DNA from: Cucumis sativus
Lineage: Eukaryota > Streptophyta > Magnoliopsida > Cucurbitales > Cucurbitaceae
Length of the DNA stretch: 64,000 nucleotides
NCBI RefSeq assembly: GCF_000004075.3
Contig: NC_026659.2
Coordinates: forward strand, 15,456,272-15,520,271
Direction: 5' to 3'
The notes under the pieces are model-generated. The model did no database searches, was not told the origin of the DNA, and saw nothing but the letters and a program-made list of their open reading frames with translations. Made by a program: the position numbers and the translations under genes. Positions 1 to 64,000 of the stretch are shown in pieces; within the stretch, counting starts at the first letter, position 1, and every line of letters begins with the position of its first letter.

Positions 1-1960
1 TATGTATTTGGATCAATCTTTTTAAAAATTGTATTGATTTAATAATAACATGAACTCGATACATTCAGAATAACAAAAGAAATGAAAACATATAGATTAA
101 TTACATAAATTTTTTTAAGAACTCATTTCTTAAACCTTAAATTATTGGCAGAAATATCAAATTATTATGAACATTGTTATAAAATATATTGAGGAGAAAA
201 ACATACTAAACAAATTGCCAAACAGATTAAAAATAGGGAGGTTCATCACATAATAATTTTGTTTGAAATAATAAACTATTACAAATATTATTTAAATGTC
301 ATTAAGTAGAAATAATTAAGTATGTGATAATTAATACATGATTAATTAACTAATTCCATTAATTAAATATGAATTTGTGAAAAAATAAAAAAATTATTAA
401 GTATATAATTAATAAATTATTAAAATTTAAAGTATAATAATAAAAAGGAAGGAGAGAGAGAAAAGATGTGAGTTGAGGTTTAAAATAATTATAAAAACTA
501 AACTCTATTAAAAGACAAAAAAAAACCACCCATTTTATCTAATATGTTTTAAAGTCACCTCATTTTTCCAATTTAATTTCAAAACTACCTTACTTTTCCA
601 AAAAACTAGCATCACCAGAATTGGTTAAAAAGTCTGTACACATTGCAACTTTTAATTAGTTCCAAATTCAGTTATTTATATTTTTTTTCATCATTAATTT
701 GGTAAATGACATGGTAGTTTATAATTGTTTCGAAAAAGAATATTCAACAATAACATTGTATATAGGGACATTTGCAAAAATAGCAAAAATATTTACGATA
801 ATAGGGTCTATGTCACTATATTTTCTAAATTACAAAAGTAGCAAATTTAAAAGAAGATAACCCTCTAATAGTCATCTGATAGCCCTCCGATAGCCCTGAT
901 ATCATTAATGATTTGTCATATTTGCTATATTCGTAATATGCAAAATACATGTGTTATGAGCTGTTTTTTTTAAAAGTTTTTTTATCATATAAATTTTCCA
1001 TATTTATGTTTTCTATTCTTAATAAAATTGTTATAATTAATAGAATATTTTTGGACTTTATATTATACTAAATTAATTATGTGAATGATAACTTTCTTAC
1101 TTAGCTTATTAATTAAGGTATAAATTTATTATGAAAATTAATTAGAAATATTTTATTAATGCAATATAAAATGAAATGTTTTTTTAATATGAAAAAATTT
1201 AATGATTAAAAATAACAATATACCTCTGATTTTGCATCACCCATGAACATTCTGAGAAAAAATTCTGGCGCCAGCCAGGACTTCTTCTTCTTCATAATTC
1301 AATTTTAATCGTTTCTTCCATCAATTTTGTTGTTATCAATAATCTTCTTCAATTTTGTTCAAAATTTCATTTTATATACAACTTCTGATTAGTTGGCTTC
1401 CTCAATTACTTTCGTTTTCTTCAAATTACAATCAATTACTTTTGTTTTCCTTTTCTGAAAAATTTCTACTTTACCTAGATGTTTCTTACACATATATCAC
1501 CTCATATATACAATATGACATATATAATTATATACGGTAAGTAGTCTAAATTTTTTCTTTGTTATTTTTTTTTATTATTTTGTTTATCATATATGCATAT
1601 TAAGTTGTTAAACATGCAGTGAACTACATAATTGTGACAAATTTGTCTTTAAATTATATGTTTATATAGTAAATATTAATAAAACAGTAGTAAACAACAT
1701 GATCATACATACATAGTTTTTCTTTATAAATGTATTTGATTCCTTTATAAATGTACTTAAATATATCCATAATCTATCATAGTTATGTTATGTGATTTAG
1801 TATATATATCTCTCATATTAAATGCAATTAATACTATATAGTGACATATAGTTCTATTATTTTTTTGTAGGATGACCAGAATTGCAGTCTTTTTTTTTTA
1901 TGGTTTTTTCAACGAATCTAACAATTACATTAGTTTTAGTGTGTCCAAATATTACATTAG
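1..1960. other. AT-rich flank, no gene recognised; putative MULE-A leader
   Basis: No open frame with recognisable protein similarity was seen here. From about 766 there is a short AT-rich run beginning gggacatttgcaaaaatagc, a sequence style seen at ends of plant MULEs, but no matching inverted copy was found near 10 kb, so it is not called as a terminal repeat. From about 1262 the sequence becomes CT-rich (cttcttcttc), and a donor-like gtaagtag (about 1537) is followed by an acceptor-like tttttttgtag (about 1870). This fits a spliced 5' leader of the decayed transposase gene that follows. The splicing is inference. Confidence 0.35.
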
Positions 1961-3850
1961 TTGATGAACATATGTGCTATAAAGAATGTTACGTACAATG
2001 TCCTTAGATCCAAATTAGGTGGATGTATTGAGATGAACAATAATGATATATACATTTGCCTAGGTCCTATAGAATGTCTTAAGAAGGATTTAGCAATAAG
2101 GAAAGATAACGATCTTAGGTGGGTTTACGATATAATAACATCGAATGTTAAACAACATATTGTCCTTATTGTCCATTATGTTAGCCTTTTAGCAATTTCT
2201 TTGGGTTCATCGTCCTCAAGTTCATTTCAAACTAAATCCATTTAGATGAGGGTCGTTTTCTAAAAAACATAATTTTGTCTAAAATAGATTCTAACTCTGC
2301 TCTAAAAATCCACGACATGTTTTCAACTAAATCTTTGTTGAAACAGTCTGTTCAAGTCATTGCTATTAGAGACGATTTCAATACATTATAATGAAATCAA
2401 ACAAGGAAGTGTTGATTTTGCAGTGCATAATTGATCATAGACAGAACTACCTTTACAATTATCAAAGACTTGATAAATAACAAAATAAGTTTAGTTGGTT
2501 TTGAATTGTCAACTCTCCAAGGTATAGTTCATTACGTTCATGTTGAACATTGACTTAAAGCATATCTTACCAAAAGGAAGGCATGCATGTGAGCCCGCAT
2601 TGGATGAGATTAGAGGTTGTTCGGAGGAATCCTACAGGATTGTAGCCAAATTTGCTTACATGTTGCAACTTAACAACCCAAGTATACTAATAATATACAT
2701 CATCATATATGTAATTTATTTTTCATTAAGAATCAATACCATTAATGTTCATATTTGTTATGTTCATAGGTTTGTTGTTGAATACCAAGTTGATGTCGAT
2801 GGTAGATTCGATACTTCTTCATGACATTATCTACTTCTATTTTTGGTTGGCAATATTGTCATCAAGTCATATCTATTGATCGAACAAGCATGAAGAATAA
2901 GTACGGGGTATTCTTTTATCTACTTTAAGTCTTGACACTGATGATCAAATATTAGCATTAGCTTTTGGTGTGGTCGATTCTGAAAATGATTCCTCTTAAA
3001 CGTGGTTTTGCAATCAACTGAAGCGAATAATTGGTGGTAGGAATGACATTGTCATAGTATCTGACCGACATAAAAGTTTATGCAAAGTGATAGAGGTAAT
3101 ATTTCTTAACGTTCTACATTGCATGTGCCTGGTTAATTTACTTAGGAACTTGACGTTGAAGTATAGATCAATAGTCGATATCCTGTTTCATGCATGTGAC
3201 AAGGCTTATAATGTTGTTGACTTTCAACACCAAATGCATTTGTTGGAATCTAATGCACCTAGTATATGTGAGGAGTTACAATCGATTGGTTTTTCTAAGT
3301 GGTCTCGTGCCTACTCACCCCTTAGTAGATATAATGTAATGGGTACTAACATATTTGGGAGTTTGAATCATGCAATTATCAAGGCTAGGGAGTTGTCGAT
3401 ATGTTCAATGATTGAGGTTTTAAGAATGATGTTGTAGAGATGGTTTTTTTAGCGAAGAAATTAAGCAGACTATGAAGTTACAGATTTTACAAAAACAATT
3501 GAAGGTATTTTAAGAGAACATATTGCAAATACTTTGCGCTCATGCATGTGTTGTTTTGACCATGAAACATCTTTCAATAAAACCATATATTTCAAATTAT
3601 TATTTGAAAAACACACTGAGTTCAATCTATAAAGGATTAATAAACTCTTTAGGTGATCATGGACGATGGCAAGTACCTAATGATGTTTCATCCATTGCAT
3701 CCTCCCACTAAATGTAAAACGTTCAGTTGGTAGACGAAAGAAGGCTAGAATTTCTTCTAAAATTGAGTTCAAGAGACGCGTTAAATGTGGTCATCGTAGA
3801 CGTTTTGGACATAACCAAAAGCGATGCAAGTTCTCCTTACCTAACTAACT
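1961..3850 (+). pseudogene. MULE-A transposase pseudogene (MuDR family)
   Basis: This is a decayed Mutator-like transposase, which in working form would cut and paste its element through a DDE catalytic domain. Pieces appear in the expected order. At 1961-2245 is a PB1-like N-terminal fragment ending in a DLRWVYD stretch. At 2540-2680 is a fragment with GCSEESYRIVAKF, matching GCPEESYNLLLRY of the intact MULE-B transposase in this window. At 3087-3437 is part of the core (HCMCLVNLLRN, FSKWSRAYSPLSRYNVMGTN). At 3786-3827 is a zinc knuckle in which one metal-binding Cys is replaced by Arg (CGHRRRFGHNQKRC). Stops and frameshifts separate the pieces, and the catalytic Asp region around 2830-3080 is not in an open frame. 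It is convergent with the Ulp-type pseudogene downstream, the same layout as MULE-B. Confidence 0.8.
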
Positions 3851-4671
3851 TATCATTGATTTTAATATTATAATTTTTTAATGTTGTTTCAAAATTGAAT
3901 TTGGTGTATTCTTAAATCAGTTTTGAATTGAATTAAATTATTTCCAAATGTTTCTATTAATTTTCATCTGTGTACTACTATAATTTCATCATTTTACTAA
4001 CGACATATATTACATATATATCATAAAAGTATCTCAATATATTCATCATAAAGTTGCCTCATCCATGTTCATATAAACAAGTTATCATAAACTATTAGTT
4101 TCTTAATACAATATTACTTCTAAATCACAACATTGTCTATGATCATTAATGTTTGTGTTTCATGCTAGTGTAAGAAATTTACATCTTTAATATATCTCAT
4201 ATTATTACAAATATACTGCAAAAATATAATTTAATATGTTCTCTCTATTCATACAATTTCTCATACAAATACTAGATAATATATCCTCCATGTTCCTGTT
4301 AATATAAATAACATTCCTATAAGATCATCAAATTTAATTTATTTTACCAACATCATATATTACTTATCATAAACCTTTAGTTCTGAAAAACACACATCAT
4401 CACTGAAAATGGAACTCATGAAACAAAACATTACTGATAAAAGAATACTTATGTCTGTAATGTACACCTTATTCCAAATATACTTATAAGAAGTATAGTG
4501 AACATTTTATCTCCATTCAACCAATTTCTCATAAAATCCCATAAACAAAATATATGCATATAATGTTTCAGGATTTCCATAATACTAGCAACATAACAAA
4601 TAATCATAACCTAAAATACATTATAATTAATCAACAAATTAAAGTTTTACTTCAACACATAACCTTCAACA
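3851..4671. other. AT-rich intergenic stretch inside MULE-A
   Basis: Very AT-rich sequence after the zinc-knuckle end of the transposase pseudogene, with no open frame showing similarity. It ends at the TTAAA target duplication of the solo LTR. Nothing else is recognised. Confidence 0.5.
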
Positions 4672-6282
4672 TTAAATGTAACGACCCAACTTTTCTACCT
4701 AAGTCGAGGTCATTAACTTTTGACAAAAGACCTTGGTTGATACAAAATGAAATGTAAGGCATTTGAAAAACATATAATCGAGGAAAAACAATTTAAGTCA
4801 GGCCTGGTTTCAAATATTCAAAACTTAAAAAAAATACTGTTTACAAAAAAAATAGTTCGTAAGCTAAGTTTCAACACAGTGTTTTAGACATCAAAAACAT
4901 AAAAACATAAAGCGGAAGCAAAATAACATCTTCCCCATAGCAATCACACTTCCTTCCTGCCCCTCGCCGGTTTCCCACCCTTATTACCTTTGCCCGAAAA
5001 ATTAAACATAAAGGAGTGAGTATAAGAAAATAGGTCCCGTTAGGAGAAAATAAATTGTTAACGTCCAAAATTTTATACAACACAGTCTACTAATATCATC
5101 ATGTGTATCCACACCTGCATATTTAATCCCAAACAATCTCCATATATATTCAACAATCAAATCTAGGTCAATTTATGTATATGCATAATTCCAGTTTACA
5201 TTCAGCAATCCACATCAACCCATACATATATATATATATATATTTGCAGTTAAACACAATATACACTAAACATTAAGTTTGCATCCAAATGTGTATATCA
5301 TAACCATCTTCCCTACTAAGTTCCGGCATAACCATACAGTCCAACACAACTCAAAACTTTAGGTGAGTTAGTAGAAAGTCCCTTACCTCGTTTTTGTGCA
5401 AAAATCCTTGGTTGAACTAATTCCAACAACCAACTCCTAAACATAAAAAAAAAAAATGTTAACATCTTTGGGTTTTTTTTATAGCATCATCTATTCAACT
5501 CACCGAAAAGTGAATTGTCACTCACCACCTCACCTCGTACCCAAATCTTCCACCCAACGATTCACAGTAAAGTAGGAGCGGCGATCGAAGAAAAGTTACG
5601 CACGATAGGCAGGGAACTCGCGCGATTGGGAGAAGGAGTGCACGCTGCCTCACAATCGGTAGACGAACGGACGCGGCGACGCTTGGCAGAACGGGGACAA
5701 ATTGGCGTAAAGAAAGGTGGACGACTCGAACGAAGAGGTTATGCACCGAGGAGTCACGCAGAACGGACGACTGGAAGGCAGAACCACATGGCGGCTGGTT
5801 CCACAGCGAAGACCGGTGCGGAGGCGAGCGGGACGATGGCTTGATTTCAAACGGAGGCACGACGGTTGCGGTGGATGGGTTCGGCTTCAGGTGAACGGAG
5901 AAGAAGAGAGGAAAGGAGCGGCGGCAGTTGAAGAACACGGCTGGAGGTGGGGCACGGTGAAGAGGAAGAGAAAAAGAAAAGAAAAGAAAAAAAAAAAAGG
6001 GGATGGGCACGCGTGAGGGAAGGGAGAGAGAAAATATTTTCTTTTCTTTTATTTGTTTTTAATAATCAATAATTATAAATATAATAATAATTATAATATA
6101 TTATTATTATTGTATTTCCAATTCTTTTTCCCCTTAACTTCTTTTCTTTCTGAAAAAAAGTTTTCAATCTTCAACGAAATCCAATAACATACACCCAACA
6201 TTAAATAAAAGAAAACTTTCACTAACAACCCAAAATTCTAAAACTTTTTTTAATATCTTACGATTTCGGGCGTTACATTAAA
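4672..6282 (-). mobile_element. Ty3/gypsy solo LTR with 5-bp target duplication
   Basis: The LTR spans 4677-6277 (1,601 bp), opening TGTAACGACCC and closing GGGCGTTACA. It is flanked on both sides by TTAAA (4672-4676 and 6278-6282), so it is a complete solo LTR left by recombination between two LTRs. Orientation is minus: the same sequence is the 5' LTR of the gypsy element at 57718-59690 (also -) and occurs on + at 30731-33031. The GC-rich part at 5515-6010 yields long frames on both strands, but these are the LTR leader and not genes. It sits between the two convergent genes of MULE-A and so inserted after MULE-A. Confidence 0.93.
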
Positions 6283-6939
6283 TTTATCCTATTCAACTTC
6301 AAATTTCTAAAGTGCTCGTGAAAACAATCTGAAACTTGGTCCTTCGAACCCTTGACTATTGAGTTCTAACTTTTCCTTTTTTGGCTATGCGGATCCAAAT
6401 TTCATTGTGAATGGTGACCTCAATATTTTTTATAGTTGATTTCGTCTCCTTAAGCTTCTCATGTACTAATGATAACATATCAGTCAATCTTATATTCTCA
6501 TGTACTAATGATAACATATCAGTCAATCTTATCATGATATATAAAATATATTATGTTATATATTTAAAACATTTATCTTATATATACCTTAATTGTATTA
6601 TTTTTCTGAGCTCACCTATTTTCCCCACTTTCTTTGTGTGCATCAAACATTTTAAACATAAATTCAATGCTTTTTTACTATGTTTTAATTCATAAATAAC
6701 TAGTACATATTCGATGTGACAAAATTACTTACGTTCATTTTTAGGGTTTCTTTTTCTATTTGTTCTACTTCTATGAGTAGAGCTGTGTTGTAGATCATGT
6801 CATCCACGCACTCATTTTATTCATCATGTTAATCATGAATATATACGCAATAGTGTATATATACACATATATATACGTATTTGAAAAAAATAACTTTACA
6901 TATACTAATGATAACAGCATACCATTACAGCTTCATTGT
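6283..6939. other. Decayed MULE-A sequence, no gene
   Basis: AT-rich stretch between the solo LTR and the Ulp-type pseudogene. This is where the C-terminal cysteine protease domain would be expected on the minus strand, but no His, Asp or Cys catalytic motif was found on reading it, so that end appears lost. It contains one short tandem duplication, listed separately. Confidence 0.45.
6458..6533. repeat. Tandem duplication, 39-bp period, two copies
   Basis: The unit starting ctcatgtactaatgataaca at 6458 is repeated from 6497 with almost no change. It lies in decayed MULE-A sequence and looks like a recent local slippage or unequal exchange. Confidence 0.9.
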
Positions 6940-8085
6940 CATTATTTTTATTTTATTTTATTCCTCTTCTTCATCCTTATTAATATTTTCCATATCATCA
7001 TCTTCTCCGTTGTCCAATCCAATATCTTTTTTACCGTTCCCTTCATCACGGTCCACATCCCTATCTTTCATATTTTTTTCTTCAACAGTTGAACTACTCT
7101 TATTAGTCAGAATTTTTTTAATCATTCAAACTCTCCAACCAGTTTGTCTAGCTTATTGTTAATTTTTCATTGTTTGCGACCATCATTTTCTGAAATTTTA
7201 GAAAATACTAGGAATCTGAGAGTTAATACCCTCATATTCTTTAGAGCATTTTCCTTTTTTGAAATGTCTTGTTTTAGTACCATGGAACATACTTTCTTCC
7301 ATGAAATCTTCATCAGGGAACAAACCCTTGAATACAAACTATTGTATAAATTTAAAACGTATTAGAAATAAGTCTATTGGATGTATATTGGATGTATACA
7401 TAGTTAATTTAAATCAATAACAATTTACATAGTCTTAAGATCATTGTCAAATACCCTTTCAACCAAATCTTTCCACTGTAGATGACTGTCCACAATCCAG
7501 TTTAGCATGCATAACTTTTTATCATCAACTCTTTTAGAACAAAACATGGAAGGTCCAATCAATAATAATATACATTCATATGCCTAAACCAAAAGTGAAT
7601 AAGCAAATCCAGCAATTCCAATTGATAGGGCTGAAGGGTTTTCTATGGACTTTTTTTTTTTTTTTTTATTGAATCTATCATAACGTGATGCCCTATTCTA
7701 TCCCATGGGTAAGCGTCAAATTGAGTTTCATCATCAACCAATTTGATGCATTCAATATCTACACGGGTAGTTAATTGTTTTCCTAGTAGAAAATTTTCTA
7801 GGAAGTATACTTTTGTCATGTTCACTTTGTCTTTATTTTTTACTTTTTTTTTTTAGTCATAGTGTATTCCAACCTTGACCTTGGTATACTATCTTCATTT
7901 TTTTTTATGTAATTTTTAAAAACTTTTCCCTTTAGTTTGTCCATATTAACTTGTGGCAATGGTCCACAATTCAGTCTGGTTATTGCTTCATATTCTCTTA
8001 TACCAAACTTAGCTATATGACCTTCAAAGTTGAACCAAAGTTCATCTTCTTTTGTCAAGGTACATTGTCATATTATAATATGATA
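6940..8085 (-). pseudogene. DUF1985 / Ulp1-type transposon gene remnant of MULE-A
   Basis: Read on the minus strand, 8058-7840 contains DELWFNFEGHIAKFG and a following EYEAITRLNCG, and 7825-7643 contains YFLENFLLGK and then CIKLVDDETQFDAYPWDRI. These are the ordered landmarks of DUF1985, a plant domain found at the N-terminus of Ulp1-protease genes carried by transposons. Further downstream (about 7120-6950) an acidic low-complexity stretch rich in Glu and Asp continues, typical of the linker before the protease domain. Runs of Lys codons, stops and frameshifts break the gene, and the C48 protease domain is not visible. The intact-looking counterpart is the DUF1985 exon of MULE-B near 36.5 kb. 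Confidence 0.75.
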
Positions 8086-9517
8086 CAACAATTGACCTTA
8101 GAATTTGATTATTTTTAAATCAAGGAAAGAATCAAATGGAGAACTCTTAAACATGTCTAATTGTTCCCTATTCAGTTTTCTTTTTATGTTTGTAATCGTA
8201 TCTAAACGTACATATATACTAAGTTTCTGTAATCTCGACCATTTATTTCTTTTTCGAATTAATCAAACATTCGTAATAAGACATTTTATTATTGTTGGCT
8301 TATTATCTATAACATCTTAAAATCCTAATTTACAGTATATATGATATATGACCAGAAATACCTCGCTCAAATCATCATTTGCAACCTATAGTAATTCAAA
8401 GTATAGGTCAGTGTATGTATCAACGACATATTTAAGTATATATATACAACATATCTTTTTCTTGTTATATTTTTTCAAGCTTCTCTACACTTCTTTTCAA
8501 CCCTTTCTGCAGTCTTGTTTTCTTTGCTGTATTTACTTCTTTGACTTTTTCTTCAACAAATAACATTTTCTTCTTCATCTGAAGTTCATTTACTTTTCTT
8601 TTTCCCTTTTTCATTTCTGTATGCAACTTCCTTTTAATTATTGGTATATTATCCCGTCAAATATACATTTTAATTATATCTATAATTACTGAAACCTAAT
8701 AATTAAAATAATATTGCTGCTAATAAAATATAACTCATTTGATTCAAAACATTTTTCACAACCTGCTTTCAGTTATTTTTGATCCTTCTGATTTCTAATA
8801 TACGGTCATATACCAATCATATAATACACTAATAAATATACCTCGTATCATAACCATATTATATGGATTTATAACATATATACTACAATGTTTATATATC
8901 TACAGATTAAGTGACCTATTTTGTTTGTGCATGCATTTTCTGACCAGGTGTTTTCAGCATTATGTTTCTTTTCATAGCTAAGTTCTCATCGTAGAGAAAT
9001 ATTTGAGTGTCATTTGGTCCTATTATATCATAGTCACTCTCACCTCGGAACAATGATCGTATAGGTTTGTATTACATTGACTCTTCTTCATAAGCCTCTT
9101 CAGAACTGGTTCTCTTTTCATCTTATGATATACACGAATACAATATAAAATATTATATATATACCTATTGTACAAGTAATATACATATGAAACATCAATA
9201 CAATAACATCTTACAACAGTTAATATTAGATATACCTTTGCATCATCAATAATGATTAGATCATGTTCGTTTGATATAATCTTCCTACATCTCGACCCAA
9301 GACATCTTTCATTTCTTCTAACTATTTTCTGCACTGCATTTAAAGAAAGTTTCACAAAAATGACTACCATTTAACATATGTAAACCACATTTCATGGTAA
9401 ATCAACATAGAGTAAGTTTTTGTTACATATTTAAATCACAATGTAAGTTAAATAAAAGGAGAGTACCTTTTCGTTATGCCCTAAAATGTATCAAAATGCA
9501 AGAATTTTTTTAACTTG
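8086..9517. other. Decayed upstream part of the DUF1985 pseudogene
   Basis: No recognisable domain. A minus-strand frame at 9370-9240 (with IVRRNERCLGSRCRKI, followed by a GT donor-like site) could be an upstream exon of the same Ulp-type gene, but I cannot identify it. The rest is AT-rich with thymine-rich runs. Confidence 0.3.
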
Positions 9518-9520
9518 GAA

Positions 9521-9914
9521 TCTCAATAAACTCTAGAATGTATCACATTCAAAACTACATTTTTGATTGCTTGCCTACTTAATCGAATATCTAAATATAC
9601 CTAATGTTTCATATGTTTTGAATATATACAGTACTAACCTCAAAATTTCTACCCAGATTCTGTCGGAAAAATTTTGTATTTTTCGGTCATCTAAAGTTTT
9701 CTTCTTCACTGTCGAAATCTCAATAAACCCTAGAATGTGTCACATTCAAAACTACATTTTCGTTTGTTTCCCTACTTTATCGAATATCTGAAATATATCT
9801 AATGTTTCATAAGTAATATTGAATATATACAATACTAACCTCAAATTTTTACCCAGATTATGTAGAAAAAGTTATGTATTTGTCGCCCGTCGAAAGTTTT
9901 CTTCTTCACCGCCA
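9521..9914. repeat. Tandem duplication of about 197 bp near the end of MULE-A
   Basis: Two diverged copies begin with tctcaataaa at 9521 and 9718. They share the markers gaatgt(a/g)tcacattcaaaac, cctaatgtttcat or tctaatgtttcat, and aaagttttcttcttcac. The position, upstream of the minus-strand pseudogene, suggests duplication of a 5' leader or subterminal region of MULE-A. Confidence 0.85.
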
Positions 9915-12525
9915 AAATCTCTCAAATTTCTTAGTACAAACGGTAACCCACGTTGACTTCTAGGAGTATAATGGAAGAAGTAGACTATAGTTTTCGTAGA
10001 AGGAAAATATTAAACATTTTCCACTTCTTTCCAAAACTGTAACCCACAAAATTTTCCATTAGATTTTTGTTATAAATCAATTAAATAATAGAAATAGGTA
10101 TTAAAGTAATTTGGATCATACATTTGTGTAAAATACAAACGCATTTAGGACATATGTGAAATTTATTAAAAATTTGGGCCTTTCATGTAATATCATATAG
10201 TAATTTAGATCATTTTAATTAAAAGACCCTTACTTAAATACATCAAACAACATAAGAAAAAGAAATGAAAGAAAAAAAGAAGAAGCAGATATGGAGATAC
10301 AAGAATTAATCATTTTAACACCCCTCCATCTAAATCACAAACATTTCCATCTATATTTTCACATATTCATAGGTTGAACGTTAACACAGTGACTTGACAT
10401 TTTATTATATTATAAAAAGCTCATAAAACATACAAAATATTATTAATGTGAATATAATATAAGTGATATATAAATGTTTTAATTTGTTTAAAAAGTGGAG
10501 AATGTTTCCTTTATTAATCTCAAGATTTTTCTATAACTTTTTTAAAAATGCACAAATTTTCTATATTTTCGTAAAATTAAGATATCGACTTGAACATGAA
10601 AAAAAAAGTCTCATCTACACAATGAGAGTACACTATGTAACCAAGATACTAAATCCAAAAGAGTACACGTCCACCTTATAACATTGGATGTAAAATAGGT
10701 GACATTAGTTTCTCTTAGGACAACCCTCATAATGTGATCATCAGATTCACAACCACCTTCTCTTACATTTTGTGTTTAGCAATGGGATCCACTCTTTCTC
10801 CCCTCCTAAATAAATTTAGGTATTTCTTTTTTTTATTATTATTTTAAAATTTCTTCTTATAGTCATGATTTTCATATATTCTTGGTCAATTTCTAAAACA
10901 AAAGAAATTAGGCCTCATTCTCTAATTATTTTACTTTTCAAAATTAATTCTATACATACTACTCTAATTGTACTTTGTTATCCACATTTTGCACCACTAG
11001 TTTAAAGAAACCAAACCAATACTTGAAAATTAGAAATGGTTTTGTTTTTGGATTTTATTTAAGAATTCTACCATTTTGTACGTAACAAATATGTCTAATG
11101 AATTGAAAAAAAATAGACTTAATTTTTAAACCAAAAACCAATGATAAAATTCGAAAGGGTTATCAAATGGGATTTTAATTTTCAAAATATGACTTTCATT
11201 TGGTAAACACTCCTAAAGTTTATATAATAAAGTATATAAGGGAGAGATGAAAGTGATGTTCATCAACTTATATTTCAAAATCCAAGAGTCAAATACTTAC
11301 CAAACATGCAATTACTTCTTAACCAGGTTTGGCTTACCATTATGGTTTGTTTTGATTATATATTGTTTCATGATAATTATAAGAACAAAATGATTGTGTT
11401 TTGATGTGTACGTCTATCTATGATAATTAATGTTGTGGAATTAAATGTCTGTGATTTTTTTTTTCGTAATTGTGTTAGGAAACATATGTATATAAGATGA
11501 ATAATGTAACTTCTAACAACGGATTACATCTTAACTCCATACATATAATTACAGTGTGATATGAATTATGAATATTGTATTCAACAAAAATGCTCCTAAC
11601 ACAAGAATAAATTAAACTTGATGGAATAGTAAGGTTTATAAATTGAAATAATAATAATTATATATAAAAAAAAGAAAAACTCAAGATTTTATTGAAAAAT
11701 CTAAATGAGACGTTTTTTTACAAGTATTGTGTTAAAGACGATTACTCGTAGTAATAAAATGTGTTATTTACAATATAACAACTTAATAATTTTCCAATTA
11801 AAAATAAAAATTAAACATAACTAATTTACAAATTCATTACATTACTCATCAAATTTAACTTTCATATATGTTAATTGGTAAATAAAACATCATCTAATTT
11901 ACTTTTTTAAACCATGAATTCAGTCTACCTAATTAAATTTATTTTATGTTTAATTCACTTTCTTTCTCTTTATAATTTTTTTTTTTTTTTTTTTTTTTTT
12001 GTAAATGAGAAATGAAAACTATAACTAAATTATTAAATACTAAAATATGAGTAATACTTAAGTGCTCCTGAGTTAACCTCGTATACATATATAATCTTTT
12101 AAAACAATAGCATATATATAATTACTAAAAAAACAACCATTAAACAAAAATAATTTATCAAAATATGTATAAATAATAAAATGTTTTATAAAATAATGAA
12201 GGTAATATAAAATATTAATTACAAATAATTAATCAAATTTCATTATCTAATTATACTTAACAGTGAATTAAAAATGATTGGTGATGATTAATTACTAGTA
12301 AATCAATATTGATTAATTTAGGTTATTCTTTTATATCCATCTCCAGATTATAAACATTTCAGGTGGAGGAGGTTAGAAAATCCAGGTTGAAAGAGCTCTT
12401 AAGGTCTAAGGTTATGTTTTTGTTCACGATCTACTGTCTTTGAACTACTTCTAAAGTGTTATCTTAGTTTTCATTAACATAACCCTCCTAAAACTCTGCA
12501 ATTAGAAGATTGTTCTCGAATTTTG
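9915..12525. other. Long AT-rich non-coding stretch
   Basis: No frame with recognisable similarity. It holds many poly-A/T runs, including a T run of about 22 at about 11979-12000. The right end of MULE-A should lie around 10.0-10.2 kb, but no terminal inverted repeat could be paired by eye. Confidence 0.45.
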
Positions 12526-13791
12526 TGTTAGGATAAATATCTTTTAACTTGGATCAATTATCTCACTCTTGTGTGAACATGATAGAATACAAATCAACAA
12601 TAATAACAACAATTATCAAAGTATGGACACAACGAATTTAACGTGGAAAAATCTCCCTCAACATGAGGAGTAAAAAACTACGGACCGAAGTAAAAATTCT
12701 CCACTATAATCTTTAATGGGTACAACAAAGTTCTCTTTAGTCACAACTAGAGGCAAATATATTGAGAATAAAAATCCTGATAACAATGAAAGAAATAGAA
12801 AGATCTCACAATATGTGGTAGCCAACTATCCAATAGAATCTGACTATATACATATCTCTACTGTTCAGAATGAAGATCCTCGTGCCAAGAATATATCGTC
12901 AAAATTTCAACTCAATCGAACCACAAATTAATCCCCAAATGGCTTAAATATGAACTGCATGGAATTTGCTTTTTCAATTTTTTCACACTATGCTGTCGTC
13001 ACTCACAATCACTTTGTTTTTTTCAATTGCATAAAAAAAACCCTAAACCAAGGTGTGGGCTGGGCTCCAAAGTGAAATAAAAAGTTCAATGATATCTCAC
13101 ATCAATATCCTTTTGTTCTGGAATGAAATAAAGCATTCTTACCAATGTGAATAGCACTCTAGTTATCACATATCCTTGTTGCTTGAAACCAAGTTCCTAT
13201 ATAAAGCACTTCATCCACAACATCTCTTTACATGCTTCTTTTGCTGCAATATACTCTGCTTCAGTTGTAGAAAGTGCAACACATTTCTGCAAATCTTGAC
13301 TACCAAGACACTGCACCACCTACAAATGCCATCAAGTAATCAGAAGTAGACTTTTTGCTATCTAAGTCTCCTACCATATCTAAATCAGTATACCCAGCAA
13401 GTACTGGCTTTTCGTCCCCAAATGTGAGCTTCAAACTGGAAGTACCTCTCAAATATCTCATGATGCACTTGACTACCTCCCAATGTTGTTTTCCTGGATT
13501 AGACATACAATGTCTAACAACATCAACAACATGAGCAGTATCAGGTCTAGTACATACCAAGACATACATTAAGCTCCCAACTACTGAAGCATACGGGATC
13601 TTACTCATATCCTCATTCTTTTTATTTGTAGAAGGGCTCTGTTTACTGCTAAGTTTGAAGTGACTAGGTAAAGGAGAACTAACTGATTTTGCTTGACTTG
13701 TCTTGTATTGCTCCTGTGACATATATAACTTCTTGGATGCTCTGTCTCGAATTATTCAAATTGCAAGAAATTTCTTCATTGACCCCAAGTC
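12526..13791 (-). pseudogene. Copia-1 piece 3: end of RT, RNase H and probable 3' LTR
   Basis: Minus-strand copia pol. From 13791 downward the reading gives DLGSMKKFLA, then RASKKLYMSQEQY. The long frame 13722-13300 follows with ASVVGSLMYVLVCTRPD, YLRGTSSLKL and the RNase H region (SDYLMAFVGGAVSW). Stop codons occur in the DLG stretch and after RNase H. The remaining sequence to about 12526 has the look of a copia LTR on the minus strand (a ccacgttaaattcg-like segment, ending cctaaca), but no second LTR could be matched, so that part is tentative. The right edge at 13791 is the CACTA-1 insertion; the reading continues at 28151. Confidence 0.8.
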
Positions 13792-13839
13792 CTACTACAA
13801 AATCTGCCTTAGTTGAATCTTAAAAACTTTTAAGTAAAG

Positions 13840-14150
13840 ATTTACTTGATGCTTTTAAAAGTGTCAAGTAATTCAGTGTCAAGAATAAGGAAGGTATACT
13901 TGACTGTTTTTAAGCGTCAAGTAGGCCCAGTTTACTTGACAGGTAAAAGGCGTCAAGTATATGAGATTACTTGACACTTTTTAATCGTCAAGTAATCCAG
14001 TGTCAAGAATAAGAGTGATTTGTTTGACAGATTTTAAGCGTCAAGTAGAGTTATACTTGACAGTTTATAAACATCAAGTACAAGTGATTTTGTGACATTT
14101 TTTGCATATCAAAAATGTATGTACCCTTGACATGTTTTGCAAGTCAAGTT
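13840..14150. repeat. CACTA-1 left subterminal repeats
   Basis: The motif acttgac and its complement gtcaagt occur more than ten times here. They are often paired as short dyads with a tttttaag-type spacer (for example around 13900-13920, 13968-13990 and 14030-14060). In known CACTA elements such subterminal motifs bind the element's own DNA-binding protein; that role is inferred for this one. Confidence 0.85.
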
Positions 14151-14562
14151 TTTTTTAAAATTATATATTTTAAAATATCTTCATAATGTTTCGTTCACCT
14201 GTTTTGAAGCCAAATGTATATAAGTAATGCAAGAGAGTACATGTACAAATGTGCTAAAGTACACATTAGTTGAACAATTGAATGAACTAACTTTTTCCAT
14301 CAAAGAACTTTTAATAATATTTTAACATATATAATATCAATGGACCCATATACATACATGTAGTTAGCCTAACTTTTCTAACAACAGCTAGCAGCCTAAC
14401 TATAGGTGTAGCCTAACTATAGGTGTATCAACAAAAATATCAACTAAACTAATTCACCTAGATATATCCAAATATATATCAACAAAATATCACACCTATA
14501 TATATCCAGTATTAACAAAAACTTGTCTATCTAACCCAAAATATATTTAATTCACCATAAAA

Positions 14563-14890
14563 TCAAATGTGGCCATCCAAAAAATCAACAAGCTCCATAC
14601 GCACTTCATCCAACTCAAATTGACTATATGAACTCCTTGTATCAATTTGATATGAAACCAAAAATATTAAAGTTAATACTTTGATTACTTGAAGAATTTC
14701 ACCACGGTTGCACTCATTATAGAAGTATTGTCTGATGATCTCTCCAAACAACTTGATCCTCTTGATGGAAATAATTATGAACACTGTTCCTAGAAGCTTC
14801 TCACCTTCCTCAGGAATGGAGGTAGATGAAACATAGACAACCTCCAGTTGTTTGAAGAAGATGCCAAGCTTTTCGTACTTGAGTTTTATA
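14563..14890 (-). other. Candidate captured host exon in CACTA-1
   Basis: A minus-strand frame reads without stops from about 14890 to 14563. It includes YEKLGIFFKQLEVVYVSS, then EEGEKLLGTVFI, KRIKLFGEIIRQYFYNECN and RMELVDFLDGH. Its composition is that of a real protein and unlike a transposase. CACTA-like elements often pick up host exons. I do not recognise the protein and do not assign a function. Confidence 0.4.
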
Positions 14891-15947
14891 ATTGGTTACA
14901 TTAAGAGAGTTGATGAGTTTGGAAAATTAATGGAATTCTTTTGAAATCAGGACAATCAAGATGAATATAAACAAAATTTTGCTTTCCAATTGTTGGATAA
15001 ACTAAAAAGAAATAAACACCAGAAGAGAATGGTACTTGTGGCTAGGAAAAGGAACATATACTAATTGCAGTTTCATTTTTAACAAATGAAATCACATAGA
15101 CAACCTCCTAATTGATATAGTGAAAAGAAAAAAAAAAAAAAAAGAAAAAAGAGAAGAACGCTCCCAGAGAGGATTAAAAAAAACTTGAACACAAAAAAAA
15201 AATAATATCCAATCAAATTCATATATTCAATAAACAAAAAAGAAAGCAAAAAATAAATGTACACATACATATATATTATTTGTAATTGTCTCTAAATAAG
15301 AAATTCTCTATATAAGAGAAATTTCATTATTTGATGATGGAGTTTACACAATAAAAAAAAGTAGAAAACAAACAAATACAAAGTTGGAGCATATTGAACA
15401 TGCATTCATTTAAGCAATTAATATAATTGAAGTCCTTGAGAAGAAGAGTTCAAGTGTCCACACTTTATTTCATGTCTTTTTCTTTATGTTTATTTATTTT
15501 ATGGAATCAAATTTTATGTCGAATAATTCATTTACAGTTGAAAGATTGAGAATGTTACCCATATACTACTTGACAAAACCATGTCTTTTTGAATTCCTAC
15601 ACTCACAATGTAAATCATTTTGTAGCAAGGTATAGAGTAGACCAAATGTTATGAATTTAAGATAGTGACATGCAATGAATCATAAACTTTTATGTAGTCA
15701 TTGGTATCACCTTCGCCTAGCAATAAGGCTACTATTCTTTGCTAAAAAACCAGGGAACGAACAAAAATGAATGTCATGAAGTCCCAACAAAAATCCTCTG
15801 CACAAAATAAAATACATCATATTCCACCTTATCCTCAATAACAAAGGTCCTACCCATCAACTACTCAAACAACATCCATAAGAAATTTAAATCAACAAGA
15901 TCATGTGCCTTAGTACCTATTTGTTCTTCACAGAGGTATGAAAGGAT
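14891..15947. other. CACTA-1 interior, no gene recognised
   Basis: AT-rich sequence with poly-A tracts (about 15124-15142 and 15183-15200). No recognisable coding similarity. It ends at the GTAAC target site of copia-2. Confidence 0.45.
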
Positions 15948-15952
15948 GTAAC

Positions 15953-16198
15953 TATTGAAAAGAGAGACAACGAGTTCACACCAATTTACGTGGAAACCCG
16001 AGTACCGGGAGAAAAACCACGATTGTTTGTTGCTAATGAATAAAGCAATAGGTACAAGGGAGAATAAATAGAGTACACAATGGAATAAAAAAGGAAAAGA
16101 TTTAGGAAAATAAGGAATACATTCCCATAATCTTTCCATAATTATTCTAGGATTCTAACAAGGAAAAAGCCTAGAAAAAAAAGGAAAGAATTCCAACA
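15953..16198 (-). repeat. Copia-2 3' LTR
   Basis: 246 bp, matching 26568-26822 except for a 9-13 bp indel after gtttgttg, one C/T change and an A-run difference. It is followed at 16199 by the complement of the polypurine tract. Confidence 0.95.
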
Positions 16199-16409
16199 CT
16201 CCCCCTCAAGTAGGGACGTAAATATCAATGAGGCCCAACTTGCTAACGCAGAAGTCGAAGTTTGGTCTGAGAAGCCCTTTGGTAAGAACATCAGCAACCT
16301 GTTGACTCGAAGGGATGTACGGAATGCATATGCTCCCACTGTCAAGTTTTTCTTTGATAAAATGTCGATCAATCTCAACATGTTTAGTTCTATCATGTTG
16401 AACAGGGTT
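16199..16409 (-). pseudogene. Copia-2 RNase H C-terminal end
   Basis: The minus strand reads NNPVQHDRTKHVEIDRHFI and then QQVADVLTKGL, the usual end of copia polyprotein. It is separated from the rest of RNase H (ending AISIAN at 17743) by the TRIM insertion. The frame resumes once the TRIM and one GTTAG copy are disregarded. Confidence 0.9.
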
Positions 16410-17747
16410 GTTAGTATTAATATAATTAGATTATTCTTAGGAGATATAATTCTAGAGATATTATTTGATATTATTTCCTTAAGTGTATTTCTCTATGGTT
16501 ATATATAGGCTTGTATCTCTACTAAATAATAAATGAAATATAGATTTATTCCATAAAATCAACATGGTATCAGAGCTCTAGGGTTTTCGCCTTATTGAAT
16601 TCTAGCCTCCACATCCAGTTTGATCTCTGCCTCCGTTGATCATTCATCAACAGAGGCAGAATCATCTCTCATTAGCCATCAACGGAGGCAAAATCATCTC
16701 CCATTAGCCGAAGCCACCCCTTAGATCTGCAAATTTGCCGTTGTCGTTGCACCTTCCCTTTGCCACTCATTGCTGTTCAAATCTGCCACTATCCAAACCC
16801 CAGAAACCCCATTAGTTTTTCACTAGCGTCCGCGGCGGCCATCTCCTTCATAGTTCTTCGTCCGACCTCTTGTTTTTCTGTTAGCCAAGCAGCCGATTGA
16901 ACCTCTGCCAGTTGAAGCCGAACGCCCAGCCGAAGAGTTTCGGTTTTGTCCGTCGTCCAAGAAGCTCCGCTCGCCGCTGTGTTTCGTTGTCGTTGCTCCA
17001 TCTTTTTATGTTGTCTCGACAAAACCCATGAAACCCCATGTCCTCAGATCCTCGCGTCCGCCTCCAATCTGTTCCAGACCTGTCTGATTTCGTTCAGACC
17101 CATTCTTCATGTCTGCCTTTGAAGTTTAGATCGAAGCCCAGATCCAACGACGCCTCCATTCTGTTTTTGTTCAGATCCGCTAAGCCTCTCTGCTCCATTC
17201 AGTTCAGTTTCCGTTCTGTTCGCCCCAGATTTCCCGTTTAATCTGATTCTGACTTGCTCTAGTTTAGTTCGTTCAGTTCCATCTGATCCGACAAAACACT
17301 TCTGTCCAATTCCGACCTTGTTTTCGTCCAGCTTTGATTCTACTTTGCTTCAGTTTTGCTCTTTCATTTTGCCCCTCGAAGTTCTTGTTTCGTTCTTCCT
17401 AGGTTCTGTTATAGATCTCTATACGAGGATCTATGTTTCTATACCCAGAAGTTTTTCGTGGGTTTGTTCTAACCTAGAAGTTCTTTGTGTGTTTGTTCTT
17501 CGGGTTTTTTATTCTATTCTAGATATATTGTTTCTTTTCTTAGTTCTTAGCAAACTCAAGTTTGTGATTTCAACCTTGAGTTTGAGGGAGGGTATTAATA
17601 TAATTAGATTATTCTTAGGAGATATAATTCTAGAGATATTATTTGATATTATTTCCTTAAGTGTATTTCTCTATGGTTATATATAGGCTTGTATCTCTAC
17701 TAAATAATAAATGAAATATAGATTTATTCCATAAAATCAACAGTTAG
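16410..17747 (+). mobile_element. TRIM (miniature LTR retrotransposon) with identical LTRs
   Basis: The element is 16415-17742 (1,328 bp). Its two LTRs, 16415-16564 and 17593-17742, are each 150 bp and read identically. It is flanked by GTTAG (16410-16414 and 17743-17747). A tRNA-Met primer binding site TGGTATCAGAGC follows the first LTR at 16565, and a purine-rich tract (ttgagggaggg) precedes the second. The 1.03 kb interior encodes no gag or pol protein, so it needs another element's enzymes. LTR termini are TA..CA (non-canonical). It sits in the RNase H region of copia-2 in the opposite orientation. Identical LTRs indicate a recent insertion. Confidence 0.95.
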
Positions 17748-20079
17748 CAATACTAATAGCGGCTTTATTATCACAGAAAAGCTTCAATGGTGTCTCACAT
17801 TCCTGATGAAGATCTGTCAGAACTTTCTGAAGCCAAATTTCCTCACATATTCCTAAACTCATAGCTCTATATTCAGCCTCAACGCTGCTCCTGACCACAA
17901 CACTTTGCTTCTTACTCCTCCAAGTTACAAGATTGCCCCAAACAAAGGTACAATAACCAAAGGTGGATTTTCTGTCAACAACAGATCCTGCCCAATCCGA
18001 GTCAGTGTATGCCTCAATGGTCTTTCTGTCTGTTTTTCTAAACATCAGCCCTTTACCACGTGTTGATTTTAAGTATCTCAAGATTCTGTTGACAGCTTTC
18101 ATGTGTTCCTCATTAGGGGTCTGCATAAACTGGCTGACAACACTCACAGCAAAGGAAATATCAGGACGAGTATGAGATAAGTAAATTAATTTACCCACGA
18201 GGCGTTGATACTGTTCTTTATCAACTGGAACTTTATCATCAGAGTTTCCTAGTTTGCAGTTGAATTCAATAGGAGTGTCAGTGGGACGACATCCTAACAT
18301 ACCTGTCTCGGTTAACAAATCAAGGATGTATTTTCTTTGAGATACGGAGATACCTTCTTTAGATCTGGCCACCTCCATTCCAAGGAAATATTTCAAATTT
18401 CCCAAATCCTTGATTTCAAACTCATCGCCCATTCTCTGCTTTAGTTGACTGATTTCTGCCTGATCATCTCCAGTCAAAACAATGTCATCCACATAAACTA
18501 TTAGAACAGCAATCTTTCCTGTTTTGGAAACCTTTGTAAATAAAGTATGATCAGAGTGTCCCTGCCTGTACCCTTGGGACTTGACAAAGGTAGTGAATCT
18601 GTCAAACCATGCTCTGGGAGACTGTTTCAGACCATATATAGATTTCTGGAGTTTACACACATGCTGACCAAACTGGACTTCAAATCCAGGCGGAGGGCTC
18701 ATGTAGACTTCCTCTACGAGGTCTCCATTCAAAAAGGCATTCTTAACATCCAGCTGATATAAAGGCCAATCTTTGTTCACAGCAACAGATAACAGAACTC
18801 TAATAGTATTCAACTTAGCAACTGGAGAAAAAGTTTCTGAATAGTCAATACCATAGGTTTGAGTAAATCCCTTCGCAACTAACCTTGCCTTGTGTCTGTC
18901 AAGAGTACCATCAGCTTTGTATTTGAGAGAGAACACCCATTTGCATCCCACAGTTTTGTGTCCCTTAGGTAGAGTACAAATGTCCCAAGTACTATTCTTT
19001 TCAAGAGCTTTCATCTCTTCCATGACAGCATTCTTCCATTCAGGATACTTTAAAGCAGTGTAGATATCTTTTGGTATTATGGTAGAGTCAAGGCTTGCTG
19101 TAAAAGCTCTGAACTGAGGAGAGAGACTATCGTAGGAAACATAATTGCAAATGGGGTGTTTAGTACAAGACCTGGTGCCTTTTCTCAGAGCAATGGGAAT
19201 GTCAAGAGAGGAATCATACTCATCTGATTTTCCTGTATGACCCTGTTCCGCTTCATTATTACGGGTTTCTATTCTGACCTCAATCTCATCACCACTGTCC
19301 TTTTCTTCCACGTTTTCAAGAACAGCAACATTAGACCTGTCATTCTCACTTATCATATTCTTAGTACAGGGTTCAGTAGGGTTTTCCATACCTTGATCTC
19401 GAGGAGGTTCAGAGTCTTGGACTGGAGCCGGCGGCTGACTAGTAGGGGAACCGACTTCCTTTTTGTGATTCCTCCTGTAGTACGTTTTCCAGGGGACTTG
19501 GTTTGTGGGTAGGACTATGGAATGAGGAATGATGTTAGATACGACAACTAGGAGTGGGTTCGATGAATTCAAAGGTGTTGTTAGACTCTTCACTCACACT
19601 CTCCCCCTGAAGATGGCTAACGGGAAAGTAGGGTCGATCCTCACAGAAAGTAACATCCATAGTGACAAAGTATTTTCTGGATGGTGGGTGAAAACATTTA
19701 TAACCACGCTGGTGAGGGGGATACCCAACAAACACACATGCCTGAGCCCGAGGGGTAAATTTGGTTTGATTAGGGCCAAAATTATGGACATAAGCGGTAC
19801 ACCCAAACACACGAAGGGGAACCTCAGAAACATGACGAGTCGATGGGTAGGACTCCTTAAGACAATCTAAGGGAGTTTGAAGATGAAGAATACGAGAAGA
19901 CATTCTACTGATTAAATGAGCTGCTGTAAGAATAGCATCTCCCCACAAGTATGAAGGGAAGTAGAAAGCATAAGGGAAAGGGCTACTTCCAGAAGGTGAC
20001 GGTTTTTTCGCTCGGCCACTCCATTTTGTTGAGGAGTGTAGGCGCACGAGTTTTGATGAACAGTCCCCTTGGAAGCAAG
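17743..20079 (-). pseudogene. Copia-2 pol: integrase end, reverse transcriptase, RNase H
   Basis: The frame 19593-17743 carries the copia reverse transcriptase, with KWVFSLKYKADG, RLVAKGFTQ, YQLDVKNAFLNGDL, GLKQSPRAW, the catalytic YVDD at about 18487-18498, and RNase H motifs SDWAGS, AEYRAM and DNKAA. The frame 20079-19535 holds the end of the integrase core (QQNG, ERKNR-type region) and the integrase C-terminal part with GCTAYVHN. The two frames overlap by about 60 bases but differ in phase, so a frameshift lies near 19550-19590. The enzyme would copy element RNA into DNA within cytoplasmic particles. The TRIM interrupts its 3' end and SMART its integrase. Confidence 0.93.
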
Positions 20080-20354
20080 TATTAAACCACCAATTCATCC
20101 AAAAGCTTAAGTTGGTGGTTGAAGGCAAATTTAATTATATATCACCAACACTCCCCCTCACTTGTGGGCTTGAAATATTTGAAAGGCCCAACAAGTGGAA
20201 ATTGATTTTAATTGGGGAGGTAACGACAATGCAGGGGCTTGAACACAGGACCTTCTTGGACCACCTGCTCTGATACCATATTAAACCACCAATTCATCCA
20301 AAAGCTTAAGCTGGTGGTTGAAGGCAAATTTAATTATATATCACCAACAGCAAG
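20075..20354 (-). mobile_element. SMART-like miniature LTR element, 270 bp
   Basis: The element is 20080-20349. Its 71-bp LTRs at 20080-20150 and 20279-20349 differ at one base (aagttgg / aagctgg). GCAAG flanks both sides (20075-20079 and 20350-20354). On the minus strand a primer binding site TGGTATCAGAGCAGG lies at 20264-20278 and a polypurine tract at 20151-20160. The interior is only about 128 bp. This is in the size class of the smallest known plant LTR elements (SMARTs). It splits the copia-2 integrase core, whose reading continues in phase on both sides (SEFLASKGTVHQNS across the junction). Confidence 0.95.
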
Positions 20355-21275
20355 AAATTCACTAAGGTTATGGTTTTGGAATTCCCGACCATTATCACTC
20401 CGAAGAATAGCAATTTTTTGATGGAATTGTGTTTTCAATGGTGTGATAGAAATTTTTGAAACATAGAGGAAACCTCAGATTTATCAGTGATAAGGTAGAC
20501 CCAGGTAAGACGGGTATGATCATCAATGAAGGTTACGAACCACCGTTTTTCAGATGAGGTTGTTATCTTGGATGGTCCCCATACATCACTATGAACAAGA
20601 GTGAAGGGTTGGGTTGGTTTGTATGGTTGTGAGGGAAAAGAGACTCGATGTTGTTTGGCCTGAATACACACACATCACAAGATAAGGTAGTCATCTCAAC
20701 TTTAGAGAAGAGATGTGGAAATAAATGTTTCATATATTGAAAATTAGGGGTGGCCTAAACGAAAATGCCACAACATACAATCTTGTTCAGAAGTAGTGAA
20801 ATAGGAAGATAAGAGATTAGTCCTAGGAATGCTACTAGAAGAGGTATCGTCATCAAGGAGGTAGAGTCCCCTACTATGCCGGGCAGTGCCAATCATCCTC
20901 CCCGAGCTCAAGTCCTGAAAAGAGACAGAATCAGGTAAGAATATTGCTTTGCAGTTTAACTCATGAGTGATCTTGCTTATCGGAAGCAAATTATAAGATA
21001 GTTTGGGCACATGCAAAACATTATGTAAGGAGAGCCCTGCACAAGGAAAAATCTTCCCCTTTCCAGCAATGGGAGCCAAGGAGCCATCTGCAATTCTAAT
21101 TGTCTCGTTCCCAGCACAAGGAATGTAAGATACAAAATGTTCAGAGGACCCAGTCAAATGATCTGTGGCACCAGAATCCAGAATCCAGGGGTTCTTCCCA
21201 TCAATACTAACAAGACCGAAGGAATGGGGTTATACTTGATTCTGGACAATGGCACCTAAAGTGGCAAGACTGAGA
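20350..21275 (-). pseudogene. Copia-2 protease, GAG-pre-integrase and integrase N-terminal part
   Basis: The minus strand reads the aspartic protease signature (DSGATDHL, about 21165-21190), then DGSLAPIAGKG and VLHVPKLSYNLLPISK. The HHCC zinc-binding part of integrase follows (WHFRLGHP near 20745 and a LSCDVC pair near 20675), then the integrase core with SDVWGP and FIDDHTRLTWVYL. An in-frame stop lies upstream of the protease (about 21232). A GT-repeat length change at about 20668-20680 shifts the frame after the CxxC pair. Gene order is normal for copia. Confidence 0.9.
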
Positions 21276-22567
21276 TCAGTTTGGTTTTTGTTGTGGATCG
21301 GATTGTTGAGGAGGTTCAGCAGACTCACTCACAATACGCCCGCCCTGTGTTCTGTTGTTGTCGTTGGAAGGGCGTTTCTTACTTCCTGGGGGACGACCAT
21401 AGTAACTTCCAACATTGTTCTTTGGTATGTCATTGTTGTTTTTGCAATGCTCGCAGACAGGAATTGGTTTTCCATTATGCTTGTCACTGCTACTGTTAGA
21501 AGATCTTGCACTAAAAGCAGCAGAGTCAATAGTAGGGGTTGCGGAAATATTCATAGCACTAGTGCGATCTTCCTCGAGGCGGATTTCAGAGCAAACTTCC
21601 ATCAGGGAGGGAATCGGTCTTTGACCTAGTATACGCCCTCGAACTACATCAAACTTAGGATTAAGACCAGCAAGAAAGTCATAAATCCTGTCATTCTCTT
21701 CAATTCTCGAGTACTGTACACCATCAGTGGGATCACGCCAGACTAGTTCTCTGCATAGGTCCATTTCTTGCCATATAAGAGAAAGCTTATTGAAAAAGGA
21801 TGTGACATCCATGGTTCCTTGCTTGCATTCATGAACTTGCTTTCTCAGCGTGTATAGACGAGAGGCATTCTGACGTTTTGAGTAAAGTGTCTGGGCTGTG
21901 TCCCAAATATCCTTGGCTGTTGCAGCAAACAATAACGGCTTGCCAATTTGAGGTTCCATACTATTGATCAATATGGATCGAAGAATAGAGTCTTCTGCCT
22001 TCCAATATCGTTCATGTGGGTCACCCGGTAGGGGGCGAGGTATTTTCCCTGTCAGAAAGCTAAATTTTTGTCGTCCTTCGCGGACCATCTTTACTGACTG
22101 AGACCATGAGAAATAGTTGTTGCCATTCAACTTTTCTCCTGAAAGATGATACATGGAAGACTGAGCCACCGTATTAGTCACATAAGGAGAGGATACATTA
22201 GGGAACGAGTTTACCGGATTCTCAGAATACATCGGTATAGTGGATGTCGTCCCTAAGGTAGCCTCAAGTCCTGCTATCTGTTGTCGAAGCCCTTCCAATT
22301 GTTGATGAACTATTCCCGAGGAAGCTTGCACGTTACGGTTGGAATATGCCGAAGATTCACCAACCTCAAATGTTGAGTGAATTTGAGAGTTTTTAACATC
22401 GAGATGGTAGCTAGGATCATTGGGTGGCTGGCCATACAAATTTGACGGCAGAAGCGGTGGTAGCCGATTGGAATTAGATGGCAGAACATAAATCGGGGCG
22501 TGGGGAGCAATATAGGCCGCGGACGAAGAAAAGGGTTGGACAGATGGGATGGTCGGCGCCGTCTGAG
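21276..22567 (-). pseudogene. Copia-2 gag (main part)
   Basis: A long frame from 22439 to 21276 carries a copia capsid domain: LNGNNYFSWSQSVKM at about 22100, then RYWKAEDSILRSIL, SRLYTLRKQVHECKQG and YDFLAGLNPKFDVVRGRIL. A nucleocapsid-like CEHCKNN stretch follows, but the rest of the CCHC knuckle is not in frame. The N-terminal part (22567 down) is Pro/Ser rich and continues, across the hAT insertion, into 26282-26568. Gag would form the particle that packages element RNA. It is in a different phase from the following protease frame. Confidence 0.9.
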
Positions 22568-25500
22568 CAGTGTTTTTAAAGGCTCAAGGCGCACTAAGGC
22601 GCACTAAGGCGCATTGGTCCTCTGGAGCCTAGGCGCAAGGCGCAAAAAAAAGCGCGAGCTTTTTTTCATAAGGCGCACTATATATAAAAAGAGAAGAAAA
22701 TATATATATATACACACATATAGCAGAGCAACAATGTATAAAATATAGGTACCCAATATAAGTAGCCTAAACAACAAAACACAACAAAAAACTACCCAGT
22801 ATTCAATAAGTCAATAACCAAAATAAAAGTTCATCCCTAAAGATCAAACTCATCATCACTAAATTGATCCTCGTCTTCATTCAATCCTTCGTTAGACTTA
22901 TAGCCATCAGTATCTTCTTCTTCCAAATCGAAGTCATCTAAATTTACTTGTTTCCGTTGCGTGGTAGACGAGGATGAACATGAAACAATAGTCTTTGGTC
23001 TAGAGGTACTAGCTCTAGAATAGAATGATGGTTCTTTTGCTCCGACAGCTCTAGAAACATCACCCCACGTTAAAGAATCATCATTAAATACCAACTCATC
23101 ATCCTCCTCAGAATCGTCATCCAATCTTCCAATCAACCATTCATTACTATCATCAATATCTTTTAAGGAGATGGGGTCGACAATATCTCGTAGGTTGTAT
23201 CGACGTTTTAATGCTCTGTTGTATTTGATGAACACTAGATCATTCAAACGACTTTGAGCAAGCCTATTTCGTTTCTTGCTATGAAGCTGAAAAATTAGAA
23301 AGTTTCATTGTCAGTGAATCAACAAATTTTGATTCTCATTCTCAATGTACTTAAGGAGAGGAAAGGTAACCTGTTCAAACACACTCCAATTACGCTCGCA
23401 TCCAGAAGCACTACAAGTAAGACCTAAAATTCTCACATCAAACTTTTGCAAGTTTGGAGTTGATTGTCCAAAATTATCCCACCATTCCACTATAGGCACA
23501 AACAAAAATATATATATATTAATAGAAGAACTTGTTGCTAGTATCGTTGAGTAATCGTTTAGTTGAAATTTACCTGGAGATATTTTGTCCCTTTGTCTGA
23601 TTGCTAAAGGTTGTCCGAATAATGCTTCAGCCCTCTTATACTTGCTTAGTTCTGCAAGTATTTTGTCTTGTACTTCCAATGAAGCAACCATTTTTGTTAT
23701 GCATGAGTAGAGTCCATTAACTATTTCATCATCCTCCTGGATATTAGGATTCGAATAATAGAATGACAGGTTTAAATAATACCCCGCTGCATGCAGAGGA
23801 CGATGCAACTGAAGCTCCCATCTTTTATCAATTATGGTGAAAATGTCCTTGTATTTTTCTTCATTATTATTAAAGGATTTAGCAATAGCTTCCTTAGCTC
23901 TATCCATGGCCTCATAAATATATCCCATAGGTGGCTTCTTCTCGCCATCAACCAATCTAAGAACTCGGACTAGTGGGCCAGATACTTTAAGAGCGAAAAC
24001 AATTGTAGTCCAAAAACTAGCCAACAAAATAGTCTGAACTACTCGTTTCCCTTGTTGCTCCTTACTCCATTTGCTATTCTTCCATTCATCTGAAGTAAAC
24101 ATCTTCCTCAGATTATTCTTTTGACGATGTATACTCGATAATGTAATGCAAGCAGTAGCAAAACGAGTCTTAGCTGGTCTAACTAACTCCTTTTGGTTAG
24201 TAAAACGTCGCATCATGTTTAACAATCCAGGATGAACGTATATGAAATTGCTAATCTCTATGCCTCTTTTCAATGCTTTGCGAATATTCGAGATCTTGTA
24301 TATATCCTCCAACATCAAATCTAAGCAATGAGCGGCACACGGAGACCATATTAACTGTGGTCGTTTTGCTTCTAACAATCTCCCTATTAACAAAGAAAAT
24401 AAGTACACATTTAACGTAGAACTCAACTAAATCTAATAAATTAAAGTTATAACTTGTAAGTAGTCTACATTCTTACCTGCCATCACATTTGCTGAGGCAC
24501 TATCGGTAACTACTTGTACAACATTCGCTTCTCCAATTTGGTCTACAAAATTATCAAGTAACTCGAACATCTTCTTTCCATCTTTCACATAAAATGAAGC
24601 ATCGATGGACTCAATAAACATGGTGCCTTTAGGACTATTAACTAAAAAGTTAATTAATGTCCTATTTCTTCTATCGGTCCATCCATCAGCCATAACAGTG
24701 CATCCAACCTTGGCCCACTCTACCTTATGGTTACTCATCAACTCATTTGTTGCTTCTAATTCCTTCTTCAAACATGGAACTCTTAACTCATGATAAGATG
24801 GTGGTTTCAATCCAGGACCGAATTGCCCAATTGACTCAATCATAGGGGCAAAACTTTCATATGTGCAAGCATTCAGAGGCACTCCTGCATCATAAAACCA
24901 TCGAGCAATTCTTTGGATGGTGTGCTCTCTCATTTCCTTCTTGTATGTCGCATTCAATGAAGTTTGTTTTCCTTTGTCCTTTCTATTTTGAACCACAGTT
25001 TCTGGGTTAGGAGTAAAAAATGCATCCATTGGACCCTTTTGCCTTGGCTTCTTCAAGCTCGGGCCCCTTGGTGTTGCTTTGTTGTTTACACTAACACTCC
25101 CTTCATCTTCATCCTCAATATCGTAATCTTCTACATCAATGTCCACAATCAGATTTCTTTGTTCTTTAATATCTTTTTTCTTGGACATGTACTCTTTAAT
25201 TTCTTCCTTCACGTGATCCGGACATTTTGTACAGGCGGTGACATTTCTATAACCACCAACGAGGTGTTGTTTCATTCTATATACCCCTCCTTTTGTTACT
25301 TTCGAACAAAATCCACAGACAAACGTATTTATATTTTGGTCATTTTGCAATTGACCATATTTCCATGCCGGATCTTTTCTCGAACTTTCATCAGCCATCT
25401 ATGATCTAAGTTATAAAAAAAAAAAAAACAGAAACTATTTAAAACAGCAGTTGTTATTAAAAAAAAAAAAAACAGAAGCTATCTATGGATGGGATGAAGT

Positions 25501-26281
25501 TGTTATAAATGGAGGATTGGAGGGGAGTGTGTTGTGAGATGGATGGGATGAAGGTTGAGTTTGATGGGTTATCGAAGGAAGTTGAAGTCGAGAAGTATAA
25601 GAAGAAGAAGATGTAGACTTTAGAGAGTTTTTTCTAACTCAATGGGTATACCATGCTATGAAAACAGAAAACAATGGAGTTTGATGTTCTTGTCAAAGAG
25701 TTACAGAAGAAGGAGAAAGCAATGCAGATGTTAACTGAACGATTGAGATACTCACCCGTGATAAAGCTGAGATGGAGGAGGCGAAAACTGAAGCACTAGC
25801 ACTGTAGCACAGAATATTATTGTCTTCTCTTTTCCTCTGTTTTTGCACCAAAAAACAGAGTAATGGCAGCCGCAGCACCCGTTTTGTGTGAAGAAGAAGG
25901 GTGGCCGGAACGGAAGGGTGGAAAAGGAAGCAAAATTTTTTTGAAGTAGAAGCAGAACGGAAGACGAAGAACTGAAGAAGTAGATGAAGAGTCGTGTTGA
26001 AGAAACTTCACGCGCGAAAGGAGAGGGTTCTTTCTTCACGTTTACGTAATAGGTTTAAAAAACCTAGATAATAATAGTTTTTTATAATTAAAGCCCAGCC
26101 CATAACTTATAAAAAAAAAGCCCACGCCTAATTCGACTTGCGCCTAGGCGCGCCTCAAGGGAGGCGCGCGCCTAATATGGGCCTTTTATAATTCGCTGCG
26201 CCTCCTCACAAATAAGCCCCAAGTGGGCGCCTTGAGCCTAGGCGCGCGCCTTAGGGCGCTTTTTAAAACACTGCGTCTGAG
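22560..26281 (-). mobile_element. hAT DNA transposon, complete, with 8-bp target duplication
   Basis: The element is 22568-26273 (3,706 bp). Ends are CAGTGTTTTTAAAGG on the left and, reverse complemented, CAGTGTTTTAAAAAG on the right, the CAGNG type of hAT elements. It is flanked by perfect 8-bp copies CGTCTGAG (22560-22567 and 26274-26281). Both subterminal regions carry many aggcgc / gcgcct motifs (22585-22680 and 26130-26260). One multi-exon transposase gene lies between them. It interrupts copia-2 gag. The clean duplication and open exons suggest a recent, possibly autonomous copy. Confidence 0.96.
22837..25398 (-). CDS. hAT transposase, four exons, apparently intact (766 aa)
   Basis: Predicted exons on the minus strand are 25398-24477, 24383-23574, 23489-23371 and 23286-22837. 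They have GT..AG introns of 92, 84 and 84 bases (boundary precision about one base) and total 2,301 nt, 767 codons with stop, phase kept throughout. N-terminal BED-type zinc finger: FVCGFCSK, then MKQHLVGG about residues 28-50. The DUF659/RNase H-like core has MADGWTDRRNRTLIN and VVTDSASANVMAG about residues 240-305. Exon 2 has WSPCAAHCLDLMLEDI. Exon 3 has LTCSASGCERNWSVFEQ and exon 4 LNDLVFIKYNRAL, the hATC dimerisation region, followed by a Ser-rich linker and an acidic C-terminus. Start chosen at the first ATG before the BED finger. It would excise and reinsert the element in the nucleus. Confidence 0.88.
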
Positions 26282-26568
26282 GAAGAAAACCAGGCGCGTG
26301 GCGGTCCGGCGGAGGCGCGTGGCGGTCTGGTGGCGCGCGCGTGGTGGTCCGGTGACGGCGCGGACGACTGCGGTAATGACGAAAAATTATTTTCAGACGT
26401 TTTCTGTAGCCGGCTTAATAATTCGTCCATGGCAGCACTCATCCGAGCATCGACGGCAACAGCTACGGTAGCACTAAAATTGATGGCTGTCCATTCTGTT
26501 TGATTTTCATAAGTGGTTTGGTTTTTTTGGGTTTCTAGAGTGTTTTCATTGTCCCGCTCTGATACCAT
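26282..26568 (-). pseudogene. Copia-2 gag N-terminal part
   Basis: The minus strand opens with an ATG at 26568-26566 that overlaps the LTR/primer-site junction and reads MVSERDNENTLETQ. It then passes through RMSAAMDELLSRLQK and a Pro/Arg-rich stretch up to the hAT target site. The frame was split from the rest of gag (22567 down) by the hAT insertion. Confidence 0.8.
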
Positions 26569-26822
26569 ATTGAAAAGAGAGACAACGAGTTCACACCAAT
26601 TTACGTGGAAACCCGAGTACCGGGAGAAAAACCACGATTGTTTGTTGTTATTATTTTCTAATGAATAAAGCAATAGGTACAAGGGAGAATAAATAGAGTA
26701 CACAATGGAATAAAAAAGGAAAAGATTTAGGAAAATAAGGAATACATTCTCATAATCTTTCCATAATTATTCTAGGATTCTAACAAGGAAAAAGCCTAGA
26801 AAAAAAGGAAAGAATTCCAACA
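26568..26822 (-). repeat. Copia-2 5' LTR
   Basis: 255 bp; partner of 15953-16198. Immediately inside it, 26556-26567 is the tRNA-Met primer binding site on the minus strand. Outside it lies GTAAC. Confidence 0.95.
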
Positions 26823-26827
26823 GTAAC

Positions 26828-28004
26828 ACTCCAGGTTTTTCCTTCTAACCTATTCCATAAGTACATCCACCTTGAAGGCCAAGAACATCCATACTTCAAT
26901 TAAGTTCAAAACTACAAGCACCCTTTTACAACGCTTTCGAGTTTCCATAGAAATCATCAAATCATTTCTCTACTACAACTGAGAAATGATATGAGAGAGT
27001 TTACAAGATGTAATCCAAATGACCAATCATCAAAGCCCATCCTGTTCACGCTTCTAAGCTCAAACAACAAAATAAAACATATCCTAAACAAAAACCACAA
27101 TCCAGTTCAACTAAACTAATTAAATACTCACCACTCGCCAGATAACTCTATTGAATGCATGAAGATAAGAACAACGAAAAAAGTAAGCTAAACTGCAAAA
27201 GAAATAGATAAATTTTCACCTCAAACAAGAAGCCTCCACTGAAATGAACCGAAATTGAACAAAAAAATCATGGGACAAAGCAATAGCATCAACTTAACTT
27301 CTCTAAGAACCAAGCCAAAATTGAACCTATGTTGCGCTCACATCCCAATCAGTTGGTATTTTGATCTTCCTAGTAATAAACAAACACTTGCGTAATATAA
27401 GGTGGCTGACATATTAACTCAAAACTGAAGGTAAAAGGACTTCTAAACACAAAACACAAAATTAACCAAAAAAACTTGAGTACACAGTGAACAATCAACA
27501 CATTCTGAAATCAGATTATGGAAACCTAATTTTAAGGGAGATGAAAATCCACATGAGACATACCATATTTTGACTTGCTGAGAATAAAGAAATATAGAAA
27601 AACTACATACCCTTAACCGGAGAACGAAGATGAAAGAGGAACGGAGAGCCGAATAGAAGTTCTTAGTCAGAGAACGAAGATGTAGCCTAAGCCGAAGATG
27701 GGAAATGGAGTTCTACGACGAAATTAGGGAGAAGATGAAGCCGAAGATGAAGTCGAAGAATGGAGAAGGTCTGGTCGGAGAGAAGACGAAGTCGAGAAGA
27801 TGAACACGAAACGGTGTACTGTCGGGGAGACGAAGAAGAAAAGAGAAAAAGTAAATCAATTTGGAATTTTAATTTATGGTTTAGGTATTTAATTTAATTT
27901 AAGAGGAAAAGCGAAAATTAAAAGTAAAGAAAATTTTAAAAAAAAGTAAAAAAGTAATGATAAATTTAATTATTTAGACAAAGGGGAAACTTTTTTTTTT
28001 TTTT
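26828..28004. other. CACTA-1 interior, right part; gene-leader-like sequence
   Basis: No protein recognised. At 27610-27840 the minus strand is CT-rich with repeated cttcgtctt / ttcttcgact motifs and runs to an aaggg|tatgtag junction near 27613. This looks like a 5' leader followed by a splice donor, perhaps of the same captured gene as the 14.6-14.9 kb frame. The remainder is ordinary AT-rich sequence. Confidence 0.35.
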
Positions 28005-28150
28005 TTGACGTTTTTAACGTGTCAAGTATTGAATTTTTTTAAAAAAATTATGCATTTTTTCAATCTTTGTTATTCTTGATGTTTTATCATTTTATTAAAA
28101 CGGTCAAATATAACAAAACTGCAGGCGTCAAGTAATGCTGTTTTTGTAGC
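28005..28150. repeat. CACTA-1 right subterminal and terminal repeat
   Basis: Contains tgacgtttttaacgtgtcaag, a short palindrome, and gcgtcaagtaatgc next to the terminal gtttttgtagc. These are the same motif family as in the left subterminal region. Confidence 0.8.
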
Positions 28151-29581
28151 CATGCATAGCAAATGATTTGCTCAACAGTTTCTTCAAGCTATCAATTCTC
28201 AAAACATTTCTGCCAACAATCATAATATCATCAATATAGAGTAATAATAAAAACAAATTATCATTAGAAAATTTCTAGACAAAAACACAGTGACCATAGA
28301 AGTAGTTTTATGTAGCCTTGCTCCTCCATAACTGACTCAAACTTCTTGTACCACTGTCTTGGTGTTTGTTTCAACCCATAGAGGGTTCTCTTCAATCTGC
28401 ACACCAAATGCTCTTTTTCTTTTTGCTCAAAACCCTCTAGTTATTCCATTTAATTTTTTAAAAAAATCTAAATTCCCATGAAGAAATGCAGTTTTAACAT
28501 CCATCTACTTAACCTCTATGTCAAGGCTAGCTGCCAAACCCATAACAACACTTATAGAGGACATCTTGACAATTGGAGGAAAACTTTCATCAAAGTCGAT
28601 ACCTTTCTTCTGATTGAACCCTTTGACAACCAATCTCTCTTTGTAACGTAACTTTGAGGTATGTTCTTCATGTTTAATTATGTAAACCCACTTAATTTTC
28701 AGTGCTGTTTTTTCTTTGGGCAACTTAACAAGCTCAAATGTGTGGCTTTCATGTAAAGACTTCATCTCATCATTCATTGCATCGTTCCACTCATTTTTGT
28801 GCTCATCCTCTATAGCCTCTTCATAACTCTCGGGTTCTCCCCCGTCAGTCTAATAACATATACTCATTAGGTGAGTATCTTGTTGACAAACGTCGATCTC
28901 TGACATATCTCCTAAGTGAAACACTTGTAGGAACAAATGTTTGTGTTAATTGTTCTTGAACACTATCCTCTACTCCAACCTGTTCAGAACTCTCATATGT
29001 ATCAAAAAAATTATTCATTTTGAACCTCATCTTCTATCTGTGTAAAAGGTTGTGTCAAAGAAGTTAAACTCAAATCAATCAGATTATCATTATGTTTAGA
29101 CTCTGGTTCATCTATTTTCTCAATGTCTGCTATTGTTTGGTCTTCAACAAATATAACATCTCGACTTTTTATGAGCTTTTTCTTAACTGGATCATATAAT
29201 CTATAACAAAACTCATGTTGGCCATAGCCAAGAAACACACCTGCTTTATTTAATTTTTGCATCAAGTTTTGATCTTTCATCTTTAGGTACATGAACAAAA
29301 GCTTTATACAACCAAAGATACGTAGGTTGACTATAAGATATATTTGTACCTGATCATATCTTGTTTGGAACTTCTAATTCCAATGGAACACATGGTGTGA
29401 GATTCAAAACATGTACAATTGTATTTAATGCTTCGTCCTAAAATGAATGTGGCAACATAGAGTGAGATACTAAGCATCTCACTCTCTCAACCAATGTTCT
29501 GTTCAATCTTTCAGTTATCCCATTTAACTGTGGGGGTCTTAGGAGGTGTCTTTTGATGTCGAATGCCTTGATTTTTGCAAT
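28151..29581 (-). pseudogene. Copia-1 piece 2: integrase end and reverse transcriptase
   Basis: On the minus strand, 29581 down reads the second half of the integrase core (CKNQGIRHQ, TPQLNGITERLNRTL), then the C-terminal part (KAGVFLGYGQHEFCYRLYD). RT follows: KEKTALKIKWVYIIKHE, FNQKKGIDFDESF, LYGLKQTPRQWYKKF and the catalytic YIDD at about 28225-28240. It ends at RIDSLKKLLSKSFAM, where CACTA-1 begins. Stops and frameshifts are present. The upstream integrase half is at 48115-47999, beyond CACTA-2. Confidence 0.88.
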
Positions 29582-29776
29582 CACTACAAGAAAAATCCTC
29601 TACTACGACAGTCACTTATATCACAAAATAGAGGAAGAAAAAAAAATTGTCTCACAAAAGGGAAAAAACGCATTTTTGGTGGGAAAAGACGAAATTTTTC
29701 GTATTATAACTTTCGTGACAGTTATTTAATGTCATAGAATATCAATAAAATAATAATAAAATAATATATTGAATAT

Positions 29777-30147
29777 ATGAAAATTTTTAGAAAGGATTTT
29801 TTAATTAGGATTTTAACCTATTTATGTCGTGTCTTCATCCACCGCCATTCCATTCTCCATTTGCGTCCTTGGCCACCACCATTTTTCACCCCCCAATCTC
29901 CAAATCCTTTGAGGGTTTTCTTTGGACGAAGACCACTTCCGTCACCGCCACTACCCTCGTGCCCGTCTCCCCACTCCAACGGTGTCGGAGCTTCCTCTAC
30001 TGGATGAAGTCGTATTTCCCTCTTCTGTTTAATCCAGTTGTGTCCTTCATCTTCAATCTGCCGCATTCTCTTCAACATTCAATCCGCCTCCGTCACCTCC
30101 TCTACCGGTTAGTCGTCTGGTCCTTTTCTATTTCTCTCTCTCTGTGA
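29777..30147 (+). other. CACTA-2 GC-richer 5' leader
   Basis: Pyrimidine-rich, GC-richer stretch with overlapping frames on both strands and no protein similarity. The corresponding position in CACTA-3 (about 50050-50230) has the same character, so it is probably the transcribed leader of the TNP2 gene. The frames are considered accidental. Confidence 0.45.
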
Positions 30148-30156
30148 ACTTGTTCT

Positions 30157-30264
30157 CTGTCATACTTTCCCTCAACTCTATGGGCAAACATTAGTTTGGT
30201 GTTCAATTTTCTGTCATATTTTCCCTCAACTCCGTAGGCAAACATTAGTTTGGTGTTCAATTTG
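30157..30264. repeat. Tandem duplication, 54-bp period
   Basis: Units beginning ctgtcata at 30157 and 30211 share gcaaacattagtttggtgtt. The last part of the unit (ttggtgttcaatttgcaa) occurs once more at about 30269. It directly borders the captured NF-YB fragment. Confidence 0.9.
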
Positions 30265-30286
30265 CAATTTTGGTGTTCAATTTGCA

Positions 30287-30487
30287 ATGGAGAGTTCTTC
30301 TATTCCCACTGTGACATCTTTGTGCAAAGCTAATGAACTCATTTACACATTCTTGCATTCTGGAACTATTTTCTTCTGAAATCTTCCCCTTTTCTAGAAC
30401 TATCTCCTTCATTATTCTCTCAACATTGGCTATTGGTAGTTGAAGACTTTCATAATTCTCTCCCATAGTATTCTTTCTCATCAACAA
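30287..30487 (-). pseudogene. Captured NF-YB (HAP3) histone-fold fragment
   Basis: The minus strand reads LPIANVERIMKEIVLEKGK, then KISEENSSRMQECVNEFIS, then a CHSGNRRTLH stretch. The known NF-YB core has LPIANVxRIMK, KIS, QECVSEFISF and a K-R-KT region in this order. NF-YB is a subunit of the CCAAT-box-binding NF-Y transcription factor. Only helices alpha-1 and alpha-2 and the following loop are present; the final helices are missing and the frame runs into element sequence. It lies inside CACTA-2, in the opposite direction to TNP2, and is a captured host gene piece. It might still be transcribed with the element, but is not expected to form a working subunit. Confidence 0.8.
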
Positions 30488-30730
30488 TGTAATAATGTTG
30501 GTTGTTGCAACACATAGTTACGTGTATATATACACACGGTATGGTAGAGTGTTAAAGTACCCGTATAACTAAGTTATAAGGTTTTGTCTATTTAGTTTTT
30601 GAACTTTAAAATGTACGTGTCTAGTTAGCTAGTAGGTTTTATGAAATTTTAATTTTGTGTTAGATAATATATATATATATAGTAATAGGTTTAGGAAGAA
30701 GTTAAAAGTTGTGTCTAATAAATTTTAAAA
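30488..30730. other. CACTA-2 5' region before LTR insertion
   Basis: AT-rich, with a short (TA)n run near 30668-30680. No gene. It ends at the TGTAA start of the gypsy LTR. Confidence 0.4.
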
Positions 30731-30880
30731 TGTAAAACCCCGAACTCTAAGGTACTTTGTTTTAAATCAAAATTTCAATTAGTTTGAAGAATGAATTTAT
30801 TTAACGAGAAAGAAAAGAAGTTATGGTGGAAAAGAAAAAAGGAATTTGGAATGTAATAATAATAATAATGATATATTATG

Positions 30881-30917
<37 letters not shown>

Positions 30918-33031
30918 ATCACTTTAAAAAGAAAAGAAAGGGAAATTAATTTCCTTTCTTCTTCTTCCTCCCGCGCCCCCCTTCTTCCGTTTTTCTTCTT
31001 CTTCGTTCTTGTGCCCTAGCCACTTATCACACTCCAACCTCACCGCCAGCCACCTTCAATTTTCTCTTTTTTTTCGTTCACCCGTCGACATCAGTAGCCC
31101 AAACATCGCATCCCAGGCCGCCACATCCCCGCTGCTCGCGTTTCGCCCTTGCGGTTTGTTGAAGCCAAAACCGGTCGTCGCGTTTTTGTTTGCGATTCGT
31201 CTCCAACCGTCACGCCTCGAGCCGCTGCGTCCTTCACACTTCGCGACCGACCAAAGCCCAATCGAAGCCGCACGTCTTTTTCTCGTCAGATCCGCCACCG
31301 CCACCGCCTCCCATTTTTTTCCCTCTTTTTCGTTCGCTGTAGCCGCCGGCCGCCTCCCCAGCCGCTTCTTCTCCGTTCGTCCACCACAACCGTCGCGCCT
31401 CCGTCTGAAATCAAGCCGTCGTCCAGATCTGCGAAGCTGCCGCACCTTCGTCTGCGCCGGTCTTCGTAGCGAAACCAGCCGTTCTAATCTGCCTTGCACG
31501 CTGTTGCTTGGGTCGACTGGTGCACTAACGTTTCTGCCTTGCCACGAAGAATATTGGGGTTTTGTGCTGTCAATTGTGGAGAGTGTTTGAATTTTTGGGT
31601 TCACGAAAGTTGCTTCAAGTCCAATTCTCTATTTAATTTGAGTAAGTTTTGGAATTTACATTAGAGTGAATGATTGAAGGGATGAAATTGCTTGCGGAAG
31701 TAATGGGTTTCTGTTTGATTGTGTTTAGGTTCGTTCGTTGCATTGTAGTTTGAAAAAGGAGCTTAAGCAAGGTTAAGGTAAGGGACTTTCTCCTGGACCC
31801 ATATGTGAATTTAAATGATTGAAACTATTTGACTGTTATATGTGGAATTGAGCAATTTAAAGGGAATGACCGCTAAGATTAAGTCGATGTGGTTAAAGGG
31901 ACTTAATGGCTTAGATAGTTTTATGTGTTGATGAAATGACTAAATTAAAAATGTTTGTTGTTTGAACTGAGGATGCTTGACTCTTATGTTAAAGAATGGA
32001 TAGTATACGTTTGATTGGATTGACAATTAACATAAGTGGCACTTATGTTGATTGGATTGACAATTGACATAAGTGGCACTTATGTATGAGTATACCTAAT
32101 TTAGAAATCGTTACGCTAAGGTCGGATTATATGTTAGTAAGGGTTCCTAATATTGGACTCAACGATGAAATTGAGATGTATTGTCTGATGGACTGACTGA
32201 TATGCAAATCTTTTTTTTTACTGTTTGGCTGTATTGAGATGACTGACGGGTACGTATGCTTGGTTGGTTATGATGACTGATTAAGTTGTGATTTGTTGGT
32301 TGTTATGTTAGGGCATAGGTAGTGTCCTGTGGTTACTGAACTAAATTAAACTGACTGAATTGAGAAGAGTGATACTTGTGTATAAGTTTATTCGTTGAGG
32401 AACTGTTATAACAATGTTGAGTAGGTGTTGGATTGCATAAATGGTCTGTAAGAGTGTTGAACTCAGAGAATGAAATAGTGGTAGCTTGAATTGCAAATTG
32501 AACGATTATTAAAATGTTTAGAATGGACTGAGGGGAAAATTGTTAGCTTTTATTGGGATGTGTGCCTTGTAGGTGTCCTACGGGATCACCAATTTTTATG
32601 CATCCTTCGGGAGCATTAGACTGATAAGTGTTTCTGCAGAAAACTAGACTCCCTTGGGTGTTAGACTGATAGACTGTGACTGTGCAGGGTATTCCAATAG
32701 GACGTTAACAATTTATTTTTCCCTATCGGGACCAGTAGTGATATTTTTATACTCACCTATTTTGTTTAATTTTTCAGGCAAAGGTAACCAAGGTGGCAAA
32801 CTGGCGAGGGGCAGAAAGGAAGCAACATCTTTGTTTTGCTTCCGCTTTATGTTTTTTATGTTTAAAACCTTATGTTTAAGTTTACCTTACGAACTATTAC
32901 TTTGGTAAATAGTATGTGTATATATATATATATATATATTAAGTTTTAGTTGCTTGAAACCGAGCCTGTTCAAAGATATGTTTTTCCTTGATTGAATGTT
33001 TTTAAATGTCTTACATTCCATATTGTATCAA
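30731..33031 (+). mobile_element. Ty3/gypsy LTR (solo or truncated), plus orientation
   Basis: Begins TGTAAAACCCCGAACTC, comparable with TGTAACGCCCGAAATC of the solo LTR at 6277 (read on -). It contains an ATT run (about 30880-30920), a GC-rich leader (30965-31560), and conserved late blocks with tgtttaatttttcaggcaaag near 32763 and cttacattccatattgtatcaa near 33010. It lacks the last roughly 80 bases (no CGTTACA-type end): it stops exactly where MULE-B starts. Frames over 31009-31604 on both strands are non-genic leader. No gypsy coding sequence adjoins it. Confidence 0.85.
32012..32085. repeat. Tandem duplication of 37 bp inside the gypsy LTR
   Basis: tgattggattgacaatt(a/g)aca begins at 32012 and again at 32049. 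Local duplication specific to this LTR copy, which helps explain its greater length (2.3 kb against 1.6 kb). Confidence 0.88.
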
Positions 33032-33150
33032 GGGGAATTATCAAAAATAGGATAATTTGGAAGGATCTAAAGAGTTTTGAGATGAATTTTAAAAAAGATG
33101 ACTTTTAGGACAAATTAGTTGGAAAAAGTCTATATTACCCTCAAGTTAAA
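33032..33150 (+). repeat. MULE-B left terminal inverted repeat
   Basis: Pairs with about 44000-44118. Shared landmarks in order are ggggaatt, caaaaatagg, gagtttt, a TTTAGGA(C/T)AAATT block, and a final tattaccctc / aaataccctc. Confidence 0.88.
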
Positions 33151-33430
33151 AAATATCCTAAAATCAATTTATGAATCCTCTCTTCTCCTTCTCCCTCCGT
33201 TTTTTCACTTTCTAAAAATGTTTCATTTTTCCATCATCCCTCCCTCTGGTGTTCCATTTTCCCTCATTTTCACGAAATTTCCTTTTTCTTCCTTTTCCAT
33301 TCTTTAATTTGTTTTCTTGAAATTTCTTTCTCAAGCTCTTCCCATGGTCTCCCACCGGCCTTTGAAAACCATTTTCTCCATTTTCTCACTTCCAAAAAGA
33401 ATATTTCATTTTTCTCTCATCTCTCTCCAT

Positions 33431-34298
33431 TTTCATACATTGTGGGATAAATTGGCCTTCCTAATTCTAAGAGCATGAGAATGTTGCTCTCACCTGCATT
33501 GTTGTACATTATATAAAAGTTCTGCACACTTTACAATTTTCCAAGATATAATGAAATAAAAATTGCATACCAAAAAACAAAAATGGTATTCATTCCATTA
33601 TATAAAACTATTTATGTACATAGTTTGGAACATATACAATTCCTTCAAAAGTTGGAACTAAAAGTTAATACATGAGATTGTTGGTCCATAATTGAAATGC
33701 CAATTGTTTTCTAAAATATGACATGTTTTCTTGACATAATGTAGTTACATCTAAACCAGAAGCTTCATATTCGAAATACTTAATTGTAAATACACCACAA
33801 TCACTATTGTTGCGTTGAAGTGGAATGGAGTCGACAATGACAAGTGGCCAAGGTTCCTTGTGTGTTGATGATCCACCTCTCCTAACAAAGAATCCAGTAG
33901 TATCGAGCAAATTTGGCACCATCTCTTGAATTGGCTCTAATATGCTTCTCATATCTTCGGCACTCGTCAGCGACGGAAGCGAATCCCATACCTTAACTTG
34001 ACAACGTACCAAGCCCAAGCATAATAGACTCCAATGATTGCCATGGATATTGAATGGAGAGTAAATGTAATCAACATTCACCCAAGGATCTTGACAGTCT
34101 TGTTTTGATCCGACAACATAGTCAACCTGCTTACTAAATGTGATAAACTACTTACTATAGACTGAAAATGATGAGCAGGGTCAATCTTGTACATGGGACC
34201 GTTAGTTGATGTCGAAGCCATACTGAAACCTGCATAAAAAAAAACTAATTAAATATAATTGCATAAGAGACTTACTAAACATGGATGCACTAGCATCT
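33431..34298 (-). repeat. Left arm of the MULE-B inverted repeat, outer part
   Basis: An inverted copy of two separate parts of the right arm. 33431-34130 matches 38735-39432 (protease exon and 3' flank), and 34130-34298 matches 36160-36340 (promoter side and first exon). The intervening 2.4 kb of the right arm is missing here. Outer boundary: tttcatacattgtgggataa at 33431 against ttatcccacaatgtatgaaa ending at 39432. Confidence 0.93.
33665..34130 (-). pseudogene. Ulp1-type protease domain, inverted duplicate copy
   Basis: The minus-strand frame (34081-33665, open further up to about 34130) contains the C48 cysteine protease core: FNIHGNHWSLLC (His), VKVWDSL (Asp), PLQRNNSDCGVFTIKYFE (Gln and catalytic Cys). 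All catalytic residues are present. It has only about eight amino-acid differences from the right-arm copy at 38664-39200. It lacks the upstream exons; a duplicate of exon 1 (MASTSTNGPMY, minus strand from 34221) is fused by deletion just upstream and is followed by stops. So it is a truncated copy, not a separate gene. Confidence 0.85.
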
Positions 34299-35479
34299 TG
34301 GGACTTCTACTCAAAATTTTGGAAGGTGAGAGATAGGTGCTGATAGGTGCGAGATGCTGGAAAACTTCAAGGCAAAGTTGCTAAGTCTAATAAAATTGCT
34401 AACCCTAAAGCCTTAACACCTAGTAGAGTAGCTAAACATGCATTCTAAACGGTTTAGGAAGTTAACACTCTTATATTGGGACTTCTACTCAAAATTTTGG
34501 AAGGTGAGAGATAGGTGCTGATAGGTGCGAGATGATGGAAAACTTCAAGGCAAAGTTGCTAAGTCTAATAAAATTGCTAACCCTAAAGCCTTAACACCTA
34601 GTAGAGTAGCTAAACATGCATTCTAAACGGTTTAGGAAGTTAACACTCTTATATTGGGACTTCTACTCAAAATTTTGGAAGGTGCGAGATAGGTGCTGAT
34701 AGGTGCGAGATGATGGAAAACTTCAAGGCAAAGTTGCTAAGTCTAATAAAATTGCTAACCCTAAAGCCTTAACACCTAGTAGAGTTCTTAAACATGCATT
34801 CTAAACGGTTTAGGAAGTTTACACTCTTATATTGGGACTTCTACTCAAAATTTTGGAAGGTGCGAGATAGGTGCTGATAGGTGCGAGATGATGGAAAACT
34901 TCAAGACAAAGTTGCTAAGTCTAATAGAATTGCTAACCCTAAAGCCTTAACACCTAGTAGACTAGATAAACATGCATTCTAAACGGTTTAGGAAGTTAAC
35001 ACTCTTATATTGGGACTTCTACTCAAAATTTTGGAAGGTGCGAGATATGTGCTGATAAGTGCGAGATGATGGAAAACTTCAAGGCAAAGTTGCTAAGTCT
35101 AATAAAATTGCTAGCTAAACATGCATTCTAAACGATTTAGGAAGTTAACACTCTTATATTAGGACTTCTACTCAAAATTTTTGGAAGGTGAGAGATGATA
35201 TGTGCGGCATGATGGAAAATTTCAAGGCAAAGTTGCTAAGTCTAATAAAATAGCTAACCCTAAAGCCATAACACCTAGTAGACTAGCTAAACATGCATTC
35301 TAAACGGTTTAGGAAGGTTAACACTCTCATCTTGGGACTTCTACTCAAAATTTTGGAAGGTGCGAGATAGGTGCTGATAGGTGCGAGATGATGGAAAAAT
35401 TCAAGGCAAAGTAGCTAAGTCTAATAAAATTTTGAAAGGCTAACACTCTCATCTTGGGACTTCTACTCAAAATTTTGGA
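34299..35479 (+). repeat. 178-bp tandem repeat array, forward half (8 units)
   Basis: Units start with tgggacttctactcaaaatt (or a one-base variant) at 34299, 34477, 34655, 34833, 35011, 35160, 35333 and 35455. The first four spacings after 34299 are exactly 178 bp; the later ones (149, 173, 122) carry deletions, and the last unit is cut short. Each unit includes gataggtgctgataggtgcg and ctaaccctaaagccttaaca. No coding potential was seen. Together with the inverted half it forms the centre of a palindrome. Confidence 0.96.
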
Positions 35480-36160
35480 AATGCATGTTTAGCTAGTCTA
35501 CTAGGTGTTATGGCTTTAGGGTTAGCAATTTTATTAGACTTAGCAACTTTGCCTTGAAGTTTTCCATCATCTCGCACACTATCAGCACCTATCTCTCACC
35601 TTCCAAAATTTTGAGTAGAAGTCCCAATATAAGAGTGTTAACTTCCTAAACCGTTTAGAATGCATGTTTAGCTACTCTACTAGGTGTTAAGGCTTTAGGG
35701 TTAGCAATTTTATTAGACTTAGCAACTTTGCCTTGAATTTTGCCATCATCTCGCACCTATCAGCACCTATCTCGCACCTTCCAAAATTTTGAGTAGAAGT
35801 CCCAATATAAGAGTGTAAACTTCCTAAACCGTTTAGAATGCATGTTTAGCTACTCTACTAGGTGTTAAGGCTTTAGGGTTAGCAATTTTATTAGACTTAG
35901 CAACTTTGCCTTGAAGTTTTCCATCATCTCTCACCTATCAGCACCTATCTCTCACCTTCCAAAATTTTGAGTAGAAGTCCCAATATAAGAGTGTAAACTT
36001 CCTAAACCGTTTAGAATGCATGTTTAGCTAGTCTACTAGGTGTTAAGGCTATAGGGTTAGCAATTTTATTAGACTTAGCAACTTTGCCTTGAAGTTTTCC
36101 ATCATCTCTCACCTATCAGCACCTATCTCTCACCTTCCAAAATTTTGAGTAGAAGTCCCA
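35480..36160 (-). repeat. 178-bp tandem repeat array, inverted half (4 units)
   Basis: The same unit in opposite orientation, ending gagtagaagtccca at 35626, 35804, 35982 and 36160 (spacing 178 each; first unit partial). It directly follows the forward half, so the two can fold on each other over about 680 bp in addition to the outer arms. Confidence 0.96.
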
Positions 36161-36239
36161 AGATGCTAGTGCATCCATGTTTAGTAAGTCTCTTATGCAA
36201 TTATATTTAATTAGTTTTTTTTTTTATGCAGGTCTCAGT

Positions 36240-39200
36240 ATGGCTTCGACATCAACTAACGGTCCCATGTACAAGATTGACCCTGCTCATCATTTTCAGT
36301 CTATAGTAAGTAGTTTATGACATTTAGAAAACAGTACGCGTACAATAAAGGCTAAATTGAAACCGGATCAATTAACCTTATTTAGAAATACAAAGTTCGG
36401 CCACTTTTTGGATCTGAATATAATCTTTAATGGGCCGCTCATCCACTACTTATTGTTAAGGAGGTGGAAGATGAAAGGGTTGATCACATCAGTTTCAAGA
36501 TAGGAGAAGTCGTGTGCAGTTTTGGTAGGAGAGAATTTAATATGATGACGGGTCTATGGAGTTCTCAACCAGAGCCTATTGATTTGGTTGGGAATAGTAG
36601 GTTGTTGGAGAAGTTCTTCGAACAAAAAAAGTGTATTTATATAAGTGACTTAGAGGACACATTTGTGGAATACGAGGGGGATGACGATGACGATGACGAT
36701 GACATAGTTAAATTAGCTCTAGTTTACTTTATAGAGATGTCATTGTTAGGAAAAGATAGGCGGACGAAAGTGGACCGAACTTTATTTAGGATTGCAGATG
36801 ATTGGACCACATTTAACAATTACGATTGGGGAGGGTTGGTTTTTGGACGTACACTTTCTGCCTTAAAACGAGCCTTGGACATGCAACATGCCAAGGGAAA
36901 GAATAAATCAACTAAGACAAAATATACTGTCATGGGATTTCCGCAGGCGTTACAGGTATGTTACTTTACTTCCTATGCACATATTTATATATACATATAT
37001 CTTGGGACACTTGCTAAACTTGTTTTGTTGAACATGGAATAGGTTTGGGCATATGAGTCTATACCAACCATCACTGAATGTGGTGTACATAAAGTAAGCA
37101 ACGATGCAATACCACGAATGCTGAGGTGGGTGTGCGAACTATCGCCGAAGTCTCATGTCCTACAGAGGCAGGTGTTTGACTCACCAATGGTAAGTATCAA
37201 CAAACAGTAACTTACCGAATGCATGACTTTGTTCCTTTATGTTTTGACTAACTAACTACATTTCCACTTTGTAGTTCTTAATTAACGTGGTAATTGAGAT
37301 GATGCCTGAAGAGGAGGAGCATCTAAGAATGTCTTCAGGGGAACTTGTTGAGAAAACTCATCCATATAATACCGTTTCTGAGAAGAATGGTGATTCAAAA
37401 CGACCAGGAGAAGCTAGTAATGATGACAATGACTGCAAAAAGAGTAAGAAAAAGAAGAAGTGGAAGTCTAAGATGAAAGAAGTTGTTCGAAAACTCAAAT
37501 ATCGAGTAGCGGTTCTCGAGAATGAACGTGAAAGCCTAAAATCAATGCTGTCGACTATATTGAAACACCTTGAAGTTCAAAAAAAGGTTAGGAATCAAAG
37601 TTTGTTTAACATTTTCAAAGTTTGTGGTACATTTTCAACGTGTTTCTTACCAATACATTTTGACATTTCCAAAGGGTGAAGAAGGAGACTGCACGGGAGT
37701 TGAAGGTCATGATGCCCAGACCGAAGATGTTGACACACCCGGTACACCTTGGTTGAGGATGCCCAAGGAGGATGACACAAGTGATGGGGTGAAACACGTT
37801 GAACTTCAAAAGCAGGTTAGGAATCAAAGTTGTGTAGTGGGGTGAAAATCATCCTTACTAATGCTTTATCCTTAGTAATGCATTTTGACCTTCCATAGGG
37901 TGTCGAAGCAAACCGCACGGAGGATGACACAATGGACGAGTTGGATAAGAAGGTTCATATTCATTCGGAGGAGCCAATAGACGTCGTTGACGATTTGAAC
38001 GAGGAAATTGGAGTAAAAAGTCTTACTTATTTTGATTCAGACGTCATGGAAATAGAACCATTATCCACTGAACGACCACATGTTCGGCCCGCACGTAGGC
38101 AAGTGTATACTTGTCAACCCCCTTCACAGCTTTAGATAAACGGACTACAAAATCAATCACCACCACCTCTCAGTCTCAACCATCCGTCTATGATCCTATG
38201 CACAAAATACCTGACGCCCATTTAGATCGACTCAGAGCTTGGATCACAGACAAGCGTACGAAAGATGAGGTGCGTGAAACTTTTCACGGGAAAAAATCGA
38301 AGGAGTTTTTCAGAGACTTGTTCATGTGTCGTCGGTGGTTGGCGGATGAGGTTAGAACTTTTCTCATTATTTCTTATTTACAGTTTTAGAGCACTTAGTA
38401 CCTTCAAGAAGTTGGTTTGATCGCATAACCGAATTAAATGCTTTATTTTGTTTCTATTAGCATTTGGATGCACTGTTTCTTCTCATTCGCTTCAACATTA
38501 AGACAGCCATGATACCTTTTGCTCAAAACTTCACAACTGTAGACACACTATTCATGGTTTGTACTCGCAACCATACTTTATGTACTGAATTTGCTTTTGA
38601 TATTTGTCTTATTGTCTCATTGTATACATGCATGTGTGGTTTTTTTCCTTCCAACGACTATTAGTTGCGAAGTGGCCTGAATACCAAGAATGTATTAAAG
38701 AGAATCGACCATTTCACTGGAAGGAGGAGTATCAGTTGGTTGACTATGTTGTCGGATCAAAACAAGACTGTCAAGATCCTTGGGTGAATGTTGATTACAT
38801 TTACTCTCCATTCAATGTCCATGACAATCATTGGATTCTATTATGCTTGGACTTGGTACGTTGTCAAGTTAAGGTATGGGATTCGCTTCCGTCGCTTACG
38901 AGTGCCGAAAATATGAGAAGCATATTAGAGCCAATTCAAGAGATGGTGCCAAATTTGCTCGATACTACTGGATTCTTTGTTAGGAGAGGCGGATCATCAA
39001 CACACAAGGAACCTTGGCCACTTGTCATTGTCGACTCCATTCCACTTCAACGCAACAATAGTGATTGTGGTGTATTTACAATTAAGTATTTCGAATATGA
39101 AGCTTCTGGTTTAGATGTAGCTACATTATGTCAAGAAAACATGTCATATTTTAGAAAACAATTGGCATTTCAATTATGGACCAACAATCCCATGTATTGA
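36240..39200 (+). pseudogene. MULE-B Ulp1/DUF1985 gene (C48 cysteine protease), frameshifted
   Basis: Predicted exons: 36240-36305 (MASTSTNGPMY..), about 36335-36956, 37043-37191, 37275-37586, 37674-37814, 37899-38350 and 38664-39200, with GT-AG borders. Exon 2 is DUF1985 (KFGHFLDL, then GEVVCSFGRREFNMMTGL, ALVYFIEMSLLGKDRR, FNNYDWGGLVF). Middle exons are charged, with a coiled-coil-like stretch (ENERESLKSMLS). The last exon is the Ulp1 protease core: His in NVHDNHW, Asp in VWDSL, Cys in NNSDCGVFTIKYFE. Proteins of this fold cleave SUMO-like modifiers; the substrate of transposon versions is unknown. A one-base deletion near 36460 and another shift near 38125 break the frame, so it is scored as a pseudogene unless these are sequence errors. 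Convergent with the transposase. Confidence 0.82.
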
Positions 39201-39432
39201 CTTTTAGTTCCAACTTTTGAAGGAATTGTATATGTTCCAAACTATGTACATAAATAGTTTTATATAATGGAATGAATACCATTTTTGTTTTTTGGTATGC
39301 AATTTTTATTTCATTCTCTTGGAAAATTGTAAAGTGTGCAGAACTTTTATATAATGTACAACAATGCAGGTGAGAGCAACATTCTCATGCTCTTAGAATT
39401 AGGAAGGCCAATTTATCCCACAATGTATGAAA
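38735..39432 (+). repeat. Right arm of the MULE-B inverted repeat, outer part
   Basis: Reverse complement of 33431-34130 with few differences. It covers the protease exon, its stop and about 230 bases of 3' flank, ending at caatgtatgaaa (39432). The inner part of the same arm is 36160-36340. Confidence 0.93.
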
Positions 39433-40753
39433 ATTTCACCTCTTTGAATGCTAATTGTTTTTGGCAGGTGTCTTAGAAACATTTTTGGATTTCAATGTAT
39501 GAATATAGACATTCTTGATGTGTTACCAGTGGTGGAGCAGAGGTTTGTGGTGGCTGCGGAACTGCAGAAGCAATGGGTTCAGGTTATGCATCAAATCAAT
39601 TAAACTTCCAGAAGGTTGCTGATAACTCTGTTATCTCAGCAAGAGCCTCCTTTGTATGACGGTGGTAAAGTATTGGACTTGATCGTTGCATACATTAACA
39701 AGTTATGATATGATAAAATGTGGGGGATGTAAGTTTACCATGATACAAGAGTGGTCTAGAGAATTATGCTTGGTATTCAATGCCCATGGAAATAGTTTTA
39801 GTTAGCTCCTAGTGAAAAATGGATTTATATATAGCCTCACGTAGAAGGTTTTCATTATAAAAACATCTTATGTAGGAACAATTGATCCTCATTACCAATA
39901 GCAGCATTTTGATCTGTGTCTTGTTCTGTACCTTTGTTGTTAACCAATAGCAGCATTTTCATTATTCTTTGTAGCTTTGGAGTTGTTCTAATGGAAGTAC
40001 CAACATAAAAGAAGCCCATTTTCTAAGATAACTGCCAGGAAAACAATAGGAAAGCAGAATGAGATATCTAAAAGGTAATCTGAAAGAGATGGTAGATCCC
40101 AGCATATCATAGGCTCAGGTGGAGAACGCAGTCAAAGTGGTAAGGATCGCACTTCGCTGCACGACTAAGATTCCATCTACAAGGCCCTTCATGCAAATGG
40201 TGGTTCGCTTGAAGAGGCTGAACCTTGTAAAAACTAAAAGTAGCAAAAGGTTTGCATTTATTACTACTGCACACTTTAAGTAATCAGCAAGAGGCTTGAA
40301 ATGCAGCAAGGGCTGAATCTTTAAGTAATCAGCAAGGGCTGAACCTTGTAAAAACTAACAGAGGCTGAACCTTGAAGATGAATGTAAAAACTAAAAGTAA
40401 TCAGCAAGATTTGCATCATTAATACTGCAGTAGCAAAAGGAGAGCATTTATTGAGTTCTAAAGCACACAATATTGTCATAATAGGATTTCAAGTCTTTCT
40501 CAAAAAGCTTGAAATGCCAAAGGAGTAAATATTCTATAAACAGTTCACAGTCTTGAAGTTGCAGAAGAAAAGTCTTCAACTTAGAATTGTCAGTGAGATG
40601 ACTTTAGTGATCTTGCAAACAACACAGGACACAATTTTATAAGCATCTTCCACCTGCATTAAAAAAATGAACCTTTTTTACATCGTGATCATGCAAACAA
40701 CGCAAGCACAAACCAAGCAAGTATAAAACTATTACTACGTACCAAGACGGGTA
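39433..40753. other. Spacer between convergent MULE-B genes, with candidate captured exon
   Basis: A frame from an acceptor-like ttggcag (39461-39467) runs GCLRNIFGFQCM then MNIDILDVLPVVEQRF and AELQKQWVQVMHQIN to a stop at 39601-39603. It looks like a real exon but I do not recognise it. At 40130-40440 there are irregular repeats of gctgaaccttg and aatcagcaag. The rest is probably 3' sequence of the two genes. Confidence 0.4.
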
Positions 40754-43174
40754 CTAATCTTGTATGCTCGACTTCTGGATGTATGAAATTGGATTGGTAC
40801 ACGTTAATCTATTGTGGCCTGTTTCTTTACATCGACCACATTTATGCAATTTTGGTGCTTCACCGACACTTGGAATCCTCTTTTTCTTCGGTCGACCAAC
40901 TCTTTTGACTACTTTCGGAGGTAAGACAGTCATATGTACATATTCTTCGGTTGTCTTCCATTCCGACTGATTCCCAACTGGGTAGACGGCCTCCGAATAT
41001 GCTGCCAACAAACATTCATTAGTGTAATAGTTAGCACATAAGCTATAAACATTTATATTGCGATCCCGTGCAACAGCAATGGCATGTGCGCATGGTAGTT
41101 GCTCAGCTTGAAACTCCTTACAAGTGCACTCTTGAGTATGAAGATTTATGACCTCCTCTTTATCTAAATCTTTAACATGGAATTGGTAACAATCAATTGG
41201 GTTGACTTTCATTGTCAAAGCTCGTTCTTGTTTCTTTTGTAGAACTAACTCTGCCCATTTAGTCAATGTAGACGTCACTTTAATGCCTTCTTCTCGACGC
41301 TCCCAAAACCAACGTTGTAGCAAAGCTCGAACATGTTCAAGGAATGAAGCAATAGGCAAATCTCTAGGTTCTTTCAGTATAGAATTCATGGACTCTGCTA
41401 TATTTGTTGTCATCATATTATATCGTCTTCCTGGACAGTGAAAACGAGACCAACGTGTTATTCCAACATCGTTTAAATATTTTCCTGAATCATTAGGAAA
41501 TGCAAGAATACTTCTCCACGCTTCTGAGAACGTTGATTCACGATATGTTCTAGATGCATTGTAAAACAAAGTAGCTATAGTGTCATTCTTGTATTTATCA
41601 TTCAAATTTTGAGTCAAGTGTTGGACACAAAGTCCATGGAATGCGGAGGGAAAAACCGATGCAATACACTTAGAAAAACATGTTTTTCGATCTGTCACGA
41701 AGCCTAGATTAGGCACCTCTCCTATTGCACCTTTCAATTTCTCTAAGAACCACTGTATTGAAGCATCTGTTTCTCTGTCCACCACTCCAAAGGCAAGAGG
41801 ATAAATTTGATTGTTACCATCCAAGCAAACAGCAACTATCAACTGACCCCGATATTTGTTCTTAAGGAATGTTCCATCCATGACTATAACCGGTCTAATG
41901 CAGTTTAAGAATCCTCGAACACATGGACCAACAGCCATAAAAAGATATTTGAAGAAACGATTATCTTCAAGTTCCATGTGAAATATTGTACCTACATTTG
42001 CAAGTTTGAGAGCTTCACCATATCTAAGCAATAGATTATATGACTCTTCAGGACACCCGCGCACTCGTTCATACGCATTTTCTCTAGCGCGCCATGCTTT
42101 TTCATAACTCATATTTATGCCATAGTCTTGCCTCATGTCTTCTATGATATCACGTGGTTTGTATAGACGACCGACTCCCTTGAACTTTGACTTTATTAAT
42201 TCTCCAACAACCCAAGATTTTGCTTGCCTATGGTCACGATTCAAAACGTCAAGAGAACACGAATGAACTTTGACATACTTTTTAATCTTAAATATATTTG
42301 AATCCTTCAATCTCATCGCTCGCAGTCTCCAACCACACTTGTTGTCAATGCATCTAACAAAGAGAACCTCTTTTGTAGACTTTTTTACTACAAACTGAAA
42401 ATTTTTTTTCATTGCCAAGACACTTAATCTCATTGACAAATCTTTTTTGGAAAAAAATATTTGTCCTACATCAAACTCCTCACTTGTAGAGCTTTCTTCG
42501 GACCAATCATTCATGTCTGTCTTCAACTTTTGGCTAGAAGAGCTGTAACGAACTTTAGATTTTCCTTTGCAATCTTTTGTAGGACCATCTCTATGTTGTG
42601 GGATGTCAAATGATTCACTATTCATCTCTACTGGCTCCCATGTAAAAGTCTCATCTTTCGAATCATATGACTCATATGATTCCCATATAGCCGAAGTGGT
42701 CCCTATCACGTTATCACACAAGCCAACTTCAACTTCACGAACATGAACTTCATTCTCATTTAATGTATCCATTACAATTGGAGGATGAGGGTTTAAGTTA
42801 TGAGCTTGGTTGCTGCCAGATACTGAATTGTAATCTTTGCTTAACACTTTTTTGCTTTGATTACTTTTAGGCTCAAATGAGACGTATAAAGGGACCTTTA
42901 ATGGATTTTCACTAAGAAGATAAAACTTCAAATCACGGTCATTGCTTAACTCAAATGTAGGAGCTTCGTGTTCCACTTTTATCTCATATATGCATCTTAT
43001 CATTACGTCGAACTTTGAAGGGTCAACTTCTGCAAGGTCATATAATTCTGCCTGTAAATCTTTATGTGTTATTTCTTTACTGACAACGATGCCTTTTAAC
43101 ATGCCTCCTTCGTATTTTCTTCGCCTCTCATCCCACATACCACCGTAACGCACTAACATGGGAATATGTGACAT
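40754..43174 (-). CDS. MULE-B transposase (MuDR family), uninterrupted 806 aa
   Basis: One open frame with no stops. N-terminal PB1-like region (residues about 5-100, with DPSKFDVMIRCIYEI). MuDR DNA-binding domain (about 235-320: QIFFSKKDLSMRLSVLA, then CIDNKCGWRLRA). MULE transposase core (about 425-520) with VIVMDGTFLKNKYRG and NLGFVTDRKTCF carrying two catalytic Asp residues, and FHGLCVQHLTQNL. SWIM zinc finger (about 665-690: CTCKEFQAEQLPCAHAIA). C-terminal zinc knuckle CGRCKETGHNRLTC near the end. Length and order are typical of full plant MULE transposases. Start ATG at 43174 follows an intron acceptor-like tttttgcag (about 43200), so a non-coding 5' exon is likely. It would act in the nucleus on the element's terminal repeats. 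Candidate active enzyme. Confidence 0.95.
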   Translation of the reverse strand: MSHIPMLVRYGGMWDERRRKYEGGMLKGIVVSKEITHKDLQAELYDLAEVDPSKFDVMIRCIYEIKVEHEAPTFELSNDRDLKFYLLSENPLKVPLYVSFEPKSNQSKKVLSKDYNSVSGSNQAHNLNPHPPIVMDTLNENEVHVREVEVGLCDNVIGTTSAIWESYESYDSKDETFTWEPVEMNSESFDIPQHRDGPTKDCKGKSKVRYSSSSQKLKTDMNDWSEESSTSEEFDVGQIFFSKKDLSMRLSVLAMKKNFQFVVKKSTKEVLFVRCIDNKCGWRLRAMRLKDSNIFKIKKYVKVHSCSLDVLNRDHRQAKSWVVGELIKSKFKGVGRLYKPRDIIEDMRQDYGINMSYEKAWRARENAYERVRGCPEESYNLLLRYGEALKLANVGTIFHMELEDNRFFKYLFMAVGPCVRGFLNCIRPVIVMDGTFLKNKYRGQLIVAVCLDGNNQIYPLAFGVVDRETDASIQWFLEKLKGAIGEVPNLGFVTDRKTCFSKCIASVFPSAFHGLCVQHLTQNLNDKYKNDTIATLFYNASRTYRESTFSEAWRSILAFPNDSGKYLNDVGITRWSRFHCPGRRYNMMTTNIAESMNSILKEPRDLPIASFLEHVRALLQRWFWERREEGIKVTSTLTKWAELVLQKKQERALTMKVNPIDCYQFHVKDLDKEEVINLHTQECTCKEFQAEQLPCAHAIAVARDRNINVYSLCANYYTNECLLAAYSEAVYPVGNQSEWKTTEEYVHMTVLPPKVVKRVGRPKKKRIPSVGEAPKLHKCGRCKETGHNRLTCTNPISYIQKSSIQD

Positions 43175-43999
43175 CCTTAAACCACCTTATACTTTTCAAT
43201 TGCTGCAAAAAATGATTTGAAGTTAGCATTTGACATATCACATAAACAAAGTTTATTAAAAAACAGTAGGTAAATACTAAATAAAACGTGCATAGTCACA
43301 CCCTACATGTTTACGATCTTGACAGCTACAAAATGTTTAGGATATTGCGAGATACAAAAAACAATAGCTAAAAGTCACCCTAAATCAATTCATTTCAGAT
43401 TAAACATTTCAATTTAAGAACCTGCAAGATGTCTGCGAGATGTTTGCGAGATGTCTACCAGATGTTTGCGAGATAAAATAATAATAATGATAAATTGCTA
43501 ACATCATTTGAAACATCTATAAAGCAACCTTAAATCAACCCTAAATCAACTTGAAACAATAAAAAATAATATTTGATTTATACATTTAAGATGCAAAAAT
43601 ATATATACATATAACACAACACAATTCAGATTCGGATTTAAAAATTAAAACAAACCACAATGCGTGAGATGTTCGCCGGAGTAGATGATGAACGACACCG
43701 GAGTAAAGCGGAAAGTTGACAAACTTTTGAGAGAGGAGAAGAATCGCAAATGGGTTTTTCTTTTTTCTTTTTCCTTTACATAATCTATGAGAAGGAGGAG
43801 AAATGCTTCTTTTTTCTTTACGTAATCTATGAGACTGCAAGAGAAGGATTCTTCTTTTTTTTTTTTTCCCTTTACGTAATCTTTGAGGAGAGGAGAAGAA
43901 GGCTGCCTTCGAAATTCTGTTTTTTTTTCCTTCAGGTGAATGACATTGAAGAGAGAGAGAGAGGGGTTGGAAAAGAAGAGAAGAGCAAATGTGAATTGA
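43175..43999 (-). promoter_or_regulatory. Leader and promoter region of the MULE-B transposase
   Basis: Non-coding upstream of the transposase. It contains a small cluster of gagatgt(c/t)tgcgagatg repeats at 43425-43475 and a leader with CT-rich character on the minus strand (43700-43980). A splice acceptor lies near 43200. No certain TATA box was assigned. Confidence 0.4.
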
Positions 44000-44118
44000 A
44001 ATTAAAAGAGGGTATTTTCGTCATTTCACCTCCAATTTATCCTAAATCTCAACTTTTTTACAATCAATCCTAAAACTCTTTTTCTACCCCATTTTTGGCC
44101 TATTTTTGTCAATTCCCC
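44000..44118 (-). repeat. MULE-B right terminal inverted repeat
   Basis: Reverse complement partner of 33032-33150; ends aattcccc at 44118. Confidence 0.88.
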
Positions 44119-44686
44119 AACAAAATGAGATATTTTAGCTTAAGTGTTCACTGCATGATGTTCTGATTTATGACCATGTAATCTAAAATGTTATCTAACC
44201 TGAACAATATTGCTCAAGTAGTTGGTATTGAAATTTAGGGGCTCATTGGAGTTATGAAGTATTGTTTATGATACTTTTAAGTTAAGCTGAAACTTTCAAC
44301 TCTCATGCATGTTTTTTTTTTTTTTTTTTGAGTTGATTAGCTATTTTGGAAATATACTTGTGTGTGAGTTTTATTTGTGTTTGGGTGTGTGCTGGTTTTT
44401 CTTACCATAATCGTTTCAAATTCAGCTATCTATATAGTGTTATTTTGTATCTCTTAATCGTTGTTTGGGATAGAAATTTTTTTAATGCTATCAAATAAAT
44501 TATTGCTGGACAGCAATACTCTTCAACATGATGTACATTTGATTGCCATTTAAGCTTTTTAAGGGTGATATACTTGAGTATTTTGAGAATTATGTACTGT
44601 TTTGAAAGTTGTTGTCCAATATCTCTTTTGTAATCAGATTTATGTAGAGGCCAATTTAGAAGTTTGAATTTTTATAAATCTACACA
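44119..44686 (+). other. CACTA-2 5' region after MULE-B
   Basis: AT-rich. It continues the CACTA-2 leader: 29582-30730 plus this segment is about 1.7 kb, matching the 1.7 kb before TNP2 in CACTA-3. The sequence tgtagaggccaatttaga at 44642 has a near copy at about 51440 in CACTA-3. No gene before 44687. Confidence 0.5.
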
Positions 44687-44827
44687 ATGGACAAGTCATG
44701 GATGACGAAAAATAGAATGTCAAGAGAATATGATTTAGGAGTCGAAAGGTTCATTCAATTTGGTTTGAGTAATGTCAAAGGTTCTAATTCAATTAGATGT
44801 CCATGTTTGAATTGCAGCAATCGATGA
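44687..44827 (+). pseudogene. TNP2 transposase N-terminus (Transpos_assoc domain), CACTA-2
   Basis: Opens ATG at 44687 and reads MDKSWMTKNRMSREYDLGV, then FIQFGL and CPCLNC, the zinc-binding Transpos_assoc domain that begins plant TNP2 transposases. It ends at TGA (44825-44827) after 46 codons, because the rest of TNP2 was deleted and the sequence jumps to the last exon of the Ulp gene. The frame up to there is intact, unlike the same region in CACTA-3. Perhaps a small DNA-binding peptide can be made; that is speculation. Confidence 0.85.
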
Positions 44828-44879
44828 AGTTAGATCGGAATTGGCGGAGTTCCTTTGTAAGCACGTACATCGTGCTTAG
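44826..44879 (+). pseudogene. Last exon of CACTA Ulp gene, CACTA-2
   Basis: Reads EVRSELAEFLCKHVHRA and stop; CACTA-3 has RSEWAEFLSKHVYRA and stop at about 63610-63660. The 3' flank also matches CACTA-3. It marks the 3' side of the internal deletion of CACTA-2. Confidence 0.85.
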
Positions 44880-47300
44880 CGTCAGATTAGGAAAAAAACT
44901 TTTTTGAAGTGTTTTGTGGGGATTTTTTGGTCATATAATTTTGTTCAACCCAAATGACACATAAATAAATGTTTAAGCACATTGTTTTTAACAAACTAAA
45001 GCATGAAAGGGGTAAGTTAATGGTTATTGTATCGCATCTATATATATGTGACTTGCTTATAAGTAAGTGGATATGAATGTGTGTGTGTTTATTTGTTTCT
45101 TAGGAATAGTCCGATATATTTGTGACTAGCTCATGAAATTTTGGCTGATTGGGGTGCAATTTGGCTGACTGCATTTCAGACCCTTTTTTTTGTCATGAAC
45201 CTGAATATTTGCTGTGATCTTACTCTCTGTTTTAATAATCTAAGAGAATTGGTGCACTCATTCATAGTTCATCTTTATTTGCGATGATTGTCTAATACAA
45301 ACTGTTGAACTTTAAGGACTAGGAATTGTCTTAGCTTTTTTGTGGTAAGGACTAGGAATAAGGATATATTTGTGATATTGGCTTTCCATTTTTCACTTTT
45401 TGATGATTTATCATTATTCAATTTTAGTGGTTATATATGCTAAAACAAACTATTGAATTGTTGCTTTACGAAACAAGATAAATACTTGAAAACAACCGAT
45501 TGATGCTTCTTCTCTCCTCTTGTGTGTGTGTTTTAAATAAATTTCTTCCACTTAGAAAATTCTTCATTTGGTACAACTTTTGGAAAAATTTTAATTGATT
45601 TTCAACCCCTTTGTCAACTATTTAAGTATTAGACTTACTGGTTTCACACTGACCAGTTGTCATGACTCACTATTTTGAGAGGGTGGTTTCTGTGTTTCCA
45701 CCACTTAAATACCAGCAATATACCTGCTAGGATGCTACAATTATTTTCCATCTCTTACACTTTCTAGCATGATTATTGCGACAAATTGGAGTTTGTTATT
45801 GATACAACTTCCTTTTCCCTTTTAGTTTGGCTATTTATTCATTGGAACTTCATTTGTGTAATTCATTTGGTACAACTTTTGGGGAAAAAAATTTCTTCTA
45901 TAATGTAACAAGCTAAAGACAAGATCAACCTCCCAAGATCCTAGCTAAAAGGTGAATTTTAGAAATCTCCATGATTGAAAATCATTGTTATCTGGTCAAG
46001 ATGGCTTTAGAGTGCAAAAGTCCTATTTGGAAACTAATATAGCAAGCTAAACTCCTGTTTCTTCACAAAGAACTCTTGTATCATTACTCCTTAGAAATTA
46101 ATATAGCAAGTAGATTTTGCTGCTAGTATGAGGTAGTATAATTGTTGTGTGTCCTAAAAGACTAAACTGATGGCTTGTAATTTTAAGGTTATTGGTTAGA
46201 TTTCTATTTCATCTAACTTCAATGGCCCCTTCTTAGTTAATGTTGTTCATATTAGAGGATTAAGAGTAATAGATACCTTTTTTATTTATCATGGATAGTA
46301 TGCTTGTACTGGTTGGCTATTGCTACTTGTGTAAATTGCATGAGCGTTATGTCTGTACTTATTGCTATTGCTAAATTGCTACTTGTGTAAATTGTCATGG
46401 GTTTTATTTTTGTACTCATTGGTAGAACTTTTTTTTGGATAAGAAACTAGGAGACCTTTAATTTCTGTCAAGCCATAAATGATACAAGTTGTTCTAGTTC
46501 CATTTTTCTAGTACCTTAATATTTCTTGGCTTCGTTAACTAAAGTGGATTGCACATAAAAATTGTCTTCTTTTTTATATTTGTAGATTCGAAAGTGTTTG
46601 ACTCCTTAAGATGGAAACTTTTCGGTTCTTGTTGGATAACGTTTCTTCCAACCTTATTGATAGTGAACTACTAATGGATTCATAAGTTTCATTCATCTCT
46701 ATTATTACTTATGATTATTTATTCAATAATTTTCTTGTAGATTACTTATTTATATCCAGCTAAATTTTCTAAAGAGTAATGATACAAGAGTTGTAATTTG
46801 TAAAAAGTTTCAATATTGTAGACCAAGTGGATGTTAAAGTGACGCTGTTATTCTACATTTGTGCTCGGCTACGTAGTTGTTTCTCTTATCGACGCATGTA
46901 GTGATAGGTAATGCTCAGTGTTGAAATTTTCTATAGGAGTTGTACTCTCTTGTCCTGTGATAAATGCTTATATTCATGTTGTATTTGTAGGTTCAACTGG
47001 AGTCGACAACTTTATGAGTTTACTTTCAAAGAATATTTTCAGAGACGAACATTTTCGATTGATCGTTTATGCTTTAGCAGAAAATCTTGTTATATGTATT
47101 CTGATGCTATTTAAATTATTTTTTATCAAGGGTTGAGATTCCATACTTGTAAATTGTTGGAACTTGATTGGAAATGTACAAATATTATAAATTGTATTAT
47201 AACGTATATATATTAAAGTGTCGGCTATTTTTTTCTATATGGGTGTCAATATTATAAATTCAAAATTGCCATTGTCGATTACATTATTGTCATTCAAATG
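44880..47300. other. CACTA-2 3' region, no gene identified
   Basis: Long AT-rich tail. A segment at about 46911-47130 with two overlapping + frames (one with GSTGVDNFMSLLSKNIF) is bounded by an acceptor-like tatttgtag and might be a terminal exon of unknown origin. The rest shows no similarity that I recognise. Confidence 0.35.
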
Positions 47301-47998
47301 GTTCATGTAATAGCGGAGTGGCAAGGAGAATATGAAAAAATTGTAGTAATTGAGTAATTTGCAACATGAAAAAAATGTTAAAATATATGAATTTGTGACA
47401 ATTATTAATTGTTGTCAATACGAAAACAATGACAGTTTTTTTACAAAATTAATTGTCACGATTGCCCTATTTGTGACACGAAAAAAATGTCGTCAGTAGA
47501 TAAAAAATGACAATTTTTTTTAAAAAAGAACTGTCACGATTGTCATATATTTGACAGAAAAAAAGTGTCGTCAATAGAAAAACAATGACATTTAACTTTA
47601 TCCAAAAACTATCACAATTGCATTATATTTGACTGAAAATAAATGTCGTCAATAACATAACAATGACATTTTAAAAAAAAAACTATCGCGATTGACATAT
47701 CCGTGACATTTAAAACATGTCACAATAAACGAATTCGCAACATTTATTTAACTGTCGTTAATACACAAATGATGATAGTTATTTATTGTCATAAAATAAA
47801 ATATGACAGTTATTTGATATCGTAGAATGCTAATTAACGACATTTATTTTATGTCATGAAATAAGTTATTGCGACAGTTTTTGAAAACTATCATGGAATG
47901 ACTTTTCATGACTCCTGCTTCTATGACTGAAAATAACTGTCACGGATTTTGTTCGCGACAGTAAATAATTGTCGTCGTAAACCATTTTTCTTGTAGTG
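47301..47998. repeat. CACTA-2 right subterminal repeats and terminus
   Basis: Many copies of tgacagtt/tgacattt and aactgtca/ctatcac, roughly every 40-60 bases, end in the terminal ttttcttgtagtg. The same motif family occurs just inside the left end (29600-29740) and inside the left end of CACTA-3 (49800-49980). Confidence 0.9.
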
Positions 47999-48115
47999 AA
48001 TATTCATCAAAAGGTCCACAATACTCACCTCCATTACCAGTTATAGCATACTTAAGCTTTTCATCAGTTTTTCTCTCAATAAGGGCATGAAACTGTTTAA
48101 ACGCTTGCAACACTT
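47999..48115 (-). pseudogene. Copia-1 piece 1: first half of the integrase core
   Basis: The minus strand reads AFKQFHALIERKTDEKLKY, then NGGEYCGPFDEY, and stops at the CACTA-2 right edge. The reading resumes in phase at 29581 with CKNQGIRHQ. Upstream of 48115 the copia reading is lost, so the element is truncated or deleted there. Confidence 0.88.
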
Positions 48116-49792
48116 AGTATCTGATATAATATTGCAAAACAATAATTATTAAAAGAATTAATGTTGTTGCACTTCGTCCTATCTACTGGTTATCCGAACA
48201 AAATGCCAAGAATGTCAGGTAACCGAACCGTCTAATTTTCTCGTCAAGTGAAATCAGAAGCTGCAAAACAGAAACAAGTTAGTAGTTGGCTGAGTCGTGG
48301 ATCACGCTCTCTTTAAGACGTTTCACGACTCTGCTCTCTTCGTGCAAATAATATGATAGCATCGTCACCCTAGAATAAAACAACCTTGGTTCTTCAATTG
48401 ATTTTGCACTGAAGCCAAATGGAATTCACAAACACCCAAAGGCACTGTATGCTCGAGATACAGAAGAATGATTTTGGGAGAATATGAAATCGTGAGTTTT
48501 TTCTTAGGTGAATAGTAGGACTGTATATATAAAAGTGGGGAAGAGGCAACCAATAGTCATAATCCAAAAGGTCATAATTTTTAATGACGATAGTTATATC
48601 AATTAAAAAAATATTTATACTAATTAATTTAGAGAATCAAAACATTTATCAATTCATTCAGAAAACGATTATGCAATTAAATATGACTGTTCAGTTTTAA
48701 AAAGTCAAAAGTTAAAGAAAGTGTTTTAGCAAAAAAAAAAATATTATTTTATTCCTCCTCTCATCGCCACGCTCGACGACAGCGTGCGCGTATGGAGATA
48801 TGGGCATACCTACATTTTTCTATCTTCTATTTCCATCCAAAACTTGGGGTTGGTAAAGGCCCAAACCCATGAATGAATCAATGAATATATGACGGGACTT
48901 TCACATTACTTAATTTGCAATGTGGGAAAAAATAATAATATATTTTTCTTTCACAAATGTTTCATCTAATAATTAACATAAACATGTCAATAAATAAATA
49001 AATGAGGAATTATTAGGAATAGCACAAAAATGAAACTATTTACAAAATATAGAAAAAAATTCAAATAGGCTATAGAGAGTTTGATGAATTTTGCTATATT
49101 TTATAAATAGTTTTAATATTTTAATATTTTTTTCAAATGCCCCTAAATAAACTATTTACAAACGAGAATTGTTATAACAAAAAAATGAAATTATTAAAAA
49201 ATACAACAACAAAAAAAAAATCTTAAATGAACTAAAGATAATTTGATGGAATTTATTATATTTTGTAAGTTGTTTCAATAATTTGCTATTTTTTAGAATA
49301 CCTCTAACTACAACTAGTTTTATGATTTATAGATATAACAAAAAAAAACATTTCTAAAAAAGAATTAAATTAGAATGCAGTTTATGAATATACTGACTGA
49401 CAAACAAATATATGAAAACAAAAACAAAAAATACAATTAAATTAGAATGCATTAAACTCTCTTTGTTTTCAAATTTTTGTTTTCAAAATTCATATCAAAC
49501 GTATGTACTCACCAAAAACTTCTAAAAAGTAAAACCTTGTGATATAGAAAACGATATTAAAAGTCGAATTGAAATATGAAGAAAAAGTAATATAGAAATA
49601 TTGCTGATGGTCATTATGTTTTTTTTTTTTTTACAAGAAAAAGTAATATAGAAATACGAAGAAGAAAACGGGCGCTTTCATTTAGAAAGATTTGCTCCCA
49701 AATTTATAAATAGTTTCACTTTTAGTTTCTAAACCTTTATTTATTTTACATTACTCTATTCATATACAAGTTTTAGATTTAGCTATCTCAGT
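48116..49792. other. Possible copia-1 5' end remnant and AT-rich spacer
   Basis: On the minus strand, 48560-48170 has features of a copia 5' LTR and leader: a TATA-like tttatatata (about 48510-48520), then a long untranslated-looking stretch with agagagcgtgatc and gttttgcagcttctg. It was not matched to the supposed 3' LTR at 12.5 kb, so it is tentative. 48600-49790 is AT-rich and includes MULE/MITE-style text such as aaaaatgaaactatttacaaa (about 49027). No gene. Confidence 0.35.
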
Positions 49793-49795
49793 ATT

Positions 49796-51480
49796 CACTA
49801 CAACAAAATGACATTCTATCACATTTTCATATAATCAAAATTAAAAAAACAAAAGAAAAAATTGTCACAGAATTATGTCCAAATACACGTTTTCGATAAG
49901 AAAAGATGAAAATTTTCGGATTTACCAAACTTATGATAGTTTTTAAGTGTTTTAAATTTATGACAATTTTTAACTGTCATTAAGTATTAATAATAAAATA
50001 ATATATATTTTTTTAAGTTAAAAGAAAGGAAAAAAGAAAAGAAAGGAAAGCCCCTCAAAGTCTTCCAAAAACGATTGGCCTCTCTTTGCGAAAATTGCTA
50101 CTCGCAATCTCTCCACCGCCAACGCTGGTGACTTCTACGACTGAGCGTCGATCAGCAAAACGCACTGCTACCATCTCTCGTCGATTAGCCCCAAAATCTT
50201 GATCTCCCCTTCATCCCTTCTTCGGTTAGCTCCAAAAGATCTTCTTGCATTGAGCTATTATGGTGTATTTTGTGTATGTGAAGCAGATAGTGAAGATTTT
50301 GGTTAAAGCAATTAGTTGTGCGAAGGGGTTGAATGAGCAACTAGTAAAAGAAGTCATTTTCACATTTGATTCATATCATTTAGGGATCCATAAATATTTC
50401 TCTTTTAGAACTTTATTGAATTTGATGTGCTATGTCATGACATATGTGTTTTGTGCTATGTGTTAATAAATGGTTTTGTGTTAGTTGTTCTTCGAGTAAA
50501 TTCTTTTGGGTACTTTTATTTGTTAGAGTTTCCTTGCTATGTGGTTTTCTCTTTCTTTTTGCAACACATTATTACTTTTTGCTTGATAAGAAACTAATAA
50601 CGGTGAGAAAATGAAAGTGTATTGTGAGTTACAAAATACTTTATCGTGAATGCATGTGATATGTGCCATTTGATGTGCTTTGTGGTATGTGAAGGGATAA
50701 AAGTCCTTGGCAGCTGAAGATTTTACAAAACCATTCATCACTTTAATTTGGACATCCAAAAATACGATTACATTGGCAAAAATAATTAAGAAACTAGTTT
50801 TCTTATTAAGGCTTAAAGACTAAGCATGCTTTCCAATTATAAATTATTGAAAGAAACACTAACTTATTTGACGTCTCTAAATCTACAAAATAAATCTCCA
50901 AATTGGGACACCACTCGTCAAAGACCTTCCTATCCTTTGAGATGAGATTAGTTTGTGGGAACCAATTGAGATGGAAAAGAGTTTAGAGATTTTTTAGATA
51001 AACTCTTTTGCAAAAAAGCAAAATTATTAGTTTTTTTTTTTTTTAAGAAAACTGATTTTTCTTTTGCATATTTATACTCTCTTTCCTTCATGGAGTAGCA
51101 ACGAGAGTGGAAGAGAATCATGAGATTCTATTAATTTAAAAAATATTAAATTACTAGTGACTACTGCTCACGAGTTGTTAATTTTTGTGTGGAAATGAAA
51201 TCAACTTATTTATAACCAACCTTATAATTTTCTTCATCTTTATAATTTTTAATCTTTTAGCATTAGAATACATGTTATGGGTTAAGAAGTATATTTTAGT
51301 ATATTCTTAGAAATTTCACTCAAGCAAAGGGTTAAGAAATTTTCAAGTTTTTACTGTTTCTAATCTATGTAGCATAGGATGTAGTTACTTATTGATTTCC
51401 TTCAGTTGCTATCCATATCTTTTGTAACCAAGTTAGTGTAGAGGCCAATTTAGACGATTCAAGTTTTATAAAACTACACA
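49796..51480 (+). other. CACTA-3 subterminal region and TNP2 leader
   Basis: Subterminal tgacaatt / aactgtca motifs to about 49985. A GC-richer leader at 50050-50230 precedes the AT-rich stretch to TNP2. A frame at 50260-50466 shows no similarity. Position and length agree with the 5' region of CACTA-2. Confidence 0.55.
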
Positions 51481-52209
51481 GTGGACAAATCATAGATGAT
51501 GAAAAACAGGATGTCTAGAGTGTATGATTTAGAAGTCGAAAGGTTCATTTAATTTGGTTTGTGTCATGCCAAAGGTTCTAGTTCATTAGATGTCCATGTT
51601 TGAAGTGCAGAAATGGTTTACTTAAGGATGTCTCAACAGTTTGATATCATTTGTATGCCAATGGAATTGATAAAAGTTGCAAGGTATGATTCTGGCATGG
51701 TGAAGATTTGAACTCAAAGAATGTTAACAGTATAATGGAAAATTCAGTTGATGAAAATGATGAAAATGACGATCTATTTAATACAATTAGTATGGTTCAA
51801 TTCCTTCGTGACCAGTCTTCTAATACATCCAATACATTTGATCTATGTTCGATGACACAAAGAAACCCTTATACCCATGATGTAAGAAATTCACCAACTT
51901 GTCAGTCCTAGTGAGATTGTACAACTTAAAGATTAAGTATGGTTGGGGTAACACTAGCTTATCTGAATTATTGTCCATAATAAGCGATATCCTACCTGAA
52001 AACAACAAAACAACAAGTTTCTTATACGAAGCGAAGAAAACATTAGGTGTCTTAGAACTGAGTTACCAAAAAATTGATGCATGTTCTAATAATTGTTGTT
52101 TGTACCGAAAAGAGTGTGCAAACATGACAAAGTGTCCTAAGTGTGATTTGTCAAGGAGGAAGATCGTTAAAAACTCAATAAATGAAAAAAGTATAGTGGG
52201 GTTGCCAAG
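51481..52209 (+). pseudogene. TNP2 transposase pseudogene, 5' part (CACTA-3)
   Basis: The Transpos_assoc region at 51481-51620 is broken by stops and a frameshift, and its ATG is GTG. Further on is a frame with NSKNVNSIMENSVDEND, and at 51899-52200 a well-preserved TNP2 segment: YNLKIKYGWGNTSLSELLS, DILPENN, YEAKKTLG, then CSNNCCLYRKECANM and CPKCDLSRRK, the paired zinc-binding cysteines of TNP2. It ends in ccaag, the target site of the chromovirus derivative. Confidence 0.88.
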
Positions 52210-52738
52210 TGTCACAATCGTAGCGTTTCAACCTCGAGACGGACGATTGTGCGACACTTGTTCTAACTCGATGAACAAGTCAGCCGATCAATATCCAAGA
52301 GTTGTGGGTAACGTCGACGTATGCCGTAACCTTCGTTTGCGTTTTAGGGAAACTTTATTTATAAAATGCGGGAAAGAAAGAAATACATTGAAATAGACGT
52401 TACAATAAGCATTAAAGACTATCAATTGCAAGGAAAAAGGGTTGCTTGCAAAGAGTACAACTAATGCTTGGGCGGGGATTCAACTGGTATGCCTCCCCCT
52501 ATAGTACATTTTAAACATTTTTCTCTCTGGCAAGCTTGCATATGAAAATGTCGAAACGTCACACCTAAGCTTTATGACCTAGAATGAAAAGAAAACGCCT
52601 AAACTAGTTATGCAAACTAAAGATGAGATAAACTGGGGGTAATCGGAGCATATAACCAAAGGTAAACACACTTTGGAAAAATATGTCCGTGACACACTCC
52701 CCCACTTAAACATTTAACGTCCCCGTCGACTGGCAAAG

Positions 52739-52924
52739 CTAGAATCCTTCAATCTTCTGCCTCCACGTTTCACGGTCTTTGGTACGTCTTCCACAGGCTT
52801 CTTCCATGAGGAGGCTCTTCTGCTTCACCACGAACTTGTGTATCCTCCCCATGGGTCTTCTAATTGTCCTCACTTCCTTAGCAAGGACTTGTTCAACTTC
52901 TGCTTGTCCCTCGTGTCTTCTCAC
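52739..52924 (-). pseudogene. Degenerate chromodomain at the end of chromovirus pol
   Basis: A 61-codon minus-strand frame reads VEQVLAKEVRTIRR, then HKFVVKQKSLLMEEA and ends WRQKIEGF with a stop next to the polypurine tract. Functional chromodomains here read VEEIL, then a YLVKWKG block, then an EATWEP block, then FQEKIEEF. The KWKG and ATWEP aromatic-cage residues are changed (KQKS; TWEP lost), so histone-mark binding is not expected. Position and length match a chromovirus integrase C-terminus. Confidence 0.7.
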
Positions 52925-53584
52925 GAGGTGGAGATCTTTGCATCTTCGGAAACCGCATCTGTTCAGGTCGCGGCGTCACGATATCCTGACCCTCCACATG
53001 AAGGTCCAAGGGACGATGCTTCCCATCCGTCCATCTTTTCGGCCGCTTCAAGACTCTCTCTAGATTGGCCTGAACAGTGTTTGATCTTCGCTTCCACTTC
53101 TTTGCAATGTTACGAGTCTAAGGCTCCTTCTTCATGCAGGGAAAATCAACAGGACGCCACAATACATATTGTTCGTCACCAACACTCATTGTTGGACTTC
53201 CGTCAGTTGATCATTTCTTCATAGTTGCAACACCCGGTTGTGTTGCCTCCAACGAATGACCCCCGTTCTTTTGCACTAACTGGCAGGCCTTCGTCAAACT
53301 CCTGCCATCATGAGCGACAAAGTTTTCCTTCGTGGATTCTGTTGACGCGTCTCGCATTGGGCCATCAGCTTGACAGGCCTGTGTACGAGCCGACACATGT
53401 GGAACCCCACGATTGCTCTTTATGCGTTCTGACTCAAAATCAAGTTTGAGCACGACTCTTCGTCTCCTTGCTTGATTTGAACTCAGATTCGACCGAGTAC
53501 CGAAATGGCAGGCAACGTCGTTGTTCATCTCTCTCACAAATGTTGATCTATGGAAACCCTGTCTCCCATCCCTCAGACTGTATG

Positions 53585-53968
53585 CTATGGCCAGTGTTTT
53601 TCTTCGAACACTGTATGATTACCCTCGGTGGCACTCTTCTTCTGACTCTCAAATGTGATAGGGTGTCCCTTCTGTAGTAGGACCCCACTCAACGCATGAC
53701 TACGCGCCTCAGCGTCAGGTTCAACAGGTTGGGTCACGCTCATGGACCCAAGAGTTGGCCCTCTCCTCGAGGCTTGCTTCAGGACAAGGTTGTTGACACA
53801 CAAACGCCCATTCTCTTCCTCACGCAAAAAGCCTTGTGCTTTATACGGAGCTCCTACAGGTCTAGCGAATCCTGCACTCGACAATCTCTTTGATTGTTTC
53901 CAGAGTCGAGGTGACTTTGACTGTGCCATACGATGATTATTCTCCGTAAGTGATCCTGGCATGGGCAA
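53585..53968 (-). pseudogene. Chromovirus RNase H / pol fragment
   Basis: The minus-strand frame includes ALSGVLLQKGHPITFESQK, the start of Ty3/gypsy RNase H after the reverse transcriptase. The upstream part of the frame (SAGFARPVGAPYKAQGFLR) has gag-like composition, so it seems to be a fusion produced by internal deletion. No catalytic RT motif remains. Confidence 0.65.
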
Positions 53969-54364
53969 ACTCTCACGTTTCCCATCTCCATATATCGTAA
54001 CCTTCGTTTGCGTTTTAGGAAAATTTTATTTATAAAACGCGGGAAAGAAAGAAATACATTGAAATAGACGTTATAATAAGCATTAAAGACTGTCAATTGC
54101 AAGGAAAAAGGGTTGCTTGCAAAGAGTACAACTAATACTTGGGCGGGGATTCAACTGGAATGCCTCCCCCTATAGTACATTTTGAACATTTTCCTCTCTG
54201 GCAGACTTGCATATGAAAATGCCGAAACGTCACACCCAAGCTTTATGACCTAGAATGAAAAGCAAACACCTAAACTAGTTATGCAAACTAAAGATGAGAT
54301 AAACGGGGGTAATCGGAGCATATAACCAAAGGTAAACACACTTTGGAAAAATATGTCTATGACA

Positions 54365-55494
54365 CCAAGCAGATGTGGTATTTTCCAATAGTTCCAAGAT
54401 TTATAAGAATGTGCAAGAGATTTGAGAATGCTAAGAACTTGTGTTGACATGCGTTCGATAGAAAAGTCGATGGTATTAGAAAAGTCGATGGCATTTTGAG
54501 ACACCTAACTGACACTCCATCATGGGGGTTGATAGATCACATGTGCTCAACCTTTAGGTTAGAACCAAGAAATCTCTATTTGGGTTTGTCCATTGATGGA
54601 ATTAACCCATTTGAAGATTTATCGACGACCTACAGTTGTTGGCCAGTTATTATTACAATATAAAACTTTACACCATGGTTGTGTATGAGATGGAAGTATT
54701 TGATGTTGACAATGATAATATCAGGTCCAAAGCAACAGAGATACGATATCAATATGTATTTAGACCCTTAATTGATGACCTAAAAATTTTGTGGGAAGAC
54801 AGAGTTCGGTGTTTTAATGCATACAAAGAAGAATATTTCACATTGCGAGCTATCTTATTGTGGACTATCAATGTTTTTCTTGCATATGATAATCTATGCG
54901 GTTGTAGTGTCAAAGGTTATAAGGCTTGTCCAATATGTGGAAAGGAGACTATAATAAGACTGCAACATGTAAAAAAATTCATACGTGGGACGCGAAAAAT
55001 ATTTGCCAAGACATTATCCATACATAATACAAAAGAAAAATTGATGGTAAGCAAGAACATGGAAGTCCACAACCCTTGTCGGGGGAGGCCATGAACTTCA
55101 AACTCAAAGACAGAATATTTTCATGTAGGAAGATATTGCATAATGAAGGTGACAATGACTATTGAAAAAGAATATCATAATTTTATAAACTACCATATTT
55201 GAAAGATTTGCATGTACGACATTGTCTAGATGTAATGCATATTAAAAAGAATGTATGCATGAACATAGTAAGAACATTGTTTGACATACCAGGAAAAAGT
55301 AAAGATGGGATGAATACTAGACTTGATTTAGTTGAAATGAAAATTAGACCATAATTACACCAACATTTACAGGTAATAGAACTTTCATACCTGCGACATG
55401 CAATCCATTGTCAAGAGATGAGAAGTATCGATTTTGTAAGACTTTGTCTAAAATTAAAGTTTTAGAAGGGTATTCATCTGATGATAACCTGTCT
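54365..55494 (+). pseudogene. TNP2 transposase pseudogene, middle part (CACTA-3)
   Basis: Reads KQMWYFPIVPRFIRM right after the target site, then WGLIDHMCSTFRLEPRNLYL, GLSIDGINPFEDL, YSCWPVIIT, LIDDLKILWED and FTLRAILLWTINVFLAY. The zinc-binding CPICGKET follows, then HVRHCLDVMHIKKNVC and a final EKYRFCKTLSKIK-type segment. These are ordered TNP2 landmarks, including the His-Cys-Met and C-P-x-C parts. Several stops and frameshifts occur (near 54535, 54660, 55095 and 55160). Ends abruptly at the gypsy element. Confidence 0.88.
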
Positions 55495-55976
55495 TAGGAA
55501 TGTCACTGTCTCTAATCCTCAACTAATGATAACCTGAGCGTAAATCAATCTTAGAGAATACAGTGGCTCCTTGCAACTGATCAAACAAATCATCAATTTT
55601 AGGCAGTGGATACCTCTTCTTGACGATTACTTTATTAAGTTCCCTATAGTCAATGCAAAGACGCATCGACCCATCCTTTTTCTTCACAAAAAAGTACTAG
55701 TGCTCCCTAAGATGACACACTAGGTCGAATAAAACATTTGTCTAGTAACTCTTGTAACTGTACCTTCAGTTCTTTCAATTCAGCTGGAGCCATTCGATAC
55801 GGGGCTCTAGAAATGGGAGCGGTACTTGGCTCCAACTTAATAGCAAAATCGATCACTCTGTGAGGTGGAAGTCCAAGAAGCTCTTATGGAAATACATCAG
55901 GATATTCCCTTACCACGGGCTCTAAGGTTAAAGAAATCCCAGCTTTCCTGGTATCCACCACACTGGCCAAAATACT
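55495..55976 (-). pseudogene. Gypsy reverse transcriptase, N-terminal half
   Basis: The minus strand reads [21 protein letters not shown] text near 55780, then [20 protein letters not shown] and [18 protein letters not shown], and stops shortly after RIRDSDIP. The YVDD-type active site is absent because the gene is cut off. Confidence 0.85.
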
Positions 55977-56760
55977 CTAGGTATCCTGAATGAGTAACTT
56001 ACTGGCTTTCATAGCTGAAATTACTTTAGGCAGTACCACAGTCCCCACTCCTTTAAATTTAAAACCAGGCTCGGTAAGAGGGTTGAACACTACCTCCTTG
56101 CGAGAGCAATCAATACTAGCATGATTAGCAGCTAACCAATCCATGCCTAAAACCACATCAAAATCACGTATATCTAGTACTAGTAAGGTTACACCCAACA
56201 CACGACCATCTATCTCAATTTGACATGCTTTAATCTTTTCCTTTGACAACATAATTTCCTCAGATGGTGTAGACACTGATAAAACATAATCTAGAGGTTC
56301 CACTTCTAAACATGCATGTGATACAAATATCAACGATATAAAAGAGTGAGAGGAACCAGAGTCAAACAAAGTTAAGGAAAAATGCCCCAACATTGGTAGC
56401 ATACCTGTAACAACTATGCCAGCCTCAAAAGACAACGATCAGTTGTATGCCCCTCTTGCCTACACTTAAAACAAATCCTTGTCCCAAACAAATAGCGACC
56501 CAGATGGCACTTTCCATAAGTGTTGCACAACAATTTTTCTCTTGCAGTTTCACCTGCTCCAAAGGGATTCTGTTGGAAACGGCAAAAATCACCACTTGAC
56601 CTCAAGTTCCTCTGACAAATTTCAACAGACTTCTGATCCACCTTCCTCTTCTGCCGAGATGATGTTCCCTTATCAACACTCTTTGACTGAACCTCATGCT
56701 TCTGAATACTCATGTCCACTGCCAGGAGCAGTGTTGTAGCCTGAGTAGTTGGCTTAAGTG
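55977..56760 (-). pseudogene. Gypsy nucleocapsid knuckle and aspartic protease
   Basis: The CCHC knuckle CFKCRQEGHTTDRC lies at about 56436-56480. The protease follows: TLFDSGSSHSFIS with the catalytic Asp at about 56365, then VLGMDWLAANHASIDC near 56130-56180. A frame change occurs between knuckle and protease (about 56415-56435). It would process the polyprotein during particle maturation. Confidence 0.88.
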
Positions 56761-57560
56761 CTCACACAAAACCTCTTATCTCATCGTTCAAACCTCTAAC
56801 AAATCTCTTTGCTCTGGCTTACTCATTATCAACAAGCTCAGGAACAAAACGTGACAACACTTCAAACTCCTGATCATACTTCTCTATTGTCATATGTCCT
56901 TGCTTTAATTCAAAGAACTCCTGACATTTTGTATCTCTGAGATTAGCAGAGAAAAACTTAGTATAAAAGCAATCTCTGAACTGGTCCCAAGTGATCTAGT
57001 GCAAATTCCCACCCAACATGCAGTGTAGACCTCCACCAGATAAAACCTCTATCTCTTAGAAGGAAAACAATGCATTGAACCTTGTGCTCTTCTAGGCATC
57101 TCATATAATTAAAGATGGTTTCCACAGAGGACAAGCACAACTCTGCATTAGTCAGATTCTTCAATGATCCATCAAAAGTTTGAGGGTCGTACTTCCTAAG
57201 ATCCCTCAAATGTTTAGTTTCACCCGATAGTTGATCTGGTACAGTTTGAGGCTGATGTACAGTCGGTCTCTGTGCAGGGGGGAACTACTGGTGCAAGAGG
57301 AACTACTGGTACAAGAGGAACTACTGGTGCAGGCTGGTTCTAAGGCATAACAACAACAATAAGCTCTGTAAATCTTTGCTCCAGGTGAGCAGACAAAGCA
57401 ACCAAATCTGTTTGAGTAACAGACGAAGCAGGGACATGCTGGTCAGCTTGGCCCAAAACAGGCTGATTACATCCAGCTCCTCTACCTCGACCTCTAATAT
57501 CACCCTACGTGCACCTCTCCTTTTAGTCTTAAACAACAAAGCACCTCTGACAGTCTAGTT
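56761..57560 (-). pseudogene. Gypsy gag capsid region
   Basis: The frame 57209-56958 reads LRKYDPQTFDGSL, SSVETIFNYMRC and KVQCIVFLLRDRGFIWW, the retrotransposon gag core of plant Tekay/Del-type elements, continued in another phase by KFFSANLRDTKCQEFF near 56900. Further upstream (57240-57340) is a proline-rich part made from a repeated ggaactactggtgcaagagg unit. Frameshifts and stops are present. Confidence 0.85.
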
Positions 57561-57701
57561 TAACTTAGGCAAGGTCATGTTGATAATACCATACAAATAA
57601 AACATAAAAGCATACCTGACGAGTGACGAAGGATTGTGTTAGCCATAGGGACACAAAAACATGAACTTATATCATAAGTCAGTCTATAAAACCTAAAACT
57701 T

Positions 57702-57714
57702 AGGCTCTGATACC
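57702..57714 (-). promoter_or_regulatory. Primer binding site for initiator tRNA-Met
   Basis: The minus strand reads TGGTATCAGAGCC, three bases inside the LTR edge at 57718. Where reverse transcription of the gypsy element would start. Confidence 0.92.
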
Positions 57715-57717
57715 AAC

Positions 57718-59690
57718 TGTAACAACCCAACTTTTCTATCTAAGTCGAAATAATTATTTAAACAAAACCCTTTGATTGACACAAACTATGGTGAAATTTA
57801 TTTGAAACCATAATGAACAATAAAAACTTAAGTTCGGGCCCTATTTCAAATAAATAAAATTCTAAACGTATTGTTTACAAAATAACTATTCATAAACTTC
57901 ATTCAATCACAAAGAGAATTTAAAACCATCAGCGGAAGCAATTTAAAAGACATTTCCCCTATGACAATCACAGCTTCTTCTTGTCCCTCGTCGGTCTACC
58001 GCTCGAATTATCTTTGCCTAAAAAGTTGAACATAAAAGGATGCGTATTAACATACCCAGTAAGAGACCCACTACTAGTCCTGTTAGGGAAAAGATAAACT
58101 TGTTATCTTCCTATTGGGGGTACCCTACACTTTAACGGTCTTGTGACCCCGCAGGATACACATAATCAGTCTAACGCCCCGAAGGACGCACATATCAGTC
58201 TAGTGTTCTACAGAAAACACATATTAAGCCAATTCTAACATTTTAAACATTCACTTCAAATTACAATTCAAGCTACCATCATATCCATCTTTCAGTACAT
58301 CACATATATAGTCAAATTTCTCAATTCTATCACAAAATCAGCCAGTGGTAAAACAACACATCAAGCAACCAACCTATATACATAATACTCCTCCAGTTCA
58401 AAAATACTCTAACCATACTTTAATATACTAATCACACATTTTAGACATTTTCCATAATGTTCACAAAAACATATTAGACAGCCATAACCTACTTTTCATC
58501 ACATCTACCTCTACATCTACATCTACATCTACATCTACATCTACATCTACATCTACATCTACATATTACATATTACATATTACATATTACATATTACATA
58601 TTACATATTACATATTACATATACATCATCATTTCTGCATCAATATACAGATCATATATGACACCCATACTCAGATCAGAGACATCCACACAGTCAACAT
58701 ATTTGAAATCCATGGTAGAGTCCGGTAGTAGAAACCTCTTACCTTCATGTTACCCAAATTTCTCGATCAAACTAAAATCCAACTAAGGAAACCTAAACAT
58801 AAAAATATGGAACTCAATTACTTTCGCAATGCTTTCTTCCATTTAAATTCCTCAATATAAATTCTATGCTTACCAAAGTATTGGCGAATCGAACTCTAAC
58901 AAATCTACAATTTGGTTGTGAATCCAAAGAACTCGACACTACTTTCAACACCTTCCAAAATCAATTAACAACTTAACTAATCAATCCAACCATAATACTT
59001 GAATTAGTTTTTGAAACAACTACAACCCACAACTTCAATTTTACCAACAAAACTTCGACGATTCACAGCAAAACAGAGGCATCGGTGATCGAACCTAAAC
59101 GAAAAGTCGTGCAAAATAATTTGGAGCGTGGGTCAACTTGCAACTCGCGGGTAAAAGATAGGGAGTCGCGTCACGGTGCTTTGTAGACAGAGGTAGAACG
59201 GCTTGCGATTTGCAGTTGGAAGGAGCAGTACGTGCGAGCGAAGAGTCACGGTGCACTGATGGTGAGCGACAAAGAATCGCAGATCAAAAGAGTTACGCAC
59301 AGATGAAATGCACGGCGGCTTCGCGAATCGGAACGGACGACGAGCTATTTAGCTCCAACCTCAGTTCAACGGATGACGAGTTTTTGGGGTGCAGCGGTGG
59401 CTTCAGGCGAACGGAAAGGAAGAAAAAGAAAGATGTGGGAGGCGGCTGTGGTAGGTCATGGGAAGAGGAAACGAAAGAGAAGAGGTAGAAGAAAGGGGGA
59501 GGGGCACGCGTGGGTTCTCTTTTTTAAAATAATAATAATAATTATTATTATTATTATAATAAACAATAACTATTATTACTTTTAGCTTTATTTATCAAGT
59601 TTCTATTTCTTTCTTTCCCAACAATTTTTAATAATAAAACACCCAAACCTTAAAGTTAATGAAACAACTCGACAATTAAACAGTGAGAAA
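57718..59690 (-). repeat. Gypsy 5' LTR
   Basis: Begins (on +) TGTAACAACCCAACTTTTCTATC, close to the solo LTR start at 4677. It contains the conserved gcggaagcaatttaaaagac block and a GC-rich leader (59060-59520). About 2 kb, longer than the solo LTR because of microsatellite expansion. The far end lacks the CGTTACA terminus, so about 59690 is an estimate. Confidence 0.8.
58509..58620. repeat. Compound microsatellite (CTACAT)n then (ATATTAC)n
   Basis: About nine to ten copies of ctacat at 58509-58565 pass directly into about eight copies of the 7-mer atattac to 58620. It lies inside the gypsy LTR and is absent from the LTR copies at 4.7-6.3 and 30.7-33.0 kb. Confidence 0.95.
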
Positions 59691-59960
59691 AATACCTCCA
59701 AATCAGGGTGATACAGATTCTTTCATTATTGCCACACACAGGAGACAAATATTCTATGTCATAGATCCTGTTGATGCAAGACGATCGGTTGTTGTAATGC
59801 CACCACAAAGGACATTCCTTACAAACGTGCTGATGATGACCTTGGAGATATGTTGCCACACTATGTGACGGTCTTAAAATGGACAACAACAGGTGACATT
59901 GATGAAAGTGGAAAAACATACACTAGACCTGACTGTGAAAGCACATGGATTACCAATTGA
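59690..59960 (+). pseudogene. TNP2 C-terminal part (DUF4216-like), CACTA-3
   Basis: Reads DTDSFIIATHRRQIFYVIDP, then DARRSVVVMPPQ, a DUF4216-like stretch found near the C-terminus of plant TNP2 proteins, followed in another phase by DDLGDMLPHYVTVLKW. A frameshift lies near 59835. It ends with a stop at about 59960. The piece between this and 55494 was lost with the gypsy insertion. Confidence 0.7.
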
Positions 59961-60370
59961 CTTTCATAAGTATGTAAAGTAAGAGTCGTACTTTAGTTTC
60001 TTTGGTTTTGTATAATGTTTGTTACTTGTAGTTCATGTTTGTTGTTTTTTTCCTTTGTAGGACAATGTCATTTTCAAATACGGCTACTTCAGAATCTATT
60101 GTTATCAAGTTTTCATTTCATGTTCAATATTTTTTTTTTTTACAAATGCGGACGCTATTTTGTCTTAGATATGCTATATTGAAAGTGTCACGTGTTCTAT
60201 TATAGTTATTATGAATTTTGCTTAAGTGTGCAAAAATAATTTCTTGATTTATTTGAGAACCAACATTTAAGTCACATTTCACTATGAAGTTCTCGTTGTG
60301 GTTATGAAACTAGCCTTCTTCTTTTTTTCTTACAATTAGATAAGTATTGTTACTGACAGTCTCTTGTGTT
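59961..60370. other. Spacer between TNP2 and the Ulp gene of CACTA-3
   Basis: AT-rich, with acceptor- and donor-like sites but no recognised coding sequence. Probably TNP2 3' sequence and the promoter or leader of the second gene. Confidence 0.4.
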
Positions 60371-63300
60371 ATGTTTGAAACTAGATTTGAAAATATGGTT
60401 CATTTACAAGATGAGGATATGGTATGTGATCTTCTTGCTACACCCCATGAAAGAGGGGAAAGTAGTAGCCACAAGAGAAAACGTAGTCCGAACGAAATGA
60501 ATGAGATAACGCATGTTAGCAGTCAGGGTCGGAGAAGGGTGGTTGTCTACAACGAATTGGGTCAACCAATAGGTGAGAATGCAAAAAAGTTCAAAAGTTT
60601 TATAGGAATGACAGTACGGTTTCACGTTTCGATCACATACTCAAATTGCCCTATGGTGCCCAAGAGATGAAGGACAAAATTTTTGAACTGATTGAGGTAA
60701 CAATCCTTCTAAGTCATTTCAAGTATAATAAAAAATTTATTTCAATCAAATTGAATGTTTAGGATATGGTGTGAATATGTAGGCCAACTTTGTAGTTGGC
60801 TCGAGATCGAAGAAGAATCTTCTTCAGAATGTGGAAATATGCTTTCGTGGATTCAAGTCTAGATTGACGACGACATACGTATTTCTATTTAAGGATGATC
60901 TAGAGAAATTAAAATATCCTCCAGCTGAGTACTTATACATTGATCAAGATCATTGGGTTGAATTTTTCGCTCCTCGCTTGAAGGAAGATTTCAAAGTAAG
61001 TATGACGATTCAAACCCTTTCTTAGACTTTATTTACTATTTGTTACTTAGATATGCTAATTGAATTGAGTTGATACAATTTTTTGTAAAAAAAAAAAAAT
61101 CAACAAGGGAAGGAGAAGCTAGCGGAAGCAAAACAAATACAACCATCAAACGTCTAGAAAGGGGTACACAAATCTGGTAGAGGAGTTGATAAGTCACGAT
61201 TTGTCATATTTGATTATACAAGTAGGTAACATCTATTCTTTTATTATTTTTGTCATATATGAACTTTATATAGCAAGTGTCTTCGTCGGATAAAATTGAT
61301 CAATCAGTAGTATTGAAACAAGGGTGTGTAGATCGTAAGAGACAGATTTCAAACAAAGAGACAAAGGAAGTTGTCGATCTAATAGTAAGTAAATACATTG
61401 ACAATTTTTTTTTTTTTTTTTTTGCATGATTATGCAACTAATAATTCTATTTTTCCTACTTTTTTAGGACAAACTCTTAGCCACCCAGAAGACAACTAAT
61501 TTATCAACTGTGAGGATATACTAACTCAAGCTTTGGGTGGTAAAAATCAACCAGGAATACTTCGAGGAGTGGGAAAGTATGTGACCAAGAAAACGTACTT
61601 TCATACCCCAACACAAGCAAAATTGAATCAAAAGGACAAGGACAAGGCATTTTCTAAAGAACAAGATCAAATATGGAAAAAAGAATTAAAGAGTTAGAGG
61701 CATAATTATTAAAAATGAAAAAAAAAATTATGGTTACATAGGAGACTTAGAAGAAGAATGGAGTATGGGTTCAAAAAAAACATCCATGAAAGGTGCTGAA
61801 GAGAATGAGTTTGAAGATCTAGCCACTGATTCAGAATCAAAGAAAGTCGTAGAGGACGTGGCTGAAGTGAATGAAGAAATGGAGGTTTATTTTTTATGAA
61901 CCTTTAATCCCTAGAGTTACATATTTTGTTTGTATACTTTCCTAACAAGGCACTTTCTTTCCTAATGGCGAACGTAGGCAGGAAAGAAAAACATGTAGTG
62001 GATGTGACATTAAATCAAATGAAAGTTAGTTTTGACTACAGTTCATGAATTCAAAGTTTTACTTGATTCTTTCATATATCTATGTATACGTACACATCTT
62101 GAACAAATACTTATACATAGATTGGAACCTCGTATAAGTTGGTATTTGAAACGAAAGATAATATTGTTGCACACGGGGACTATATTTGATTCAAAATTAG
62201 ATGGTGACAACATTAAGGTATCAATAGATGTCGTCTTAGATGGTGAATGTGCAATTTCCATTCCGACGAAAAAGGGATCAACAAAATGTCACAGAAAGTA
62301 GGTTCGCATTTAATATCATGGCACACCATCTTGTCGTTACTGGGAATGAGAAGGTAATGCATTTTCTTACGTAGGTATTCCATGCATGAATTTATGCTAA
62401 TCTTAATTGTAATCTTTATGGTAGAAGGAGACTACAGAATTGAGTAATGATCCAGCCACACTCTCAAGTGCAGCAATTCAAAGTGCTCCAATGGCCCTTC
62501 GATGTTTGCTACGACTAGTTAAACATATGGGGTCACCGATTCAAATCACCACGCCACTTGATGTCTTTGATGTGAGAAGAAAATGTTGCATAATGATTAA
62601 GTCGTTGAGGGATTTCTCTTCTATGCAGCCAACATGTCTCAATGCGTAGATTATGTAAGATATGTTATTACTACATTTATTGTTCAATAAAGAAGCATTG
62701 AAATTTTTTGCATTGAAATTTTATTGTAATTCCATTTTCTTGCATTTCATTTGCTTCATTGCACTTGTAGATATTTATACACAATTATGGATGAAGAAAA
62801 AAGTTTGAGTCTATACAAGTTCTTAGATGTTGGATTCGTCAGTTTTTCAAGTTATAAAGACTCACGCGCACAATTGTTAAATGCTCGATTGCTTGGAGCG
62901 GAGTATGACCAACTCGTACTGTTTCCTTACAACTCCTTGTATATGGATGATCTAAAACTGTCATTCATGTTTCGAATGCACTAGTCTAATATGCAGTCCT
63001 ACTGTTTCAAATGTATACTTAGGAATCACTAGAGTTCAGTCGCTATAAATCAAACAAAGGGTGTTACCTCTCGATCAACCCTTTGAAAATTCGAATTGAC
63101 AAAGATATGTCTGAAGTACTTGAAATGTATGTGATACTTACTTATATCGTTAATTTCTTTCTCTTTTTTTTTTTTTTTTTTTTGTGTGCAACTACTTTAA
63201 GTATGTAACAATTCGATATTATTTTGTAGGTCATTCAACATATCAAATAAAAAAAACCAACATGGAAGGTCATGAAGGTATATGAATCTCTCCGTTAGGA

Positions 63301-63663
63301 TAGTTGTAAACTAATTATTATTTTTAACATACATATGATTTTTATATGTGCATCCATATGGTCCCAAGCAAGCAGGAGTAGTTGAATGTGGCTATTATGT
63401 CATGCAGTTTATGTGTAACATAATTTTGTCAAAGAGTACTTCTATTATAAACGTAGTAAGTATAACAATTTTAAAACAATCATCATGTCATTTATTTCGA
63501 ATGAAACTTAACAATTTTAAAACTATCATCATGTCATTTATTTCAATTGAAACTAATTTAAAATCACTTTATTGTCTACAAATGAAAGGTTTACCTCGTA
63601 CGTACACTCAAAGTGGCATTAAGGTCTGAATGGGCGGAGTTCTTATCCAAACACGTATATCGT
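60371..63663 (+). pseudogene. CACTA-3 second gene: Tnp1/ORF2-like protein with Ulp1-type C-terminus
   Basis: Exon 1 (60371-60668) reads VVYNELGQPIGENAKKFKSF then IGMTVRFHVSITY, a signature of CACTA second-gene proteins. Exon near 60783-60996: FKSRLTTTYVFLFKDDLEKL and DHWVEFFAPRLKEDFK. Then pieces with TQALGGKNQPGILRGVGKYV (about 61530-61580), an acidic part (61740-61890), DNIKVSIDVVLDGE (about 62206-62250) and PMALRCLLRLVKHM (about 62490). The protease-like end has YDQLVLFPYNS (62910) and the Cys-containing GVVECGYYVMQFMCN (63380-63420), and finishes RSEWAEFLSKHVYRA. The expected catalytic His-Trp after PYN is not readable, so activity is doubtful. Frameshifts and a stop after the LSTVRIY stretch indicate decay. 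Introns are retained. Confidence 0.75.
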
Positions 63664-64000
63664 GCTTAGCATCATATTTTTTTATTAACTTTTTTGAAGT
63701 ATTTTGTTACCTTTTTTTGTGGATATAATTTTTTTGAACATGAATGACACATATTTGAATGTTTAATAGCATATTATTAAATAAACTAAAAGAGCACAGT
63801 AGTAAGTTCTTAGTTCTCGTTTGACATTTATATATATGTACTGCTGAGAATTCAACAAATATGAATGTGTGCATTTATATTTTTTTTCTTCGGAAGACTC
63901 CATTATTTTTTAAGTATAAGTTTGTGTTCAAAGAATCCTTTTGTTTGAGGGCGTAGGACTCGTAAGAATTGTCATGCAATTTGACCCCCTCTCAATCACC
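63664..64000. other. CACTA-3 3' tail, continues beyond the window
   Basis: Matches the CACTA-2 sequence after its Ulp stop (about 44880-45130), sharing cttttttgaagt(a/g)ttttgt, atgacacata and tatatatatgt blocks. No gene. Confidence 0.7.

Follow-up and report, generated by a model that had tools for sequence, protein, structure and literature searches.

An 11-kb structure at positions 33032-44118 of the window (the whole 64,000-nucleotide stretch of Cucumis sativus DNA analysed here) is, with a probability of about 0.84, the product of a head-to-head fusion, unique in the genome, between two distinct members of the same Ulp1-carrying MULE family. Its left half (33032 to ~35479) represents a stretch of a common non-autonomous element, hereafter class 2; the right half (35480-44118) belongs to an element of ~10 kb, class 1, that carries frames for DUF1985 and Ulp1 as well as a transposase. 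We read the structure as a fusion because the two halves occur separately elsewhere, their inner ends are gone, the flanking 9-mers are unlike, the junction is unique and a tree splits the arms. The genome searched was that of the host, in one assembly of 226.6 Mb. Coordinates of all features are given in Table 1.

Table 1. Features of the fused structure and its immediate flanks (window coordinates).
Feature	Position	Strand	Evidence
Nine bases left of the element, TTGTATCAA	33023..33031	.	no repeat on the right side
Left terminal inverted repeat (TIR), class-2 outer end	33032..33142	+	84/116 columns identical to 44118-44008 reversed
End segment common to another MULE type	33032..33372	+	10 loci match this segment but not beyond, 86-96%
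Left arm A: Ulp1 protease exon and 3' flank	33429..34127	-	alignment to 39434-38738; C48 frame 33665-34147 (-), E=5e-24
2.4-kb deletion junction	34127..34128	.	common to 21 other loci
Left arm, exon-1 region of Ulp gene	34128..34297	-	alignment
Forward 178-bp array, last pieces truncated	34298..35479	+	repeat analysis
Head-to-head fusion point	35479..35480	.	33-mer across junction: 1 genome match at <=3 mismatches
Inverted 178-bp array of class-1 half, ~3.8 copies	35480..36161	-	repeat analysis, alignment
Right arm, exon-1 region of Ulp gene	36162..36334	+	alignment
Open frame with DUF1985	36431..37042	+	PF09331 E=9.6e-15
Open frame with Ulp1 protease domain	38601..39200	+	PF02902 E=1.4e-25
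Right arm A	38738..39434		under open Ulp1 frame 38601..39200 (+)
MULE transposase, 810-residue open frame	40754..43186	-	PF10551 E=2.7e-20, PF03108, SWIM
Four TGCGAGAT motifs, clustered, partly 11-bp tandem	43346..43474	.	motif and repeat search
Right TIR, class-1 outer end	44008..44118	-	alignment
Nine bases right of the element, AACAAAATG	44119..44127	.	flank reading

Facing arms from two kinds of element

A preliminary description of this DNA had reported a large imperfect inverted repeat that covers the Ulp gene with facing arms, and the reported coordinates were borne out within a few bases. In the alignment of 33429-34127 with 39434-38738, 686 of 699 columns are identical and 2 contain gaps; that of 34127-34978 with 36334-35480 has 830 identical columns out of 855 and 3 with gaps. 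Chance cannot account for arms so long and so alike. As described, the left arm is a deleted copy: the equivalent of 36335-38737 (~2.4 kb) is gone from it, while the exon-1 region and the protease exon remain. Both arms contain an open Ulp1 (Peptidase_C48) frame, and in the right half DUF1985 and Ulp1 are separate open frames of one region. The 178-bp repeats do lie at the centre, but the description's count of eight forward against four inverted units is reached only by including truncated pieces: there are ~4.6 forward copies at 34298-35113, beyond which degenerate or cut-short forward pieces extend as far as 35479, and ~3.8 inverted copies face them. From this centre the arms run on outward into two different elements.

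Both halves were also found apart in the host genome. Positions 33032-34300, through the deletion junction, are matched at 94-99% by 21 other loci; in the examples retrieved (L009-L020) the class-2 layout is end, deleted Ulp, array and other end over 2.3-3.8 kb. For the right half, 36160-37300 is matched at >=96% by 26 other loci, and the class-1 layout (L021+L022, L025+L026) is TIR, ~740 bp, array, Ulp, transposase and TIR, about 10 kb in all. The 21-locus and 26-locus lists overlap at the window locus only, and no exact parent copy of either half was found in the genome. On two contigs, C47 and C48, both classes are present but kilobases apart, and one class-2 copy (L018) carries a different deletion.

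The outer ends both point inward, the inner ends of both elements are missing from the window, and the end segment of the left half is absent from class-1 ends. Gone from the fused Ulp gene is the class-1 inner TIR, probably its promoter side, a loss that counts against a function of the locus. The structure contains a transposase and terminal inverted repeats, the latter clear rather than degenerate (91% in the alignment of L021's left TIR with 44120-43964). Its flanks, TTGTATCAA and AACAAAATG, differ, so that the fused unit has no 9-bp target duplication, while perfect 9-mer duplications were read by eye in 9 of 12 class-2 copies and in all 3 class-1 copies with both ends read. Each half is therefore part of a MULE, but the fused unit as a whole did not arrive as one MULE insertion. 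Nesting of a class-1 element in a class-2 copy was ruled out, since 44119-44300 shows neither a class-1 nor a class-2 match.

A tree of arm A (32 rows, 697 columns; bootstrap not settled, 14 of 23 inner branches weak) separates the two arms by a branch with support of 96/87. On one side are 20 rows (the left arm, 12 class-2 and 7 class-1), and on the other 12 rows (the right arm and 11 class-1). By path length, the nearest rows to the right arm are two class-2 and two class-1 rows, tied at 0.0086.

The junction and its origin

The halves join inside the 178-bp arrays with an overlap of ~1 bp. The junction is a single site in the genome, and its 33-mer, when reversed as a control, gave 0 matches. 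A 25-mer of the 178-bp unit is present on both strands in the window, but none of 20 other loci holding it show both. A single-strand pattern was also seen by eye among the matches listed, of 266 genome matches of the repeat.

The simplest route to a fusion, we infer, is two insertions and one deletion. A class-2 and a class-1 element would have landed at neighbouring sites, pointing opposite ways; their arrays would then have been broken and joined, with ~1 bp of overlap, and the inner ends lost along with anything between them. The inverted repeat would then be a by-product of sequence common to both elements. The deletion might instead have been made by the transposase, if the two facing inner ends had been cut as a pair (alternative transposition), resected and joined. 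Both lost segments are indeed inner ends with terminal repeats, and 9-bp duplications mark the movement of relatives of these ends; yet no footprint of the inner ends is left and an ordinary double-strand-break deletion accounts for the same loss, so we consider involvement of the transposase unlikely, if less so than the other alternatives.

The preliminary description had taken the structure for an inverted duplication of one element, a claim that we abandon. The facing arms, 97-98% identical, are what duplication in place, with a deletion during or after it, would give. But 21 other loci share the left end and the deletion junction, the end segment of the left half is not one that class-1 elements have, a supported tree branch parts the two arms and no common target duplication flanks them, all of which makes this origin very improbable. 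There is somewhat more room, though still little, for an assembly misjoin of two separate MULE copies within their arrays: there is one assembly only, the join falls within a repeat with at least 266 genome matches, and unlike flanking 9-mers would be expected from a misjoin too. Against it, overlap errors normally join repeats of the same direction, whereas here the array reverses with ~1 bp of overlap, and the arms differ in 13/699 and 25/855 columns, unlike a fold-back read artefact.

With fusion replacing the duplication story, inverted-repeat transposon loci can arise without duplication. One such route asks no more than a head-to-head join of relatives that have a subterminal array in common, and this genome contains many copies of each parental class. 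A literature search covering titles and abstract openings, with much subscription literature outside its scope, returned no description of this locus.

A possible hairpin and its targets

The hairpin that had been proposed from this DNA is possible in structure if the locus is transcribed through: 1167 of 3935 21-mers would pair perfectly. Paired 21-mers fall in the array, the exon-1 region and the protease exon with its 3' flank, with none in the middle, and the stem stops short of the transposase, since neither arm reaches past 39434. Of the pieces of relatives tested, 13 of 16 share 617-796 of the 869 distinct stem 21-mers. Since the outer ends point inward, read-through RNA from either would fold over array, exon 1 and protease exon, and Dicer-type enzymes could cut the folded RNA into siRNAs against the family. 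Judged on sequence, some siRNA output from the locus is conceivable, if somewhat less probable than its absence, and an important silencing role in trans is improbable.

That the locus is an active silencer of its family, in the manner of Mu killer (Muk) of maize, would be compatible with a fusion origin. The perfect pairing, the stem 21-mers common to most tested relatives and the inward outer ends all speak for it, as does the statement, in PMC10398659, that non-autonomous copies often trigger silencing of autonomous ones. However, private substitutions, in small numbers, showed no C>T excess (10/27 in the Ulp half, 7/16 in the transposase half, 4/6 in the left arm), and for Muk itself silencing is linked, in PMC3440606, to antisense transcripts and not to the proposed read-through hairpin. 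We regard an active silencer as improbable, and a methylation scar was dropped for want of a C>T excess. The private rate is higher in the Ulp half (27/3188) than in the transposase half (16/4135), a difference that may only reflect the relatives sampled (6 class-1 and 12 class-2 elements).

Arabidopsis VANC anti-silencing proteins target noncoding tandem repeats. In the window, TGCGAGAT occurs 17 times against 1.01 expected, but L021 has TGAGAGAT in its class-1 array instead; a null for shared 8-mers gave P=0.027. As a short motif that a VANC-like protein might target, TGCGAGAT is at most suggestive. As the stem covers parts of a putative VANC-like DUF1985/Ulp1 gene together with the array, to which such a protein might bind, the locus could be a natural silencing trigger against a transposon's counter-defence, although we consider this a long shot. 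siRNAs from the stem would then lower expression of the anti-silencer and direct methylation to the sites where it binds, leaving the family disarmed. On the same reading the fused unit might itself be mobile, since its outer ends are both of types on which relatives have moved. If the locus makes small RNAs, it would offer a direct test of whether silencing the Ulp1/DUF1985 gene, and not the transposase, tames a MULE family.

Relation to known systems

An Ulp1-carrying MULE of melon was reportedly described by van Leeuwen in 2007, with the name CUMULE. In cucumber, the CsMULE in CsMYB60 measures 7003 bp, with TIRs of 117 and 115 bp, a 9-bp target duplication and a MURA-like transposase (PMC6305189). 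Both were compared with the present locus by description only, and the portions of these descriptions available mention no inverted fusion. The element at L028/L029, of similar length by coordinates, was rejected as the CsMULE of CsMYB60: no MYB frame was seen by eye in its flanks, and a Copia-like frame adjoins it.

The family resembles VANDAL/VANC and KAONASHI (KIU) elements of Arabidopsis, MULEs with a second gene (DUF1985, Ulp1) and noncoding tandem repeats, anti-silencing being putative here. DUF1985 occurs as a domain in VANC proteins of Arabidopsis (legend of Fig. 5 in PMC5735166), and KIU-type VANC genes carry Ulp1, according to PMC13317346. VANDAL terminal repeats are called degenerate in PMC10398659, whereas those of the cucumber Ulp1 MULE family are clear.

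Like the present structure, Muk is a MULE locus altered by deletion and rearrangement, in which copies of an element gene face each other and from which a long hairpin has been proposed. In Muk, however, it is the MuDR transposase gene that is repeated; the present fusion brings two different elements together over the Ulp gene with its array. Both terminal repeats of Muk derive from the mudrA-side end, according to PMC3440606; here both outer ends correspond to the array-distal end of the element, which in class 1 is the side of the transposase, and the left one is of another MULE type. Silencing by Muk was shown genetically, while the cucumber locus is known from its sequence, and the likeness between the two is one of shape.

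Layout of the facing repeats

Two facing arms over the Ulp1 gene had been proposed in the preliminary description, and alignment bore out both stretches of this pairing. The whole structure is nevertheless larger than the span then given (33431..39432), as its terminal inverted repeats (TIRs) lie further out. Elsewhere in the window, Copia-like frames were recognised by eye, and the frames with DUF659 and a BED finger are of a kind typical of hAT transposons.

Features of the fused structure and of the rest of the window
Feature	Position	Strand	Remarks
TIRs	33032-33142 vs 44118-44008		84/116 columns identical
Protease arms	33429-34127 vs 39434-38738		686/699 columns identical
Second facing stretch	34127-34978 vs 36334-35480		830/855 columns identical
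178-bp units, forward	from 34298	+	
178-bp units, inverted	35480-36161	-	
DUF1985 frame	36431-37042		
Ulp1 frame	38601-39200		
MULE transposase frame	40754-43186		strand opposite DUF1985/Ulp1 frames
Exact repeat	16414-16564 = 17592-17742		
Copia-like retrotransposon frames	17737-22583	-	
Other frames	22837-25398	-	DUF659 and weak BED zinc finger in 24433-25398
78-bp tandem repeat	47410-47708		~3.9 diverged copies
Direct repeat	52325-52695 / 53996-54365		~371 bp, 95% identity, 1.67 kb apart

Two element classes and their join

We searched the window's own assembly (88 contigs totalling 226,625,048 bases, in which the window is C5:15456272-15520271), scoring about 40 candidates per search, so that locus counts are lower bounds. 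The left piece (33032-34300) recurs at at least 21 other loci with 94-99% identity; these matches span the deletion junction, begin within the first 1-6 bases of the piece and reach its end. The right piece (36160-37300) recurs in full length at at least 26 other loci, at 96% or more. Among the matches listed, the two sets overlap only at the window's locus; both classes also sit on contigs C47 and C48, with kilobases between them.

Class-2 copies, non-autonomous MULEs (L009-L020, 2.3-3.8 kb), consist of a 33032-type end, a deleted Ulp gene, a one-direction 178-bp array and another end, which matches ~43971-44120 at 91-93% in 8 of 12 copies and at just 76-77% in the other four (L009, L010, L016, L020); the deletion in L018 is unlike the rest. 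Class-1 elements (9974 bp for L021+L022, ~10.6 kb for L025+L026; L027 and L028+L029 are shorter variants) run from the left TIR through ~740 bp, the array (11 and 10 occurrences of the unit probe, respectively), the Ulp gene and the transposase to the right TIR. The window joins the outer part of class 2 to the Ulp-transposase part of class 1, both inner ends being absent. Class 2 is in turn a mosaic: segment 33032-33372 is also found at at least 10 loci without continuation beyond it (86-96% identity). This outer end looks like part of another MULE type with facing ends ~2.3 kb apart, such a partner being present at two of those loci (C1:9663804-9666106, C3:24735302-24737621).

The protease-arm tree had 32 rows (13 class-2 and 18 class-1 loci sampled, minus L018 with <500 bases, plus both window arms). 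A 96/87 branch separates 20 rows (left arm, 12 class-2, 7 class-1) from 12 (right arm, 11 class-1). Since a supported branch splits them, the arms are not each other's nearest relatives, albeit in a tree that is shallow, with 14 of 23 inner branches weak and the bootstrap not settled. The right arm shares one unresolved fork with L041 and L042, which adjoin C1:12033451 and C5:12311210, the only two other places, among the matches listed, with an unbroken match to 39200-40760; by path length, class-2 L012 and L019 are as near to it.

At 35479/35480 the array direction flips, with an overlap of ~1 bp. The 33-mer spanning this point has a single genomic hit when up to 3 mismatches are permitted (reversed control: 0), and the unit probe, found on both strands in the window, is so in none of 20 fetched loci holding it (L028 and L029 being one element). 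Judged by eye, perfect 9-mer target duplications flank 9 of 12 class-2 copies (L016 matches at 7/9, L015 lacks one, and one end of L019 is damaged) and all three class-1 copies having both ends read. The window's flanking 9-mers, TTGTATCAA and AACAAAATG, differ, giving no sign that the fused unit arrived as one insertion. The simplest route is two insertions followed by a presumed deletion. We thus regard the structure as a real, single-copy rearrangement of known mobile-element kinds, misassembly being the less likely explanation.

Copies of the two classes lie nested or no more than kilobases apart at L015 (C48) and L031 (C47), the class-2 copy of L015 starting ~100 bp past the 178-bp array of another member.

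Hairpin potential

Within 35480-39434, 1167 of the 3935 21-mers can pair perfectly with the left part; the array contributes 564 of them, the exon-1 region 108, and the protease exon with its 3' flank 495. Among 869 distinct stem 21-mers, 617-796 are present in 13 of 16 relative pieces tested; the deleted or partial L027, L028 and L029 hold 295, 236 and 140. RNA folding of 34127-36334 gave -1596 kcal/mol with 832 arm-to-arm pairs, as expected of any such repeat. Both outer ends face inward and, according to PMC3440606, the promoters of MuDR are located within its TIRs or immediately internal to them, so read-through from either end is plausible and could be a source of hairpin RNA. Against such activity, we found no C>T excess at the fused structure, and the class-1 inner end, where the Ulp promoter would likely have been, is lost.

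Five MITE-like short MULEs of ~520-600 bp (L032-L036; C2:21501500, C2:22999000, C1:31476200, C4:8636200, C4:22370300) have facing halves, each matching the class-1 transposase-side end (TIR and 43392-43497 motif cluster), and L033-L036 show 9-bp target duplications by eye. They form small natural inverted repeats within the MULE family; three others that we retrieved (L037-L039) are either nested or further diverged.

Likeness to VANC genes and Mu killer

Of the two domains that PMC5735166 marks in VANC proteins, one is DUF1985. VANC21 recognises a short motif, and VANC targets are often tandem repeats of noncoding regions. In KIU-type VANC genes Ulp1 is present as well (PMC13317346), and RdDM acts on the same noncoding regions as VANC (PMC10398659). 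The gene here is alike in its DUF1985 and Ulp1 frames and its adjoining tandem array. In the whole window TGCGAGAT is found 17 times (1.01 expected): 13 times in the arrays, as tandem, non-independent copies, 4 times upstream of the transposase and nowhere else. Its tandem form has 186 genome hits (reversed control: 0), with numerous copies of these element types among them. As TGAGAGAT replaces it in the class-1 array of L021, and the shared-8-mer null gave P=0.027, the tie it might make between array and VANC-like binding is suggestive only. If true, the hairpin stem would span parts of a gene with an anti-silencing role, together with the array on which its product presumably lands.

The parallel drawn earlier with Mu killer, the MuDR-derived silencer of maize, holds in outline, is conjectural as to function and fails as to origin, the halves here coming from two element classes. 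For Mu killer, PMC3440606 reports short antisense transcripts in silencing plants and argues against the read-through hairpin model. Mu killer covers the transposase, whereas the stem here would cover parts of a candidate anti-silencing gene and its array.
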